DNA from: Cornus controversa
Lineage: Eukaryota > Streptophyta > Magnoliopsida > Cornales > Cornaceae
NCBI GenBank assembly: GCA_026545225.1
Contig: CM048846.1
Span: 53,188,270-53,252,269 of the forward strand
Length of the DNA stretch: 64,000 nucleotides
Reading direction: 5' to 3'
The first letter of the stretch is position 1. Every line of letters starts with the position of its first letter. This document shows positions 1-64,000 of this stretch, piece after piece. The notes beneath the pieces are model-generated. The model searched no databases. It was not told the origin of the DNA and saw nothing but the letters and a program-made list of their open reading frames with translations. A program made the translations under genes and the position numbers.

Positions 1-959
1 TCGGCTCTACGATGAATATTGTCATAGCACCTAAGTTTATATATTTTCTTTAATTTTATCATTTATAAACGTTATATCTAGTGTTCCTCTTACACATTCA
101 TTATTAATTTAAAATTAAACAATAAATTAACTTATTCTAAATAGTAATTTTGTCTTTCTTAAATATGAAAAGATTAAAGCTAAAGTATAAAATTGGGTCT
201 ACTTCTGAAGTACTTGGGAGCTCAACTCATGCGCCTGGTTCTGACTCCTCTTTTTTTGGGCTTGCATAATAGCCCATCGAAGAGATTTGAAGTGCTGAGA
301 ACGCAAGCCTTCTTTCGAAGTTTAAACCAAAGCTGATTGGTCTGCTTTAAATCTCTTGTGGGTTTAATGGGCTGTTTGAGGAATAAAATATGTTGGGCTC
401 TTTTGGAAAGCTTTATTACTACTCGGGGTTAGCTTTACGAAGGAAACTAGTGATCAGCCACGAATTGGGTCTGTGTGGTTAAAATGGTATGAAATAGAAT
501 GCATTTATGCTGCTAAAATTAAAACCATTTCAAGTTTGTTTCACCACTGCGGTCCTAACAAGCCCGTCAACCAAAATTGACCCACGAAATTTGAAAATCG
601 CTAACCAAGTGATGGTATCTAGAGCCCTAAATCATTGAATTTAGTATCGTAGACACTTGAGAAAAAAACTCGGAGAGGATTCATGTCGTAGTTCAGCCCC
701 AAGTCGGTAAAAAGAAGTTGAATTTCATCCAAGGTAAGTATTTTTCATAAATCATTTTCTTACAACTTCCATTAAGTTTGTGGAATTTTTATAAATGTGC
801 TATGACATCATCAATGAGAAAAGATTGGAATATGCAACATGATGTACCATATCAATTAGATAGATATTCAAATTAAATTTATTTGATGAATTCTACTGTT
901 GAATTTTGTGCGGGTATGGAGGACATGACAATGATAGACAAACAAAAGAATTTACTCAC
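1..959. other. spacer without recognisable gene
   Basis: This is AT-rich non-coding sequence. No reading frame resembles a known protein, and no RNA gene is evident. A primer-binding-site-like string (tggtatctagagcc) near 612 hints at an old LTR-type remnant, but no matching LTRs could be found around it. Confidence 0.5.
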
Positions 960-960
960 T

Positions 961-1125
961 AATAGGAGGACATTTACAATACATCCGCTGTAATTACACC
1001 GGATGAATTTGAATCATATATGCGTGAACAACACGCGCGATGTGTTTTATTGCATGTGTATAACACGCACAATTCAGATTCATTTGATTTATTTACACCG
1101 GATGTGTTGTAGATCTTCTCCACCA
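961..1125. repeat. small foldback (MITE-like) element
   Basis: The stretch is an imperfect inverted repeat. It starts with aggaggacat and ends with acatgtcctt, and the inner arms pair around the strings catccgctgtaa and ttacaccggatg. The size fits a short non-autonomous DNA element. No clear target-site duplication is visible, so the class is unknown. Confidence 0.35.
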
Positions 1126-1239
1126 ACATGTCCTTTTATCGTTAATATGACCGAACATAATAAATGACTCCAACTATTTACTGACATATATATTATATAT
1201 ATATGGAGCTACATGAGCTACTTGTACATATATCATATA

Positions 1240-1820
1240 TGGGGAGTGATAGGACAGCCGCTCAAGTCACTATCGTCTTTTTTATTGGTTTACAGACCTA
1301 GAATAACACAATAATTAATGCATGTTTTTTATTTAATTGAATACTAAAAATATAAAATTTCAAGACATAATTACTCTTTTAGTCATTTCTTCCCTTACTA
1401 AATAGACCGTGTATACATATATATATAGTGTGTGTATATATATAAACTGTCATTTTCCTTTCTTTCTTTCTTTTTGTTTGTTTGTTTTTTTTTTTTTCCC
1501 TTCTCACTTGATCGATATCCGCATGTATAATGTATATATATATAAACAACTACTTTATTTGTTTATAATATATACTTCTATATATCTACTAAGATAGAAA
1601 AAAGAAAAGCAGAAAAAACAAATTATACACTATCGTTCAAAGTTAAGTGAAGAGAGAGAAGAAAGGATCAAAAGGGCAATTTTGTTTTAAAATTTTATAT
1701 TTTTAGTGTTCCACTAAAAGAGGAAACATGCATTAATTATTATATTATTTTAAATTTGTAAATCAATCAAAAAAGTAACTGTAAGTAACTTGAATAACTG
1801 CCGCTAACACTCCTTTAAGA
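1240..1820. mobile_element. foldback MITE with long terminal inverted repeats
   Basis: The left arm, about 1240-1410, matches the reverse complement of about 1650-1818 over roughly 170 bases with scattered differences. The left end reads ggggagtgata and the right end reads gctaacactcc. Both arms share ttaatgcatgttt and actaaaaatataaaattt. The middle is simple AT-rich sequence. This is the form of a non-autonomous DNA transposon, possibly Mutator-like. I could not see a target-site duplication. Confidence 0.55.
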
Positions 1821-1874
1821 TTTAAATTATTGCGTTGAAGTTAACTTCTCTTTTATTAGTTGAGGTATATTTTA

Positions 1875-2452
1875 CTTGCAGTAAAATGGTAGAGTACTAA
1901 GAAGTCTAAGCCCATTTTGTTTGCATTATTGTATATTAGATGAGGAGCGAAAGGTACAAGTCTTAAGTCATGGGACACATTTGGAGTGTTCTTGTATTGC
2001 CTATTCAAACTGGAAAAAATAGTTCCGTGTGATTAAATTCTCTTGACTTGTATGATAAAGATTTAATGATTCCACATATATTGCACCACTCTTGGTGGAT
2101 AGATATGTAAATGTGGAGTCATGGTCAAAGTCTTTGCAAGTAAGTCGAAGATAGACTAGCAATGTAACGTGTATGACACGATGCATTATTGTATTAGACA
2201 ACAGCTGAAATCTACAAGTCTAAGAAGTCATGGAACACTTTCGGAGTCATTCTTATGGTATTGTCTATATATTCCATGTGGAAAAAGCACTTCTCTGCTA
2301 TTGAATTTTCTCTTGGACACGTTTGGGTTCAGTGCAAATAAATCACCCAATGGGGTAAAGTGAGATTTAAAGAAATAAAAATCAAATGATATTTCATTAT
2401 AAAAAATTGCTCTTAAAAAATACAACATTTTTGAGTATAAAGGAAAAAAAAT
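1875..2452. repeat. RLP-upstream repeat, copy 1
   Basis: This segment recurs at 7243-7862 (close copy) and about 8325-8935 (diverged copy, lying just upstream of the RLP gene). Shared landmarks are gcagtaaaatggta, aattctcttgact, the string gatatgtaaatgtggagt and a closing tctcttggacacgtttgggtt. Copy 1 lacks about 150 bases that copy 2 has before ataaatcacccaatgg. It looks like a duplicated gene-upstream region and not a transposon. Confidence 0.7.
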
Positions 2453-5400
2453 TTAAATTACTTTTTCACACATTTAAAATACTTTTCCACACACCTAAAA
2501 CAAATACTTTTTTATGTTTTTTCCTTCCAATTTTTTTAGGAACTCTTAGCCATATATGAAAAATGTTTTTGCAAAAAAAAAATATTTTAATCTCATTTTT
2601 TTTCACTTTCCACACTTTTAAAATACTTTCCACACACTTAAAACAAATAACTTTTTTTATTTTTTTATTTTCATTTTTTGAGGACCTGTTAAGCATATTT
2701 GAAGGATGTATTTGTACAAAAAAATTATAAAAATTTAAATTCACATTTTTAGGCTCATTTTTTTCTCAATTTCCACACTTTTAAAGTAGTTTTCCCACAT
2801 TTAAAGTACTTTTCCACAAATTTAAAGCATTTTTCCACACACCTCAAACAAATAATTTTTTATGTATTTTCCTTCCAATTTTTTTAGGAACTCTTAGCCA
2901 TATATGAAAGATGTTTTTTCACAAAAAATTTCAAAAAATTGATATTCACATTTTTTAATCTCATTTTTTTTCACTTTCCACACTTTTAAAGTACTTTCCA
3001 CACATTTAAAACAAATAAATTTTATTATTTTTTTCTCTCAAATTTTTTTAGGAACTCTTAAGCTTATTTGGAGGATGTCTTTGCACAAAAAAATCATAAA
3101 AATTTAAATTCACATTTTTTAGGCTAATTGTTTCCTCACTTTTCACACTTTTAAAGTAGTTTCTACACATTTATAGTACTTTTTCACACATTTAAAATAC
3201 GTTTCCACACACCTAAAACAAATACTTTTTTATGTGTTTTCTTTCCAATTTTTTTAGGAACTCTTAGCCATATATGAAAGATGTTTTTGCACAAAAAATT
3301 TAAAAAAATTTATATTCACATTTTTTAATCTCATTTTTTTCAATTTCAACACTTTTAAAGTACTTTCCACACACCTAAAACAAATAGTTTTTTTTTTATT
3401 TTTTTCTTTTCGAATTTTTTTAGGAACTCTTAATCATATTAGAAGGATGTATTTGCACAAAAGAATCATAAAAGTTTCTAAAAATATGCTTAAGAGTTCC
3501 TAAAACAATTCGAGAGAAAAAAATAAACAAATTATTTGTTTTAAATGTGTGGAAAATACTTTAAAAGTGTGGAAAATGAAAAAAAATGAGATTAAAAAAT
3601 GTGAATATAATTTTTTATAAATTTTTTGTGCAAAAACATCTTTCATATATGGCTAAGAGTTGCTAAAAAAATTGGAAAGGAAAAATATAAAAAAATATTT
3701 GTTTTAGGTGTGTGGAAAAATACTTTGAATGTGTGAAAACTGAGAAAAAAATGAGCCAAAAGAAAGTTCATATAAATTTTTATGATTTTATGTACAAAGA
3801 CAATCTTCAAATATGCCTAAGACTTCATAAAGAAATAGGAAAGAAAAAAATAAAAAAAAATATTTGTTTTAAGTGTTGAAATTACTTTAAAAGTGTGGAA
3901 AGAGAAAAAAATGAGATTAAAAAATGTGAATATAAACTTTTATGAATTTTTTGTGCAAAAACATCTTTCATATATGTCTAAGAGTTCCTAAAAAAATTGA
4001 AAATAAAAAACATAAAAAAATATTTGTTTTAGGTGCGTGGAAAAGTACTTTAAATGTGTGGAAACTAGTTTAAAAGTGTGGAAATGGATAAAAAAATGAG
4101 CCTAAAAATTGTGAATTTAATTTTTTATAATTTTTTGTGCGAATACATCCTTCAAATATGCTTAAGAGGTCCTAAAAAAATTCAAAATAAAAAATAAAAA
4201 AATTTATTTGTTTTAAGTGTGTGGAAAGTACTTTAAAAGTCTGAAAAGTGAAAAAAAAAATGAGATTAAAAAATGTGAATATAATTTTTTATAAATTTTT
4301 TGTGCAAAAACTTTTTTCACATAAGGCTAAAAGTTCCTAAAAATATTGGAAAGAAAAAACATAAAAAAATATTTGTTTTAGGTGTGTGGAAAAGTACTTT
4401 AAGTTTGTGAAAAAATACTTTAAATGTGTGGAAACTACTTTAAAAGTGTGGAAAGTGAGAAAAAAATGAATCTAAAAATTGTGAAATTAAATTTTTATGA
4501 TTTTTTTGTGCAAATAAAACCTTCAAATATGCCTAAGAGTTCCAAAAAAATATGAAAGAAAAAAATAAAAAAATTATTTATTTTAAGAGTGTGCAAAGTA
4601 CTTTAAAATAGTGGAAAGTGAAAAAAAATTAGATTAAAAAATGTGAATATAAATTTTTTATGAATTGTTTGTGCAAAAACATCATTCATATATGCCTAAG
4701 AGTTCCCTAAAAAATTGGAAAGAAAAAAACATACAAAAGTATTTGTTTTAGGTGTGTGAAAAAGTACTAAAAAAATAAGCCTAGAAAAAGTAAATTTAAA
4801 TTTTTATTATTTTTATGTGCAAATACATCCTTTAAATATGTCTAAGAGTTCTTAAAAAAATAGGATAGAAAAAAATATAAAAAAGAATTTGTTTTAAGTG
4901 TGTGAAAAGTACTTTAAATGTGTGAAAAAATATTTTAAAGGTGTGGAAAGTACTTTCAAAAGTGCGGAAAGTAGAAAAAAAATGAACCTAAAAAATGTGA
5001 ATATAATTTTTTATGATTTTTTTGTTCAAATACAACCTTCAAATATGCCTAAGAGTTCCAAAAAAATATGAAAGAAAAAAATAAAAAAATTATTTGTTTT
5101 AATTGTGAGGAAATTACTTTAAAAATGTGGAAAGTGAAAAAAATTGAGATTAAAAAATGTGAATATAAATTTTTATGAATTTTTTCTTCAAAAACATCTT
5201 TCATATATGGCTAAGAGTTCCTAAAAAAATTGGAAAACAAAAACATAAAAACTTATTTATTTTAGGTGTGTGGAAAAGTACTTTAAATGTGTGGAAAGTG
5301 AGAAAAAAAATTGCCTAAAAAATGTGAATATAATTTTTTATGATTTGTTTTTGCAAATATATTCTTTAAATATGCCTAAGAGTTCCTAAAAAAATTGGAA

Positions 5401-7242
5401 AGAAAAAAGCAAAAAAAAGTACTTGTTTTAAGTGTGTGGAAAGTACTTTAAAATAGTGGAAACTGAAAAAAAATTAGATTAAAAAATGTGAATTTAAATT
5501 TTTACTAATTTTTTGTGCAAAAACATCTTTTATGTATGGGCAAGAATTCCTAAAAAAATTGGAAAGAAATAACATAAAAAGATATTTGTTTTAAGTGTGT
5601 GGAAAAATACTTTAAATGTGTGGAAAGTGTGAAAAAAATTGAGATTAAAAAATGTGAATATAAATTTTTATGATTTTTTTGTGCAAAAACATCTTTCATA
5701 TATGGCTAAGAATTCCTAAAAAAATTGGAAAGAAAAAACATAAAAACCTATTTGTTTTATGTGTGTGGAAAAGTACTTTAATTGTGTGAAAATTACTCTA
5801 AATGTGTGGAAAGTACTTTAATTGTGTGAAAATTACTCTAAATGTGTGGAAAGTACTTTAAAAGTTTGGAAAGTGAGAAAAAAATAGCCTAAAAAATGTG
5901 AATATAATTTTTTATTATTATTTTTTTGCAAATATATTCTTTAAATATGCCTAAGATTTCCTAAAAAAATTGGAAAGAAAATAAAACAAAAAAAGTACTT
6001 GTTTTAAGTGTGTGGAAAGTACTTTAAAAGAGTGGAAAGTGAAAAAAAATTTGATTAAAAAATGTGAATATAAATTTTTACTAATTTTTTGTGCAAAAAC
6101 ATCTTTTATATATGGGCAAGAATTCCTAAAAAAAATTGGAAAGAAATAACATAAAAAGATATTTGTTTTAAGTGTGTGAAAAAATACTTTAAATGTGTGG
6201 AAAGTGTGAAAAAAATGAGCCTAAAATTTGTGAATATAATTTTTTATCATTTTTTGTGCAAATACATCCTTCAAATATGCCTAAGAGTTCCAAAAAATAT
6301 ATAAAAGAAAAAAATAAAAAAATTAGTTGTTTTAAGTGTGTGGAAATTACTTTAAAAGTGTGAAAAGTGAAAAAAATTGAGTTTAAAAAATGTGAATATA
6401 AATTTTTATGAATTTTTTGTGAAAAAACATCTTTCATATATGCCTAAGAGTTCCTAAAAAAATTGGAAAGAAAAAACTTAAAAAAGTATTCGTTTTAGGT
6501 GTGTGGAAAACTACTTTATATGTGTGAAAAAATACTTTAAAAGTGTGGAAAGTACTTTAAAACTGTGAAAAATGAGAGAAAAATGAGCCTAAAAAATGTG
6601 AATATAAAGTTTTAGGATTTTTTTTTGAAAATATATCCTTCAATATGCCTAAGAGTTCCTAAAAAAATTGGAAAGAAAAAAAAAAAGTATTTGTTTTAAG
6701 TGCGTAAAAAGTATTTTAGAAGTGTGGAAAGTGAAAAAAAATGAGATTAAAAAAATGTGAATATAAATTTTTTTAAATTTTTTGTGCAAAAATATCCTTA
6801 ATGTATGCCTAAGAATTCCTAATAAAATTGGAAAGAAAAAAATAAAAAAGTATTTGTTTTAGGTGTGAGGAAAACTACTTTAAATGTGTGGAAAAGTAAT
6901 TTAAAAGTGTGGAAAATATTTTAAATGTGTGTAAAGTGAGAAAACAATTAGCCCAAAAAATGTGAATATAAAGTTTTATGATTTTTTTTGTGCAAATACA
7001 TCCTTAATTATGCTTAAGAGTTCTTAAAGAAATTGGAAAGAAAAAAAATCAAAAAAAGTATGTGGTTTAAGTGTGTGGAAAGTATTTTTAAAGTATGGAA
7101 AGTGAAAAAAAAAATGAGATTAAAAAATGTAAATATATATATTTTTATGATTTTTTTGTCCAAAAACATCTTTCATATATGACTAAGAGTTCCTAAAAAA
7201 ATTGGAAAGAAAAAAATTAAAAAAGTATTTGTTTTAGGTGCG
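2453..7242. repeat. AT-rich satellite array with an internal inversion
   Basis: About 28 monomers of roughly 145-245 bases each carry a conserved box, aagagttcctaaaaaaattgg. On the + strand this box is reverse-complemented in the first six monomers (2453 to about 3455) and forward in the rest (about 3475-7242). The array is therefore a head-to-head palindrome of unequal arms. Two monomer types alternate: one has acatctttcatatatggc before the box, the other has acatccttcaaatatgcc. This gives a dimeric higher-order unit of about 330-370 bases. Nothing in it is coding; apparent frames are chance AT-rich runs. Confidence 0.85.
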
Positions 7243-7862
7243 TGGACACATTTGGAGTCTTCTTGTATGGCCTATTCAAACTGGAAAAAATAGTTCCGTG
7301 TGATTAAATTCTCTTGACTTCTATCATAAACTTTTAATGATTCCACATATATTGCACCACTCTTGGTGGATAGATATGTAAATGTGGAGTCATGGTCAAA
7401 GTCTTTGCAAGTAAGACTAGCAATGTAACGTATATCACACGATGCATTATTGTATTAGACAACAGCTGAAATCTACAAGTCTAAGAAGTCATGGAACACT
7501 TTCGGAGTCATTCTTATGGTATTGTCTATATATTCCATGTGGAAAAAGCAGTTCTCTGCTATTGAATTTTCTCTTGGACACGTTTGGGTTCACTGCAATT
7601 CAATCGAAAATGCAAAATTCTGTGCACCGAAGAGAATCCTAATTATTATTCTCTTGATGCATATATATATGTAAGGGTCAATCGTCTTAAATGTGTAATA
7701 TTCATTTGAATTGATTTGTGGATAGGAGCAAGGGAGAATTATTTGGAAATAAATCACCCAATGGGGTAAAGTGAGATTTAAAGAAATAAAAATCAAATGA
7801 TATTTCATTATAAAAAATTGCTCTTAAAAAATACAACATTTTTGAGTATAAAGGAAAAAAAA
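7243..7862. repeat. RLP-upstream repeat, copy 2
   Basis: This copy starts at ggacacatttggagt, directly against the satellite array, and follows copy 1 closely up to cacgtttgggttca. It then carries about 150 bases absent from copy 1 (about 7597-7745) before rejoining at ataaatcacccaatgg. Part of the extra block is itself related to about 8120-8210. Copies 1 and 2 thus lie directly either side of the satellite. Confidence 0.7.
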
Positions 7863-8324
7863 TTTGTGAGTACAAAATTTTTAAAAGTCATTACAATGAT
7901 GAGTATTAATCTAAAATTTAACTATATAAAAAATAAAAGTAAATTTTAAATAAAAAATCAAAACAGTCAAAACAGTCATTACCAAACTATGTTTTTTTTT
8001 TTTTTATATTTTTGCTAAATAAATTTACTTTTATTTACACGTTAAATATATTTCTTTAAAACATTTATAAATGTTTTTAACACATTTGTTCTGTTTTTTG
8101 CACACATTAAATTTGGCCGAAATATGCCTTGTGGTATCTTTTCTCTTGGTGCATAGAAATGTAATAGTTACGCGTCTTAAAATTGCAATCTGCATTTGAT
8201 TTTGATAGAAAATGGTCAAAGTCTTTGCAAGTAGTTAGGACTTGACGATACACTTGCTACAGTAGTGTGAGAATGAAAAAATCATCATTAACAGTAGATT
8301 ACTAAGAAGTAGATTACCAATATT
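7863..8324. other. AT-rich spacer
   Basis: No gene is visible. The stretch 8120-8210 resembles 7640-7730, so part of it belongs to the same upstream-repeat family. A T-run lies at about 7991-8004. Confidence 0.5.
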
Positions 8325-8935
8325 TTACTCTGCAGTAAAATGGTAGATTACCAAAGAAGTCTATGTCTAGCCCATTTTGTTTTTTGCACACATTAAAAGG
8401 TACAAATCTAAGTCACGAGACAATATATGTTGGATCCTTGTATTGTCTATTTAAAGTGGTAAAAGCATTCCTATGTGACTAAATTCTCTTGACTTTTATA
8501 AATAATAAACTTTTAATAACTCCACAAGTATTGTACCACTTTTGTAACATTTAAAGTAATTTTCATGCACAAGGTGAAAGTCTTTGCAAGAAATGGTGAA
8601 AATCTTTCCAAGTAGTGAGAGATAGAGACTACTGTAACAGTATAGACTAGCAATGTAACAGTAGTGTTAGAATGATAAAAATCATCATAAAAAGGTAGAT
8701 TACTAACAAGTCAAGCACGCGTTGCTTGCAATATTGTCTTGTATTAGAGAAGTCGTGGAACACCTGTGGGGCACGTCCTCTTCTATTGTCTTTTCGATGT
8801 GGAAAAGCACTTTTTTCCTATTTAATTATATAGACTTCTGTCACAACTTTTTTAAAGACTCCACATATATTCTACTCCTCGACCAATTTTCTCTTGTACG
8901 CGCTTGGGTTCAGTACCTGTCACATTAAATTGTGG
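8325..8935. repeat. RLP-upstream repeat, diverged copy 3
   Basis: This copy matches the order of landmarks in copy 1: gcagtaaaatggtag near 8335, aaggtacaaatctaagtc near 8398, aattctcttgact near 8484, gtctttgcaag near 8580, then gtcgtggaacac near 8752 and cgcttgggttcagt near 8901. It sits against the RLP core promoter, so it is probably the ancestral location of the family. Confidence 0.55.
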
Positions 8936-8958
8936 GCTCAACACCTACATTATTTGTC

Positions 8959-8966
8959 TATATAAT
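8959..8966 (+). promoter_or_regulatory. TATA box of the RLP gene
   Basis: TATATAAT lies 60 bases upstream of the ATG chosen at 9026. This allows a leader of about 30 bases. Assignment rests on spacing and on the gene that follows. Confidence 0.5.
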
Positions 8967-9025
8967 ATTAAACCACGTTTACAAGAAACAGAACTAAAAA
9001 ACTTGGCTCATAGAAAATATTGTAT

Positions 9026-9386
9026 ATGGAGATGGATCTTTGGTGGTGGTGCGTTGGGTTAATTTGGTTTACGCTTCACATTCATGTTAATGGATGCTTG
9101 GAGGCAGAGAGAATTGCTCTCTTGCAAATTAAAGCTTCCATCAACTATCCAAATGGAACTTCTATGCCAAATTGGGACAATTCACACGATAAAGGGAGCA
9201 ATTGTTGTGATTGGAAAGAGGTTCAGTGCAAGAACGGAAAAGTAATCCAACTTCTACTCAATGAAACAAGGGATTACATCTTATGTGATTGGTATCTGAA
9301 TTCCTCACTGTTTCTTCCCTTTAGAGAACTTGGATATCTAGACTTGAGTTATTTGCGACTAGCGGGATGGGTAGAGCATGAAGAAG
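9026..9386 (+). CDS. RLP exon 1: signal peptide and LRR N-cap
   Basis: Residues 1-120 read MEMDLWWWCVGLIWF, then a hydrophobic core, then CLEAERIALLQIKASI, the usual start of the LRRNT domain. The donor is gaag|gttaac at 9387, leaving a phase 1 codon that completes to Gly. Confidence 0.75.
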
Positions 9387-12300
9387 GTTAACTAAGTTTA
9401 CACACTATCAACTTGTCCTCTTTTTCTTTTTTTATATCCATTCTTTTTTTATTATTTTTTGAATTTCTCTAATTGAGAGCACGGTGCTTTGAAATTTCAA
9501 TATAATTTGCAGGTTTTGAAAGATTATCTGAGTCAGGAAAGCTAGAGGTGCTTAAATTGGATGGAAATGCATTCAATAATAGCATCCTACCATCTCTTGG
9601 TGCACTTTCATCACTCAAGACTCTATCTCTAGCCGGTAACCAGTTGAACGGATCAATTGATACCCAAGGTAATTAATTCAAGAATGAAATACCTTTACCA
9701 GGTTGACAAAAGAAGCATATATATGTTGATGACGTCTCAACATGCCTAACTTAATACTATATATCATTCTTCATACATACTTTATAAATTTAGAGGAAAG
9801 CTATATGTTATTTAACTGCAATTTTATTTCAGCAAAAAAATACAAATATATTAGTCCCGAGCTTGCTTATTATAGGATATAGACTAGACTTTAGTGTAAG
9901 AAAAAAATATGCAAAAATTGCCTTTAAATTACTATGAATAGTTTGAAGTGTATCTTAAATATTGATGCAACTAGATAGTCTGTTCTTTTTAAGATTGTTC
10001 TCGTTTGTACGGTGGTAATTTTTTGATAAAATACGGGATATGTCATGTATATTCTCACATGTTGGTGTTTTTCAAAATTGTAGTCAAATAAATAAATTAA
10101 TTCTTATTCCTGGAAAAAAAAATGTATATTCTCATATCAGTTTTTTTCATTGTTATTGTAAAATTTTATAACATGAACAAATTGGAAGGGTTGGACTTGA
10201 GTGATAAGCTGATCAATTGATTCCAAAGTTGACATGGAATTACGTGTCAGATCGATCGATGTAAAAATGCATGATTAGGTCACTATTGTGGAGCTTGGCA
10301 TATTATAGGATATAGATCGAATAGGCTTGAGTTTTAGAGGAAATGGCCTGTGAATTACTAAAAATGGAAATAGAATTGGAATTGGAATTGGTGGAATTCC
10401 AATTCCATGCAACCGGAACATAACATAACATGAACATTTTGAACTATAACAAGAATATTAATGTAAAAAGAGAGTCCACTCTTTAATTTTCCAGTCCAGT
10501 AGATTTCAGAAGCTAGCTAGTATAAGTACGGGATATATCATATATATTAATTCTCCTTTTTTTTATTGTAGCGTTTCTTAACATGAGCAAATTGGAGGAG
10601 CTGGACTTGAGTGGAAACCAGATAAATAGTTTCACGGGAAATGAAGGTACAAAATGGCACAAATGCATTTTTGGTTGATCTCATTTTTAGAGACCATGCA
10701 TTCATCGTACTCATTTGCAAAGTTGACTTGAGATGAAATTATCAACCCGATGTTAAACATTAATAATTACTCCTACAATGTTTTCATATTGGATTCATCA
10801 GGCTTGAAGAGCTTAAGCAAGCTGAAAATCCTGCGCTTGCAAGGAAACAGTTTTACAAATGGCAGCATTCTACAATCATTGGGTGCTCTATCCTCACTAA
10901 AAGAGTTGGATCTCCGGTACAATGAATTGCAAGGATTGGTTACAGAAGAAGGTACGTAAGATATAATGCAGATGCCCCAAGATGCCTCTGAACTCAATTT
11001 GAATTGGTATTTATTTACTTATTAGTTATTTATATTATTTATCCTTTTACTAAAATGAGCAAAAATTGTTTTGATCACACCAGAGTCCAGTATTTTAATT
11101 TATTGAGTTAGTTCGTGGAGCTCTGCTCCTTGTTTAATTATTCAATTTCTTACTCTTCTTACCAAAAGAAAAAACATACTAAAGATATATCTGGGCCTAC
11201 TGGAATTTTTTTTTTGTCTTAATCTTTGCGGTTAATTGTTATGTAATTGTTAGAAATATAAGAAAATTCTATATTATTGATTATATTAATGAACAATACA
11301 TAAAAAGCCTATTTATAGGTTCATAATTTTGGAGGCTAAGTAAACTTGGGACACATAAATCCTAATCGTAAATGGTTTAAGAAAGGGTATAATAAATCCT
11401 AGGTGGTTTAGTAAGTAAAGAATATAATATTAAATATATTGTTTAAGATCCCCTCAAACTTAAGGTGGGTTATATGAAATCAACTTGAGTTTGGATAGAT
11501 GATCGTGAAAGTGATGGCGGAACTGTGAAGATCCGACATGTTGAGGCGCATGGAAGCACAGTATGACTACTACTGGAGGTGAATGGAAGCACGTGATGAC
11601 TTCTAAAGGTGCATAGTGGCACACGGAAGCACGGAGGCTAATCAAATTCTGAAGGCACGTAGAAGCGGATTAGTGGCCAATTAATGAGGCTTGTGATTAC
11701 CACCAGTAGGCGCACAGAAACGCCATGGTCAATCAAGGAGGCGTGTGATTACCACATGAGGCATATGCAAATGTTGTGGTCAATCACATATACATGTGAT
11801 TACCACAGGAGGTGTATGCAAGTGTTGTGGTCAATCACGGTGGCATGCGATTACCACAGGAGGCAGATGCAAGTGTTGTGATCAATCATGGATACGTGTG
11901 ATTACCACAAGAGGTACATGTAAGTGTTGTGGTCAATCACGGAGGAGACGTGTGATGACATATGCGGTGTTGGAGATGTCGCGTGAAACTAGCTGGAGAA
12001 CATACACTGAAGTACTGTGTTGGAGACATTGCATGAAACTAGCTGGAGAACATACACTGAAGTCGGAGAAGATGCATGACAATGAAGACGGTGATGAGTT
12101 TATTGGTGACACTTGCTTGAAGGAGTTTGGATTTTCTGGCAGTGGGTTTTTGGTTTTGGACCTTGTGCATAAGCAACTAGCGGAATGGAGAGCTCCGGGG
12201 AGACCTAGATGATGGTTTCCAGCAGCTTTGGATAGTGTATCTACTGTTTTTTAGGAAGAAGAATTTGAATCTCTTTGTGAATCCAAGTAAAAAAAGATGA

Positions 12301-15300
12301 ATTCCTACGTAGAATTTGCAGTTAGGATAGTATCTTTAAATATAGATTTTACCATCTTATTTTACTTGGAATATAGAAAAATAATACATCAAATCGAAGC
12401 TCTTTGAATTTCATATTTTCTGGAATTCGTCTCAGGTTGTTTCGATCAGTATCAAAGAAGTTATGACCAAAACAGTTTTGCTGTGCAGAGAAGTACGAAC
12501 CAGATTTTTCAATCTTTGCGAACACGATTCGATCACTGCAAATCTAATTTTCTCGGCTTCCAAACTATCCCAAACCTTCAATCTTATGTCCTGTATTGAA
12601 TCCACAAGCAAAAGAAGAGTGGGTTTCAAGTCACCTTTGAATTATAGTAAATGTGAGAAAGAATTATTTGACAATTCTCTGAGTTGTGCGATGCGGAAGC
12701 GGCTTCGAAAGTTAGATTTAAAACCTAAAGGGAGTGATTAGGTTTACTTGTTTTTTGCTTATTTTTTCATATTATTCAATTTTAAGTCCAATTATAAATT
12801 AAAGCATTCTTATAAAGCAAGTAAATAAATAAAGTGCAATAAAGTAAAAAATGCACTAGATATACGTGGAAAACCAATATTGGGAAAAAACTACGGGTAA
12901 GGCTTTGTAGCCCTGGAGAACCAAATCCACTATCGTCGAATCAAAGTACAATATAATATGTCTTAGACTCACACCCACTCCACTCTGACAAGAACTTGAT
13001 GCGGAACTCCTCAAACTTACTTTTGCGACTCCCTTGTCCAATTGCTATAGACTTCCGGCTAACGTTACAACCTTTGCAGAAAGGTAACTGGAAAAACACG
13101 AACACTTAGCAAATATTCTGTCCCCTTCGTAGTGGGATCTTCTTCTCTTTTTTAGACCAACGAACAATTGTAGAAGAAATCAATCCAGTAACTTGATTAA
13201 TAAGAAACTTTTGAAGCAATCTTCGAATGATTGATTAAGCAAAGAGAGTCATCTTAAATCACTCAGTGAATATGTGTGTGCTCTCAAAAATATAAACAGA
13301 AAAACAAAGTTCTCTGTTGGAAAAAATATCTCAATACTTTCTCTCTCTAAAAATATCATTTTGATGCGTATTGAAAGCTTCGTGAAAGCACACACAGAGA
13401 GAAATCATATGAGGTTTTTATAGATGTTAAAAACCCTCATTGTTCTTTAAAAATAAATTAAAAATCAATATGAAACAAGTTCCAAAGTTTAAGAAAATTT
13501 CAGAGTTAAATCCGGGTTGAAACAAGACACTGGAAGGCAAAAAGGCCAGACAAAAGGCTTAGACAGGTCCAGCCTTGTAGAGGTCTTGGTTTGAGATATT
13601 GGGACCAGTCCAGCTAAACCTTGGATCAGTTCAACCTTGTATTTTTTGAAAAACAGCTCAAAACCCCTATTTTGCAATGTCGGAACCACCTGATTTGAAA
13701 TATATGTGTGCTCACCACTTTACTTGGAATACATGACTCTCATACTTGATCAACGATGTCCTCATGTAATCGAAATCATCTGAAAACTTCAATCGATCAA
13801 AACCTTGTTTAGATTATTGATGCCTACTTCCGAAGATACAAGCTTCATACATTTGAAGAACATTTGCATAATTAGTATAGAAATTCATGCTCACTCTGAG
13901 ACTTCAATTACATACTCAATTACAAGAATATAAATAAAAGATTACAACTCAATCATGTCTAGTTTTGACACCAAAGATTACCAATTACAAAAATATACAT
14001 CACAAACTATTACGCCAATTGTGTAATGGTGTTGGTTAGATGTTGATTTGGAGGAAATTATTTTCTACAATTGACTGTTGGGGATGAAGTTGATGGTGTC
14101 ATCATCGGCAGTGAAGGCGATGGACAATAAAGACTACCAGAAATTGGTAGGCTCTAATACTATATTAGAAATATAGGAAGATTGTACACTGTATTGATTA
14201 TATTAATGAACAATACATAAATGTCTATTTATAGGCACATAATCTTGGAGGCTAAGTAAACTTAGGAGACAATAAATCTTAATTCTAGATAGTTTAGAAA
14301 ATGGTATAAGAAATGCTAGGTGGTTTAGGACAATACCAAAATCGTAAGTAAGAAATATAATATTAAATATATTATCTAACGGTAATGAACTCTAGTTTTT
14401 TTGTTTTTGTTCTTATATATATTAACGTATTGTTCGTGCCTATGACACCATAAAAAAAATTATTGGATTTAATCATTTTAGGGGTGTGAGGGTAAGTGGA
14501 TGTGTATGTGAATTTAGGTGTGAATGTAGTAGGTGAATTGTGGCCGTTAGATCGACGATAGAGAGAGTTATTTTAAACCATAGATATTTGAACCGTAAGA
14601 TTGATTTTTTAAACATTTTTGACCATTAGATTTTGATTTTTTTTTTGGGGAAAAAGGTGCAAAACCCCCCTATGATTTTAAAAAGGTGCAAGAAACCCCC
14701 CCCCCCCCCCATGTTATATTTTGGACCATATCATACTCTCACATTTGCAAAAGTGAGCAAAATACCCCTCTTTTACATATTATTCTTCTCTATTATTATA
14801 AAAAATAAAGAACAATAAGAGAAGAGAGATTTTTTTATATTAAGTTTATATCAATTCCCAGAAAAAAAAAATGCACAATTACATATTAAAAAATTTCGGA
14901 TTTTTTTTGTTTTCCGAAAATTGTTTCCGAAAATTTTTCCATTAGAAAGAGAGGGTTTTTTTTATATTAAGTTTTTCTTTACCGTAATAAAAAAAAAAAC
15001 AGAGGATTTTTTTCCGGAAAAAAATTTCAGAAATTGTTTTAGGGAAAAAAAAAACTAAATATGCACAATAATAATAAATTCCCGATTTTTTTTTTCCAAA
15101 AATTGTTTTATTTTCATAAATTCACTCTCTTTCTAATGGAAAAAGTTCCAGAAACAATTTAGGGAAAAAAAAATGAAAATTTTTTATTAAGTAATTGTGC
15201 ATATTTAGTTTTTTTTTCTCCAAAATTTTTTTCCCTGAAAAAAACACCTTTTTTTTTTATTGAAGTAAAAAAAAAAACTTGATATAAAAAAATCTCTCTT

Positions 15301-18300
15301 TCTAATAGAAAATTTTTTGGAAAACAAAATTTTTTTTTATTATGTAATGGTGCATTTTTAGTTTTTTTTTTCCGAAAAGAAAATCCTGCTTCTTTTTTTT
15401 TGTTAAGGTAAAAAAACTTAATATAAAAAAACCCCTCTTTTCTCTATTATTTTTATTTTTTATAATAATGAAAAGGGTAAAATGATTATAGAGAAGGAGA
15501 ATATGTGCAAAAGGAGGTAATTTGTTCACTTTTACAATTGTGAGGATGTGATTTGGTCCAAAATATAGAATAGGAGGGTTTCTTACTCCTTGTTAAAATC
15601 ACATGAGTGTTTGGGCTCTTTTGCTTTTTTTTTTTTTAAAGAGATAGATTGAAACACAATGCTTGAACGTAATATAGATATATATTAATCTTTAGTTATT
15701 TATTTGCTGGGTACTCTTAACAGAGTTGGACAGGTTTAGCAATTTAAAGATGCCTCAAGTTTAGTTTGAATTGACATTACTTCATTTAAGTGTCCAAAAT
15801 ATATTTAATCATATATTATATATCCTTTTGCTAAAATGGGCTTAAAATGTTTCCAACACAAAAGATTGAGCCCTGCTGTGAAGCGTGTTCCATAACAACA
15901 ATTAACAACGGGATAACTCTTGTTAGATTAGTTTCAAGGACTAAAATGTCATTTGTTTTATGTTTTATACCATTTGCAAAAGCAAAATTGTGAAAAAATA
16001 AAATTCAACAAAAAAACCGATATCCCACAGTGAAGCGATCTTCATCATAAGCTGATTTGCAATTGTCATTCTCAAATGTTATTGTCAAAATCTTAACATA
16101 TTTGTAGATAATAATTTTCTTTTCAATTGGTTTTAGGTTTGGACGGGTTGAGCAACTTGGAGGAATTGTATTTGGATTGGTCATCAATTGACGTGAGCTT
16201 TTTACATAATGCTGGAGTGATAACTTCTCTTAAAGTGTTGTCATTGCGAAACATTCTATTCCACGGCAGACTACCAAACCAAGGTTTAATTATATGCTTT
16301 ATACCATATTTGATTTTTTGGATTAAGCTTTTTAATTAATCGTGATATATACATCAATTTCATAGTATTGTTTGGTTAATTGATCTGAATGTAAAAAAAA
16401 AAAAAAATCAAGTTAACATGGATGACTTGATTGATTTTTCAGGTTGGTGTGAACTTTTTAATCTTGAAGAGTTGGATCTGAGTGAGAATGGATTAAGTGG
16501 GACACTTCCTTGGTGTATGAGGAACTTGACATCACTCCGCTTGTTGGACCTCTCATTCAATAATTTCAGTGGAAGTATTGCCTCCTCTCCACTTACCAGT
16601 CTCACATCACTCGAATATCTTTTTGTTTCACATAATCATTTTGTGATCCCAATCTCGTTTGCCTCATTTTTTAACCATTCAAAGCTTGAGGTCATTTCAG
16701 CTAGTAAAAACCAAATTGTGTTGGACTCACCGACTTCTCCACCTCCGAGGTTCCAACTGAAGGTTCTCATTTTGTCAAGCTGCGAAATAAACAATTGGAT
16801 TTTCCGTTTTCTCTATCACCAGCATGACCTAAGAGTGGTTGATCTATCACATAACAATCTGACGGGTGGAACATTATTTCTTTCTTGGTTGTTAGGGAAC
16901 AATACACAATTGGATTTTCTTAGTTTAAGAAAGAACTCCTTCTCAGGGCCATTCCCATTACCTTATTATCATCATCATCATCATCATCATCATCCTTATA
17001 GTATTACAACCTTAATTGATATCTCTAACAATCGTATTCATGGTGAGCTACCAAAAAATATAGGTTCCATCTTTCCGAGTTTAAGGTATTTAAACATGTC
17101 TGGAAATGAATTGGAAGGTAGCATTCCAACTTCATTAGGTGATCTGCACTCTTTATGGTTTTTAGACTTGTCTAACAATAATTTGTCAGGACAAATTCCT
17201 CAACATTTGGCAATAGGTTGCTACTCCTTACATTTCTTAAAACTATCAAATAATGATTTGGATGGTCGAATACTCCCCCAAGTTGCGAACCTAACTAGCT
17301 TGAGGGATTTATATTTGGACAATAACCGTTTTGAGGGAAACATTCCAGACAGCTTGTCTTCCATATCTTATTTGTCGGCATTAGATATTAGCAACAACAA
17401 CATGTCAGGCAATCTTCCAAGATGGATTGGGAATATGAGTGATTTAAGGGTACTTGTTATGTCCAAAAATCATTTCCAAGGTTCCATTCCAGTAGAGTTG
17501 TGCAAAATTGATTGGCTTTCATTTTTAGACCTTTCCAACAATAATCTATCTGGATCTATACCATCTTGCTTCTTCAACTCATCAAGAATAGAACATGTCC
17601 ATTTGAGTCAGAACAGGCTAAGCGGCCCACTAACACATGCATTTTACAACACTACTTCTTCTTCTTCTTCTTTGGTAACATTAGACCTCAGAGAGAACAA
17701 CCTAACGGGTAACATTCCAAGCTGGATTGGCAAACTTTACTCATTGAGCATTCTTCTCCTCAAATCTAATTACTTGGAGGGTGAAATTCCTATCCAATTG
17801 TGCCACTTGGAAGACTTAACTATACTGGATCTTTCTCGAAACAATCTTTCTGGTTCCATACCTCCTTGCTTTACTGAAATACCTTTCAAGCCAATGGTTC
17901 AAAAATCCTATAAGTCGATAAGTTATTTTATAAGAACATCTTACGTGGTGGGGACAAGGTTATTCGAGAACCATGATATTGAGTCTGAAAAAATCCCAAC
18001 AGCGTTTGCGATACAAGTAGCGGAGTTCACCACAAAGAAGATATCTTATGGCTACCAAGGCAAGATCCTTGACTACATGTCAGGAGTGGATCTCTCTTGC
18101 AACTTCCTAACAGGGGAAATTCCACCTGATATGGGAAGGCTAAGTGAGATCCTTGCACTAAACCTGTCACATAACAATCTCACTGGTTCAATCCCAACAA
18201 CATTCTCGGAGCTAAAGCGAATAGAGAGTTTGGATCTTTCCTACAATAACTTGAATGGAACAATTCCCTCTCAACTCATTCAGTTATACTCTTTGGCCGT

Positions 18301-18676
18301 CTTCAGTGTGTCACACAACAACTTATCAGGTAGGACTCCGGAACAGAAAGCTCAGTTTGCAACCTTTGAAGAAAGCAGTTATGAGGGAAATCCTCTTCTT
18401 TGTGGACCTCCATTACATAACGACAGTTGCACTGGAACACCTACATCACCATCAACATTACCAAATTCTTCAGATGAAGGTTTCATGGACATGGATGTTT
18501 TCAGTGTGACCTTCACAGTGTCTTTCCTAATTGCATTTTTAGGAGTTGTTGCAGTTCTGTACATAAATCCTTATTGGAGAAGAACATGGTTTCACACCAT
18601 CGAAGTTTATGGGACCTCTTCCTATTATTTTGTTCTTGACTGCTTTCTCAACTTGTCCAACAAAAGAGGTGTATAG
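9026..18676 (+). CDS. leucine-rich-repeat receptor-like protein (RLP), six exons
   Basis: Exons 9026-9386, 9513-9668, 10572-10646, 10802-10951, 16137-16283 and 16443-18676 join without a stop into 1040 residues. Every junction is GT-AG and every intron is phase 1. The protein has a signal peptide (about 1-23), an N-cap with the paired-Cys motif NCCDWKEVQC, and about two dozen LRRs of the plant LxxLxLxxNxLxGxIP type. An island region spans about 774-841 and is followed by four more LRRs. Then come GNPLLCGPPL, a transmembrane segment (about 982-1004) and a 32-residue tail beginning RRTWFH. There is no kinase. RLPs of this build sit in the plasma membrane and act with kinase partners in defence or development; the ligand is unknown. 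ATG 9026 was preferred, though 9032 is also possible. The splice model is inferred, and a missed exon in intron 4 cannot be excluded. Confidence 0.8.
9513..9668 (+). CDS. RLP exon 2: two LRRs
   Basis: The acceptor is tttgcag and the donor is caag|gtaatt. The 52 codons encode GFERLSESGKLEVLKLDGN onward. The exon is symmetric (phase 1 at both ends) and is a clear paralogue of exon 4: both contain SLGALSSLK. Confidence 0.8.
10160..10235 (+). pseudogene. relic LRR exon in RLP intron 2
   Basis: The string aacaaattggaagggttggac mirrors exon 3 (agcaaattggaggagctggac) and continues ttgagtgataagctgat against ttgagtggaaaccagat. The frame soon meets a stop (ttga) and no acceptor sits at the matching position. 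The relic is therefore spliced out with intron 2. It shows that single-LRR exons have been duplicated and lost here. Confidence 0.6.
10572..10646 (+). CDS. RLP exon 3: single LRR
   Basis: The 25 codons encode MSKLEELDLSGNQIN within one LRR, between tattgtag and gaag|gtac. The length of exactly one LRR with phase 1 ends makes it an insertable module. A decayed copy lies in intron 2 near 10165. Confidence 0.75.
10802..10951 (+). CDS. RLP exon 4: two LRRs
   Basis: The 50 codons encode GLKSLSKLKILRLQGNSF onward, between tcatcag and gaag|gtacgt. The phase is 1 at both ends. The next intron is unusually long because of inserted elements. Confidence 0.8.
11248..14381 (-). mobile_element. non-autonomous LTR element (copia-type ends) in RLP intron 4, fossil
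   Basis: Two related LTRs of about 200-220 bases (11248 to about 11446, and 14163-14381) share ttgattatattaatgaacaa and end in tctaac-like strings. Read on the - strand, an iMet-type primer-binding site lies at about 14150-14162 and a purine tract (gaggggatc) at about 11450. The target-site duplication gtaat is exact at 11243-11247 and 14382-14386. The interior holds no recognisable gag or pol. This is a LARD-like relic, visibly aged from the difference between its LTRs. Confidence 0.75.
11693..11950. repeat. 51-base minisatellite inside the intron-4 element
   Basis: Five tandem units of about 50-52 bases each begin gtgattaccac and end gtggtcaatcac or a variant. They lie within the interior of the fossil LTR element. 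An open + frame spells repeated Cys-x-Cys-Cys, but this follows from the repeat itself and has no other coding support. Confidence 0.75.
14637..15640. mobile_element. large foldback element in RLP intron 4
   Basis: The left arm (about 14645-14870) and right arm (about 15400-15635) are inverted copies. Left landmarks are tatgattttaaaaaggtgcaa, atattttggaccatatc and ataaaaaataaagaacaat. Each returns in reverse complement on the right, for example gatttggtccaaaatat. The centre has nested smaller inverted repeats around ccgaaaattgtttccgaaa. It is non-coding and resembles a Mutator-like or foldback MITE. The 14-C run near 14697 lies in the left arm. Confidence 0.65.
15690..15860 (+). pseudogene. 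relic of an additional LRR intron/exon unit
   Basis: About 15745-15850 resembles 10970-11070, with aagatgcctc, agtttgaattg against atttgaattg, and atccttttgctaaaatg against atccttttactaaaatg. Just before it, acagagttggacaggtttag resembles the start of exon 5 (GLDGLSNL). The region looks like one more exon-bearing unit that has lost its LRR. No usable phase-1 exon remains. Confidence 0.4.
16137..16283 (+). CDS. RLP exon 5: two LRRs
   Basis: The 49 codons encode GLDGLSNLEELYLDWSS onward, between ggttttag and caag|gtttaa. The phase is 1 at both ends. Confidence 0.75.
16443..18676 (+). CDS. RLP exon 6: main LRR block, island, membrane segment
   Basis: The exon starts after ttttcag with WCELFNLEELDLSENGLSG and runs open for 743 codons to the stop at 18674. 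It contains an eight-His run at residues 473-480, encoded by CAT repeats at 16970-16993, and a six-Ser run encoded by a TCT-type repeat near 17660. The last third, from about 17966, is duplicated downstream at 20620-21234. Confidence 0.9.
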
Positions 18677-18772
18677 ACCATGTATTATTTTTTTTTCTTC
18701 TTAGTTATATATGTAATGTGCCGTTAAGGATCCTCTTGCTTTGTATTCCAATATAGCTATTACTATTTCAGA

Positions 18773-18778
18773 AATAAA
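18773..18778 (+). terminator. polyadenylation signal of the RLP gene
   Basis: AATAAA lies about 100 bases after the stop codon, in T-rich sequence. It is kept in the duplicate at 21427-21432. Confidence 0.5.
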
Positions 18779-18779
18779 T

Positions 18780-19830
18780 GCACTGTTTTAAACCATCAAT
18801 CTCATGTCTATTATTACTATTTAAGCCGCACAATGATTTCCATCACAACAATACAGCCTTCAAACCCGAAGGTAATAATGCAGGGAGAGTTCAGTAAATT
18901 TATTTAAAAAACAAGTGTTGAGATATATATAATAATTTAGTACAAAATTTATCCATTCAAATTATGCAATATGATTCTTAACTCTTATTTTGTTTGTTAA
19001 TCATAAAATTTTACAAAGAAAAGTTAATAACTCCATTTTTTGTATATATAAAAATATAATTTGTTATTTTTATATTGCCGTATACTACCGTATCCATATC
19101 TGTTTTTTTTAGATTTGTCGTATCGCCGTTACTGGTATCGTTTCGTACCCGTATCCATATACATGCTTCCTAGCATATAAATGTTAGAGAAATCCCTTAA
19201 AACCTAAACTTTCAATTGAAACATGTAGCTGTTTTTCAACATGTTCATTGACGAACTATATCATCCTCTTTTCTTCAGACAAACTCATCAAGAATGCTTG
19301 GATTATTTCTACATTCAACAATTAGTTATTTAAACTTCCCTTTAGGTTTCTACGTTCTGCTAGAGGGAAGTCTGAAGCATATAACCTGTGGGCAAAATGG
19401 CTTCCTCTCAAAACATTACTAAAATATAATTATTATAACTTCAACAGTCTCCTACCTTCTTGCATGGTGCAAAAACACAGAAAATCCTAAGCATACATTC
19501 TAAACCAGGGTAAAAATTTTCCTACGATTTTGGAAACACCCGAAAAAAGCAAAGAAGTGGGGAAAGGGAAAGGAGGATAGATTATCTAGCAATTTCTGAA
19601 TTTTAGGTACTCTGTTTTTATTTTCAGCAATTTTCTTTTTTCCTTTTTACTTCCTTTGAATTTTTGTTTGGTGGTAAAGTCAATTTATGGCTTAGATTGA
19701 GAATTTGGTATTGCTAGGATTTATGAGATTATTATTATTATTGTTCTTGTTTTCAGACTAAGTTGCAGCAATAGAATTTGCTTTCCAATTTCTCCTTGTT
19801 ACTTCCTGTATTATTTGTTTTCATTTTGAT
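18780..19830. other. RLP downstream flank
   Basis: There is no gene. About 19075-19165 has accgtatcc and cgtatcgccgtta strings ending gcttcctagca, a decayed end of the hAT-type MITE family found whole at 25911 and 27636. About 19375-19510 resembles 24180-24350 downstream of the ALP1-like gene. Confidence 0.5.
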
Positions 19831-20506
19831 TGTAACGCCCCCACCCCACCCAACACAATATTGTCCGCTTTTAGCTCCCCCAGACCAAAGACTTCCCAAG
19901 AGGTCACTCATCCTACTACTACCCCCAGCTAAGCATGCTTAACTACAGAGTTCTAATGGATTGATGACCATCATGGCTTTAAAATGTGTTGTGTCATAGA
20001 AGGGGGTGATAAACATATATATATCACTTCACTTCACCTGCCCAGATAATGTAAGATCGTGACATCTGTAGCCTGCTAGTGTGGTAGCTCGCCCAGTGTC
20101 TCGCACCCACCCACATCACACCCTCCCACAGAGGGCGTCACCATCCACCCTCCTTGGGGGCCCAACGTCCCCGTTGGCACACTTCCGGTTGGACTCTGGC
20201 TCTGATACCATTTGTAACGCCCCCACCCCACCGGACACAATATTATCCGCTTTTGGCTCCCCCGGAACAGAAACTTCCAAAGAGGTCACCCATCCTGGTA
20301 CTACTCCTAATTAAGCACACTTAACTATAGAGTTCTGATGGGATCATGACCATCATGACTTTAAAACGCGTTGTCATAAAAGGGTAATGAACATACATAT
20401 AACACTTCATCTTCAACTGCCCAGGTGATATGGGATCGTGACACCCATAGCCTACCAATGTGTTAGCTCGTTCTATGTCTCGCACCCGCCCAAAGAGATC
20501 GTCACA
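19831..20506 (-). mobile_element. Cassandra TRIM element, copy A (fossil)
   Basis: Two LTRs (19831-20143 and 20213-20506) begin tgtaacgcccccaccccacc on the + strand. Between them are about 69 bases, with a primer-binding site tggtatcagagcc (- strand, about 20198-20210) and a purine tract (aaggagggtgga) against 20143. The LTRs contain a 5S rRNA-like block on the - strand, seen on the + strand as gaggtcacccatcctggtac followed by agttctgatggga. 5S sequence within LTRs is the hallmark of Cassandra. It encodes no protein. Confidence 0.85.
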
Positions 20507-20544
20507 TCGATACTTGCTGCATTCAACAAATCATTCGTCCTCTC

Positions 20545-21234
20545 TTGGTAAATCAGCATCAGTTTGATATTAGATTATGTTTTGGCTTTCCCGTTCAATA
20601 TGCCTACACGACAACAATTGAGAACCATGATATTGAGCCAACAGTGTTTGCGATACAAGTAGCGGAGTTCACCACAAAGAAGATATCTTATGGCTACCAA
20701 GGCAAGATCCTTGACTACATGTCAGGAGTGGATCTCTCTTGCAACTTCCTAACAGGTGAAATTCCACCTGATATGGGAAGGCTAAGTGAGATCCTTGCAC
20801 TAAACCTGTCACATAACAATCTCACTGGTTCAATCCCAACAACATTATCGGAGCTACAGCGAATAGAGAGTTTGGATCTTTCCTACAATAACTTGAATGG
20901 AACAATTCCCTCTCAACTCATTCAGTTATACTCTTTGGAAGTCTTCAGTGTGTCACACAACAACTTATCAGGTAGGACTCCGGAACAGAAAGCTCAGTTT
21001 GCAACCTTTGAAGAAAGCAGTTATGAGGGAAATCCTCTTCTTTGTGGACCTCCATTACATAACGACAGTTGCACTGGAACACCTACATCACCATCAACAT
21101 TACCAAATTCTTCAGATGAAGGTTTCATGGACATGGATGTTTTCAGTGTGACCTTCACAGTGTCCTTCCTAATTGCATTTTTAGGAGTTGTTGCAGTTCT
21201 GTACATAAATCCTTATTGGAGAAGAACATGGTAA
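20545..21234 (+). pseudogene. 5'-truncated duplicate of the RLP 3' end
   Basis: The RLP-derived part starts at about 20620 and encodes the end of the island, the last LRRs, the GNPLLCGPPL segment and the membrane helix. It is close to residues from about 805 onward of the full gene, with a 12-base in-frame deletion near 20636. A stop follows directly after WRRTW, so the longer tail of the full gene is absent. An upstream ATG at 20545 adds about 25 codons from Cassandra-flanking sequence (MVNQHQFDIRLCF), giving an open 229-codon frame. It lacks the signal peptide and nearly all LRRs, and is probably not functional. Confidence 0.75.
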
Positions 21235-23326
21235 CACACCATCGAAGTTTATGGGACCTCTTCCTATTATTTTGTTCTCGACTGCTTTCTCAACTTGTCC
21301 AACAAAAGAGATGTGTAGACCATGTATTATTATTATTATTATTTGTCTTCATAGTTATATATGTAATGTGCCTTTAAGGATATATCCTCTTGCTTTGTAT
21401 TCCAATATAGCTATTACTATTTCGGAAATAAATGCACTGTTTGAAACCATCAACCCTCCTCATCAATCTCATGTCTATTATTACTATTTAAGCCGCGGAA
21501 TGATTTCCATCACAACAATACAGCCTTCAAATTCAGCAAGCCAAGCCGAAGGTAATAATGCAGGGAGACTTCAGTAAATTTATTTAAAAAAACAAGTGTT
21601 GAGATATATATAATAATTTAGTACAAAATTTATCCATTCAAATTATGTAATATGATTCTTAACTCTTATTTTGTTTGTCAATCATAAAATTTTGTAAAGA
21701 AATATTAATAACTCTATTTTTTGTATATATAAAAATATAATTTGTTATTTTTATATTGCCGTATACTACCGTATCCACATCTGTTTTTTTTAGATTTGAA
21801 GTATCGCCATTATTGGTATCGTATTGTACCCGTGTCTCGTATCCATATACATGCTTACTAGCATATAAGTGTTAGAGAAATCCCTTAAAACCTAAACTTT
21901 CAATTGAAACATATAGCTGTTTTTCAAGATGTTCATTGACGAACTATATATATCATCCTCTTTTCTTCAGACAAACTCATCAAGAATGCTTGGATTATTT
22001 CTACATTCAACAATTAGTTATTTAAACTTCCCTTTAGGTTTCTACGTTCTGCTAGAGGGAAGTCTGAAGCATATAACCTGTGGGCAAGAATGGCTTCCTC
22101 TCAAAACATTACTAAAATATAATTATTATAACTTCAACAGTCTCCTACCTTCTTGCATGGTGCAAAAACACAGAAAATCCTAAGCATACATTCTAAACCA
22201 GGGTAAAAATTTTCCTACGGTTTTGGAAACACCCGAAAAAAGCAAAGAAGTGGGGAAAGGGAAAGGAGGATAGATTATCTAGCAATTTCTGATTTTTAGG
22301 TACTCTGTTTTTATTTTCAGCAATTTTCTTTTTTCCTTTTTACTTCCTTTGAATTTTTGTTTGGTGGTAAAGTCAATTTATGGCTTAGATTGAGTAGGAA
22401 CTCTATATAATTTGGTATTCCTAGGATTTATGAGATTATTATTATTATTGTTCTTGTTTTCAGACTAAGTTGCAGCAATAGAATTTGCTTTCCAATTTCT
22501 CCTTGTTACTTCCTGTATTATTTGTTTTCATTTTAATTGTAACGCCCCCACCCCACCCAACACAATATTGTCCGCTTTTAGCTCCCCCAGACCAAAGACT
22601 TCCCAAGAGGTCACTCATCCTACTACTACCCCCAGCTAAGCATGCTTAACTACGGAGTTCTAATGGGTTGATGACCATCATGGCTTTAAAATGTGTTGTG
22701 TCATAGAAGGGGGTGATAAACATACATATATCACTTCACTTCACCTGCCCAGATAATGTAAGATCGTGACATCTGTAGCCTGCTAGTGTGGTAGCTCGCC
22801 CAGTGTCTCGCACCCACCCACATCACACCCTCCCACAGAGGTCGTCACCATCCACCCTCCTTGGGGACCCAACGTCCCCGTTGGCACACTTCTGGTTAGA
22901 CTCTGGCTCTGATACCATTTGTAACGCCCCCACCCCACCGGACACAATATTATCCACTTTTGGCTCCCCCGGAACAGAAACTTCCAAAGAGGTCACCCAT
23001 TCCGGTACTACTCCTAATTAAGCACACTTAACTATAGAGTTCTGATGGGATCATGACCATCACGACTTTAAAACACGTTGTCATAAAAGGGTAATGAACA
23101 TACATATAACACTTCATCTTCAACTGCCCAGGTGATGTGGGATCGTGACACCCATAGCCTACCAATGTGTTAGCTCGTTCTATGCCTCGCACCTGCCCAA
23201 AGAGATCGTCACATCGATACTTGCTGCATTCAACAAATCATTCGTCCTCTCTTGGTAAATCAGCATCAGTTTGATATTAGATTATGTTTTGGCTTTCCCG
23301 TTCAATATGCCTACACGACAACAACT
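20620..23326 (+). repeat. tandem duplication unit 2 (RLP fragment, flank, Cassandra B)
   Basis: This is the second copy of 17966-20619, ending in cctacacgacaacaactgaga. Small length differences occur in microsatellites, such as attattattatt near 21327. Because both units carry Cassandra at the same site, the Cassandra insertion predates the duplication. Confidence 0.85.
22538..23213 (-). mobile_element. Cassandra TRIM element, copy B (fossil)
   Basis: This is the duplicate of copy A, with LTRs at 22538-22850 and 22920-23213, the same primer-binding site (about 22905-22917) and purine tract, and the same 5S-like blocks. It arrived here by segmental duplication and not by its own transposition. 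Confidence 0.85.
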
Positions 23327-23330
23327 GAGA

Positions 23331-24631
23331 GGAGGATGTCATAGAATGCAGGTTGCGGCTGAACACCTTACTCCAGCAAAACCAAAATCAAATAGAATTT
23401 TTTTGAAAATAATTCGAATGTTGACTCAATAGTTGGGTAAATGTGCTATCAACCACCGACTAACGACTCGCCGATTGATGACAACATTCAGGTTGATGAT
23501 GTATTGAGCACCGGAATTATCACAAAAAAATCCATTCTATATTCCAGATCGCCATAGATCAACCAATGAGCGGACTAACCGACGTTAGGAGACGAATATT
23601 AAAATTGAGATTCCTAAAGTTTACTCAGAGTCTTAAAGGTAGGGTTGTAAATGAACCAAGCTTTAAACAAACAACTTGAGCTCGGCTCACTAAGGGCTCA
23701 TCTTACGTTCGTTCACTAAGTAAACGAACCAACCTCAAACAGGTCCAAGCTCGTTTCCTAAACAAACCAATCTTAAACAAACATTAGCTGACTCATTTGT
23801 TCTTGAACAAAGATTGTAAACAGGTTCACGACCAGGCTCATAACCAAAACTCGTTAGAGCTCGAGTATATATTATATTATGTAATATATATTTATATATA
23901 ATATATATCAAATATATAGAGTCAATATATTATACTATGTAATATATATTCATATATAATATATATCATATAAATAGAGAGTCAAAGACTTAAAATATTT
24001 ATAAAAAAATTTAAAAATTAAATTATTTTAATAGCTTCCCAAATACGCTCCCCTTCACAAGGTTCAAGAATTCAGTCTTCCACTGTCATCCACTGTCAGG
24101 TGACCAATGTTCACTGTTCACTCTTTTAGAGACTTCTAGACTCAAGACTAAGGAACCAATGGATCATTAGTAACAAAAAGGCATATAAGATGTGGGCATC
24201 ATTGGCTTCTGTGCAGAAAATATATTTATACACACATATTGTCATATATTTAAACATTCCTAAACATAAATTTATTATAATTTCACTAGTCACCTACGTC
24301 CTTGCATGTGAAAAAACTCAGAAAAGCCAAACCATACATTCTGAACCTGATGCCTAGCCTCATGGAAATGCATTTCCTCATTAACAAAAAGAAAGTTCAA
24401 TTGCATTCGCATCATTCAAATGTTATAACGAGAAATTATGAACACACAAACACATACATATTGACATAGCAGTTAACAGGAGAGAGGGATCCATCTGAAT
24501 AGAAATGCATCTTGAAGTAGATCGCATGAAAACTCAAAACTCATTCACATTAACCCATTCCTACTATATATAACATAAAGTGTTAAAACTTGGAAGAAAA
24601 GGAAGAGCAACTGAATTCATAATTACAGATT
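23331..24631. other. spacer between RLP duplicate and ALP1-like gene
   Basis: No gene is present. About 23642-23870 begins agggttgtaaatgaacc and is rich in aaacaaac and gagctcg strings, typical of a decayed hAT-type MITE. An AT repeat tract follows at about 23868-23990, with two related units (gtaatatatattta and gtaatatatattca). About 24180-24350 is a diverged copy of 19375-19510. Confidence 0.5.
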
Positions 24632-25549
24632 TTACCTCCTCTGACTGCCCCTACTCATGTGCGAGGCAAGTGCATTCCTGATCCGCTGCCCACTCTCATC
24701 CACCTCTACTAGGAAAACTGCAAGCTCTTGATCCTTCGAGTACCACACCTTTTCATCAGGAAATGCCTCACAACACTTGATCAGAAAATTATGAAGCAGA
24801 CAACACGTTATGATAACAAATGGAAAGGACTCAATGCATTCTTCCTTCCAACGCTTTGATAGAAGCTGCCACCGAGCCTGAACTCTCCCAAATGCTGTGC
24901 CAACCAATTCCATTCCATGAGTGCGCACCGAATTAAAAGCCCATTCCAAGGAACTTAAATTACTCTTATCATCTGATTTAACGAAAGGAGTGAGAAGCCA
25001 TGGCAAAAGAGGAAAACAAGAGTCACCCAATATGTACTGTGGAATAGAATTGCCATCACTGAGCTCAAAAGATGGCCCATTCAACAACTCCCTTGATTCC
25101 TCCACACCCGAAAATAACTTGGATTGCCGTAAAACGGTTTCAGGCTTCATCGTAATAGGCCACCCGGCGGAAACATCCAAGAACCTTCCTTCCGAGTCCA
25201 CCAATGCCTGAACCACCAACGACCCATTTTCACCCAACAAATCGAAGCCTAAAACACCAGAACAATTGGGAAGTGAAATCCAATCGAAACCCACTACAAT
25301 TCGTTTGATATCGGTCTGAAATTCGAACAGATGTCCCAGATTCTCATTGATTGCCTTGCAAACCATGTAAATTGCACGACAAGCGTTGGCAGAATCGAGG
25401 CCAAACTGCCTGGCGACGAATTTATAGGACGCGCCGTGGGATAAGCGGAAAAGGGCAGCCGCGAGAGCATAATTGGGAGGGATCGGAGAGAGAGAGTTGA
25501 GAGAAGGAGTGAGGAGTCTGAGGAGAAGAGTGAAGGAAGTTTTGGACAT
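24632..25549 (-). CDS. ALP1/HARBI1-like protein, domesticated PIF/Harbinger nuclease
   Basis: The frame encodes 305 residues without introns. A helix-turn-helix-like segment lies at about 28-67. The DDE_Tnp_4-type core follows: IVVGFDWISLPNCSGVLG (85-101), LVVQALVDSEGRFLDVSAGWP (111-131), GDSCFPLLPWLLTPF (175-189), AFGRVQARW (219-227) and CCLLHN (249-254). Of the three Harbinger catalytic acids, only Asp176 seems kept. The first Asp position reads Gly, and the Glu before AFG reads Gly. The substrate loop after the first position is short. Plant relatives (ALP1 with Polycomb proteins, HDP1 with a demethylation complex) work without transposition, which suggests a chromatin role here; that is inference. 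The frame stays open upstream to about 25847 (ending RWVDYFR before the ATG) but has no further ATG, so the N-terminus is uncertain. Confidence 0.75.
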   Translation of the reverse strand: MSKTSFTLLLRLLTPSLNSLSPIPPNYALAAALFRLSHGASYKFVARQFGLDSANACRAIYMVCKAINENLGHLFEFQTDIKRIVVGFDWISLPNCSGVLGFDLLGENGSLVVQALVDSEGRFLDVSAGWPITMKPETVLRQSKLFSGVEESRELLNGPSFELSDGNSIPQYILGDSCFPLLPWLLTPFVKSDDKSNLSSLEWAFNSVRTHGMELVGTAFGRVQARWQLLSKRWKEECIESFPFVIITCCLLHNFLIKCCEAFPDEKVWYSKDQELAVFLVEVDESGQRIRNALASHMSRGSQRR

Positions 25550-25847
25550 GCGAAAGTAGTCAACCCATCGGGCGTCGTAGTTGGCGGAGGCGGCAGAGAG
25601 GAAGCGGTGGAACCAGCAGGAAAGGGGATACGAGGAGGAGGAGGAGAAGGAGGGTGGTGGTGGAGGAGAGAGAGAGGAGAGAGAGAGAAAGAGAGAGAGG
25701 TGGAGGAGATATGGGATTCTAGGGTTAGGGTTTGGGAAGGAAGGAGGTGGAGGTCGTGTTGGGGGAGGAAGGAATGGGCGGCGGAGGTGGCGGAGGCGAC
25801 GAGGGTGATGAGGTGGGTAAGGTTTTCTCAGAATTAATTGAATAAGG
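25550..25847 (-). other. open, CT-rich leader region of the ALP1-like gene
   Basis: The - strand is stop-free in frame with the ALP1-like gene and is rich in Pro, Ser and Leu codons from CTCTCTC runs (+ strand GA repeats at about 25664-25700). The residues just before the ATG, RWVDYFRMSK, look like the usual family N-terminal motif. Coding may therefore begin upstream, in a missed exon, or the 5' end may be damaged. No ATG lies in this frame. Confidence 0.4.
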
Positions 25848-25910
25848 GTTTATGGTGTTAAAAAAATTGTACCACAATAAAAAAATAAAAAAAATTTAAA
25901 AGGAAACAAC

Positions 25911-26452
25911 CTAGAAAGCACGAACACTTCACCAAAGGTGCCGTACTCGTGTCGGACACTCGGACACCGTGTTGGACACTCGGACACGTGTCGGACACTT
26001 CGTACCCGTGTTTTGACATTTTTCTTTTTAGGACACTTCTTGGATACTCCTTGGACACTTCTTGGACACTCCTCGAAGACATATTGGACACTTCATAACA
26101 GTAATGTAAATTCAAATATTTCGAATGAAAATTATATGATACTAAGTTATGATTAAAATCTAAGCTAAATATATATAAAAGACTAAATAAGTCTGGTTCT
26201 TTAATTTATTTTAATATATTTGTCTATTTTTGTTTATAACTTTGTTTGGTTTTTAATTGTTTGATGATGAATTGCAGTATTTATGTAATGTAGTATTTTT
26301 TTATTGAATAATTAATATATATTAATATATTATATTATTATTTTATAGCCGTATCCTTGCCGTGTCCGTGTCCTATTTCTTTAAAATTTCCCGTATCGCC
26401 GTGTCCGTGTCGTGTCATACCCGTGTCCCGTGTCCATGTCCATGCTTTCTAG
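25911..26452. mobile_element. hAT-type MITE, copy 1
   Basis: The ends are ctagaaagca and tgctttctag. The 8-base flanks gaaacaac (25903-25910) and gaaaccac (26453-26460) differ at one base, fitting a hAT target-site duplication. Both ends are rich in cggacac and ccgtgtc strings, and the middle is AT-rich. It is non-coding. Copy 2 lies inverted at 27636-28092. Confidence 0.8.
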
Positions 26453-26531
26453 GAAACCACATTAAATTTTTTTTTTTTTTCAAAGGAAGGTTATGGTGTT
26501 TTGGAAGACCTTATCTGAAAAAAAAGATTTA

Positions 26532-26908
26532 TGCATCGTTTGGTATGATGGAAAGAAAATGGGTGGAGGAAAGATAGTAAGGAATGAGTAAATTTTTTTA
26601 GTTTGGTAAAGACGATGAAAGGTGAGAAAATGGATGAACCATCATTCACTTTCACAAATTTTTATCCCTCCAAATTTGAATAGGAAAAAAGAAAGGTAAG
26701 ACTATTATACATATTTTAAATTACAAAGTTTTTCTTATCTTTCTTTCTCTCTCTCCTAACAAATAAAATAAAGTATTATCTTTTAATATTCTATTCCATT
26801 GAACCAAATAAAAAGAGGAAAAAATACAATCTCTTCTCTAGAAATGTCTCATACATTCCTCCTTTTCTCTCTTCCATTTAATTTTCTTCCTTCCTACCAA
26901 ACGGAACA
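26532..26908. mobile_element. Tourist-like MITE
   Basis: The terminal inverted repeats are tgcatcgtttggta and taccaaacggaaca, flanked on both sides by TTA (26529-26531 and 26909-26911). A 3-base TTA target and this length point to the PIF/Harbinger group. The interior has further inverted similarity and no coding. Confidence 0.7.
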
Positions 26909-26929
26909 TTATAGGAGGAAAAAAACAAA

Positions 26930-27147
26930 AGTCAAATGGTCTATTCGAGTGTAATTTGACATAATATTAGAAAAGATCAGTCAATTTAACCCAAATATAT
27001 AAAACATTGGTCTTAATTTATTTTCTGGAAATGATATATATTTTGTTGTTGTTAAGTTCTGGAAATAATTTTTCTTGCAACCAATTCACATGTGAAATCC
27101 CCATAATTTGATATGATTTGACGAGGACAAAGTGAGCGAGTAAGTTT

Positions 27148-27178
<31 letters not shown>

Positions 27179-27500
27179 CAAAATATTGCTTTTCTAGGGA
27201 TGTCTCATCCATTCCTCTTTCTCTCTCTTGCATTTAATTTTTTTCCTTCCTACTAAAAGGAAAGAAAAGAAATAAAGGTCAAACGGTTTCTCCGAATGTA
27301 ATTTGACCTAATCTTACGATAGGTCAGTCAATTTAATCCAAATATACAATGACATTGGTCTTAATTTATTTTCTAGAAATGATATATATTTTGTTGTTGT
27401 TAAGTTGTGAAAATGATTTTTGTTGCAACCAATTCACACATGAAATCCCCGGAATTTGATATGATTTGACGAGAACAAAGTGAGTGAGTAAGTTTCAAAA
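26930..27500. repeat. two direct copies of a 230-base spacer repeat
   Basis: About 26930-27153 and 27267-27500 share gtcaatttaa, attggtcttaatttatttt, atatattttgttgttgttaag, aatttgatatgatttgacgag and gagtaagtttcaaa. A third copy is at 28642-28870. A (TA)14 tract at 27151-27178 ends the first copy. Confidence 0.75.
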
Positions 27501-27635
27501 AAGGAAAAAAGTCCAGTGTGGTCATTTTAAGTAAAAAGACAAAGAGGATAGAGTATGTGATTTTTTTTTCTCAACGAGTTTTGATACAAACAAAGAAGTC
27601 CCTCCATATCTCATTCTCAAGTCAAGACTCAAGAC

Positions 27636-28092
27636 CTAGGAAGTACGGACACAGACATGGGTACGACACGACACGAACAAGACGATACAGGAAATTCTAA
27701 AAAAAAGACATGGACACAATGAGGATATGTGTATAAAATAATAATATAATACATTAATATATATTAATTATTCAACAAAAAAAGACTACATTACATAAAT
27801 ACTTTAACTTATCATCAAGCAATTAAGAACCAAATAAACTTATAAACAAAAATAGACAAATAGATTAAAGAACCATATTTATTTAGTCCTATATATATAT
27901 TTAGCTAAATTTTTAATCATAACTTAGTCGCATATAATTTTCTTTCAAAATACTTAAATATACATTACTTCTACGAAGTGTCCAATACGTATTCGAGGAG
28001 TGTCCAAAACGTGTCCGAAAAGTGTCCTAAAAAAATGTCAGGAGTGTCCGACACAGGTACGGCACCCTCGGTGAGGTGTCTGTACTTTCTAG
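27636..28092. mobile_element. hAT-type MITE, copy 2
   Basis: This element is the reverse-oriented relative of 25911-26452, running ctaggaagta to tactttctag. The 8-base flanks ctcaagac (27628-27635) and cttaagac (28093-28100) differ at one base. The related spacer copy near 30470 reads straight through the site (atatcaagacctta), so it shows the empty state. Confidence 0.8.
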
Positions 28093-28641
28093 CTTAAGAC
28101 CTTACTTACTGTCCATATTATGAAGTCAAGTCATTGCTCACGGACCACATTAGATAGCAAGTGTTTATCTCCTCCCATTCTCTTTCCATCAAATCAAATT
28201 ATGTACGAGAGCTTTACCTTGCATCAAAGCCAAATATATATTTCTAACATATTTGACCATTATTGTTCCACTAATCATCACAATTAATCACCATGACCGA
28301 AGATCATTGAAAATAATTTGTGATAAAATTTTTGTTGATTAATCAAATATGTTAGGAGCAAGATTGAAGATTATTGGTGGTCATGGATGATGACGGTAGT
28401 GGTTAGTTATTTCAGAAATCAGATTTTTTTATTGTTAAATTATTTAGAATTAGAATGGTAAAATCATCCTAAAATCTCTCAAATCATCAAAGGGAATGTC
28501 AGTGCAATTACAGCAAAGCAAACCTCAGGAGAAGTCATTGTATTTTACTTTATTTGAAATATAATGTGATATTATAATGCAAGGGAAAAATTGACTTTTC
28601 ACACTTTAAATTTATTATGGAGAAATAGATTTAGAGGAGAT
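28093..28641. repeat. spacer segment duplicated at 30480-30965
   Basis: About 28100-28290 (gaccttactta, cattgctcacggaccacatt, catcaaagccaaatatatat) recurs at 30478-30965, where a MITE splits it. About 28535-28690 recurs inverted at about 37310-37475. No gene is present. Confidence 0.65.
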
Positions 28642-28870
28642 GAAAGAAATAAAGGTCAAACAGTCTCTCCAAGTGTAATTTGACCTAACTTTAGAGGATT
28701 AGTGAATTTAACCAAATATATAAAGATATTGGTCTTAATTTATTTTCTGAAAAATGATATATATTTTTTGCATGTTGTTGTTCTGGAAATGATTTTTTTT
28801 GCAACCAATACACACCTGAAATCCCTAGAATTTGATATGATTTCACGAGTACAAAGTGAGCGAGTAAGGG
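28642..28870. repeat. third copy of the 230-base spacer repeat
   Basis: This copy matches 27267-27500 from aaagaaataaaggtcaaac to gcgagtaag. After 28870 the similarity stops and resumes at about 30382, so about 1.5 kb of unrelated AT-rich sequence has been inserted or retained. Confidence 0.7.
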
Positions 28871-30381
28871 TGTGTTCATAAATGAAAACGTTTTCTATTT
28901 TTGCGTTAAGAAAAAAATAGAAATATATTCTTGTTTTTCTGAGTGGAAACAGAAAGTAGAAATAACATTCATTAAAACTTGTTTTGAAAACAAAAACTGT
29001 CTTTAGTAACACAAAATTTAATTTTCTATTTTATTTTTAATTCATCTATTAAAAACTAACATTCAATCACAATAAAAGATATAATTTGCAACTAGTTCAA
29101 TAATAGTTCCTACTGCCTGCATTAAAAAAAAAACTTGACATTTACCAAATAAAAAATAAAAAAATTACTCAACTTGATTGTCAACCACCTCTTTCTATAG
29201 CACACCCCTTAAATACTTAAAGTCACAAATCCTAACAATACCTAATACATGAACATAAAATACAACATCTAGTTTTTTTTTTCATTTGCTTAAACTCCTA
29301 ATAACATATACTTGGACTCTTTACCTATATCATATTCATCTGACTAGCTATTTATAGGCTTTCTGTTGTAATTCCTATTTTTTTTAATGTCTTTTGAATA
29401 TACAAATCATTAATCATTTATGCCTACATATAAAAAAACTAACATGTATATCAAGTTTAGGTGAAATACTTTATGGAATACTCGATAAATTTATTTTGTA
29501 AGAATTGGATAATTTTTCTTTTCTTTTCTTTTTCTTTCTTTTTTTCATATTTGAACTTGTAACTATTAAACAATACAAAAAAAATTTCCAAGCTGAATGA
29601 GTTTTCCATAAGTATGATATCATATATACGTGAAAATTAAATTAAAAAATATGATACAAGTTAAAAGATAATAATATACATAACATGTATATTAGAAAGA
29701 GTTATTATTTATAAGTGAATTTATGCACATTATATATTATCATATTAATTTATTATATATTATTTAACTAAGTAGACAAGAAAAAGATTCTAATATGTAA
29801 ATAAGAAAATAATTGTGCAAAAAATCATGGGTGGTGAAAGTTATGTTTAAGGACAAGGATCCTCTACAGCCAAATCTCTCTCCTAATTTTTGCAAACCTT
29901 AATCACGCAGTTCAAATTTAGTCTCATTATCATCTTGTTTAATTTTAGAACTTGTCAATTCAGTTGTAATAGAAATTTTAAATTTGAATTTAACAAGATG
30001 ATGACGTGACTAAATTTGAACGGCATGATTGAGGTCTATGGAATTCAGGAGAAAGATTTGGCTGGAGAGGATCCTAGTCGAATGTATCATGTGGTTCAGA
30101 TTTAGTCTCCTCATAATCTTGTTTAATATTATATATAATTTAACTAAGTGAGTCTCGCTACATTGGAGAAAATTTTCTCCTGCTGTAGAAAAGAAACAGA
30201 AGAAATATATATATATTTTTATTTTCTCCTCTTTTCACAAAAATGAAAAACATTTTTCATTAAAGAGAACAAAAATATTTTATTAAATATAATTTTTTCT
30301 TTTATTTTTAACTTTTTAGAAGATAGAGACAAAAAGAATATATATATATATATATATCTCAAAATAAGATCATGGGCGTTG
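28871..30381. other. AT-rich spacer with a foldback MITE
   Basis: No gene is present. About 29855-30077 has inverted ends, with caaggatcctctacagcc on the left and ggctggagaggatcctag on the right. Its arms share gttcaaatttagtc in opposite orientation, and the size of about 220 bases fits a MITE. TA runs occur at about 30339-30357. Confidence 0.55.
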
Positions 30382-30965
30382 CTCATAGTCCAGTATGATC
30401 ATTTTTAGTAAGAAGATAGAGGATAGAGAATGTGATATTTTTCAACCATACCAACAAAGAACTCCCTCCATATATCAAGACCTTACTTAATGTTCATATC
30501 ATGAAGTCGATTCATTGCTTGCGGACCACATTGGACAATACTTACCTACTCACCAGTGTGTAGGTGAGTCCTCCTGACCACTCATGTGTTTCAATAAAAA
30601 ATGAACACATCAGCTTTAATTACAAAATTAAATTTAAAATGCAATAAATAAGTATAATAAATGAAGTTTAAAATGTAATAAATAAGTATAATAAAGAGAT
30701 TGATCTCATTTATTATACTTATTTATTACACTTTAAAACTGATGTGTTCATTTTTTTATTGGAACACATCATTGATCAGAAGGGTTCACCTACACATTGG
30801 TGAGTAGATAAGTATTGTTCGACCACATTAGATAGCAAGTGCTCATCTCCTCCCATTCTCTCTCCATCAAATCAAATTACGTACTGAGACCCTCACCTTG
30901 CATCAAAGCCAAATATATATTTCTAATATATTTGATCCATTATTGTTCCACTAATCAAGATAATT
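30382..30965. repeat. second copy of the 27517-28290 spacer, with a MITE inside
   Basis: From agtccagtatgatcat to tgttccactaatca this follows 27517-27635 plus 28093-28290. It lacks the hAT-type MITE and carries a different one at 30533-30820. Confidence 0.75.
30533..30820. mobile_element. Mutator-type MITE with 9-base target duplication
   Basis: The ends are ggacaatacttacctactca and the inverted tgagtagataagtattgttc, and they pair on through the gtgtaggtga region. The exact 9-base duplication gaccacatt flanks it at 30524-30532 and 30821-30829. The unoccupied site is preserved in the sister spacer at 28143-28151. The interior is a long inverted repeat around gatgtgttcatttttt and is non-coding. 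Confidence 0.85.
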
Positions 30966-31755
30966 AATCCAAACAAAACAAACACAGCTAGCAGAAAAGG
31001 ACGCCTCAATACTACTTCATTGACAAGTTGCATTCTTCTCTTTCACTCCTATTTTATTATTGTAGCAATTAAGAAGAACAGAGAATAATATGGTTATCCT
31101 GTTTTAATTAATACAGTATTTAAAAGTTTCCCCTTTCTAATTTGTTTAAATTTCATAACCCATCATGATATATATCTCACCATGTTATGTTAGCATACCC
31201 CTTCAATTCTTGTAATATAATATACAATAAAGATGATATAATTTTAACGGTAACAATTTAAGTCTCAAATAAAATAAATACACGGGATACGCAAGACCAC
31301 GACAGAAAACCCAAAAGAGAATTCAAAAAATATGCAATAAAAACAAGATTTAACAAAAATCACTCGCTAAAAGCAATTTTAAACCTACTATTTAGTGATA
31401 TAAGGTAATATCGTAAGAAATCTTCTCCTTGGTCAACGGCTACATCATTGTAAAGTCATGATCTAAAGAAAAAATAGGAAAAAAAACAAAAGAAAAGTAT
31501 CAAGAATATTTTGAGTGATATTAAAATTATGTTGATGGAAGTGTTGAACAAATAGAAATAGTGTACGTTATTGATTTTTAGAAATTTCAGAACGAAAAAA
31601 GACAACCTTATTAAAGAAGAAAATGACTGAGAAGGATCCAGAATTGGTTGAGGTGGGATAAAAGATGGTGCTGGGAGGAAGCCATATATATATATATCGT
31701 CTTTACCTTCACCAACAATGAGTTTGATGAAAGGCTTAGCCAGGCTCCGCAATTG

Positions 31756-31803
<48 letters not shown>

Positions 31804-32749
31804 TTATGGCATGACTTTTGGCTTCCATTCGTTTTAAGCTCCTATTTTTGATAAGATTGTCCTACAGTACCCAATCAAACCAAATGGATTCCCCTTTGTC
31901 TTTGTAGAGGTTCCAAATATGCTTCTCATGGAAACTCTATTATTAAGTGTAGCCAAATGGCTACTTGAGTTAAGGAATGATCATAATCTCATATCTAGAT
32001 CCCAATGGAGTGATGCTGCTAAAGTGGGAGTTGTTATTAATCACAACCAGCGGAGAGTTTGCCATAGATTCATTGATTTTGTCCCCACCATTGGAAATGT
32101 TGAGCAACTGCATGCCTTTAAATAGGCCTTCAGTTTAAATAGGCCTTCAGTTCAAAACTCTGCTATCTGGATGCTCGCTCGCTCCCTCTGGATTGGAGCA
32201 TTCAACCTTGGTTTAACCTACGGAGCCCTTCTCTCACCTTCTCCTTATACCTCCTAGTCATATTATGCTCCTTTTGTACTTCGTGTTTTATCATTCTAAA
32301 ATCAACTCCAATCACTGGAAAAAAAGAATTTTTTTTTTCTTAGTAGTGTTATAATTTTAATCATGATAGCATTTTTACGATATATGTATGATTATATTTA
32401 TGATGGTGGATGAATGATTTTATATAGTTTGTGGTGTTTATACATAGATGAGGCTCTAGGGTTTATGTTTTCAGTGTAATTTTATGGCCGTTGTAAAGGG
32501 TAAAATAATTGTTGCCCCTAGGCCTAATTTATGTTTATTGCAAATTATTATGTATATCTCACAAAGCCATGTAATAGTTTGTAGAGAATTCATCTCCAAT
32601 GGAGAATTATTAAGCCTCTAATCATAGAGAATGTGCCAAAGCATGAAGAAGTTGGAACTTTTTTGAAGTCTAAGCACATGGGGAGAATTGCTCGTGAGAA
32701 CTATTTGGAGAATAAGTTTTTTACATGGTTAAATATATAGGTTAGATAA
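30966..32749. other. AT-rich spacer
   Basis: No gene is recognised. A (TA)22-type microsatellite lies at 31757-31801. Two short coding-like runs are visible: 31919-32125 (+), 68 codons, and about 32591-32741 (+), 49 codons including KSKHMGRIARENYLENKFF. Neither matched a family I know. Confidence 0.5.
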
Positions 32750-35700
32750 GTCTCATTTATGATTTTATCTTTATCATGTATGTATAGATGTGTGATTATT
32801 ATTATATTCTTGAGTAATATTAATATTTATTATTAATATAAATAATATTATTTAGTCATATTAATATTCTTTATTAATTAATATAAAATATTTTATTAAT
32901 TGTACATACTATACTATAATATTATATTATTTTAATTTGGTTATTTTATTTATTGACATGTAAAATTTGGCTTTGGATTTTTCTTTTTTCTGAGTTACAA
33001 GAATTGTTTGCACCCAAAGAGACTTGATCCTTAGAGCTAATGCTTGCTAGGCCTTTAGATATTTTATTTAATGATCATTTAATAATGTTATCATAAATTA
33101 TATTACTTACTAATATAAACATTTATTATTATATAAAATAAATTATTAATTATACACACTTACAGTATAATATTATTTAATATTAATAGATTATTTTATT
33201 TATTGGTTTCATATAACGAACAATTATTATTATTTATATCTTATTATTTAATTGGATAAATTTTGTATGGTTATACTCAAAAATATAATATTATAATTTA
33301 TTATCTTATTTATTGATAATGTAATGAAAGCACAAAAATATAATATTATTATTTATATCTTATATATTTATCATAAACAAATTGTTTCATAAATAATATA
33401 AATTATATTATTTAACAATATGTATATTTTAATAATGTAAATTATATAATATTATTATCAATAATATAAATATATATATTATTAATTATACATACTACAC
33501 CAATATTTTTTAATATTATAATTAGGTTATTTTATTTATTAATTATATAATATTAGGTTTCATATGTGAAATATCATAAATTATTGTTATTATATAACAT
33601 TATCAAATTGTACATTTTAACTTAAATTGGTAACTAAATAAAAATTGTATTATATATTTTATTTTTTATATTCTGAAAAATATTTAATTAAATTTTATCA
33701 TTGTTGCATAGTTTAATTTATTTCTTATATAATTATTAATAATATAACTTTTTTTTTACAAAGTAATATATGAAGTTTTATAAATTATTATTTATTTTTA
33801 ATATAGTATATGAAATTAAATAATATAACTTTAAGTATTATCTATAAAATTATATTGTATATGTTTTATTTATATTTTGAAAAAAAGTAATTAAAACTTT
33901 ATATTTATAATATATTAACTATATATTTATCATAAATTATTGTTGTTATAAATAGTATTAATTATATTATTTAGTAATACAGACATTTATTATTAACCAC
34001 TACACTTTAATATTATTTAATATTAATTGGATTATTTTATTTATTGATATTTGTTTTAGTATAAGGGTTAGGTTAATGATCCTCGTTTCATATAAAGAAT
34101 AATTTATTATCTCATATATTTTATTAGTATAGTTTTAATCATAAATTATTGTTATTTTATAACAACGTTATATAATATGTATAAAATTATATGGTACATC
34201 ATCATTGTTATATAATATAAATTATATTATTTAGGTTATTTTATTTATTAATGATATAATATTAGGTTTCATATAAGGAATAATTTATTATGTAATAGTT
34301 TTTTAATATAGTTTAATAGTTGAAATATCATACATTTTTGTTATTATATAGCACAACATTATGGGTTATCTATAAGATTATGTTGTACATTTTAACTTAA
34401 AATGGTAACTATCATTGTTATACAATATATTAACTTTATATTTATCACAAATTAATGGGAACTATCGTAAATTACTTTCATATTTAATGTAATTGGTCTA
34501 ATATTATGTAAAGAAATACAAACAAATATAATATTATTATTTATACCTTACATGATTTGTTGTTATTCCATATATTTTGTGTTGAAAATATAATTTATAT
34601 GAATGTCAAAAATAATTTTACTTTTTATTGTAGAACTAATTGTTTACGGTATATTATATTATGTAATTTTTTGATAGTATGTAATAAAAAATTTGAATAT
34701 CACATATTTTTTAAATTGTTTACGTATGTAATATATGAAATTTTATAAATTATTATTTATTTTCAATAAAATATATAAAATTTTATAATATAACTGTATC
34801 TGTAATCTATAAAATTATATATTTTTTATTTATATTTTGAGACCTCAGAGTTATATAACATATGAAGTATATATTTTTCACAAATTAGTGGTCATATAAA
34901 TATTTATTATTAATTATACATACTACACTATAATATTATTTAATATTAATTAGGTTTTAGATCATTAATTATTTTCATTTTTAATGTAATTGATATGATA
35001 TTATGTAAAGAAACACAAATAAATATAATATTATTATTTATATCTTACATGATTTGTTGTTCCTATGCTGTAGAATGTCAAAAATAATTTTACTTATTAT
35101 ACTATGTAAATTTTTAATAGTATGAATAAAAAATTTAAATATCACATATTTTTTAATAAATTAATTTATAACATTATTTTTCTAATTTAATTAAAAAATG
35201 TAATATATTTTGTTTACGTAGTTTTGTAATATATGAAATTTTATAAATTATTATTTATTTTCAATAAATTATATATTATAACATTATAAATTCTCCATAA
35301 TATTATATTGTACATTTTAAGTTATAATGACAACTAAATATAAATTATTTTATATACTTTTTTAAAAGAATTTAATTAAATCATTATAGTTTTATAATAT
35401 ATTAACTATATATTTATCATAAATTAATGTTGTCATAAATTATATTATTTAATATTATAAACATTTATTAATAATATGAAATAAGTTATTAATTATACAC
35501 ACTACACTATAATATTATTTAATATTTATTATATTATTTTATTTATTGAAAATGTAATATTGGGTTTCATATAATGAATAATTTATTATGAACAAAATAT
35601 CATAAATTATTGTTATTATATAACAACATTATCAATAATATTATTTATAAAATTTTACTGTACATTTTAACTTATAATGGCATCTAAATATAAATTATTT

Positions 35701-37250
35701 TATATATTTTTTATTCGTATTTGTAATAAAACTTAATTAAAACTTTATAGTTATATAATATATTGACTATATATTTATCATAAATTAATCTTGTCATAAA
35801 TAAAAAAATTATATTATTAATATAATAATATACACACCACACTATGATAATATTTAATATTAATTAGATTGTTTTATTTATTGATCATATAATATTTGTT
35901 TTCATATGACGAATAATTTCTTATGTAATATATTGTATTAATATACTTTAATATGTGAAATATAATATATTAGTTTTCATTTTTAACGTAATTGGATTTA
36001 ATTTACGTAGTAAAATAACAAAAAAATAATAATATTATTTATGTATTTATATGTAATGAATTTCAAAAAAATATAATATTATTATTTATATCTTAAATAT
36101 ATATTTATCATTAACAAATTGTGCCATAAATATATAAAGTATATTATTTAACAATATGAATATTTTAATAATGTGAAATATATTATTTATTAAATAATTT
36201 GCGTTATAAAATTATTTAATTTTAAATTAGTTATCTTATTTATTGGTTATATAATATTAGGTTTCATATAATGAATAATTTATTATGTAATATAATGTAT
36301 TACTATACTAAAATATGTGAAATATTATAAATTATTTTATTATATAATATAACATTATCTGTTATTTTGTTTTTTATATTCTTAAAAATATTTAATTAAA
36401 TTTTCATACTTATCATTGTTAATATATTAACTATTTATTTATCATAAATTAATGGAAACCTTCATAAACTATTTTGATTTTTAATGTAATTGGTCTAATA
36501 TTATGCAAGGAAATACAAAAAAATATAATTTTAATATTGTTATCTTACATGAATTCTTTATTCTACATTATTTGCGTCAGAAATATAATTTATATTACAT
36601 AAGTATGCAAAATATATTGTATAATTTCATAAATAATTTACTTATTATCATTTAAAAATCTTATGTGTTGATGTTATATTCTACTTTGTAAATTTTCAGT
36701 AGTATGTAATTAAAATTTTCAATATTACATATAACGAATAATTTATTTTGTAATATATTATATTAATATAGTTTAATATGTGAAATATCATAAATTAGTG
36801 TTCATTTTTAATGTAATCAGATAAATTTTATGTAATGAAATACATAAAAATATAATATTATTATTTATATCTTACATGATTTTGTTATTCCACATTATTT
36901 GTGTTGTAAATATAATTTATATTACATAAGTATATAATATATTGTATAATGTTATAAATTTTTTCGTATTATCGTAGAAATAATCTTATGTGAGTTGTTC
37001 CGATTCGAAATGACCAATTCCTAGAGAAATCATGCCGCAATCAGAATTGTTCATTACTTTTTTCCAGATTCGATCGTCTGGACCTCCAAATATGTGAAAT
37101 ATCATAAATTATTGTTATTATATAACATTATCTATTATCTATAAAATTATACTGTATATTTGAACTTATAATGGCAAATAATTATATATTTATTATATTT
37201 TTTGTTTTTTATATTTTGAAAATATTTAATTAAAATTTCATTGTTATCAT
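32750..37250. repeat. degenerate, extremely AT-rich tandem array
   Basis: The same modules recur in order, spaced from about 250 to 600 bases apart: ctacactataatattattt with ttattttatttattg, then taggtttcatataa with gaataatttattatgtaata, then gaaatatcataaattattg, then tgtacattttaacttataatgg. Copies of the first module begin near 32920, 33165, 33500, 34000, 34915, 35500, 35830 and 36225. The array is non-coding and highly diverged. A short GC-richer insert lies at about 36975-37090. Confidence 0.65.
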
Positions 37251-37291
37251 AAATTAAAGATGTCATAAATATCATAAATTAAAGGGTTGAA

Positions 37292-37475
37292 TTGGCTGAC
37301 CTCACTTGAGATTTGGTCAAATTACACTTGGAGAGACCGTTTGGTCTTTATTTCTTTCACCTTCCCTAAATCCATTTATTCGATGGTTGGATTAAATTTT
37401 AAGTGTGAAAATAAAATTTTGTCCTTGCATGATAATATCACATTATATTTCAAATATGGTAAAATACAATGACCT
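37292..37475. repeat. inverted copy of spacer 28535-28690
   Basis: The reverse complement contains attgtattttacc, tttgaaatataatgtgatatt, atgcaagg and ggtctctccaagtgtaattt, all in the same order as 28535-28690. It lies at the edge of the AT-rich array. Confidence 0.6.
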
Positions 37476-37544
37476 CCCCTCATTATACTTTCTCTCTCTA
37501 CTCAATCTTTTTTTGTAGACCTGCTACATCACCATTGTCACCAC

Positions 37545-38495
37545 CCATGACCACCATTGTTCTTCGATTGGTTAATGGCACTACTGCTCAGAGTTTCATA
37601 AAATCATTGGCAGCTTTCAATACCTTTCCTTGACACGTCCAGATATCTCATTTGTAGTCAACAAACTCTCTCAATTTATGCACAAGTCGACTACAAATCA
37701 CTAGACACTAACCAATTAAAAGGCTCCTACGCTACTTAAAAAAAACCATTTTTTTATGGTATTCAGATCCACAAAGCTGGAACTCCGGTATTAAGGACAT
37801 ATATTGATGCCGATTGGGCTGGAAATGTGGATGACCGCACGTCAACCTCTACATATATCAATTTTTTGGGATCTAACCCCATTTCTTAGAGCTCAAAGAA
37901 ACAAAGAGGAGTTGCATGATCCACAATAGAGGTTAAATACCGGGTGCTAGCTAATGCGGCTTCCAAGACAATGTGGTTGTCCACTCTTTTCAAAGAACTC
38001 GCATTTCCAGTCAAAAAATCTCCCCAGTTGTTATGTGACAATCTCAGAGCCACACATCTCAGTTTTAACCCAGTCAATCATTTGCGTATGAAACACATTT
38101 AAATTAACCTTCACTTTGTACGTGACTTAGTGCAAAAAGGAAGCCTCCAAGTAAGACATTTACATACTCAAAACCGACTAGTTGATCTGTTAATGAAGCC
38201 ATTATCAAAACAGCGCAAAGAATTGCTACGTACCAAGATTGGTCTTGCCGATGGAAGCTCAATCTTGCGGGGGCGTATAAGGGAAGAATGTGTGGATTCT
38301 ACTCAAATCAAAACAGAGCATGTCTAGCCTAAAATCATGTCAAATATTCTGTCATTAATTCTATATTTAGAGCTGATTTTAAATTTGAATTCTATAGCTG
38401 TATATTGTAATAGTAGCACAATTTTAGCTTTATCGTTTACATGTTTCCTAAATTAGCTTCTCAACCACTCTATATATAACATAGAATTTCTAACA
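37545..38495 (+). mobile_element. Ty1/copia fragment with 3' LTR, fossil
   Basis: The start reads as copia reverse transcriptase C-terminus (GSFQYLSLTRPDISF, about 37607-37651), followed by an RNase H-like region. A purine tract (gcgggggcgtataaggg) lies at about 38268-38284. A 3' LTR of about 205 bases spans 38291 (tgtggatt) to 38495 (tctaaca). The 5' part of the element is absent and the coding part is broken by several disruptions. Confidence 0.7.
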
Positions 38496-38611
38496 ATAAA
38501 GTGTGTGGGAAAATATTCATTGAAATCACGGCAATATCTACTTCTTTACATAAACACTAAAACACCATTTTGGTGTTTAGGATTTGAAGGCTTAGCTACA
38601 GTGTGCTAAGT

Positions 38612-39100
38612 TGTAATGAGTTAGACGCTTACTAATGACCCAAAAGCCTAAGCTACTGTTCTTCCTATCGGATTCGGTGTGAGACAAAAAAGACTCCTTT
38701 AACATTCTCCCCCACCCGAACTCACAACGCTATCGTTGGACGCTTACCAATGACCCAAAAACCTAAGCTATTATCTTTCCCATTCGGATCTGATGTGGGA
38801 CAAAGAAGACTCCTCTAACATTCACCCCCACCTAAACTCACAACGCTCTCGTTGCGATCAAGCCACCGTGCCTAGCCGTCCCACCTGACACCAAGTAATG
38901 ACTCGGACCCAGACTTCACCTAGGTGGGCACTAGGTGTGGCACTAGATCAAGAACTGGGTTTGGCTTTGATACCAACTGTAATGGGTTAGATGCTTACCA
39001 ATGACCCAAAAGTCTAAGTTCCTACCCACTCGTTTATACCCATTCTCTTTCTCACTCGGATCTGATGTGGGAGAAAGAAGACTCCGACCTCTAACACAAG
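38612..39100 (-). mobile_element. TRIM element with three LTR copies, fossil
   Basis: LTR-like blocks lie at 38612-38704, about 38740-38820 (missing its first few bases) and 38978 to about 39100. Each carries gcttaccaatgacccaaaag or a variant and ends in ctaaca. On the - strand a primer-binding site (ttggtatcaaagcc) lies at about 38962-38976. A purine tract (ggtgggggagaa) lies next to each of the first two blocks. It is non-coding. Three LTRs suggest recombination between tandem copies. Confidence 0.7.
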
Positions 39101-39164
39101 CCAACGGGCAAGCTAATAATTTAAATGTTTGAAATGATTCATCGATTATTTATGAGATGGTTTT

Positions 39165-39720
39165 AGAAGAAGAGGCAGTATATAAAAATGCAAGAAAAAT
39201 TGTTATATCAAGCGCAGTTAGTGAAGCTTGAGAAACAAGCAAAGAAGTGTCATGTGGGGTATGTTAGTCACCATGTGTATGAGGTTTTGAACGTGTGAAC
39301 ACTACAATTATTTGGCATAAAGGATATATGCATGCAGGGAATAAGAAATTATAAGAATCCCATCAAGCATGCAGTAACTTGCATAGTCAAAAGAAGGGTC
39401 AATCTTGAAGAATATGTTGATTCCCACTTCCATAAGGAAACATTCACGAAAGGGCCAATCTTGAAGAATATGTTGATTCCTATATGCATATATCATTTAA
39501 CATGTGTCATTTTGGGAGTTGAGAAAGCTAATTAGAGTAGTACCTTTGCTTCCATTTTTTGTTAGAAAACCTTTAGAAAGACCATAAAAGGAAGAAACTA
39601 CCTAATGAAGGTAAATCTGCTAGGCCCACTTACAAACAAAAGGGTTTCATATAAGGTGTGGCAAATTCCATGAACTGGGCCACAACAATGGTTTGTGGGC
39701 ACGGGCGCGGTGTAATGGAC
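39165..39720 (+). pseudogene. Mutator (MULE) transposase C-terminal relic
   Basis: The + frames give VKLEKQAKKCHVGYVSHHVYEV (in two pieces, about 39220-39290), then KHAVTCIVKRRVNLEEYVD (about 39368-39420) with HFHKETFTK after it, and later CGKFHELGHNNG (about 39658-39695). These correspond to the region before the SWIM finger, the finger's His end with the following YVD motif, and the zinc knuckle of MUDRA-type transposases. Stops and frame changes lie between them, and the first Cys pair of the SWIM finger is not intact. A 32-base segment (gtcaatcttgaagaatatg) is duplicated at 39399 and 39462. It is a dead DNA-transposon gene. Confidence 0.6.
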
Positions 39721-41918
39721 TCGAGTCCGTATCAGTGTAACATGCAAAATCGATTGTCATGATCGTGATTTTTTTTCGACCTTGCATGTAAGCCAAAAAC
39801 ATAACTGATACGTTACTTTTTACAACACAATGAAAAATAATAATTTTTATTAAATTTTATTGAATTTTTTAAGATCATTTAACACTATCAGTGACTTGTT
39901 TATAAATTCTAAGTCATCGTTCTTATTAAAAGAACATGATAATAATATATTTTACTAAATAAATGAATAGTAAAATATTTAAACATTAAATAAATTAAAA
40001 TTCATATCATATATATAACATTTGAAAGAAAGGGTAAATAAACATGTTAGAGTATACCAATAACAAAAATATATTACATTTTTAAAGAATGTTTTATGAT
40101 TTATTAATTTTTAAAGCAATTAATGTTCCTAAAGTATACTCTATCCACTAGACCATTATTGAATTTCTCAATCTTGACAACACATTTTATTGGAAGTATG
40201 AGAATTATATTAAAATAAAATCAGATTGGTAAAAGAAAAAAAAAGGTTTAATACATATATAAAAAACGTAATAAAAAAATTGCCAAACAAATATATATAT
40301 ATATATCGAGAGAGAGAGAGAGAGAGAGAGAGAAAATTACTAATTGTATTAGAATTCTTTTTTTTATTAGATTTCTCACACTTACTAACACATTTCATTG
40401 GAAGTATGAGAATAATATATATAAAGAAAGTTACCAATTGTATTAGAATTTTTTTTATTGGATTTCTCATTCTTAACAACACATTTTATTAATAGTATGA
40501 GAATTATTTTAAAATAAAATCAGATCGGTAATAGAAAAATAAAATAAAAAGAGTTTAATATATATATAAACAAATTACCAAACAAAAATAACTACTAATT
40601 CTATTGTCATCTATTAAATAAACTACTAATAAATCATTTAGTTATATTAAATTTATTTTGCTAATAGGCTCCTAAAAATTATCCACTCTTAATATACTCT
40701 TAAACTCTATGAATTATCTGAAATAATGATCAAATATATAAATCATTTATAGACAACATGAATTTATACCAAGAGGAGTACAAAGGAATTGAAGAGGTCT
40801 ACCATAACGTAAAATTCTATTATGCTTTATTTTTAAGTTGAATGATATCAGTTGCTCTTGATATTAGATAGTCTTTTTCGTAAATTCTTTCTAATTCTTT
40901 GAAGAATATATGCTAAAGATGGAATTTTTCATTATAACAAAAAAGAAAAAGAGAGTTAGTGTTTAATGAAATAACTTTGTTTATTATATTGCGAAAAAAA
41001 ATAGTGAAATCTGATGCTTCAAGTCAACAATTATTTTTGTTGCTCTTTTAATTGGTATAAGATCTTAATTTTTATTTTGTGATTTTTTTTGGTAGATTTA
41101 TCAGTGAGAATGGCATAGACTCAGGTTAGAGCTCTTTGGTGATTAATTATTTTTGAAGCTCTTTGTTTAATTCTCAAAGAGTTCGTGTTTACCCTGGACA
41201 TTTTCTGGTCATATATCCCAGCATGAGAATAGACTACTATCCCAAATCACTTGAAAACCTGAAACACTTAAGTTTTATGTTAGTATAATATTATTTCAAT
41301 TACTACAATATATGTATATATATGTATGTATATATGTGTATAATCAAAATAGTGACTATCCCAAAATAATGAGAATAGACTATTCGGGACTAATGAAACA
41401 CTTGTGTTTCATGATAGTAAAATATTATTTCAATTACTACAATCTATATATATGTGTGTGTGTGTGTTTGTGTAGTCAAAATAGTGAAAGTTTAGAACTT
41501 TAAATAATGGATACTACTACTACTAGGAAAATAAAAAAGTGGTAGTGTTTTTTTTTTCTTGGAATTTTGGAAAAGTGGTAGCTGTTGTCTTATATACAAT
41601 TTACATATTTATTTATTATGATTGTCGAAGATTGCATAGTAACAAACTTAGCAAACTATATGGCACAAAACTAGCTAAGGTCATTCAACTTATTTTTATG
41701 AGTTATTAATACTATTATTTTAGTTACTAATGGCTTGTAATATAAGTACTGAAAATATTGTCAATCATTAGTCCTTTTTCTAATTTTTTGACTTCTTGTA
41801 ATATGGTGATAATGATGTATTCAATATTTATATGTTTTTGATTCCAATAGATTGAAAGCCATAAAATCATAAAAGAATAAGGGATGACATCATAATATAA
41901 AAAAATTATAATGCAAGA
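39721..41918. other. AT-rich spacer with short tandem repeats
   Basis: No gene is present. About 40144-40590 holds three imperfect copies of a block with tttctca, acacatttt, attg and gtatgagaat. A GA microsatellite lies at 40308-40332, next to a TA run. About 41285-41500 is a roughly 145-base duplication (aatattatttcaattactac) with TATG and GT repeats. Confidence 0.55.
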
Positions 41919-42018
41919 TGTAGAGATCCAAAATTTTTCTTTTTATTTTATTTATTTTCTGAAATAGGAATTTAAATGTTTTGCATATGTTGTAAGTATG
42001 ATTTACATATGTGGGGAC

Positions 42019-43340
42019 TGATTCGTGTGTGAGTGCGTCTCAAATTATAATTATCACACTTCGCAATAGAACGAATTCCTTGTAGAATAGGGCTATCGAA
42101 AAGGGTGTCGAACCTCAGGGTTTATGGTCTGATGAGTTAGAGTACGGAATTAATCTAATTAAATTTAGAAAGAGTAGAAATCTGATTTTTATAATTAAAC
42201 TAATTAAAAAGCAAAATAAAATAAATCAAAGAAAAATAGAGAATGAAGATAATATGAGATAAATCTAGGGTATTTGACTTCACCACTAACTACACAATCA
42301 ATGGTCAATTGAATCAACTATGGGGGATTATATCATGCATAAGTGGTGTCAGTGGCTACAAGCTCACCTTCATCCGTCAAGAAGATAACATATGATTAAG
42401 GCTAAGTCATGGACTATCTTAGATTGGCATGGGCCATTTGCCTAACTACTCTAATCTAGGGTGCAGTATGGTTCATCTTCTCTAGGCATAATCTATTAAA
42501 GCCTATAATGATATATTTAGTGATTATCATTGTGTAATAATCGCTCTCATGATTACAGAAAATAAGAGAGATTGAGTTCAATAATAACAACTAAATATCT
42601 AAAACAAGATAAGAAATCATTGAAACTGAATATACAAGACTTTTATTGCTCAATTCTATAATAAGAATCCTCTAAATTACACAATCTATGCATGTATATA
42701 AAGGTCCCCAATAATTAAAACAATCAAACCATTGATGTTTTGTTAGGGCTACATCAAAACCCTAGTGGATGAATTAGCCGCTCATGATAGAAGAAGAAGC
42801 TTCAACGGTTGAGGAAGAAAACATCATCTTCATGAATTATGCGTAAGACTTCGTTCTCCAGTGGTTCTCCACTTCGGCCCAACTTTTGACCCACTAGAAG
42901 TTCGATTCACGGAATTTTCGTGAAATACAAACGTGTGCAGAATCGAATTTCGTTAAACCTACTCAAAAATTAAGTCAATTTGAGGCTCAAAAATAATACT
43001 TCTGGTCTGTTTTCCAAAATGGAATTAAGGCTGCATTAAGTGCAGATTTGGGCTTCAGGCCCGAAACCTTCTTAAGCAGCTGTAATTCTCTTGGACCTCT
43101 TCTATGGGCTGATTTGAGTTCAATTATGGTGTTGAATGGATCCATTTGATGTAGGCTTCATCTAACCTTCTTGGATGTCATCTTTAAAAGCCCAAAATCA
43201 TGGTTTTAACTGAAATAATCATTAAGGCCCTGAAAATACAGAAAACACTAAAACGAAGTAAAATAACAAAATAATCTATCACTAAGGGAATAAAATATAC
43301 AAGTTAAGAGGCTAGAATGATCAACATTCAACGCCGATCA
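42019..43340. mobile_element. solo LTR of an Athila-like family
   Basis: It begins tgattcgtgtgtgag, ends aacgccgatca, and is flanked by the exact duplication gggac at 42014-42018 and 43341-43345. Its first part (tatcacact, aatagaacgaattcctt, ggtgtcgaacc) resembles the start of the LTR at 50860-52269, and its last part (caacattcaacgccgatca) resembles that LTR's end. It sits inside the solo LTR that starts at 41919. Confidence 0.8.
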
Positions 43341-44388
43341 GGGACTATTTTAGAGGTCCGAAGAGTTTTATGAGACATTCAACTCATTTTAAAATTTTGG
43401 TTCATCGGGACCCGGGATAGCGGTCCGCTAGGCCTGGGAATCCGGATATTTTTTTTTCTGAGAAATTTTATTTATGGTTATAGACCAATTATGATATTTG
43501 GAGAGACGAAAAACTGATTTCGAGTCCATAACTTCTTTCAGATTCAAAAACGGAGGACGGAAAGGTATGTTAAGTGAGTAAGGGCATTTTAGTCTTTTTG
43601 TGACGTGGGGCTTATAAATATCTTTATACGGTGTGGGGTTTATAAATATCAAGGGATAGATATTTCAGCCACTATTTCTCTCTCTAAACATCCACCCAAG
43701 CTCCTCCTAATTTACTCTTTGAGTTCTTTAACTTATCTCTAGATTTAGAATATGCTAAGGTTCGATTCGAAGGACGCTGAAGAAGAAAAGTACGTTCTAC
43801 ATGACAAGGGCTTCGTTTACAATCGAAAAAGTCACGGTTAGACAACCTTGAGTATAGTTAAAGTGTGGGATAACTTGAAACTAAAGCTTTTGAGGTAGGG
43901 TGTGTGTGTTGCGTCTTCTAAATTCAAGTTTAATTTCATTTCTAGAGCATAAAATGAATGTTTTTCCTGAAATATAGGATGTATATAGAATTCTAGGTTA
44001 AAATCTTTGTTCTATATGGTTCTACAAATGTTTTTCTTGCTACAAATGGTTAGTATATGCTAAGAGTGATATGAATTGCTTATATGTGCAATGTGGGGCA
44101 TGAATTTCATTTATGGGATTTTTGAAGAAAAATGATAAAAACCTAATTTGGGGGTTAAGCTTATGTATATGTGTCTTACGATTCTTGTGTGATATGCTAA
44201 AATTGAACTAGGGCATGAAATGGGTGCAATGCATTGAAATTGTGATTGTGAATACAAAATATGAAATATTTTGCGTGAGTGTGAGGTGTGTCTCGGAGGT
44301 GGCTCATGGGAAAGTAGTCAAGGAACATATCTCCATGGGTTGAAAAACCTCAAACTTGCACAACATGGGTGGTAACCGCATGGTTTAG

Positions 44389-44737
44389 TGTTGTGAAAAT
44401 TAACAGAAAAGAAGATCAAACACGCAAACAAAGACACACAGATTTACAAAGTTCACCCAAAATCTAGGGCTACGTCCTTGGTGTTGCAGGGTTTTCACTA
44501 TGATGAGAAAAACATAATCCGATTACAGAGAGTTTAAACTATATATATAGGCACCTCATAGGGCTATATAACAAAGTGTGAAATTATCAAAATACCCCTC
44601 TAAAAAATCTGGGTCGGGGCTAAGCCCCCGAACCCCCGCCTTTGGGCATGGGGGCGCTACCCCCTGCAACCCCCGGCGAACTTATAACAAAGTTAGGCTA
44701 AGGTGTACAGTATAATCAAGCTCCACACTTCTTAACA
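44389..44737 (-). repeat. 3' LTR of the nested copia element
   Basis: The LTR runs tgttgtgaaaattaac to cttcttaaca on the + strand. The pair differs visibly from the 5' LTR, so the insertion is not recent. Confidence 0.8.
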
Positions 44738-47703
44738 ATCTCCCACTTGGAGACTGATAATATCAATCTACAAACTCCCTCGTGCTCATGCCCCAAACCA
44801 TAACAAAACACCGCATCAACTATTTTCTCTGTCCTCAAAGCTCGAACACCTATTGAAGCTAAGCATAGCTTCAGTTTCTCAATAGTCACTACCTTGGTTA
44901 ACATATCTACTGGATTCTGACTTCCATGGATCTTCTCAAGTGATAACACCTTGTCATCTAAAAGCGAACGAATGAAGTGGTACCTCAATGTTGTGTGCGG
45001 TTGCACTACTCGCAATTTATAAATTTACCACTCGAACTTAAGCGAGCCAATTGTTTCATTATTGTTTAACCTTGCACACCTTTTAGATGCGAACACTCTA
45101 TGCTTCCTGAGGTACAGAGGCCCGGTTTAATGAGTGAGAAGGCTTATTGCCAATTATTTGTTTTATTTTTTTATTTTGCAAAGTAATTCATTCTTCAAGA
45201 AGTTCAAATAAAAACAAACATTTTCAAAATTCTTCAAACGACGTATACCCCACAATTGAGTGCATGTGTGCATCTTTGTGCCGTTAAAGACAAATTTAGG
45301 GGAAGAACTATACAATATTCAAAAACTGAACAAAAATGTAGACTGTTCTAACCTAACACATAATTTCCAAAAGTGCGAGTATATTTTTGGATGTCAAAGC
45401 TCCTAATTACAAGATGCATTTATCGATGACATTATGGTTATCACTGTTTCAACTAGAAGAACGTCATGACAAACATGAACTAAAGATGCAATATGTACAA
45501 AAATTTACAAAAAATAACCCAGTGTAGTGTGTGAAATGTATGTAAGTGTACCGTATCCCCAAACTTAAATTAAACATTGTCCTCAATGTTTGAACTTAGC
45601 AGAGTTAGAATAATGGTACCGACGATTTGATGAATATTAAAGTAGTGGGTACACGGGACAAGTAGGGCATCAAAACCTGCACAAGTACAAGTACATACTA
45701 GCATAACATACATGAATTGAAAAAGTAAATAAGTGCGAAAAGTAAAAGAAAAATGGCAAGAATAGAAACATAAAGGAAAGCTGATAATATTCCATTAATT
45801 CAAGCATGTGTGATACAAATGCTACAATTTGTGGAATACAAAAGAATTGCTTACTAAGCAACAAAACAAAGTGCCCACACAGCACTAGACAGTTCTATGA
45901 CTATGAATTCATAAAAACAAAATACTAGAAATGAAATGAAAATACAAAATACATGGAAAATAAAAATAAAAATAGCTAAAGCAGAGGGGGCAGCGGCGGT
46001 GCAAAAGTAGAAGCAGACAAATCAAGCGCCAGTTGAAGCAGTTGCTGGATCTGTCACTAGCCTGCAATAACTGCGTCCAGACGCGCGACAGTCTGCTGAC
46101 GATGCTGAAGTGCAAGCTGGTTGTCTTGCATCAGACTAACCATGCCTTCGCCAATAGTACCTAAAAAGTCATTGGTTTGCTGGCGATGCTCAGCAAACTC
46201 TAACTGCAAAGATTGGAGGCAGGCGCTGAGACACTTTAGACTCGTGGCTAACTAATCGTACTCGGTGCGGCTCATGGGAGAGGTATCTGAATCAGCCTCA
46301 GCCATGTCAGTATTAGTATCCTCCCTATCAGAGGCGTAAAATATCTGGATCGCCCTCTTCAACCTCAGGGGCGACATTTGGAACAAGCAGTAAGTGTGTA
46401 AGCATCTTACTCCACCTCTGAAAAGTAAAGTGAGGGGGGGGGGCATCACTCGCAACCTCGTCTGGAAGAAAATGAAAGTGGGCACGACGAAGGAGGGCTG
46501 TGACCAGAAATGGAAATAGTAGGCAAACATTGGCCGTCCGCGGAGTGGGACGATCGACGAGCTGCTCCCATACCCGGGACATCTGGCCCCAGATAATAGT
46601 CAGAACAGAAAACAAAAATTTGGAATGAAGGGCAGACAACGCCCTCAAAAAGTCACCATGGTGATCCGCTCGGTGGCCCATTGGATGTGCATTCTGTTGA
46701 AAGATTGTGTAAAAAACCACAATTGTCGTGGGCACAAAGATTTGGTGGTGTAGGAATTGGTGGGAGGATCAAAAAATGACCCCAACACATGCATCGGATC
46801 ATGGAAGAAATAGAGAGGGTGGAAGGAATGTCAAGAAAATGGGGTATCTCCTCTCCCAAGTGAAGGTCGTCGGGCTTCTCATGGGGACACCCGATGCAAA
46901 TAGCAATGTCACGAAGGGTGACAGTAATGGCAACACCGTCAACAGTGGTGCGTAATATATCTGGGGTGTCTAATTAGTAGGACATGTTCATGTAGAAGAC
47001 ACGAACAAGTCTGGGGTAGAAGATTTCAGAAGCAGGCACCAAGAGACTAAGCAAATGACACTCGTTGAGGGCTGAAAGAGACCATGCTGCATATGGGTCC
47101 GCTGTAAACCCGTCGACATCCACCGAATGCTCGAGGTGGAAGTCCCTGGTCGCCCAGTGATCCCAAGGAATGTCACAAACAGGAATAGGAGGAGCCTCGT
47201 CACTTGCCATAGTCTGTGAGAACTCAGAAGGGTGTAGATAGAAGGGAACCTGGCCACACAAATTACACCCTTGAGTCAAAAATGGCTCTAAAACTGATCA
47301 TATTGATTCAAAGCAAAATGTAAACTGAAAATTATACATCGCACATATACTAATCATGTATATATAGCCTCTCCGCTCTTCCAATCATGACCAAATGAAA
47401 AACATGTATATGAACATGTCTAAGACCCACAAAAATGGAATACAAAACTTCTAAATTCCTTAAGTAAAAGTATACACAAAGGAAGCACAAAACTCTTACC
47501 TTGTAAATCACTAGCGGAGATGGAATGCGCGAACTCCGTTCTTTAAGAGAAAGGAAAGGGAGGATCTAGATGATGGGGCTTGCTTAAGAGGTCTGGACGT
47601 GCAAAAGAACATGAAGATTTGCCAAGAAGAGAGGAAAAAATGAGAGGGAGAGATGAGAGACTTGAATACTAAGTGACTGCATACGCAGTCACGTGCCTCG
47701 GTG

Positions 47704-47908
47704 CGATGCATCGAAGTGGTTACTTCGATGCATCGTCGTTGTCAATGCATCGATCTAGAGGTTTCGATGTATCGAAGCTAATGATGCATCGACCATCTAT
47801 TGACACAAGGTGTGGACGCTGCTAGAATTGACAGAAAAAATGGGACATTTAAAGATCAATGCATCGTAGCTAATGACGATGCATCGAAGTGGCTACTTCG
47901 ATGCATCG
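47704..47908. repeat. pair of perfect hairpins in the Athila-like element
   Basis: At 47704-47735, cgatgcatcgaagt is followed by a 4-base loop (ggtt) and the exact inverse. At 47877-47908 the same 14-base stem has loop ggct. Further atgcatcga strings lie between. A third hairpin of this design is at 51963-51994 in the 5' LTR. Confidence 0.85.
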
Positions 47909-48082
47909 TCGCTTCCTTTGACTGGAATTTTGCAAAATTGTCCCAAGTACGAAAAAATTTAAGTTTAAGCCCTCAATTCACACCTCTCACACTCAGATAC
48001 TTCAATAATATTTAGATACATTCCTTTTAGATTTGAATGGGTCACACGGAGCATGATAGGACCGCATAAATTATTACCAAGT

Positions 48083-48625
48083 TTAACGTCTACGGCAAGA
48101 CGTGTGCAGTAATTCATGCACAATATCTACCCCAAAGCATTCACTCTCAAGATTGGAAGTATGATGAGATGCATCAAAGGTATCCAACCTAACGTTCATA
48201 TTCCCAAATGAGATATCCATCACCCCGGTACGACAATTAATGCAAACATTAGTTGTAGCCAAGAATGGGCAACCTAGAATGATTGGAATATGCTTTGTAG
48301 GATCTTGGATAGGTTCAGTATCAAGGACTATGAAGTCCATCGAAAAGTAAAATTTGTCCACTTTGATGAGAACATCCTTAATTATCCCACGTGGCTGCCT
48401 CACCGATCGGTTGGCAAGTTACAACACAACTGTGGTCGATTTAAGCTTTCTGAGCTCTAATTTCTCATAGACCGAATAAGGAAGTAAGTTAACACTTGCT
48501 CCCAAGTCAAAGAGGGCTCGTTTGAATTCATGGTCACCAATGACACATGAGATTGTGGGAGCACCCGGATCCTTGAACTTTGGAGGGGCGTTGTTTTGGA
48601 GAATTGAACTCACTTGTTCAGTCAA
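48083..48625 (-). other. protease region of the Athila-like fossil
   Basis: The - strand gives an aspartic-protease-like stretch (ISCVIGDHEFKRALFDLGAS) and, in a following frame, GCPFLATTNVCINCRTGVM, both usual in Athila pol upstream of reverse transcriptase. The region is part of the broken element 44989-52269. Confidence 0.7.
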
Positions 48626-49259
48626 TTGGACTTTCTTAGGAACTTGGTTCCTAGATTTACGCTTTTGAGTGCATAAATCCTTAAGAAATTTAGCATAGGA
48701 GGGAATTTATTTTATAACATCAAGAAGAGAAAGATTGATTTTTACTTGCTTGAAGATTTCTATCATATCTTGTAATTTCTCTCCTTGTTTCCCGAATTGA
48801 GTTGGTTCCCTTAATCTTTGAGGAAAGGGAATAAGAGGTTCATATGAAGCCGATTGGTTTGGAGTTAATGAAAATTTAGCTTCAATGATTTTATCCTTTC
48901 CTTTTTCTTTTGGATTATTAGAGAACTCTTTTGAATTTATTGGAAGGTCTTTTAGATTAAAAATGGGATTGTCTGGATTTATCGGTTGCTCACATTCTTT
49001 CTCTCTTATCTTATCAAACGGATTTTTTAGCACTTTACCACTCCTTAGAGTAGTAATTGATTGAGCTTGTTCTTTGTTGAACTCAAAGGAATAGGAAGCA
49101 TTATCAATTACTTAAACTCCGTTCGGATTTGCCACCGTTTGGCTAGGCAACTTTCCACCCTCTCTACGATTCATTGCATTGGCTAGCTATCCCAATTGGG
49201 ACTCTAGTTTTGCAATAGATTATGAGTGGGTGTTGATCTTTTGAGTATTACTTTTGATA

Positions 49260-50500
49260 TTGCCTAAAGCTGCCAAAACCTTGTCCTCAAAACTTGGATT
49301 TCAAGAAGGTGATTGATTGGGAGTGTAGTAGAAACTTGAATTTGAATTGGGTTGATAAAGTCTAGGTTGGAATTGAGATAGACCTTGTTGTCTAGGTGGT
49401 CCCCGAGGTCCTTGATATTGGCCTTGGTTCCCATATTTGAATTGGGTTTGATCTCTTCATCCAGGAGTATAGGAATTTTGGTATGACACTTGACCCAGCC
49501 TAGAGTAAAGTTCATTTGCTTGCTCTTGTGAAAATTTGAGATATTGCCCTCCAAGAGGGCAATCCTTTATATAATGTGAACACACATCATATGTGGGATG
49601 AAGGGTAGGATTAGGAATAGTAGGATTGGAGGAAGAAGAAGAAGAACTGGCCAACATAACTTGATCCAATTTCTTTTCTAAAGCTTTTATCTTTCTATTT
49701 GTTGCTTGCTCCTTACGCATTTCAAAGATACTTTCAGTTTGGGCGTTAAGAGGAGCGACTATCTTATTTTTCCTTTCATTAGAAGAACGATGAGATGAAT
49801 TTTCGCTCAAGTTCGAAAAGAGTATCCATGCTTCATCGGGGCTTTTTAGAAAGAATGTACCTCCACAACTAGCATCAACCATTTGTTTGTGAGGCTCCCT
49901 TAAACCATCATAGAATCCTTGCACCAATTGCCATTTGAGAATAGCATGGTGTGGGCAAGACCTCAAAAGATCTTTCATCCTTTCCCATGTTTCATGAAAA
50001 ACTTCTCCCTCCATTTGAGAAAATCCAATGATGGCTCTTCATGCATCATGAGTCTTTTCTATTGGGAAGTATTTCTTTAGAAACTCTCGCTGCATTCTGC
50101 CTAAAAGTTAATAGAATTTGGCTCTAAGGAATTAAACCATTGTTTGGCTCTATCCTTAAGTGAGAAGGAAAAAAGACGAAGTCTTAAGTTGTCCTCTGCT
50201 TGTGCATTCAACTATAAAGTCGAGTACACTTTTAACAATTCATCAATATGTTTATAAGGATCTTGGTTTGGAAGCCCATGAAAACAACTAAGAAGATTAA
50301 TTGTTGAGGATTTAATTTCAAAATTGTTCCTCTCCAAATTCGGGAAATGAATACAAGAAAGAGATGCATAGGTAGATGGACAATAAAAATCTCGAAGAAT
50401 CTCACCGCCCAGTGGGGGTGGTAAGATCGGATTTTGTGGAACATTTTGGTTGTCATTATTCACCATGGTTTCTCTCCTATGTTCTCTAAACAATATAGGG
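49260..50500 (-). other. gag region of the Athila-like fossil
   Basis: The - strand contains ETWERMKDLLRSCPHHAIL and LVQGFYDGLREPHKQMVDAS, the retrotransposon gag domain of Ty3/gypsy elements. A Ser-rich linker and a partial knuckle-like segment follow. It is broken into several frames. Confidence 0.75.
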
Positions 50501-50859
50501 TCCCTAGAAATGCTACTATGTTGTCTAAGAGTTCATTCAAGTTCAAGGTCACACGACAACAACGGTAATGACAAAGATCTCCTACCTTGCATATGAATAA
50601 GCGAAAAACTTTAAACTATGTGCAAAAACAAAAATTTAAATTTCTAAGTGCAAGAAAGTTAAGTACTCTACTCACAAGGAACCAAGCTTAAGTCATGATG
50701 CCTTGATTAGACAAGTACCTACAATGAAACACTTAAGAAATGAAGATAAAAATACTTACAAATAAATAATATAAAGAATGAATTAAATTAAAATTTAAAC
50801 TAGACTCAATCCTATAATTTAGCAATTTAACCGTAGTCCCCAGCAACAACGCCAAAAAT

Positions 50860-52269
50860 TGTTGTGTGCAGTTGCACTACTCGCAATTTATAAATTTATC
50901 ACTCGCAATAAAACGAATCCTTGAAGGATATGGCTCTAAGTTGAGGGTGTCGATCCCACAGAGACTACGTAGGTATAACTCACTAAAGGTTGAGGGTTGG
51001 TTCTTGTTTAACTTACAACCGTGTTGGTTGTTGCTTACTCTACCTTGAAAGCATAAAAGTAATTTAAATACAAAGGTTTAGAGAAGAATAAAGGACTAGG
51101 GTTTGACTTCCTCGCTAACCTCGTAATATGTCACACTTAAAATAAATTGGGATAAATTCATGCAAATGTGTACTAATGACGCGTTAACAAGTCCCACCTA
51201 CAACGACATTGCCAAGAAAATACACATACATTAACATACTATAATCCATCTTCGAAAAACGTGATTTTTCTTATTTACCTAATTACCTACTTCTAGTAAA
51301 ATCATCGTCACATGATTTTTCTGCCTACCTACTTATCTAATTGAAGCAAAATCACATTCTCTAAGCGTGGACTATGCAAATCTAGCTATGCATGTTATAG
51401 TGAAAACTAGTCTCAAGCCATCACGTGTAGTCCTTGTGAAACTTACAAGTGTTTGAAGATCATGTGAGAAGTTTAAGTATTCTAAGATAAGAAGAAAAAT
51501 CACCACACATGAATATGAAAAATTTGTAAACTTATAATTATATAAGGCACAAGGAAAGAGACATATACATCAAATACATAAAAATCCCTAATTCATTGAA
51601 GTTAGAACATATTTTCAAAGTTAGGGTTTGTGAAAACCCTAGAAAAGGATTAGTTGATCATGGTGGGCTCGAAGCACTCCATAGACAGAGATGGTCCCAT
51701 GCTCAAAATGGTCTTCAAGGCCTTACAAAGCCCTCTTTGAAGCTTTCCCTCTCTAGAACTTCACTTTCTCTCTCTAGAATTCTAAAATATGCTCTCTATT
51801 ACAAGAATTGTATGTTTTCTTTTTTTACATATTCTCTAGCTATAAAATTGATATGAGGCTCAAAATATCATAGAAATTCCGTGCAAGGTTTTATCCAAGA
51901 AAAATTAGACAAGTGGCAAGTGGAGAAAATAATTGCAGAAAAATATCTTCAGTAGGTACGGGCGATGCATCAAAGTAGGGACTTTGATGCATCGATCTTC
52001 CTTCTTCTATAGATCTTTAACTTTTTATCTTTTCGACTCCGGTCTTGACACGCCATCCACTATTCCTTGATGTAGACTTTTCATGAAGTATGGTAAGAAA
52101 TAGGAATGCATTGTTGAACTGATAAAGGAATCGAATTACGCCACACTCTGAGTTTGAACCTGAAATCATCCAAAACATAAAAACATATAAAAACTATACA
52201 ATATGTGCAGCTATGGGATCAAGATATATAAGTAAAGGCGCGAGAATATATAACATTCAACGTTTATCA
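50860..52269 (-). repeat. 5' LTR of the Athila-like element
   Basis: The LTR is 1410 bases long, tgttgtgtgcagttgcac to acattcaacgtttatca on the + strand. The hairpin cgatgcatcaaagt, loop aggg and its exact inverse lie at 51963-51994. The related solo LTR is at 42019-43340. Confidence 0.8.
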
Positions 52270-54450
52270 CTCAACTATATATGGCTTTGTTCTGAAATGA
52301 TACGCCGGATTCTTAGCAAGATGAATAGCACTCTGACTGTCACTATATAGAATACTGTTCTCTCGCCCCTTACCTAACTTTTCCAAGAACCTCTGTAGCC
52401 AAACCATCTCCTTGCTCGCTTTTATAACTGCAACATATTCAGCTTCTGTGGTCGAGAGAGCCACAATCTTCTGCAACTGAGAGACCCAACTCACTGCCGT
52501 ACCACCCAAAGTATACACATACTAGTAGTACTCTTCCTATTATCCATATCACCAGCCAAGTCTGAATCAACATAACCCTGCAACGCAATATCCGACCCAG
52601 TGAAACATAATGATGTATCTGTGGTATCCTTCAAGTATCTAAGGATCCATTTTGCTGCCTCCCAATATTGTTTGCCTGGATTACTCATGTACATGCTCAC
52701 AACTCCCACTACATGTGCTATATCTGGCCTGGTACAAACCATGACATACATCAAACTGCTAATAGCTAAAGCATATGGAACATTTTCCATGTGTGCTCGT
52801 TCCACTTTTATCTTAGGTGGCTACTCTTTAGTTAGTCTAAAATGACTAGCTAATGGGGTGCTCACTGGTTTTGCATTTTGCATGCTGAACTGGTTAAGAA
52901 CTTTTTTAACATACTCTGCTTGTGAAAATTTTAGAGTACCACCCACTTTGTCCCTGTAAATCCTCATACCAAGAATCTGTTTTGCATCACCCAAATGTTT
53001 CATTGCAAAGTGCTCAGACAACTATCTCTTCAGATTATTAATCTCATCAAGGCTTGAACCTGCAATCAACATATCATCCACATATAAAAGTAAAATAATA
53101 TAACTGCTGTTAAACGTTTTCACATAACAATAGTTATCTGTCTGGCACCTTTTGTAGCCACTACTACACCTGAATCCATCAAACTTTTTGTACCATTGTC
53201 TCGGGGCCTGCTTCAAACCATACAAGCTCTTTTTTAGCTTACATACCAAACCCTCCTTACAAGTCATTATGAATCCCTACGGTTGTCTCATGTAGATGTC
53301 CTCCTCTAAATCACCATAAAGGAAAGTAGTCTTCACATCTAACTGCTCAAGATGTAAGTCTTCTGCAACCACGATTCTTAGTGCCAATCTGATTGTAGTC
53401 AACTTCACAACCGGAGAGAAAATCTCAGTGTAGTCAACACCTTCCTTCTGTTAAAATCCTTTCACAACTAATCTGACTTTGTAGTGTTTGCTGCCATCAT
53501 ATTCTTCCTTAATTCGGTAAACCTACTTGTTATGTAAAGCCTTCTTGCCTTTTGGTAGTTCAGTTAGCTCCCACGTTTGATTTGACATGAGTGAGTCCAT
53601 CTGATCCTGCATAGCTAACTCCCACTTGGTTGAATCATTAACCTGCACTAATTCATCATAACACTCTGGCTCACCACCATCAGACAACAACAACTAGTGT
53701 AAAGAGGGTGAATACTGTTGTGTAGGTCTAGAGATTCTGGAGGATCGTCTTACTGCAGTCATAGGTGTGCCTTGTTCCACATGTGGAACTATATTTTTTG
53801 GATTATTCTGAACTCTCCTCTGCACATCATCCTCAATGATTTCCTCCAACTCAACAAACCCATTACTTTCAGCATGAGCATCTGCATCAGTAGATTCTAC
53901 TGTTGATCTGTCCTTATACATTACTTTCTCATTGAATATGACATCTATGCTTCTAATAATCTTCTAATTTTGATCATCCCAGAACCGATAACCAAACTCA
54001 TCAGTGCCAACCCAATAAAAGTACACTTTTTGAATTTTGGATCAAGCTTGCTTCTACCATTAGAACTTATGTGCACATATGAAAGACAGTTAAACACTTT
54101 TAGGTGTGAAAGGTTACCTCTTTTCTGCTTCAAACCTCCTCTGGTAAGTCTCCATCTAAAGGAACAGAAGGTCCCTCATTGATCAAGTATGCTGCAGTGT
54201 TAACTGCATCAACCCAAAACATCTTAGGCAACCCAGCATGTATCCTCATACTCTGAGCACGCTCATTCAAGGTTCTGTTCATGCACTCTACGACACCATT
54301 TTTCTGCGGTGTTCTAGGAACAGTCTTCTCCATTCTGATCCCACTAGTAGCACAAAACTCTTTGAAACCTGTATCGTCATACTCACCCCCATTATTAGAT
54401 CTCAAACACTTTATCTTCAATCCTGTTTCATTCTCCACCATGGCCTTCCA
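52270..54450 (-). other. copia integrase, reverse transcriptase and RNase H region (fossil)
   Basis: The - strand parts are integrase core with NNGGEY and TPQKNGVVE (about 54130-54441), reverse transcriptase with SLYGLKQAPRQW and YVDDM (about 53022-53267) and the HLGDAKQILGM segment (about 52821-53021), and RNase H with TTEAEYVA and DSQSAIHLAKNP (about 52267-52518). The region belongs to the copia element 44389-59314 and is broken. Confidence 0.85.
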
Positions 54451-57355
54451 TGTAGAGACTATGACCTATTTTGGTCGATTTTGCATTTTTCGCATTATAA
54501 TTGCCATAAATACATTTTGAGGGGTGATTAGCATGTTTCGAGTGTGGGTAACATGTTTGGAAAGTGTTTTAAGGGTTTTGGTAAGTTTTTGAAAGATTTG
54601 GAGAAGCTTGACTTTTTGGTCAAACCGAGGCCCAGGATGTGACTTAAGTGGGCGTGAAAATCCAGAAAATTCTTAGAAATATTTATTTTTGAGATTGACA
54701 TAGATTAAATATTTAGAGAGTTAAAGAAGTAATTTCGAGACCGTAGGAGTTTTTAGAATCAAAAACGGAGACCGGGAGGGTACGTTAAGTGGCTGGGGGC
54801 ATTTTAGTCTTTTCGCGGGCTAAGAAATTTTAAAAATCAAGGCTAAGAGATCTTAGCCATTATACACGGCTATTTCTCTCTCTATATTGCTCCCACTTCT
54901 TCTCTCTTCATTCTCTCTAGGTTTTGGAGGTCTTCGGGTGTGATTCACGTTCCGCCGAAGAAGGGAGATACGTAGGGGATGGCTAGGGCTTCCCTTTGAG
55001 CCGATCAAAGTTGTGGTTCAACAAGGTATACATTGCTGGGATTTTGAGAAGTGCTTGGAAGGCCTTCATTTTCAAGGTAGGGGTTCTTCTTCTCTTCTAA
55101 TTGTCGATTCTAGGGTTTTGGGTGAAGATGAGAGGTGTAGGTTGTGTACCACATGCTTTAGGAAAGTGAGAGGGGTGGGAAGTCAGATTTTCTCCTTCTC
55201 TTGAATCCTATCTTTACGTATTTGGTGTTCCTTGTTTTGGTTTTAGCATGTGGGTCAAAGTGAATGGAAGAAATTGGGTATGTAGGTGTTAGGTGCTCAA
55301 TTTGGGTTTTATGTGCAAATATGTAAACTTGTGTCATATATATGATTATATGAGGAATATGTGATGGTTAAATGTATGTTAGTTCTATGTGCTAAAATTA
55401 TGCATTGAGTGTCTCATGAGTAAAGTATGCTAATTTTGAAGTTGTATGCATATGAGTGGATATATGCATGTGTTATACATATATGTGCTATATGTGGTGT
55501 GTGGTGATGGGAAACATGCTTTTTACCTCTTTTAGTATCAATGAGCATGAGTAGAGTATGAAAATAAAATGTCATGTGTTTATGCATTCATATTGCATAT
55601 GTGGGAAGTTATGGGAAAATGATGCAAATGAGGTACACGGGGCTTCGAAGTGGTCCAACCATGTTGTGAAATGTGGTGAAATTATCCATTACATATGGCC
55701 CTCAGAGTGGACTCGCCATACTAAGGCTTGATGCCTAGAATCAGAGAATGTCTAAGAATTGTGAGCCTCGGAGTTGTCCCCTCACTCTATGGTAATCCTA
55801 TACATTGCTATGGTAGAATGACCCTTCGGAGTTGTCCCGGTCATTGGATGGTTATCAGAGGTGTCCAAGATTACATGATCCTCGGAGCTGGCCAATCATG
55901 TAGGGTATCAGATGAGGACCGAGAGAGAGAGCATTTACTTTCCTTAATGATTTTTTGTTTGAACATGTTATACATGATTCATGAAATATGCAATCACCTT
56001 GAATTACAATTGTTGATTTGTTTATGAGATTATGGATATGGCATGTAGTGTATTCATATGCATTCTATGTAGGTCAGTGTCAAGTCGGCACTTAGGAGGG
56101 TTGGGGTATCTCTACTGAGCCACAGTGGTGCTCACCCCTTTATTCTAAACTCTTTTACAGATAAAGTGTCAATGACGGATGAGACATGAGTGTCCAAGTG
56201 GGACTCTAGTAGTGTTTCTGCTATCTCTTGGATGTTGTACATTTTGTGGCTATCCATGCCGACTTGCATGTGACTCCTTTTTGAGTTGTGGATATACTTG
56301 GACAAATGTACTTTTGATGTATGTATTGGATTTTAAACTTGTTGGGTATCGAAAGACAATGGTTTAGTTTATGTAATGCTTGTGGTGGGCATTTAATTCA
56401 TTTGACGACATTTTCCTTATGAATGGATTGTGGTTGTGAAAGAGAATGATTCATTTTGATGTATAATTGAATCATGATTATGATTTTGAGTATGTGATTG
56501 ATGTTGGTACCTTTCAATTATGTTATGGATCATGTATGAGAGGTTCTAGGGTGATAGAAGGTGGATTGGGCTCCAAATGGACCATGTATAGGATTGCTGG
56601 GAGTCCTGGGAAGGGCATTTTGATCGTGCGAAATGCCCATTTCGCACAATCGAAACCCCCATTTCGATTTTGTGAAGTGGTGGTGATTTATGATGATTTT
56701 TAGGGTCCAGACGGGGGGAATTTCGCACAATCGAAACCCCCATTTCGATTGTGCAAAATATTGCAGGTTCAAGGTCTTGAGAGGGTGAAATTCTCACACA
56801 ATCAAGATTTTTTTCGTACAATCGAGATGCCAGTTTTGCACAATTGAAATCCTATTCTCGCACAATCGAGAGTAATTCACAGCATTTTTCCAAACATCGT
56901 TTCGACGTAATTTCTTCGTTCTAGATTGAAATTGAGTGTGGTTTTTTTTAAAATTGAGTATTTTTGGATTCTCTATCCAATGGTATAAGTCTTAGTTTCA
57001 GATTTTAAACACAGTAAGTTTTGAGGCTTGAAAGTGAGTGAATTCTTGAAAGTGTGGACAAGTAAATTTTCACTAAGGTGTATGGTTAAGGTGGAGTTGG
57101 GTGCATTCATATGCAAGAATTGAGTTAAGCTTCCACGGTAAATGAGGGTAATGAGGGTCTATTGGGCTAAATAGACAAGTTAACCTCCAGTTCTCCGGGA
57201 GTCAGAAGTCGGGGTGTTATAGCAAGGTATCAAACCTCGATACTATCGCATGAGTGTGGTTAAGATCATTCATGGGGTTGAGTGAACGGGTTCGCGACCT
57301 GAGATTCGGGGCCGGTCTGGGGGAGTCCCGGCGGTCCGGATTCAGGGGCGTGACG
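54451..57355. mobile_element. solo LTR of the large Ty3/gypsy-like family, second copy
   Basis: It runs tgtagagact to ggggcgtgacg and is flanked by exact ttcca at 54446-54450 and 57356-57360, inside the copia integrase. The 2905 bases are non-coding. Segments match the LTR at 41919-60805, for example gcattttagtctttt near 54810 and 43590, and ttggattctctatccaatgg near 56964 and 60470. This is a younger insertion than the copia. Confidence 0.8.
56626..56757. repeat. hairpin cluster in the large LTR
   Basis: At 56626-56647, gtgcgaaat pairs with atttcgcac across a gccc loop. At 56721-56757, tttcgcacaatcgaaa pairs with tttcgattgtgcaaaa apart from one base. The older LTR copy has the same design at 60173-60194 (gtgcgaaa and tttcgcac). 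Confidence 0.75.
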
Positions 57356-58067
57356 TTCCATTTCTTAAAAGTGTCAAATACATCAGATTTATTTTTTTAA
57401 AAATAAATCCATACCTTTCTTGTCGATTCATCAATGAATGTAACATAATATGATGAGCCGCCAAGAGATAAAACTGGAAAAGGTCCCCACACGTCTATAT
57501 GAACCAACTCTAATTTTTCTGTCTTAGGTTTCTTACCAGCGTTTAAAAAACTGACATTTTTCTATTTTTTGAAGATGCAATCCTCGCATAAACCAATTTC
57601 CACTGATTTAATTCCTAACAGTTTCCCCTTTGACAGAAATGTCTTCATCCCCTTCTCACTCATATGACCCAGCTTATGGTGCCACATGTTTGAACAACGT
57701 CTGAATTAGCAATTACAACAGCATTCCTGGTGTTTGTCGTGATGTAGAGAGTATCAATCTTGTTTCCACAAGCCACAACCATAGCTCATTTGGTGATTTT
57801 CCACAAACCACCCATGAAGTTTACTGAATGCCCTTCATCATCAAGTTGTCCCACAGAAATCAAGTTTCTCTTCAAACCAGGAACATGTCTCACATTCTGA
57901 ATCTTCCAAACGGTCCCATTAGATTGCTTAATTCGAACATCTCCCTTACCCACAATATTCAAAGGTTCATCATCAGCCAAATAAACCTTTCCAAAATCAC
58001 CATTAACATAGTTCTCCATGATTTCACGATGTGGAGTAGAGTGAAATGATGCACCCGAGTCAAGAAC

Positions 58068-58781
58068 CTATGACTCAACTGGACTATCCACGCTCAAAAT
58101 TAAAGCATCAGCAATATCTTCTGTGGCTGCGTTTACAGATTCCTGCTCCCCTTTGCCATTCTTCCTTGGTGTCCGACAGTCTTTCTTTGAATGTCCCTTC
58201 TTTCCGCAATTCCAACAATTGCCAAGAAATTTTCCAGTACTCAACTTGCCTTTACTTTTAGATTTCAATTTACTGCAATCCACGCCTGTTCTTTCAGAAG
58301 TTCTTTCTCTGCTCTCTATATTTAGAGCAGATCCAGATGGTTCGCCTGTTTCTCTCCTACAAATTTCTTCACTGAGAATCAAGTCCCGACCATCATCAAA
58401 CTTCAACTTCCTTTTTCCAGAAAAAATTCTCACTGCCGTAACAGTACCGTTCCAACTTTCTAGTAAAGAGGATAATAAAATCAACGCCCTGATCTCATCA
58501 TCAAAATTAATTTCCACAGAGCTCAACTGAGTTGTAACTGTGTTGAACTCATTTAGATGGTTCACCATTGACGCACCTTCTGACATCCTCATATTGAATA
58601 AACGCTGCATCAAATATACCTTGTTGGACGCAGAGGGTTTCTCATACATATCTACAAAGGCTGCCATCAAACCTGCCGTTGTCTTCTCCTTCGCTATGTT
58701 GAAGGCGACGTTACGAGACAAAGTCAATCGAATAACTCCTAGAGTCTGTCGATCAAGAATAGCCCAATCAGCATCTTTCAT
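58068..58781 (-). other. gag region of the nested copia element (fossil)
   Basis: The - strand encodes a UBN2/gag-like stretch (DADWAILDRQTLGVIRLTLS), a region with VYLMQRLFNMRMSEG, and a CCHC zinc knuckle (CWNCGKKGHSKKDC). It is part of the copia fossil 44389-59314. Confidence 0.85.
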
Positions 58782-58953
58782 GTCTTTTGGTTTCGTTCCT
58801 GAAAGAGGCTGATACAGATTTTTCTGATATAGTCAGTCTTCAATCCGCATCTTCTAAAACCCAAAATCTGTTCCGTTGAACTTTCCTTCAATCCTGATCT
58901 TTCCTTCTTCTGCACCCATCGCTCCCACTCGAACCCGAGGCTCTGATACTAGT

Positions 58954-59314
58954 TGTTGTGAAAATTAATAGAAAAGAAGATCAGACACGCAAACAAAGAC
59001 ACACAGATTTACAAGGTTCACCCAAAATCTAGGGCTACGTCCTTGGTGTTGTAGGTTTTCACTATGTTGAGAAAAACATAATCCAATTACAGAGAGTTTA
59101 AACTGTATACATAGGCACCTCCTAGGGCTATATAACAAAGTGTGAAATATCAAAATACCCCTCTAAATAATTCGGGTCAGGGGCAAGCCCCCAAACCCCC
59201 ACCTTACGGGCAAGGGGGCACTGCCCCTAGCAACCCTCACCAACTTACAGCGAAGTTGGATACACAAAATTAGGCTAAGGTGTACAGTATAATTAAGCTC
59301 CACACTTCCTAATA
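58954..59314 (-). repeat. 5' LTR of the nested copia element
   Basis: This is the partner of 44389-44737, with the primer-binding site on its inner side (ggctctgatac on the + strand at about 58939-58949). Confidence 0.8.
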
Positions 59315-59368
59315 GTTAGTATCCCGTAGTAACCATGAACTTGAGATATGGAGCTTTGGTACGTATCT

Positions 59369-59394
59369 TTTGTGTGTGTGTGTGTGTGTGTGTG
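59369..59394. repeat. GT microsatellite
   Basis: A simple GT run lies in the outer solo LTR, just past the copia insertion point. Confidence 0.9.
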
Positions 59395-60810
59395 AGTGTG
59401 AACCAAATTCGAGAGAATATGTTGAGTCTTATGTATAGCTTATATGAATTTACATGACTTGTGTGAATTTTAATCTGGTTTGGATTATGTTATATGTTAC
59501 ATTTATAATGGAAATGAGCATTATGCATGAATTGTCTTTATGTGTTTGTCAAGTTATAATTGACGTATATGCCATGACTTGAGTGAATTGAGTGTATGAG
59601 CTTGTGATTAGAATGCTAGGGAGCATGACACGTAGTTTGTCGAGCATGATTTGTGTTTTATGCATTGAACATGAAATGTGGACTTGAATGGATTGCACGA
59701 CATGTTAACCTTAAGCCATTGAAATTGCTCATCCCCCTATACTAACACTTTTAGGATATAGCAAAGAGGTGGATGATGATGCACAACCATAAGTTGGACT
59801 TAAAGTTGAAGAACTCTTCCTTTTTGGGGTGTTTTTGGTTGAGACTTGTATATAGGTGTCCATGCTAGTTTGTGGCATGTGGACTAGCTTAAAAATTATG
59901 TTTGCACATTTGGATTATGGATATATAATAGAACTTTAATGTTCTTTTCATGTATGGTAAGTTTTCAACATTTGAGGCTTGTATAAGAATATGTGTTTTT
60001 GAAGCATGTGTAAGGAATATATGGATTTGTCTTTATGAGATTCAAATGTATATTTTGGAGTATGTGTATGATTTTCATGTTGAGTAAATGATCCTAGGTT
60101 GTTAGGTTGAGATTCGGGCTCAAATGGACTATATGTAATGTTGCTGGAGGTTCTGCAGAGCGCATTTTGCATGTGCGAAATGACCGTTTCGCACGATTGA
60201 AACCCATTTTTCGATTGTACGAAGTGGTTGTGAAATATTATAGTTTCTGGGGTCTCTGTAGGAGAAATTTCGTATGTGCAAAACCCCCTTTTCGCATATG
60301 CAAAAAATTGTAGAGTTTCAGATTTCTGAAGGCCAGAAATTTTCGCATGAACTTCGATTGTGCGAAAATTTTGCATGTGCGAAATTTCAATTTTGTCCAA
60401 ACTTCATTCAGGTGTATTTTCTTCGTTTTAGATCGAAATTGAGTCTGGATTTTTTTGAAATCGAGTATTTTTGGATTCTCTATCCAATGGTGTATGTTTC
60501 AGTTTCAAATTCCAATTTTACAAGGAGTTTAGTTTTGGAATTGTGTAATTTATATGGGTGGCAAGTTTGTAACTCTTGAGAAATGTATACAATATATGAT
60601 GTTTGATTATGTATATGAAATACATGTGCTTAGTGTAGTGAATTACAAATGTATAGGTTTTGAACAAGCTCAGTGATGACTTATGGGAATTTGGGGCATG
60701 ATAGAAATGGTATTAGAGTATGTGGGTGATGACACGTGGTAAGGAATGAATTGTTCACCTCCACTTTCTATATCGATCTTGATATTAGAAAGTAGGGGCA
60801 TGACACAAGA

Positions 60811-63800
60811 GAAAGCATATGCGAATTAAAAATTCTCTACTCGTAATTATATCTATCATTAATTCTACCGTCTTCACAAACATCGTATCTCAAGGACAAG
60901 TAATCAAAAAAATGAATGAAGGGTCTTTGAATCCCACACCACAAATTGCTATAGCTTAAACATGGGCTGGTAGTATGGATTCTTCCGAACTGCATAAAAA
61001 CTTATGTCTTTATATAGGAAGAATACCACAATAGCTCTCCTAGCCATATTGCGTGAGGGTAGTGCAATAACCCTTCCTACAGCACAAGAAAGAGTAAGTT
61101 ATCTAGATACATCAATATCTTTTATATTTTATATTTGTTGGATACTTGATAGTACAAAGTATATACCTATATGAACTATTTTATCTATTCATAAAATATT
61201 TTTAATCATTTGTACTACTATTAAAAGTACATGGAGTTTCTATTTTTTTTTTAATTTTCATAATGTTGTTTTAATTTTTATAATATTATTGATTAAATGT
61301 ACATAGAGTTTCCATACATTTTTATATTTTTCATGATATTATTTAAATAGAAATGATATTAAACCCAAACGTCACCACTTTCTACCTAATTTGTTTTGAC
61401 AACATTACGGAAAAAAAATGAATGGGAATGCAATTCGAAAAAATCATAAATCAAGTCAATGCAATATTTTGGTTGCATTACAAAAAATAAATAAATTTGT
61501 ACTATAAGAGGAGCAACTTGCAAAACCTAATATCAGTTCCATGAATTAAATAAAAGAAAAATATATATCTTCAACGACATTTTTGAATGGATTTGGTAGT
61601 TTGATTTTTTCTTTAGATTTTTTTTTTATTGTTCTAATTTGCTTATATAATTTTTTTGGGGTGTGCATAAGGAATGCAATATGTTTGTTGGCAAGTAAGA
61701 CCCGTGACTAATGAAAATTGTAATTTATTTTCATTGCTTACAAAGAAATGATTCAATATCAGGAGTATATTTGTCTTCCCATTTTTTCAATCTGAGCTAT
61801 TACTTCAAAGTTAAAATCTGTAACTACACGTAGCAATGATTGCCAAGTCTACATCATATCCCAAGATATAATAAAGAATTTATGTCACCACAAACAGAGG
61901 CTAAAGTAAGTGTTGGTTGATGTTAAATTGATATATTTATGTAGCAAATTTATCAATTTAAGCTAAATTTTATTTGTTGGTGCAAATATAAATTTAAACT
62001 ATATATTTAAAATTTATTTAATTTATTGATTTGATAACCCTTAACATTGTAATGCTATATGTATTTCTTTTTTAGTGTTTTATTCATATCTTGATCATTT
62101 TTAATCAATTACGTCTCATGTTTGCCTTTTGTTTCAATTTAATTTTTGTCTTTCGATTTTTGATTTTCACTATTGAAAACAATGTGTAGAAAATTTGGCC
62201 TTTAATTAATAAAAATAAATTAACAATGGAGAAACTTTCCCGAACTTTAGTTTGAGAAAAATCACTTTATAATTGTTTTTATTTTTCAATTCAAATGGTT
62301 ATTCTTTTAACCATGTTGAGGATGTTTGACTCATAATAATTTTATTCATCAAAATTTTGTTTTAGTCCTTGATGTGATACTCTAAAATTGTTATAAATAT
62401 GCAAAAAAAAAAAATTAATTAAAGTTTCAAGTTGACGTTTAACCACGTGCATCGCACGTGTCTTTTTTACTATATATATATTATGTATGTATTAGTGGCA
62501 TTTTGGTCACAACAAATTGGTATTTTAGAGTTTTCAATATTTCTTAATGTGAGAAATTAACTATTCTAACTGTTATACACAAATTTCATGTCTGAAAATC
62601 TATGAACAAAAATGAGTAACAAATAATCAATTTTATTAATTTCAGAAGAAAAAAAAGAGTACAATCCTCTGTGGTCAATTATTTTACAACGAAGAATCCT
62701 CCTCTGATTCAATCTCACTGATGTTTGGTGCAATAGCTTTACAAGTTTGTTTTTGAACCGATTATGACAAATTTTCTTCAAATCTTCAAGATTGAGGAAG
62801 GCTTGACTGGATTTTCGATCGAGGACTGATGAAGCTTTGTTTCGAACGGTGGATTGAAGGTCTTCAAAGAAGAACGACACTTGTGTGGCATGCTTGTTGT
62901 TCTTTGTCTTTAGATTTTTCAAAGATTTAAGGTATTTGAATTAGAACGACACTTTTGTGGCATGCTCGATGTTCTTCGTTGAGGCTCGACAGACCTTAAG
63001 CATTATCTTGATCTCTCTATTGCATATCCCCCGTGAATCTCCCTGTTTGCATGTCCCCATGAATGTGTAGGGTGTCTTGTATTTATAAGCCAAATAGTGA
63101 GGTGTTTATTTTATTAACTCTCCAATAATTGTGGCAACTTCCATGAATAAAAATATTTTGCTCCTTTTATATAAAAATAAATTTAAATTTGAATTTGAAT
63201 TTGAATTGTTACACTTTTTTTAAAGGACTGAACCTTCAAGATTTTGACACATGTCCATTGATGGGACCCACAATCATGAAATTTAATTGACCAAAAGTAT
63301 TTGACTTTTTGATCGATTGACCGGTGACTAGACCATCACAAAATTTACGTGTCACATACAGACATATACGTATTGTGTCTCAGTGGTATTTCGCTTGCAA
63401 CAAATTGGTATTTTGGAATTTTAGTATTTTTTGATGTAAAAAATGATCAAGACTATTTTTTAACAGTCAATAAATAAAGAAAGTCACTTTAGGATATTAC
63501 ATAAAATTTTAGGTAGTTATATATGCGAAATATTGTATTTTGAGCTTTTAGTATTTCTTGACTTGAGAAGTGATCACGACTCTTTTTTATTTCGAAGAAA
63601 GTCACTTTAGAATATTACATACAGTTTATATAAATATAAATATAAATAGATATATATATATATATTATCCATTTATTTTTTTTATTTTGCAGTACTTAAA
63701 GTTATAATGTAACACATATGGCGTGCACCTTTTGTGTTGGGTAACCAATACTAAACAGGGACTGAAATCGTCTCCAGTTTGATGGTGGCCATTTTGTCTC

Positions 63801-64000
63801 CATTGTGCCAAAAACGTTGACGTTTTGAAAAAATTGTGGCTGTGAATGAGCCACATCTCTCTATCACCCACAATTTGACAAGTGTCCATGCATGGTAACT
63901 AAATATTTACTGAGATGTATTTTTAGTCTAAGTACCATATACGACACTTATTTACACAAAATATCATATACAATTGACATGCAAAATACAAAATTTTCAT
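60811..64000. other. AT-rich spacer
   Basis: No gene is recognised. A palindrome (ccacgtgcatcgcacgtg) at about 62441-62459 resembles a Helitron 3' hairpin. About 62484-62560 and 63380-63440 share tcagtgg or tagtgg, acaacaaattggtatttt and an agtattt or aatattt string. About 63395-63500 and 63525-63625 are near-tandem copies (agtcactttag, atattacata). Confidence 0.5.

Follow-up and report, generated by a model that had tools for sequence, protein, structure and literature searches.

The locus is best read as a nest of five old LTR-retrotransposon insertions, an ordinary structure in plant genomes, and we place the probability of this reading at about 0.9. It was found in the window, the whole 64,000-nucleotide stretch of Cornus controversa DNA that was analyzed. 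An outer solo LTR holds a second solo LTR (flanked by GGGAC) and a Ty1/copia element, and the latter holds an Athila-type element and an inner solo LTR. Three of the five insertions are present as single LTRs only. The outer and inner LTRs are collinear relatives of one lineage that most likely belong to different families.

Nest architecture and target-site duplications

All five elements and their insertion scars were present where the first-pass annotation had located them. Four of the five target duplications were exact, as stated there: CAAGA at the outer LTR (41914-41918 and 60806-60810), GGGAC at the 1,322-bp solo LTR (42014-42018 and 43341-43345), CTCAA at the Athila-type element (44984-44988 and 52270-52274) and TTCCA at the inner LTR (54446-54450 and 57356-57360). 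The copia flanks, also correctly described as different, were TTTAG (44384-44388) and GTTAG (59315-59319), matching at 4 of 5 positions. Within the window, at the same spacings, exact 5-mer pairs occurred by chance at 0.0020-0.0024 of positions (for CAAGA, 88 of 45103) and pairs matching at 4 of 5 or better at 0.024-0.029 (for copia, 0.026). The element ends were supported independently of the target duplications. When inserts were subtracted, the copia element measured 4,730 bp and the outer LTR 2,629 bp, in agreement with the earlier sums. The nest had been described as four layers deep; however, its longest path, from the outer LTR through copia to either the Athila-type element or the inner LTR, contains three elements.

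The Ty1/copia element

The Ty1/copia element (44389-59314, minus strand, with gag at high coordinates) was delimited by its LTR pair. The 3' LTR (44389-44737) and 5' LTR (58954-59314), both on the minus strand, had 26 mismatches in 346 aligned sites (K2P 0.080, bootstrap 0.051-0.113). A PBS, TAGTATCAGAGC at 58940-58951, adjoined the 5' LTR and differed by one mismatch from TGGTATCAGAGC, which we take to be the tRNA-Met primer sequence. Pfam matches on the minus strand followed the copia order Retrotran_gag_2, zf-CCHC, Pol_BBD, gag_pre-integrs and RVT_2 (with PF14223, PF22936, PF13976 and PF07727 among them, in that order), and a weak rve match (PF00665) that fell short of the Pfam cut-off lay between the other domains. 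The flanking duplication and LTR pair, the copia-type gag and RT, the INT-before-RT order and the tRNA-Met primer site assign this element to Ty1/copia.

The placement of the inner LTR in the copia integrase was upheld, as the rve profile continued from one side of the insert (profile 3-40 at 57400-57561, E 0.017) to the other (56-102 at 54133-54450, E 0.19), both matches being weak and short of the cut-off. The Athila-type element had been placed in RNase H. Its position downstream of the RVT_2 pieces makes this likely, and by our own motif reading the two copia pieces flanking it presumably derive from RNase H; profile support did not follow, as no Pfam model, RNase H included, had a match in these two pieces.

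The Athila-type element and a related solo LTR

The Athila/Tat (OTA)-type element (44989-52269, minus strand, 7,281 bp) is internally deleted. Its sole full LTR (50860-52269, minus strand, 1,410 bp) adjoins the PBS-like TGGCGTTGTTGCTGGGGA, which in our understanding resembles a tRNA-Asp primer site. The last 46 bp of the other LTR remain at 44989-45034 (minus strand), with 44 of 46 positions identical to 50860-50905. Past this remnant, 13 of the next 40 positions were identical, and the alignment of 45035-46300 with the full LTR scored 24.0, within the range of 20 shuffles (maximum 28.3). Two matches short of the Pfam cut-offs were detected, one to gag (PF03732, E 1.8e-4) and one to Asp_protease_2 (E 0.0023). 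The element contains 32 minus-strand pieces of at least 45 aa; the 19 of these that were compared with Pfam gave no match to RT, RH or INT of the Athila clade, and a gap of about 0.8-1.1 kb separates the protease region from an extra ORF at 47297. Athila ORF-1 (pfam03078) was not matched in the extra-ORF pieces examined, a weak test as this ORF is present in 16% of Athila elements (PMC6317226). The weak gag and protease matches, the extra ORF region and possibly the PBS-like site resemble those of Athila and its relatives (OTA superclade, PMC6317226). Unlike in these relatives, RT, RNase H and integrase were not found, one LTR is nearly gone and ORF-1 had no match. Matches to SWIM (E 0.003), SNARE (E 0.015), DUF4788 (E 0.11) and Rep_1 (E 0.31) in pieces of the element were short of the cut-offs and were taken as chance.

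The GGGAC solo LTR (42019-43340), which lies 100 bp into the outer LTR, is related by sequence to the Athila-type LTR. Local alignment with 50860-52269 gave 867 identical positions in 1217 (score 95.3; maximum of 100 shuffles, 24.8). The two LTRs aligned to exactly the same right-hand end; on the left, the alignment stopped within 7 bp of the end of the GGGAC LTR and within 3 bp of that of the Athila-type LTR. Its minus orientation was taken from the PBS side of 50860-52269.

Two long LTRs of one lineage

The outer solo LTR (41919-60805, plus strand) has TG/CA ends, TGTAGAGATC...GGGGCATGACA, and the 2,905-bp inner solo LTR (54451-57355, plus strand) ends in CG rather than CA. Both start with TGTAGAGA and end with GGGGCRTGAC. 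Perfect matches to TGTAGAGAYY occurred twice in the window, each time at the start of a long LTR; with up to one mismatch, 16 were found vs 14 expected. The first-pass annotation had treated the outer flanks as one LTR collinear with the inner copy. This proved correct for the two large outer pieces, which aligned in order: 43364-44313 with 54584-55514 (score 102.7 vs a shuffle maximum of 30.1, n=60) and 59516-60633 with 55929-57129 (score 204.2 vs 35.3, n=60). It did not extend to the 99-bp first piece, whose score against the inner LTR (18.0) was below the shuffle maximum (28.2). Global identity between the two LTRs was 55% over 2,541 aligned positions (ten shuffles, 42.6-44.4%), rising to about 72% in the best blocks, and K2P over alignable blocks was 0.35-0.36, more than four times the copia LTR-LTR value. 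The pair falls short of 80% identity over 80% of the length (80-80-80 rule); an 80% family rule is quoted in PMC6527191, where it is applied to RT sequences.

These long LTRs possibly belong to the Del/Tekay lineage of chromoviruses. Type A Del elements have GGG at -8 to -10 of the U5 att end, and Del LTRs span 1,143-4,831 bp (PMC4029996); both LTRs have this GGG counted from their 3' ends, and both lengths are inside this range. Conserved Del att positions are U5 -1, -2, -3 and -6 and U3 3, 6, 9 and 10 (PMC4029996), the conserved letters not being printed in the text of that paper. At U5 -1 and -6, and likewise at U3 9 and 10, the outer and inner LTRs carry different letters. Their terminal letters are ACA and ACG, respectively. 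They are like Del/Tekay chromoviruses in their long LTRs and in the GGG of their U5 ends, and unlike them in differing from each other at several positions called conserved and in having no coding region here. These att differences slightly lower our confidence in the overall explanation.

A second U5-like end inside the long LTRs

Second U5-like ends, GGGGCATGATA and GGGGTGTTATA, were located 102 and 134 bp, respectively, before the true 3' ends of the two long LTRs. Each was followed by a primer-like site: TGGTATTAGAGT (2 mismatches, 4 bp on) and AGGTATCAAACC (3 mismatches, 3 bp on). Long LTRs of this lineage might have grown by taking in their own LTR-PBS junction, with a decayed tRNA-Met site; if so, the LTR end would have shifted outward past the old primer site in an ancestor of both copies. 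We consider this idea doubtful. The tails around the U5-like end gave four between-copy scores of 10.0 to 13.0, each below the 95% value of 200 shuffles, and a score of 11.5 within the inner copy (95% value of shuffles 14.5); within the outer copy the score was 17.0 (95% value 16.0, shuffle maximum 21.5). The primer 12-mer at up to 3 mismatches showed no excess in the window (31 vs 34.5 expected), and a literature search for LTRs containing a PBS or tandem LTR ends yielded no report that matched three or more of its five terms.

Order of insertions and proposed history

The relative order of the five insertions had been regarded as fixed, but nesting orders the events only in part, and 8 of 120 orders are allowed. 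As an independent guide to age, CpG depletion showed no gradient with nesting (outer LTR 0.69, inner LTR 0.62, copia 0.43). The inner LTR, nested within copia, is younger than copia. The age of the outer LTR is without an upper limit.

In the history that we propose, a long-LTR element, possibly Del/Tekay, inserted first and is now the outer solo LTR. It later received an Athila-related element, which is likewise reduced to a solo LTR, and the Ty1/copia element. The copia element then received an Athila/Tat-type element in the likely RNase H region and, in the integrase, a long-LTR element of the outer lineage, now a solo LTR. Insertion presumably involved a 5-bp stagger made by integrase. The solo LTRs could have formed by LTR-LTR recombination, before or after the later insertions, and illegitimate deletion probably removed most of one Athila-type LTR together with RT-RH-INT.

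Alternative explanations

The first-pass annotation had concluded that one LTR family, that of the outer element, was active both before and after the copia insertion. Common start and end motifs, collinear blocks and alignment scores far above shuffles would fit such a reading, and the divergence might in principle reflect very old decay, so that the missing upper age limit makes it slightly more credible. However, the identities and K2P reported above, set against the copia pair, speak for different families. As the inner LTR is younger than copia, a single family would imply decay of about 0.3 changes per site in the outer LTR alone, and at that level the probability that all ten bases of its duplication stayed unchanged is about 0.05. 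We regard a single family as improbable; the evidence still supports insertion of one LTR lineage both before and after copia.

Because no full-length relative was seen, the LTR label of the long elements rests on their ends, duplications and collinearity. They could instead be non-autonomous long elements with terminal motifs that make 5-bp duplications, given that an internal region, a PBS/PPT pair and a second repeat copy are all absent beside either one and that the two differ from each other at reportedly conserved Del att positions. Yet the TG/CA-type ends (CG in the inner copy), the 5-bp duplications and the Del-like GGG fit an LTR, as does a TATAAATA-like box with a CT-rich stretch after it, read by eye in the outer copy, and we consider the non-LTR origin very improbable. 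Least probable is an assembly artefact joining unrelated contigs: the locus comes from a single assembly without reads, but five separate target duplications and an integrase profile running on across an insert are hard to obtain from misjoins. A nest of real insertions remains our preferred reading.

Comparison with known plant nests

The locus raises no new question. It offers a clean three-deep nest with its scars intact, usable for teaching or for checking nest-reconstruction software, and a caution that similar ends and collinearity are insufficient to make two solo LTRs one family. TSDs of 5 bp were reported in 93.4% of surveyed plant LTR elements (PMC6317226). LTRs and the integrase domain were the least-hit regions in nested insertions of 12 plant genomes (PMC6911290); here, of the four nested inserts, two hit an LTR and one an integrase, a count biased by the outer element being preserved as an LTR only. 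Both nesting and solo LTRs are common: on wheat 3B there are 30,199 nested insertions, reaching as many as 8 layers, and 3,998 TSD-flanked solo LTRs (PMC4290129). We found no difference in kind between our nest and the clusters of the 12 genomes (PMC6911290) or those of wheat 3B: in all of them younger elements lie within older ones, and truncated copies and solo LTRs occur alongside target duplications.

Structure and order of the nested insertions

We read positions 41801–61000 as sequence, compared the whole window with itself and tested every boundary. These tests confirmed the five nested LTR-type insertions with target duplications that a first-pass annotation had placed at 41919–60805. 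The outer element, a solo LTR (41919–60805, flanked by CAAGA), contained an LTR-sized element (42019–43340, GGGAC) and a Ty1/copia element (44389–59314, TTTAG and GTTAG), and the latter contained an Athila-type element (44989–52269, CTCAA) and a second long solo LTR, designated the inner LTR (54451–57355, TTCCA). Target duplications were exact for four of the five elements; at equal spacings, exact 5-mer pairs occurred at 0.0020–0.0024 of window positions and matches of 4 of 5 or better at 0.024–0.029. The longest containment chain comprised three elements rather than the four layers previously described. The relative order of the five insertions had also been regarded as fixed, but containment only places the outer LTR before both the GGGAC LTR and the copia element, and the copia element before both the Athila-type element and the inner LTR, which leaves 8 of 120 orders. 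The recombination events that produced each solo LTR are not ordered by nesting. CpG depletion was considered as an aid and discarded, as the values (outer LTR 0.69, inner LTR 0.62, GGGAC LTR 0.62, Athila-type element 0.62, copia element 0.43, window 0.58) do not resolve the order. LTR divergence is an imperfect clock: according to a passage in PMC7251063, about a quarter of nested elements exceed the LTR divergence of their host element.

The LTRs of the copia element (349 and 361 bp) had 26 differences across 346 aligned sites (K2P 0.080, bootstrap 0.051–0.113; 24/342 and 0.074 in a first pass with shorter ends). Its Pfam domains, on the minus strand, followed the order gag, zinc knuckle, Pol_BBD and gag_pre-integrase, then integrase, then RVT_2. 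The TTCCA insert cut the integrase core, with rve profile positions 3–40 on one side and 56–102 on the other; both matches were weak (E 0.017 and 0.19, under the curated cut-off), and the second piece also matched rve_3 (E 0.0013, under its cut-off). The CTCAA insert lay downstream of RVT_2, the expected place of RNase H. Neither of the pieces flanking this insert had a Pfam match, and the interrupted region is probably RNase H, judging by its motifs.

The Athila-type element was damaged, a feature which adds to the first-pass annotation, where it went unmentioned. It had a single full LTR (50860–52269, 1,410 bp) with an adjoining primer-like site, and of the other LTR only the last 46 bp were present (44/46 identical, falling to 13/40 immediately beyond). 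Gag and protease were each represented by one piece whose match was under the Pfam cut-off (PF03732, E 1.8e-4, and Asp_protease_2, E 0.0023, respectively). The protease region and an extra ORF at 47297 are ~0.8–1.1 kb apart. Of the 32 minus-strand pieces within the element that reach 45 aa, 19 were searched against Pfam and none matched RT, RNase H or integrase; these three domains are taken as missing. A hairpin-like motif around cgatgcatcgaag occurred twice, internally (47833–47918) and in the LTR (51924–52003), with 62 of 79 aligned positions matching (score 30.7 versus at most 24.6 in 8 shuffles). In addition, an Rfam snoR71 match (49941–50038, plus strand, 40.7 bits, cut-off 40) was antisense to the gag piece; retroelement sequence has perhaps entered this Rfam family, and our literature search found no paper combining the name snoR71 with "retrotransposon".

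Local alignment of the GGGAC LTR with the Athila-type LTR gave 867/1,217 identical positions (score 95.3 versus at most 24.8 in 100 shuffles) and a common right-hand end; a global alignment gave 658 identities in 1,282 aligned positions. The GGGAC solo LTR is a relative of the Athila-type LTR, but by the 80% yardstick the two do not form one family.

Relationship between the two long LTRs

The reading of the outer element as one solo LTR had been made to depend on collinearity of its flanks with the inner LTR. Its two large pieces aligned to the inner LTR in order (scores 102.7 and 204.2 versus shuffle maxima of 30.1 and 35.3, 60 shuffles each), and the first 99 bp alone gave no alignment to it above shuffles. 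A full-length alignment contained 1,396 identities in 2,541 aligned positions (55%, versus 42.6–44.4% in ten shuffles), and K2P in the alignable blocks was 0.36 and 0.35. Under the 80-80-80 rule, as quoted in PMC6527191, the outer and inner LTRs do not belong to one family.

The inner LTR can account for only ~0.04 of the 0.35 divergence, because it is younger than the copia element, whose LTRs differ by 0.080. The divergence could alternatively reflect a very old outer LTR; however, at 0.3 changes per site the probability that all ten of its duplication bases survive is ~0.05. We infer instead that the source families of the two LTRs already differed. Thus, the earlier proposal that the outer LTR family was active both before and after the copia insertion holds for a lineage, but not for a demonstrated family.

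Both long LTRs also carried an extra U5-like end (60693–60703 in the outer and 57211–57221 in the inner LTR). These extra ends, each followed by a primer-like 12-mer (together 60693–60719 and 57211–57236), lay 102 bp (outer) and 134 bp (inner) before the true 3' ends. The pattern GGGGYRTKAYR, composed after these ends had been inspected, matched 8 times in the window versus 0.28 expected, four times in the long LTRs and four in Cassandra-like elements. The 12-mers had two (outer) and three (inner) mismatches; allowing up to three, the window showed no excess (31 found versus 34.5 expected), and the tails around the extra ends did not align between the two copies. The extra end with its primer-like site is therefore a weak lead, given the chance frequency of the 12-mer and the unalignable tails.

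Other features of the window

Two Cassandra-like TRIMs (19830–20492 and 22537–23199, minus strand) had LTRs of ~280 bp that included a 5S rRNA-like segment (25–31 bits for Rfam RF00001, below the cut-off of 38), and a perfect primer site, TGGTATCAGAGC, 2 bp after the LTR. There are two copies because the TRIM sits within a 2.7-kb tandem duplication (17966–20623 and 20620–23330, 95% identical), which also copied the end of a gene that we read by eye as LRR receptor-like. Self-comparison of the window revealed two arrays of many shifted self-matches (2451–7246 and 32782–37282), the first with inverted matches from ~2451–3480; both look like tandem satellite-type repeats. A 405-codon open frame (24635–25849, minus strand) contained DDE_Tnp_4 (E 6.9e-16) and perhaps represents a transposase of the Harbinger type, or a domesticated relative.

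Comparison with known lineages and nests

The 3' ends of the outer (GGGGCATGACA) and inner (GGGGCGTGACG) LTRs both had GGG at −8 to −10, corresponding to the type A U5 end described in a section of PMC4029996, and both lengths fell within the 1,143–4,831 bp range reported there for Del/Tekay. However, among the conserved Del/Tekay positions listed in that section (U5 −1, −2, −3 and −6; U3 3, 6, 9 and 10), the two LTRs disagreed with one another at U5 −1 and −6 and U3 9 and 10. Del/Tekay is only a possible name for their lineage, since lineage-defining coding domains are absent from both.

Nested pairs numbered 1,491 across twelve plant genomes in figures quoted from PMC6911290, and 5-bp duplications accompanied 93.4% of plant LTR elements in one survey, by a value stated in PMC6317226. 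The nest at 41919–60805 is a fresh example of this well-known kind.
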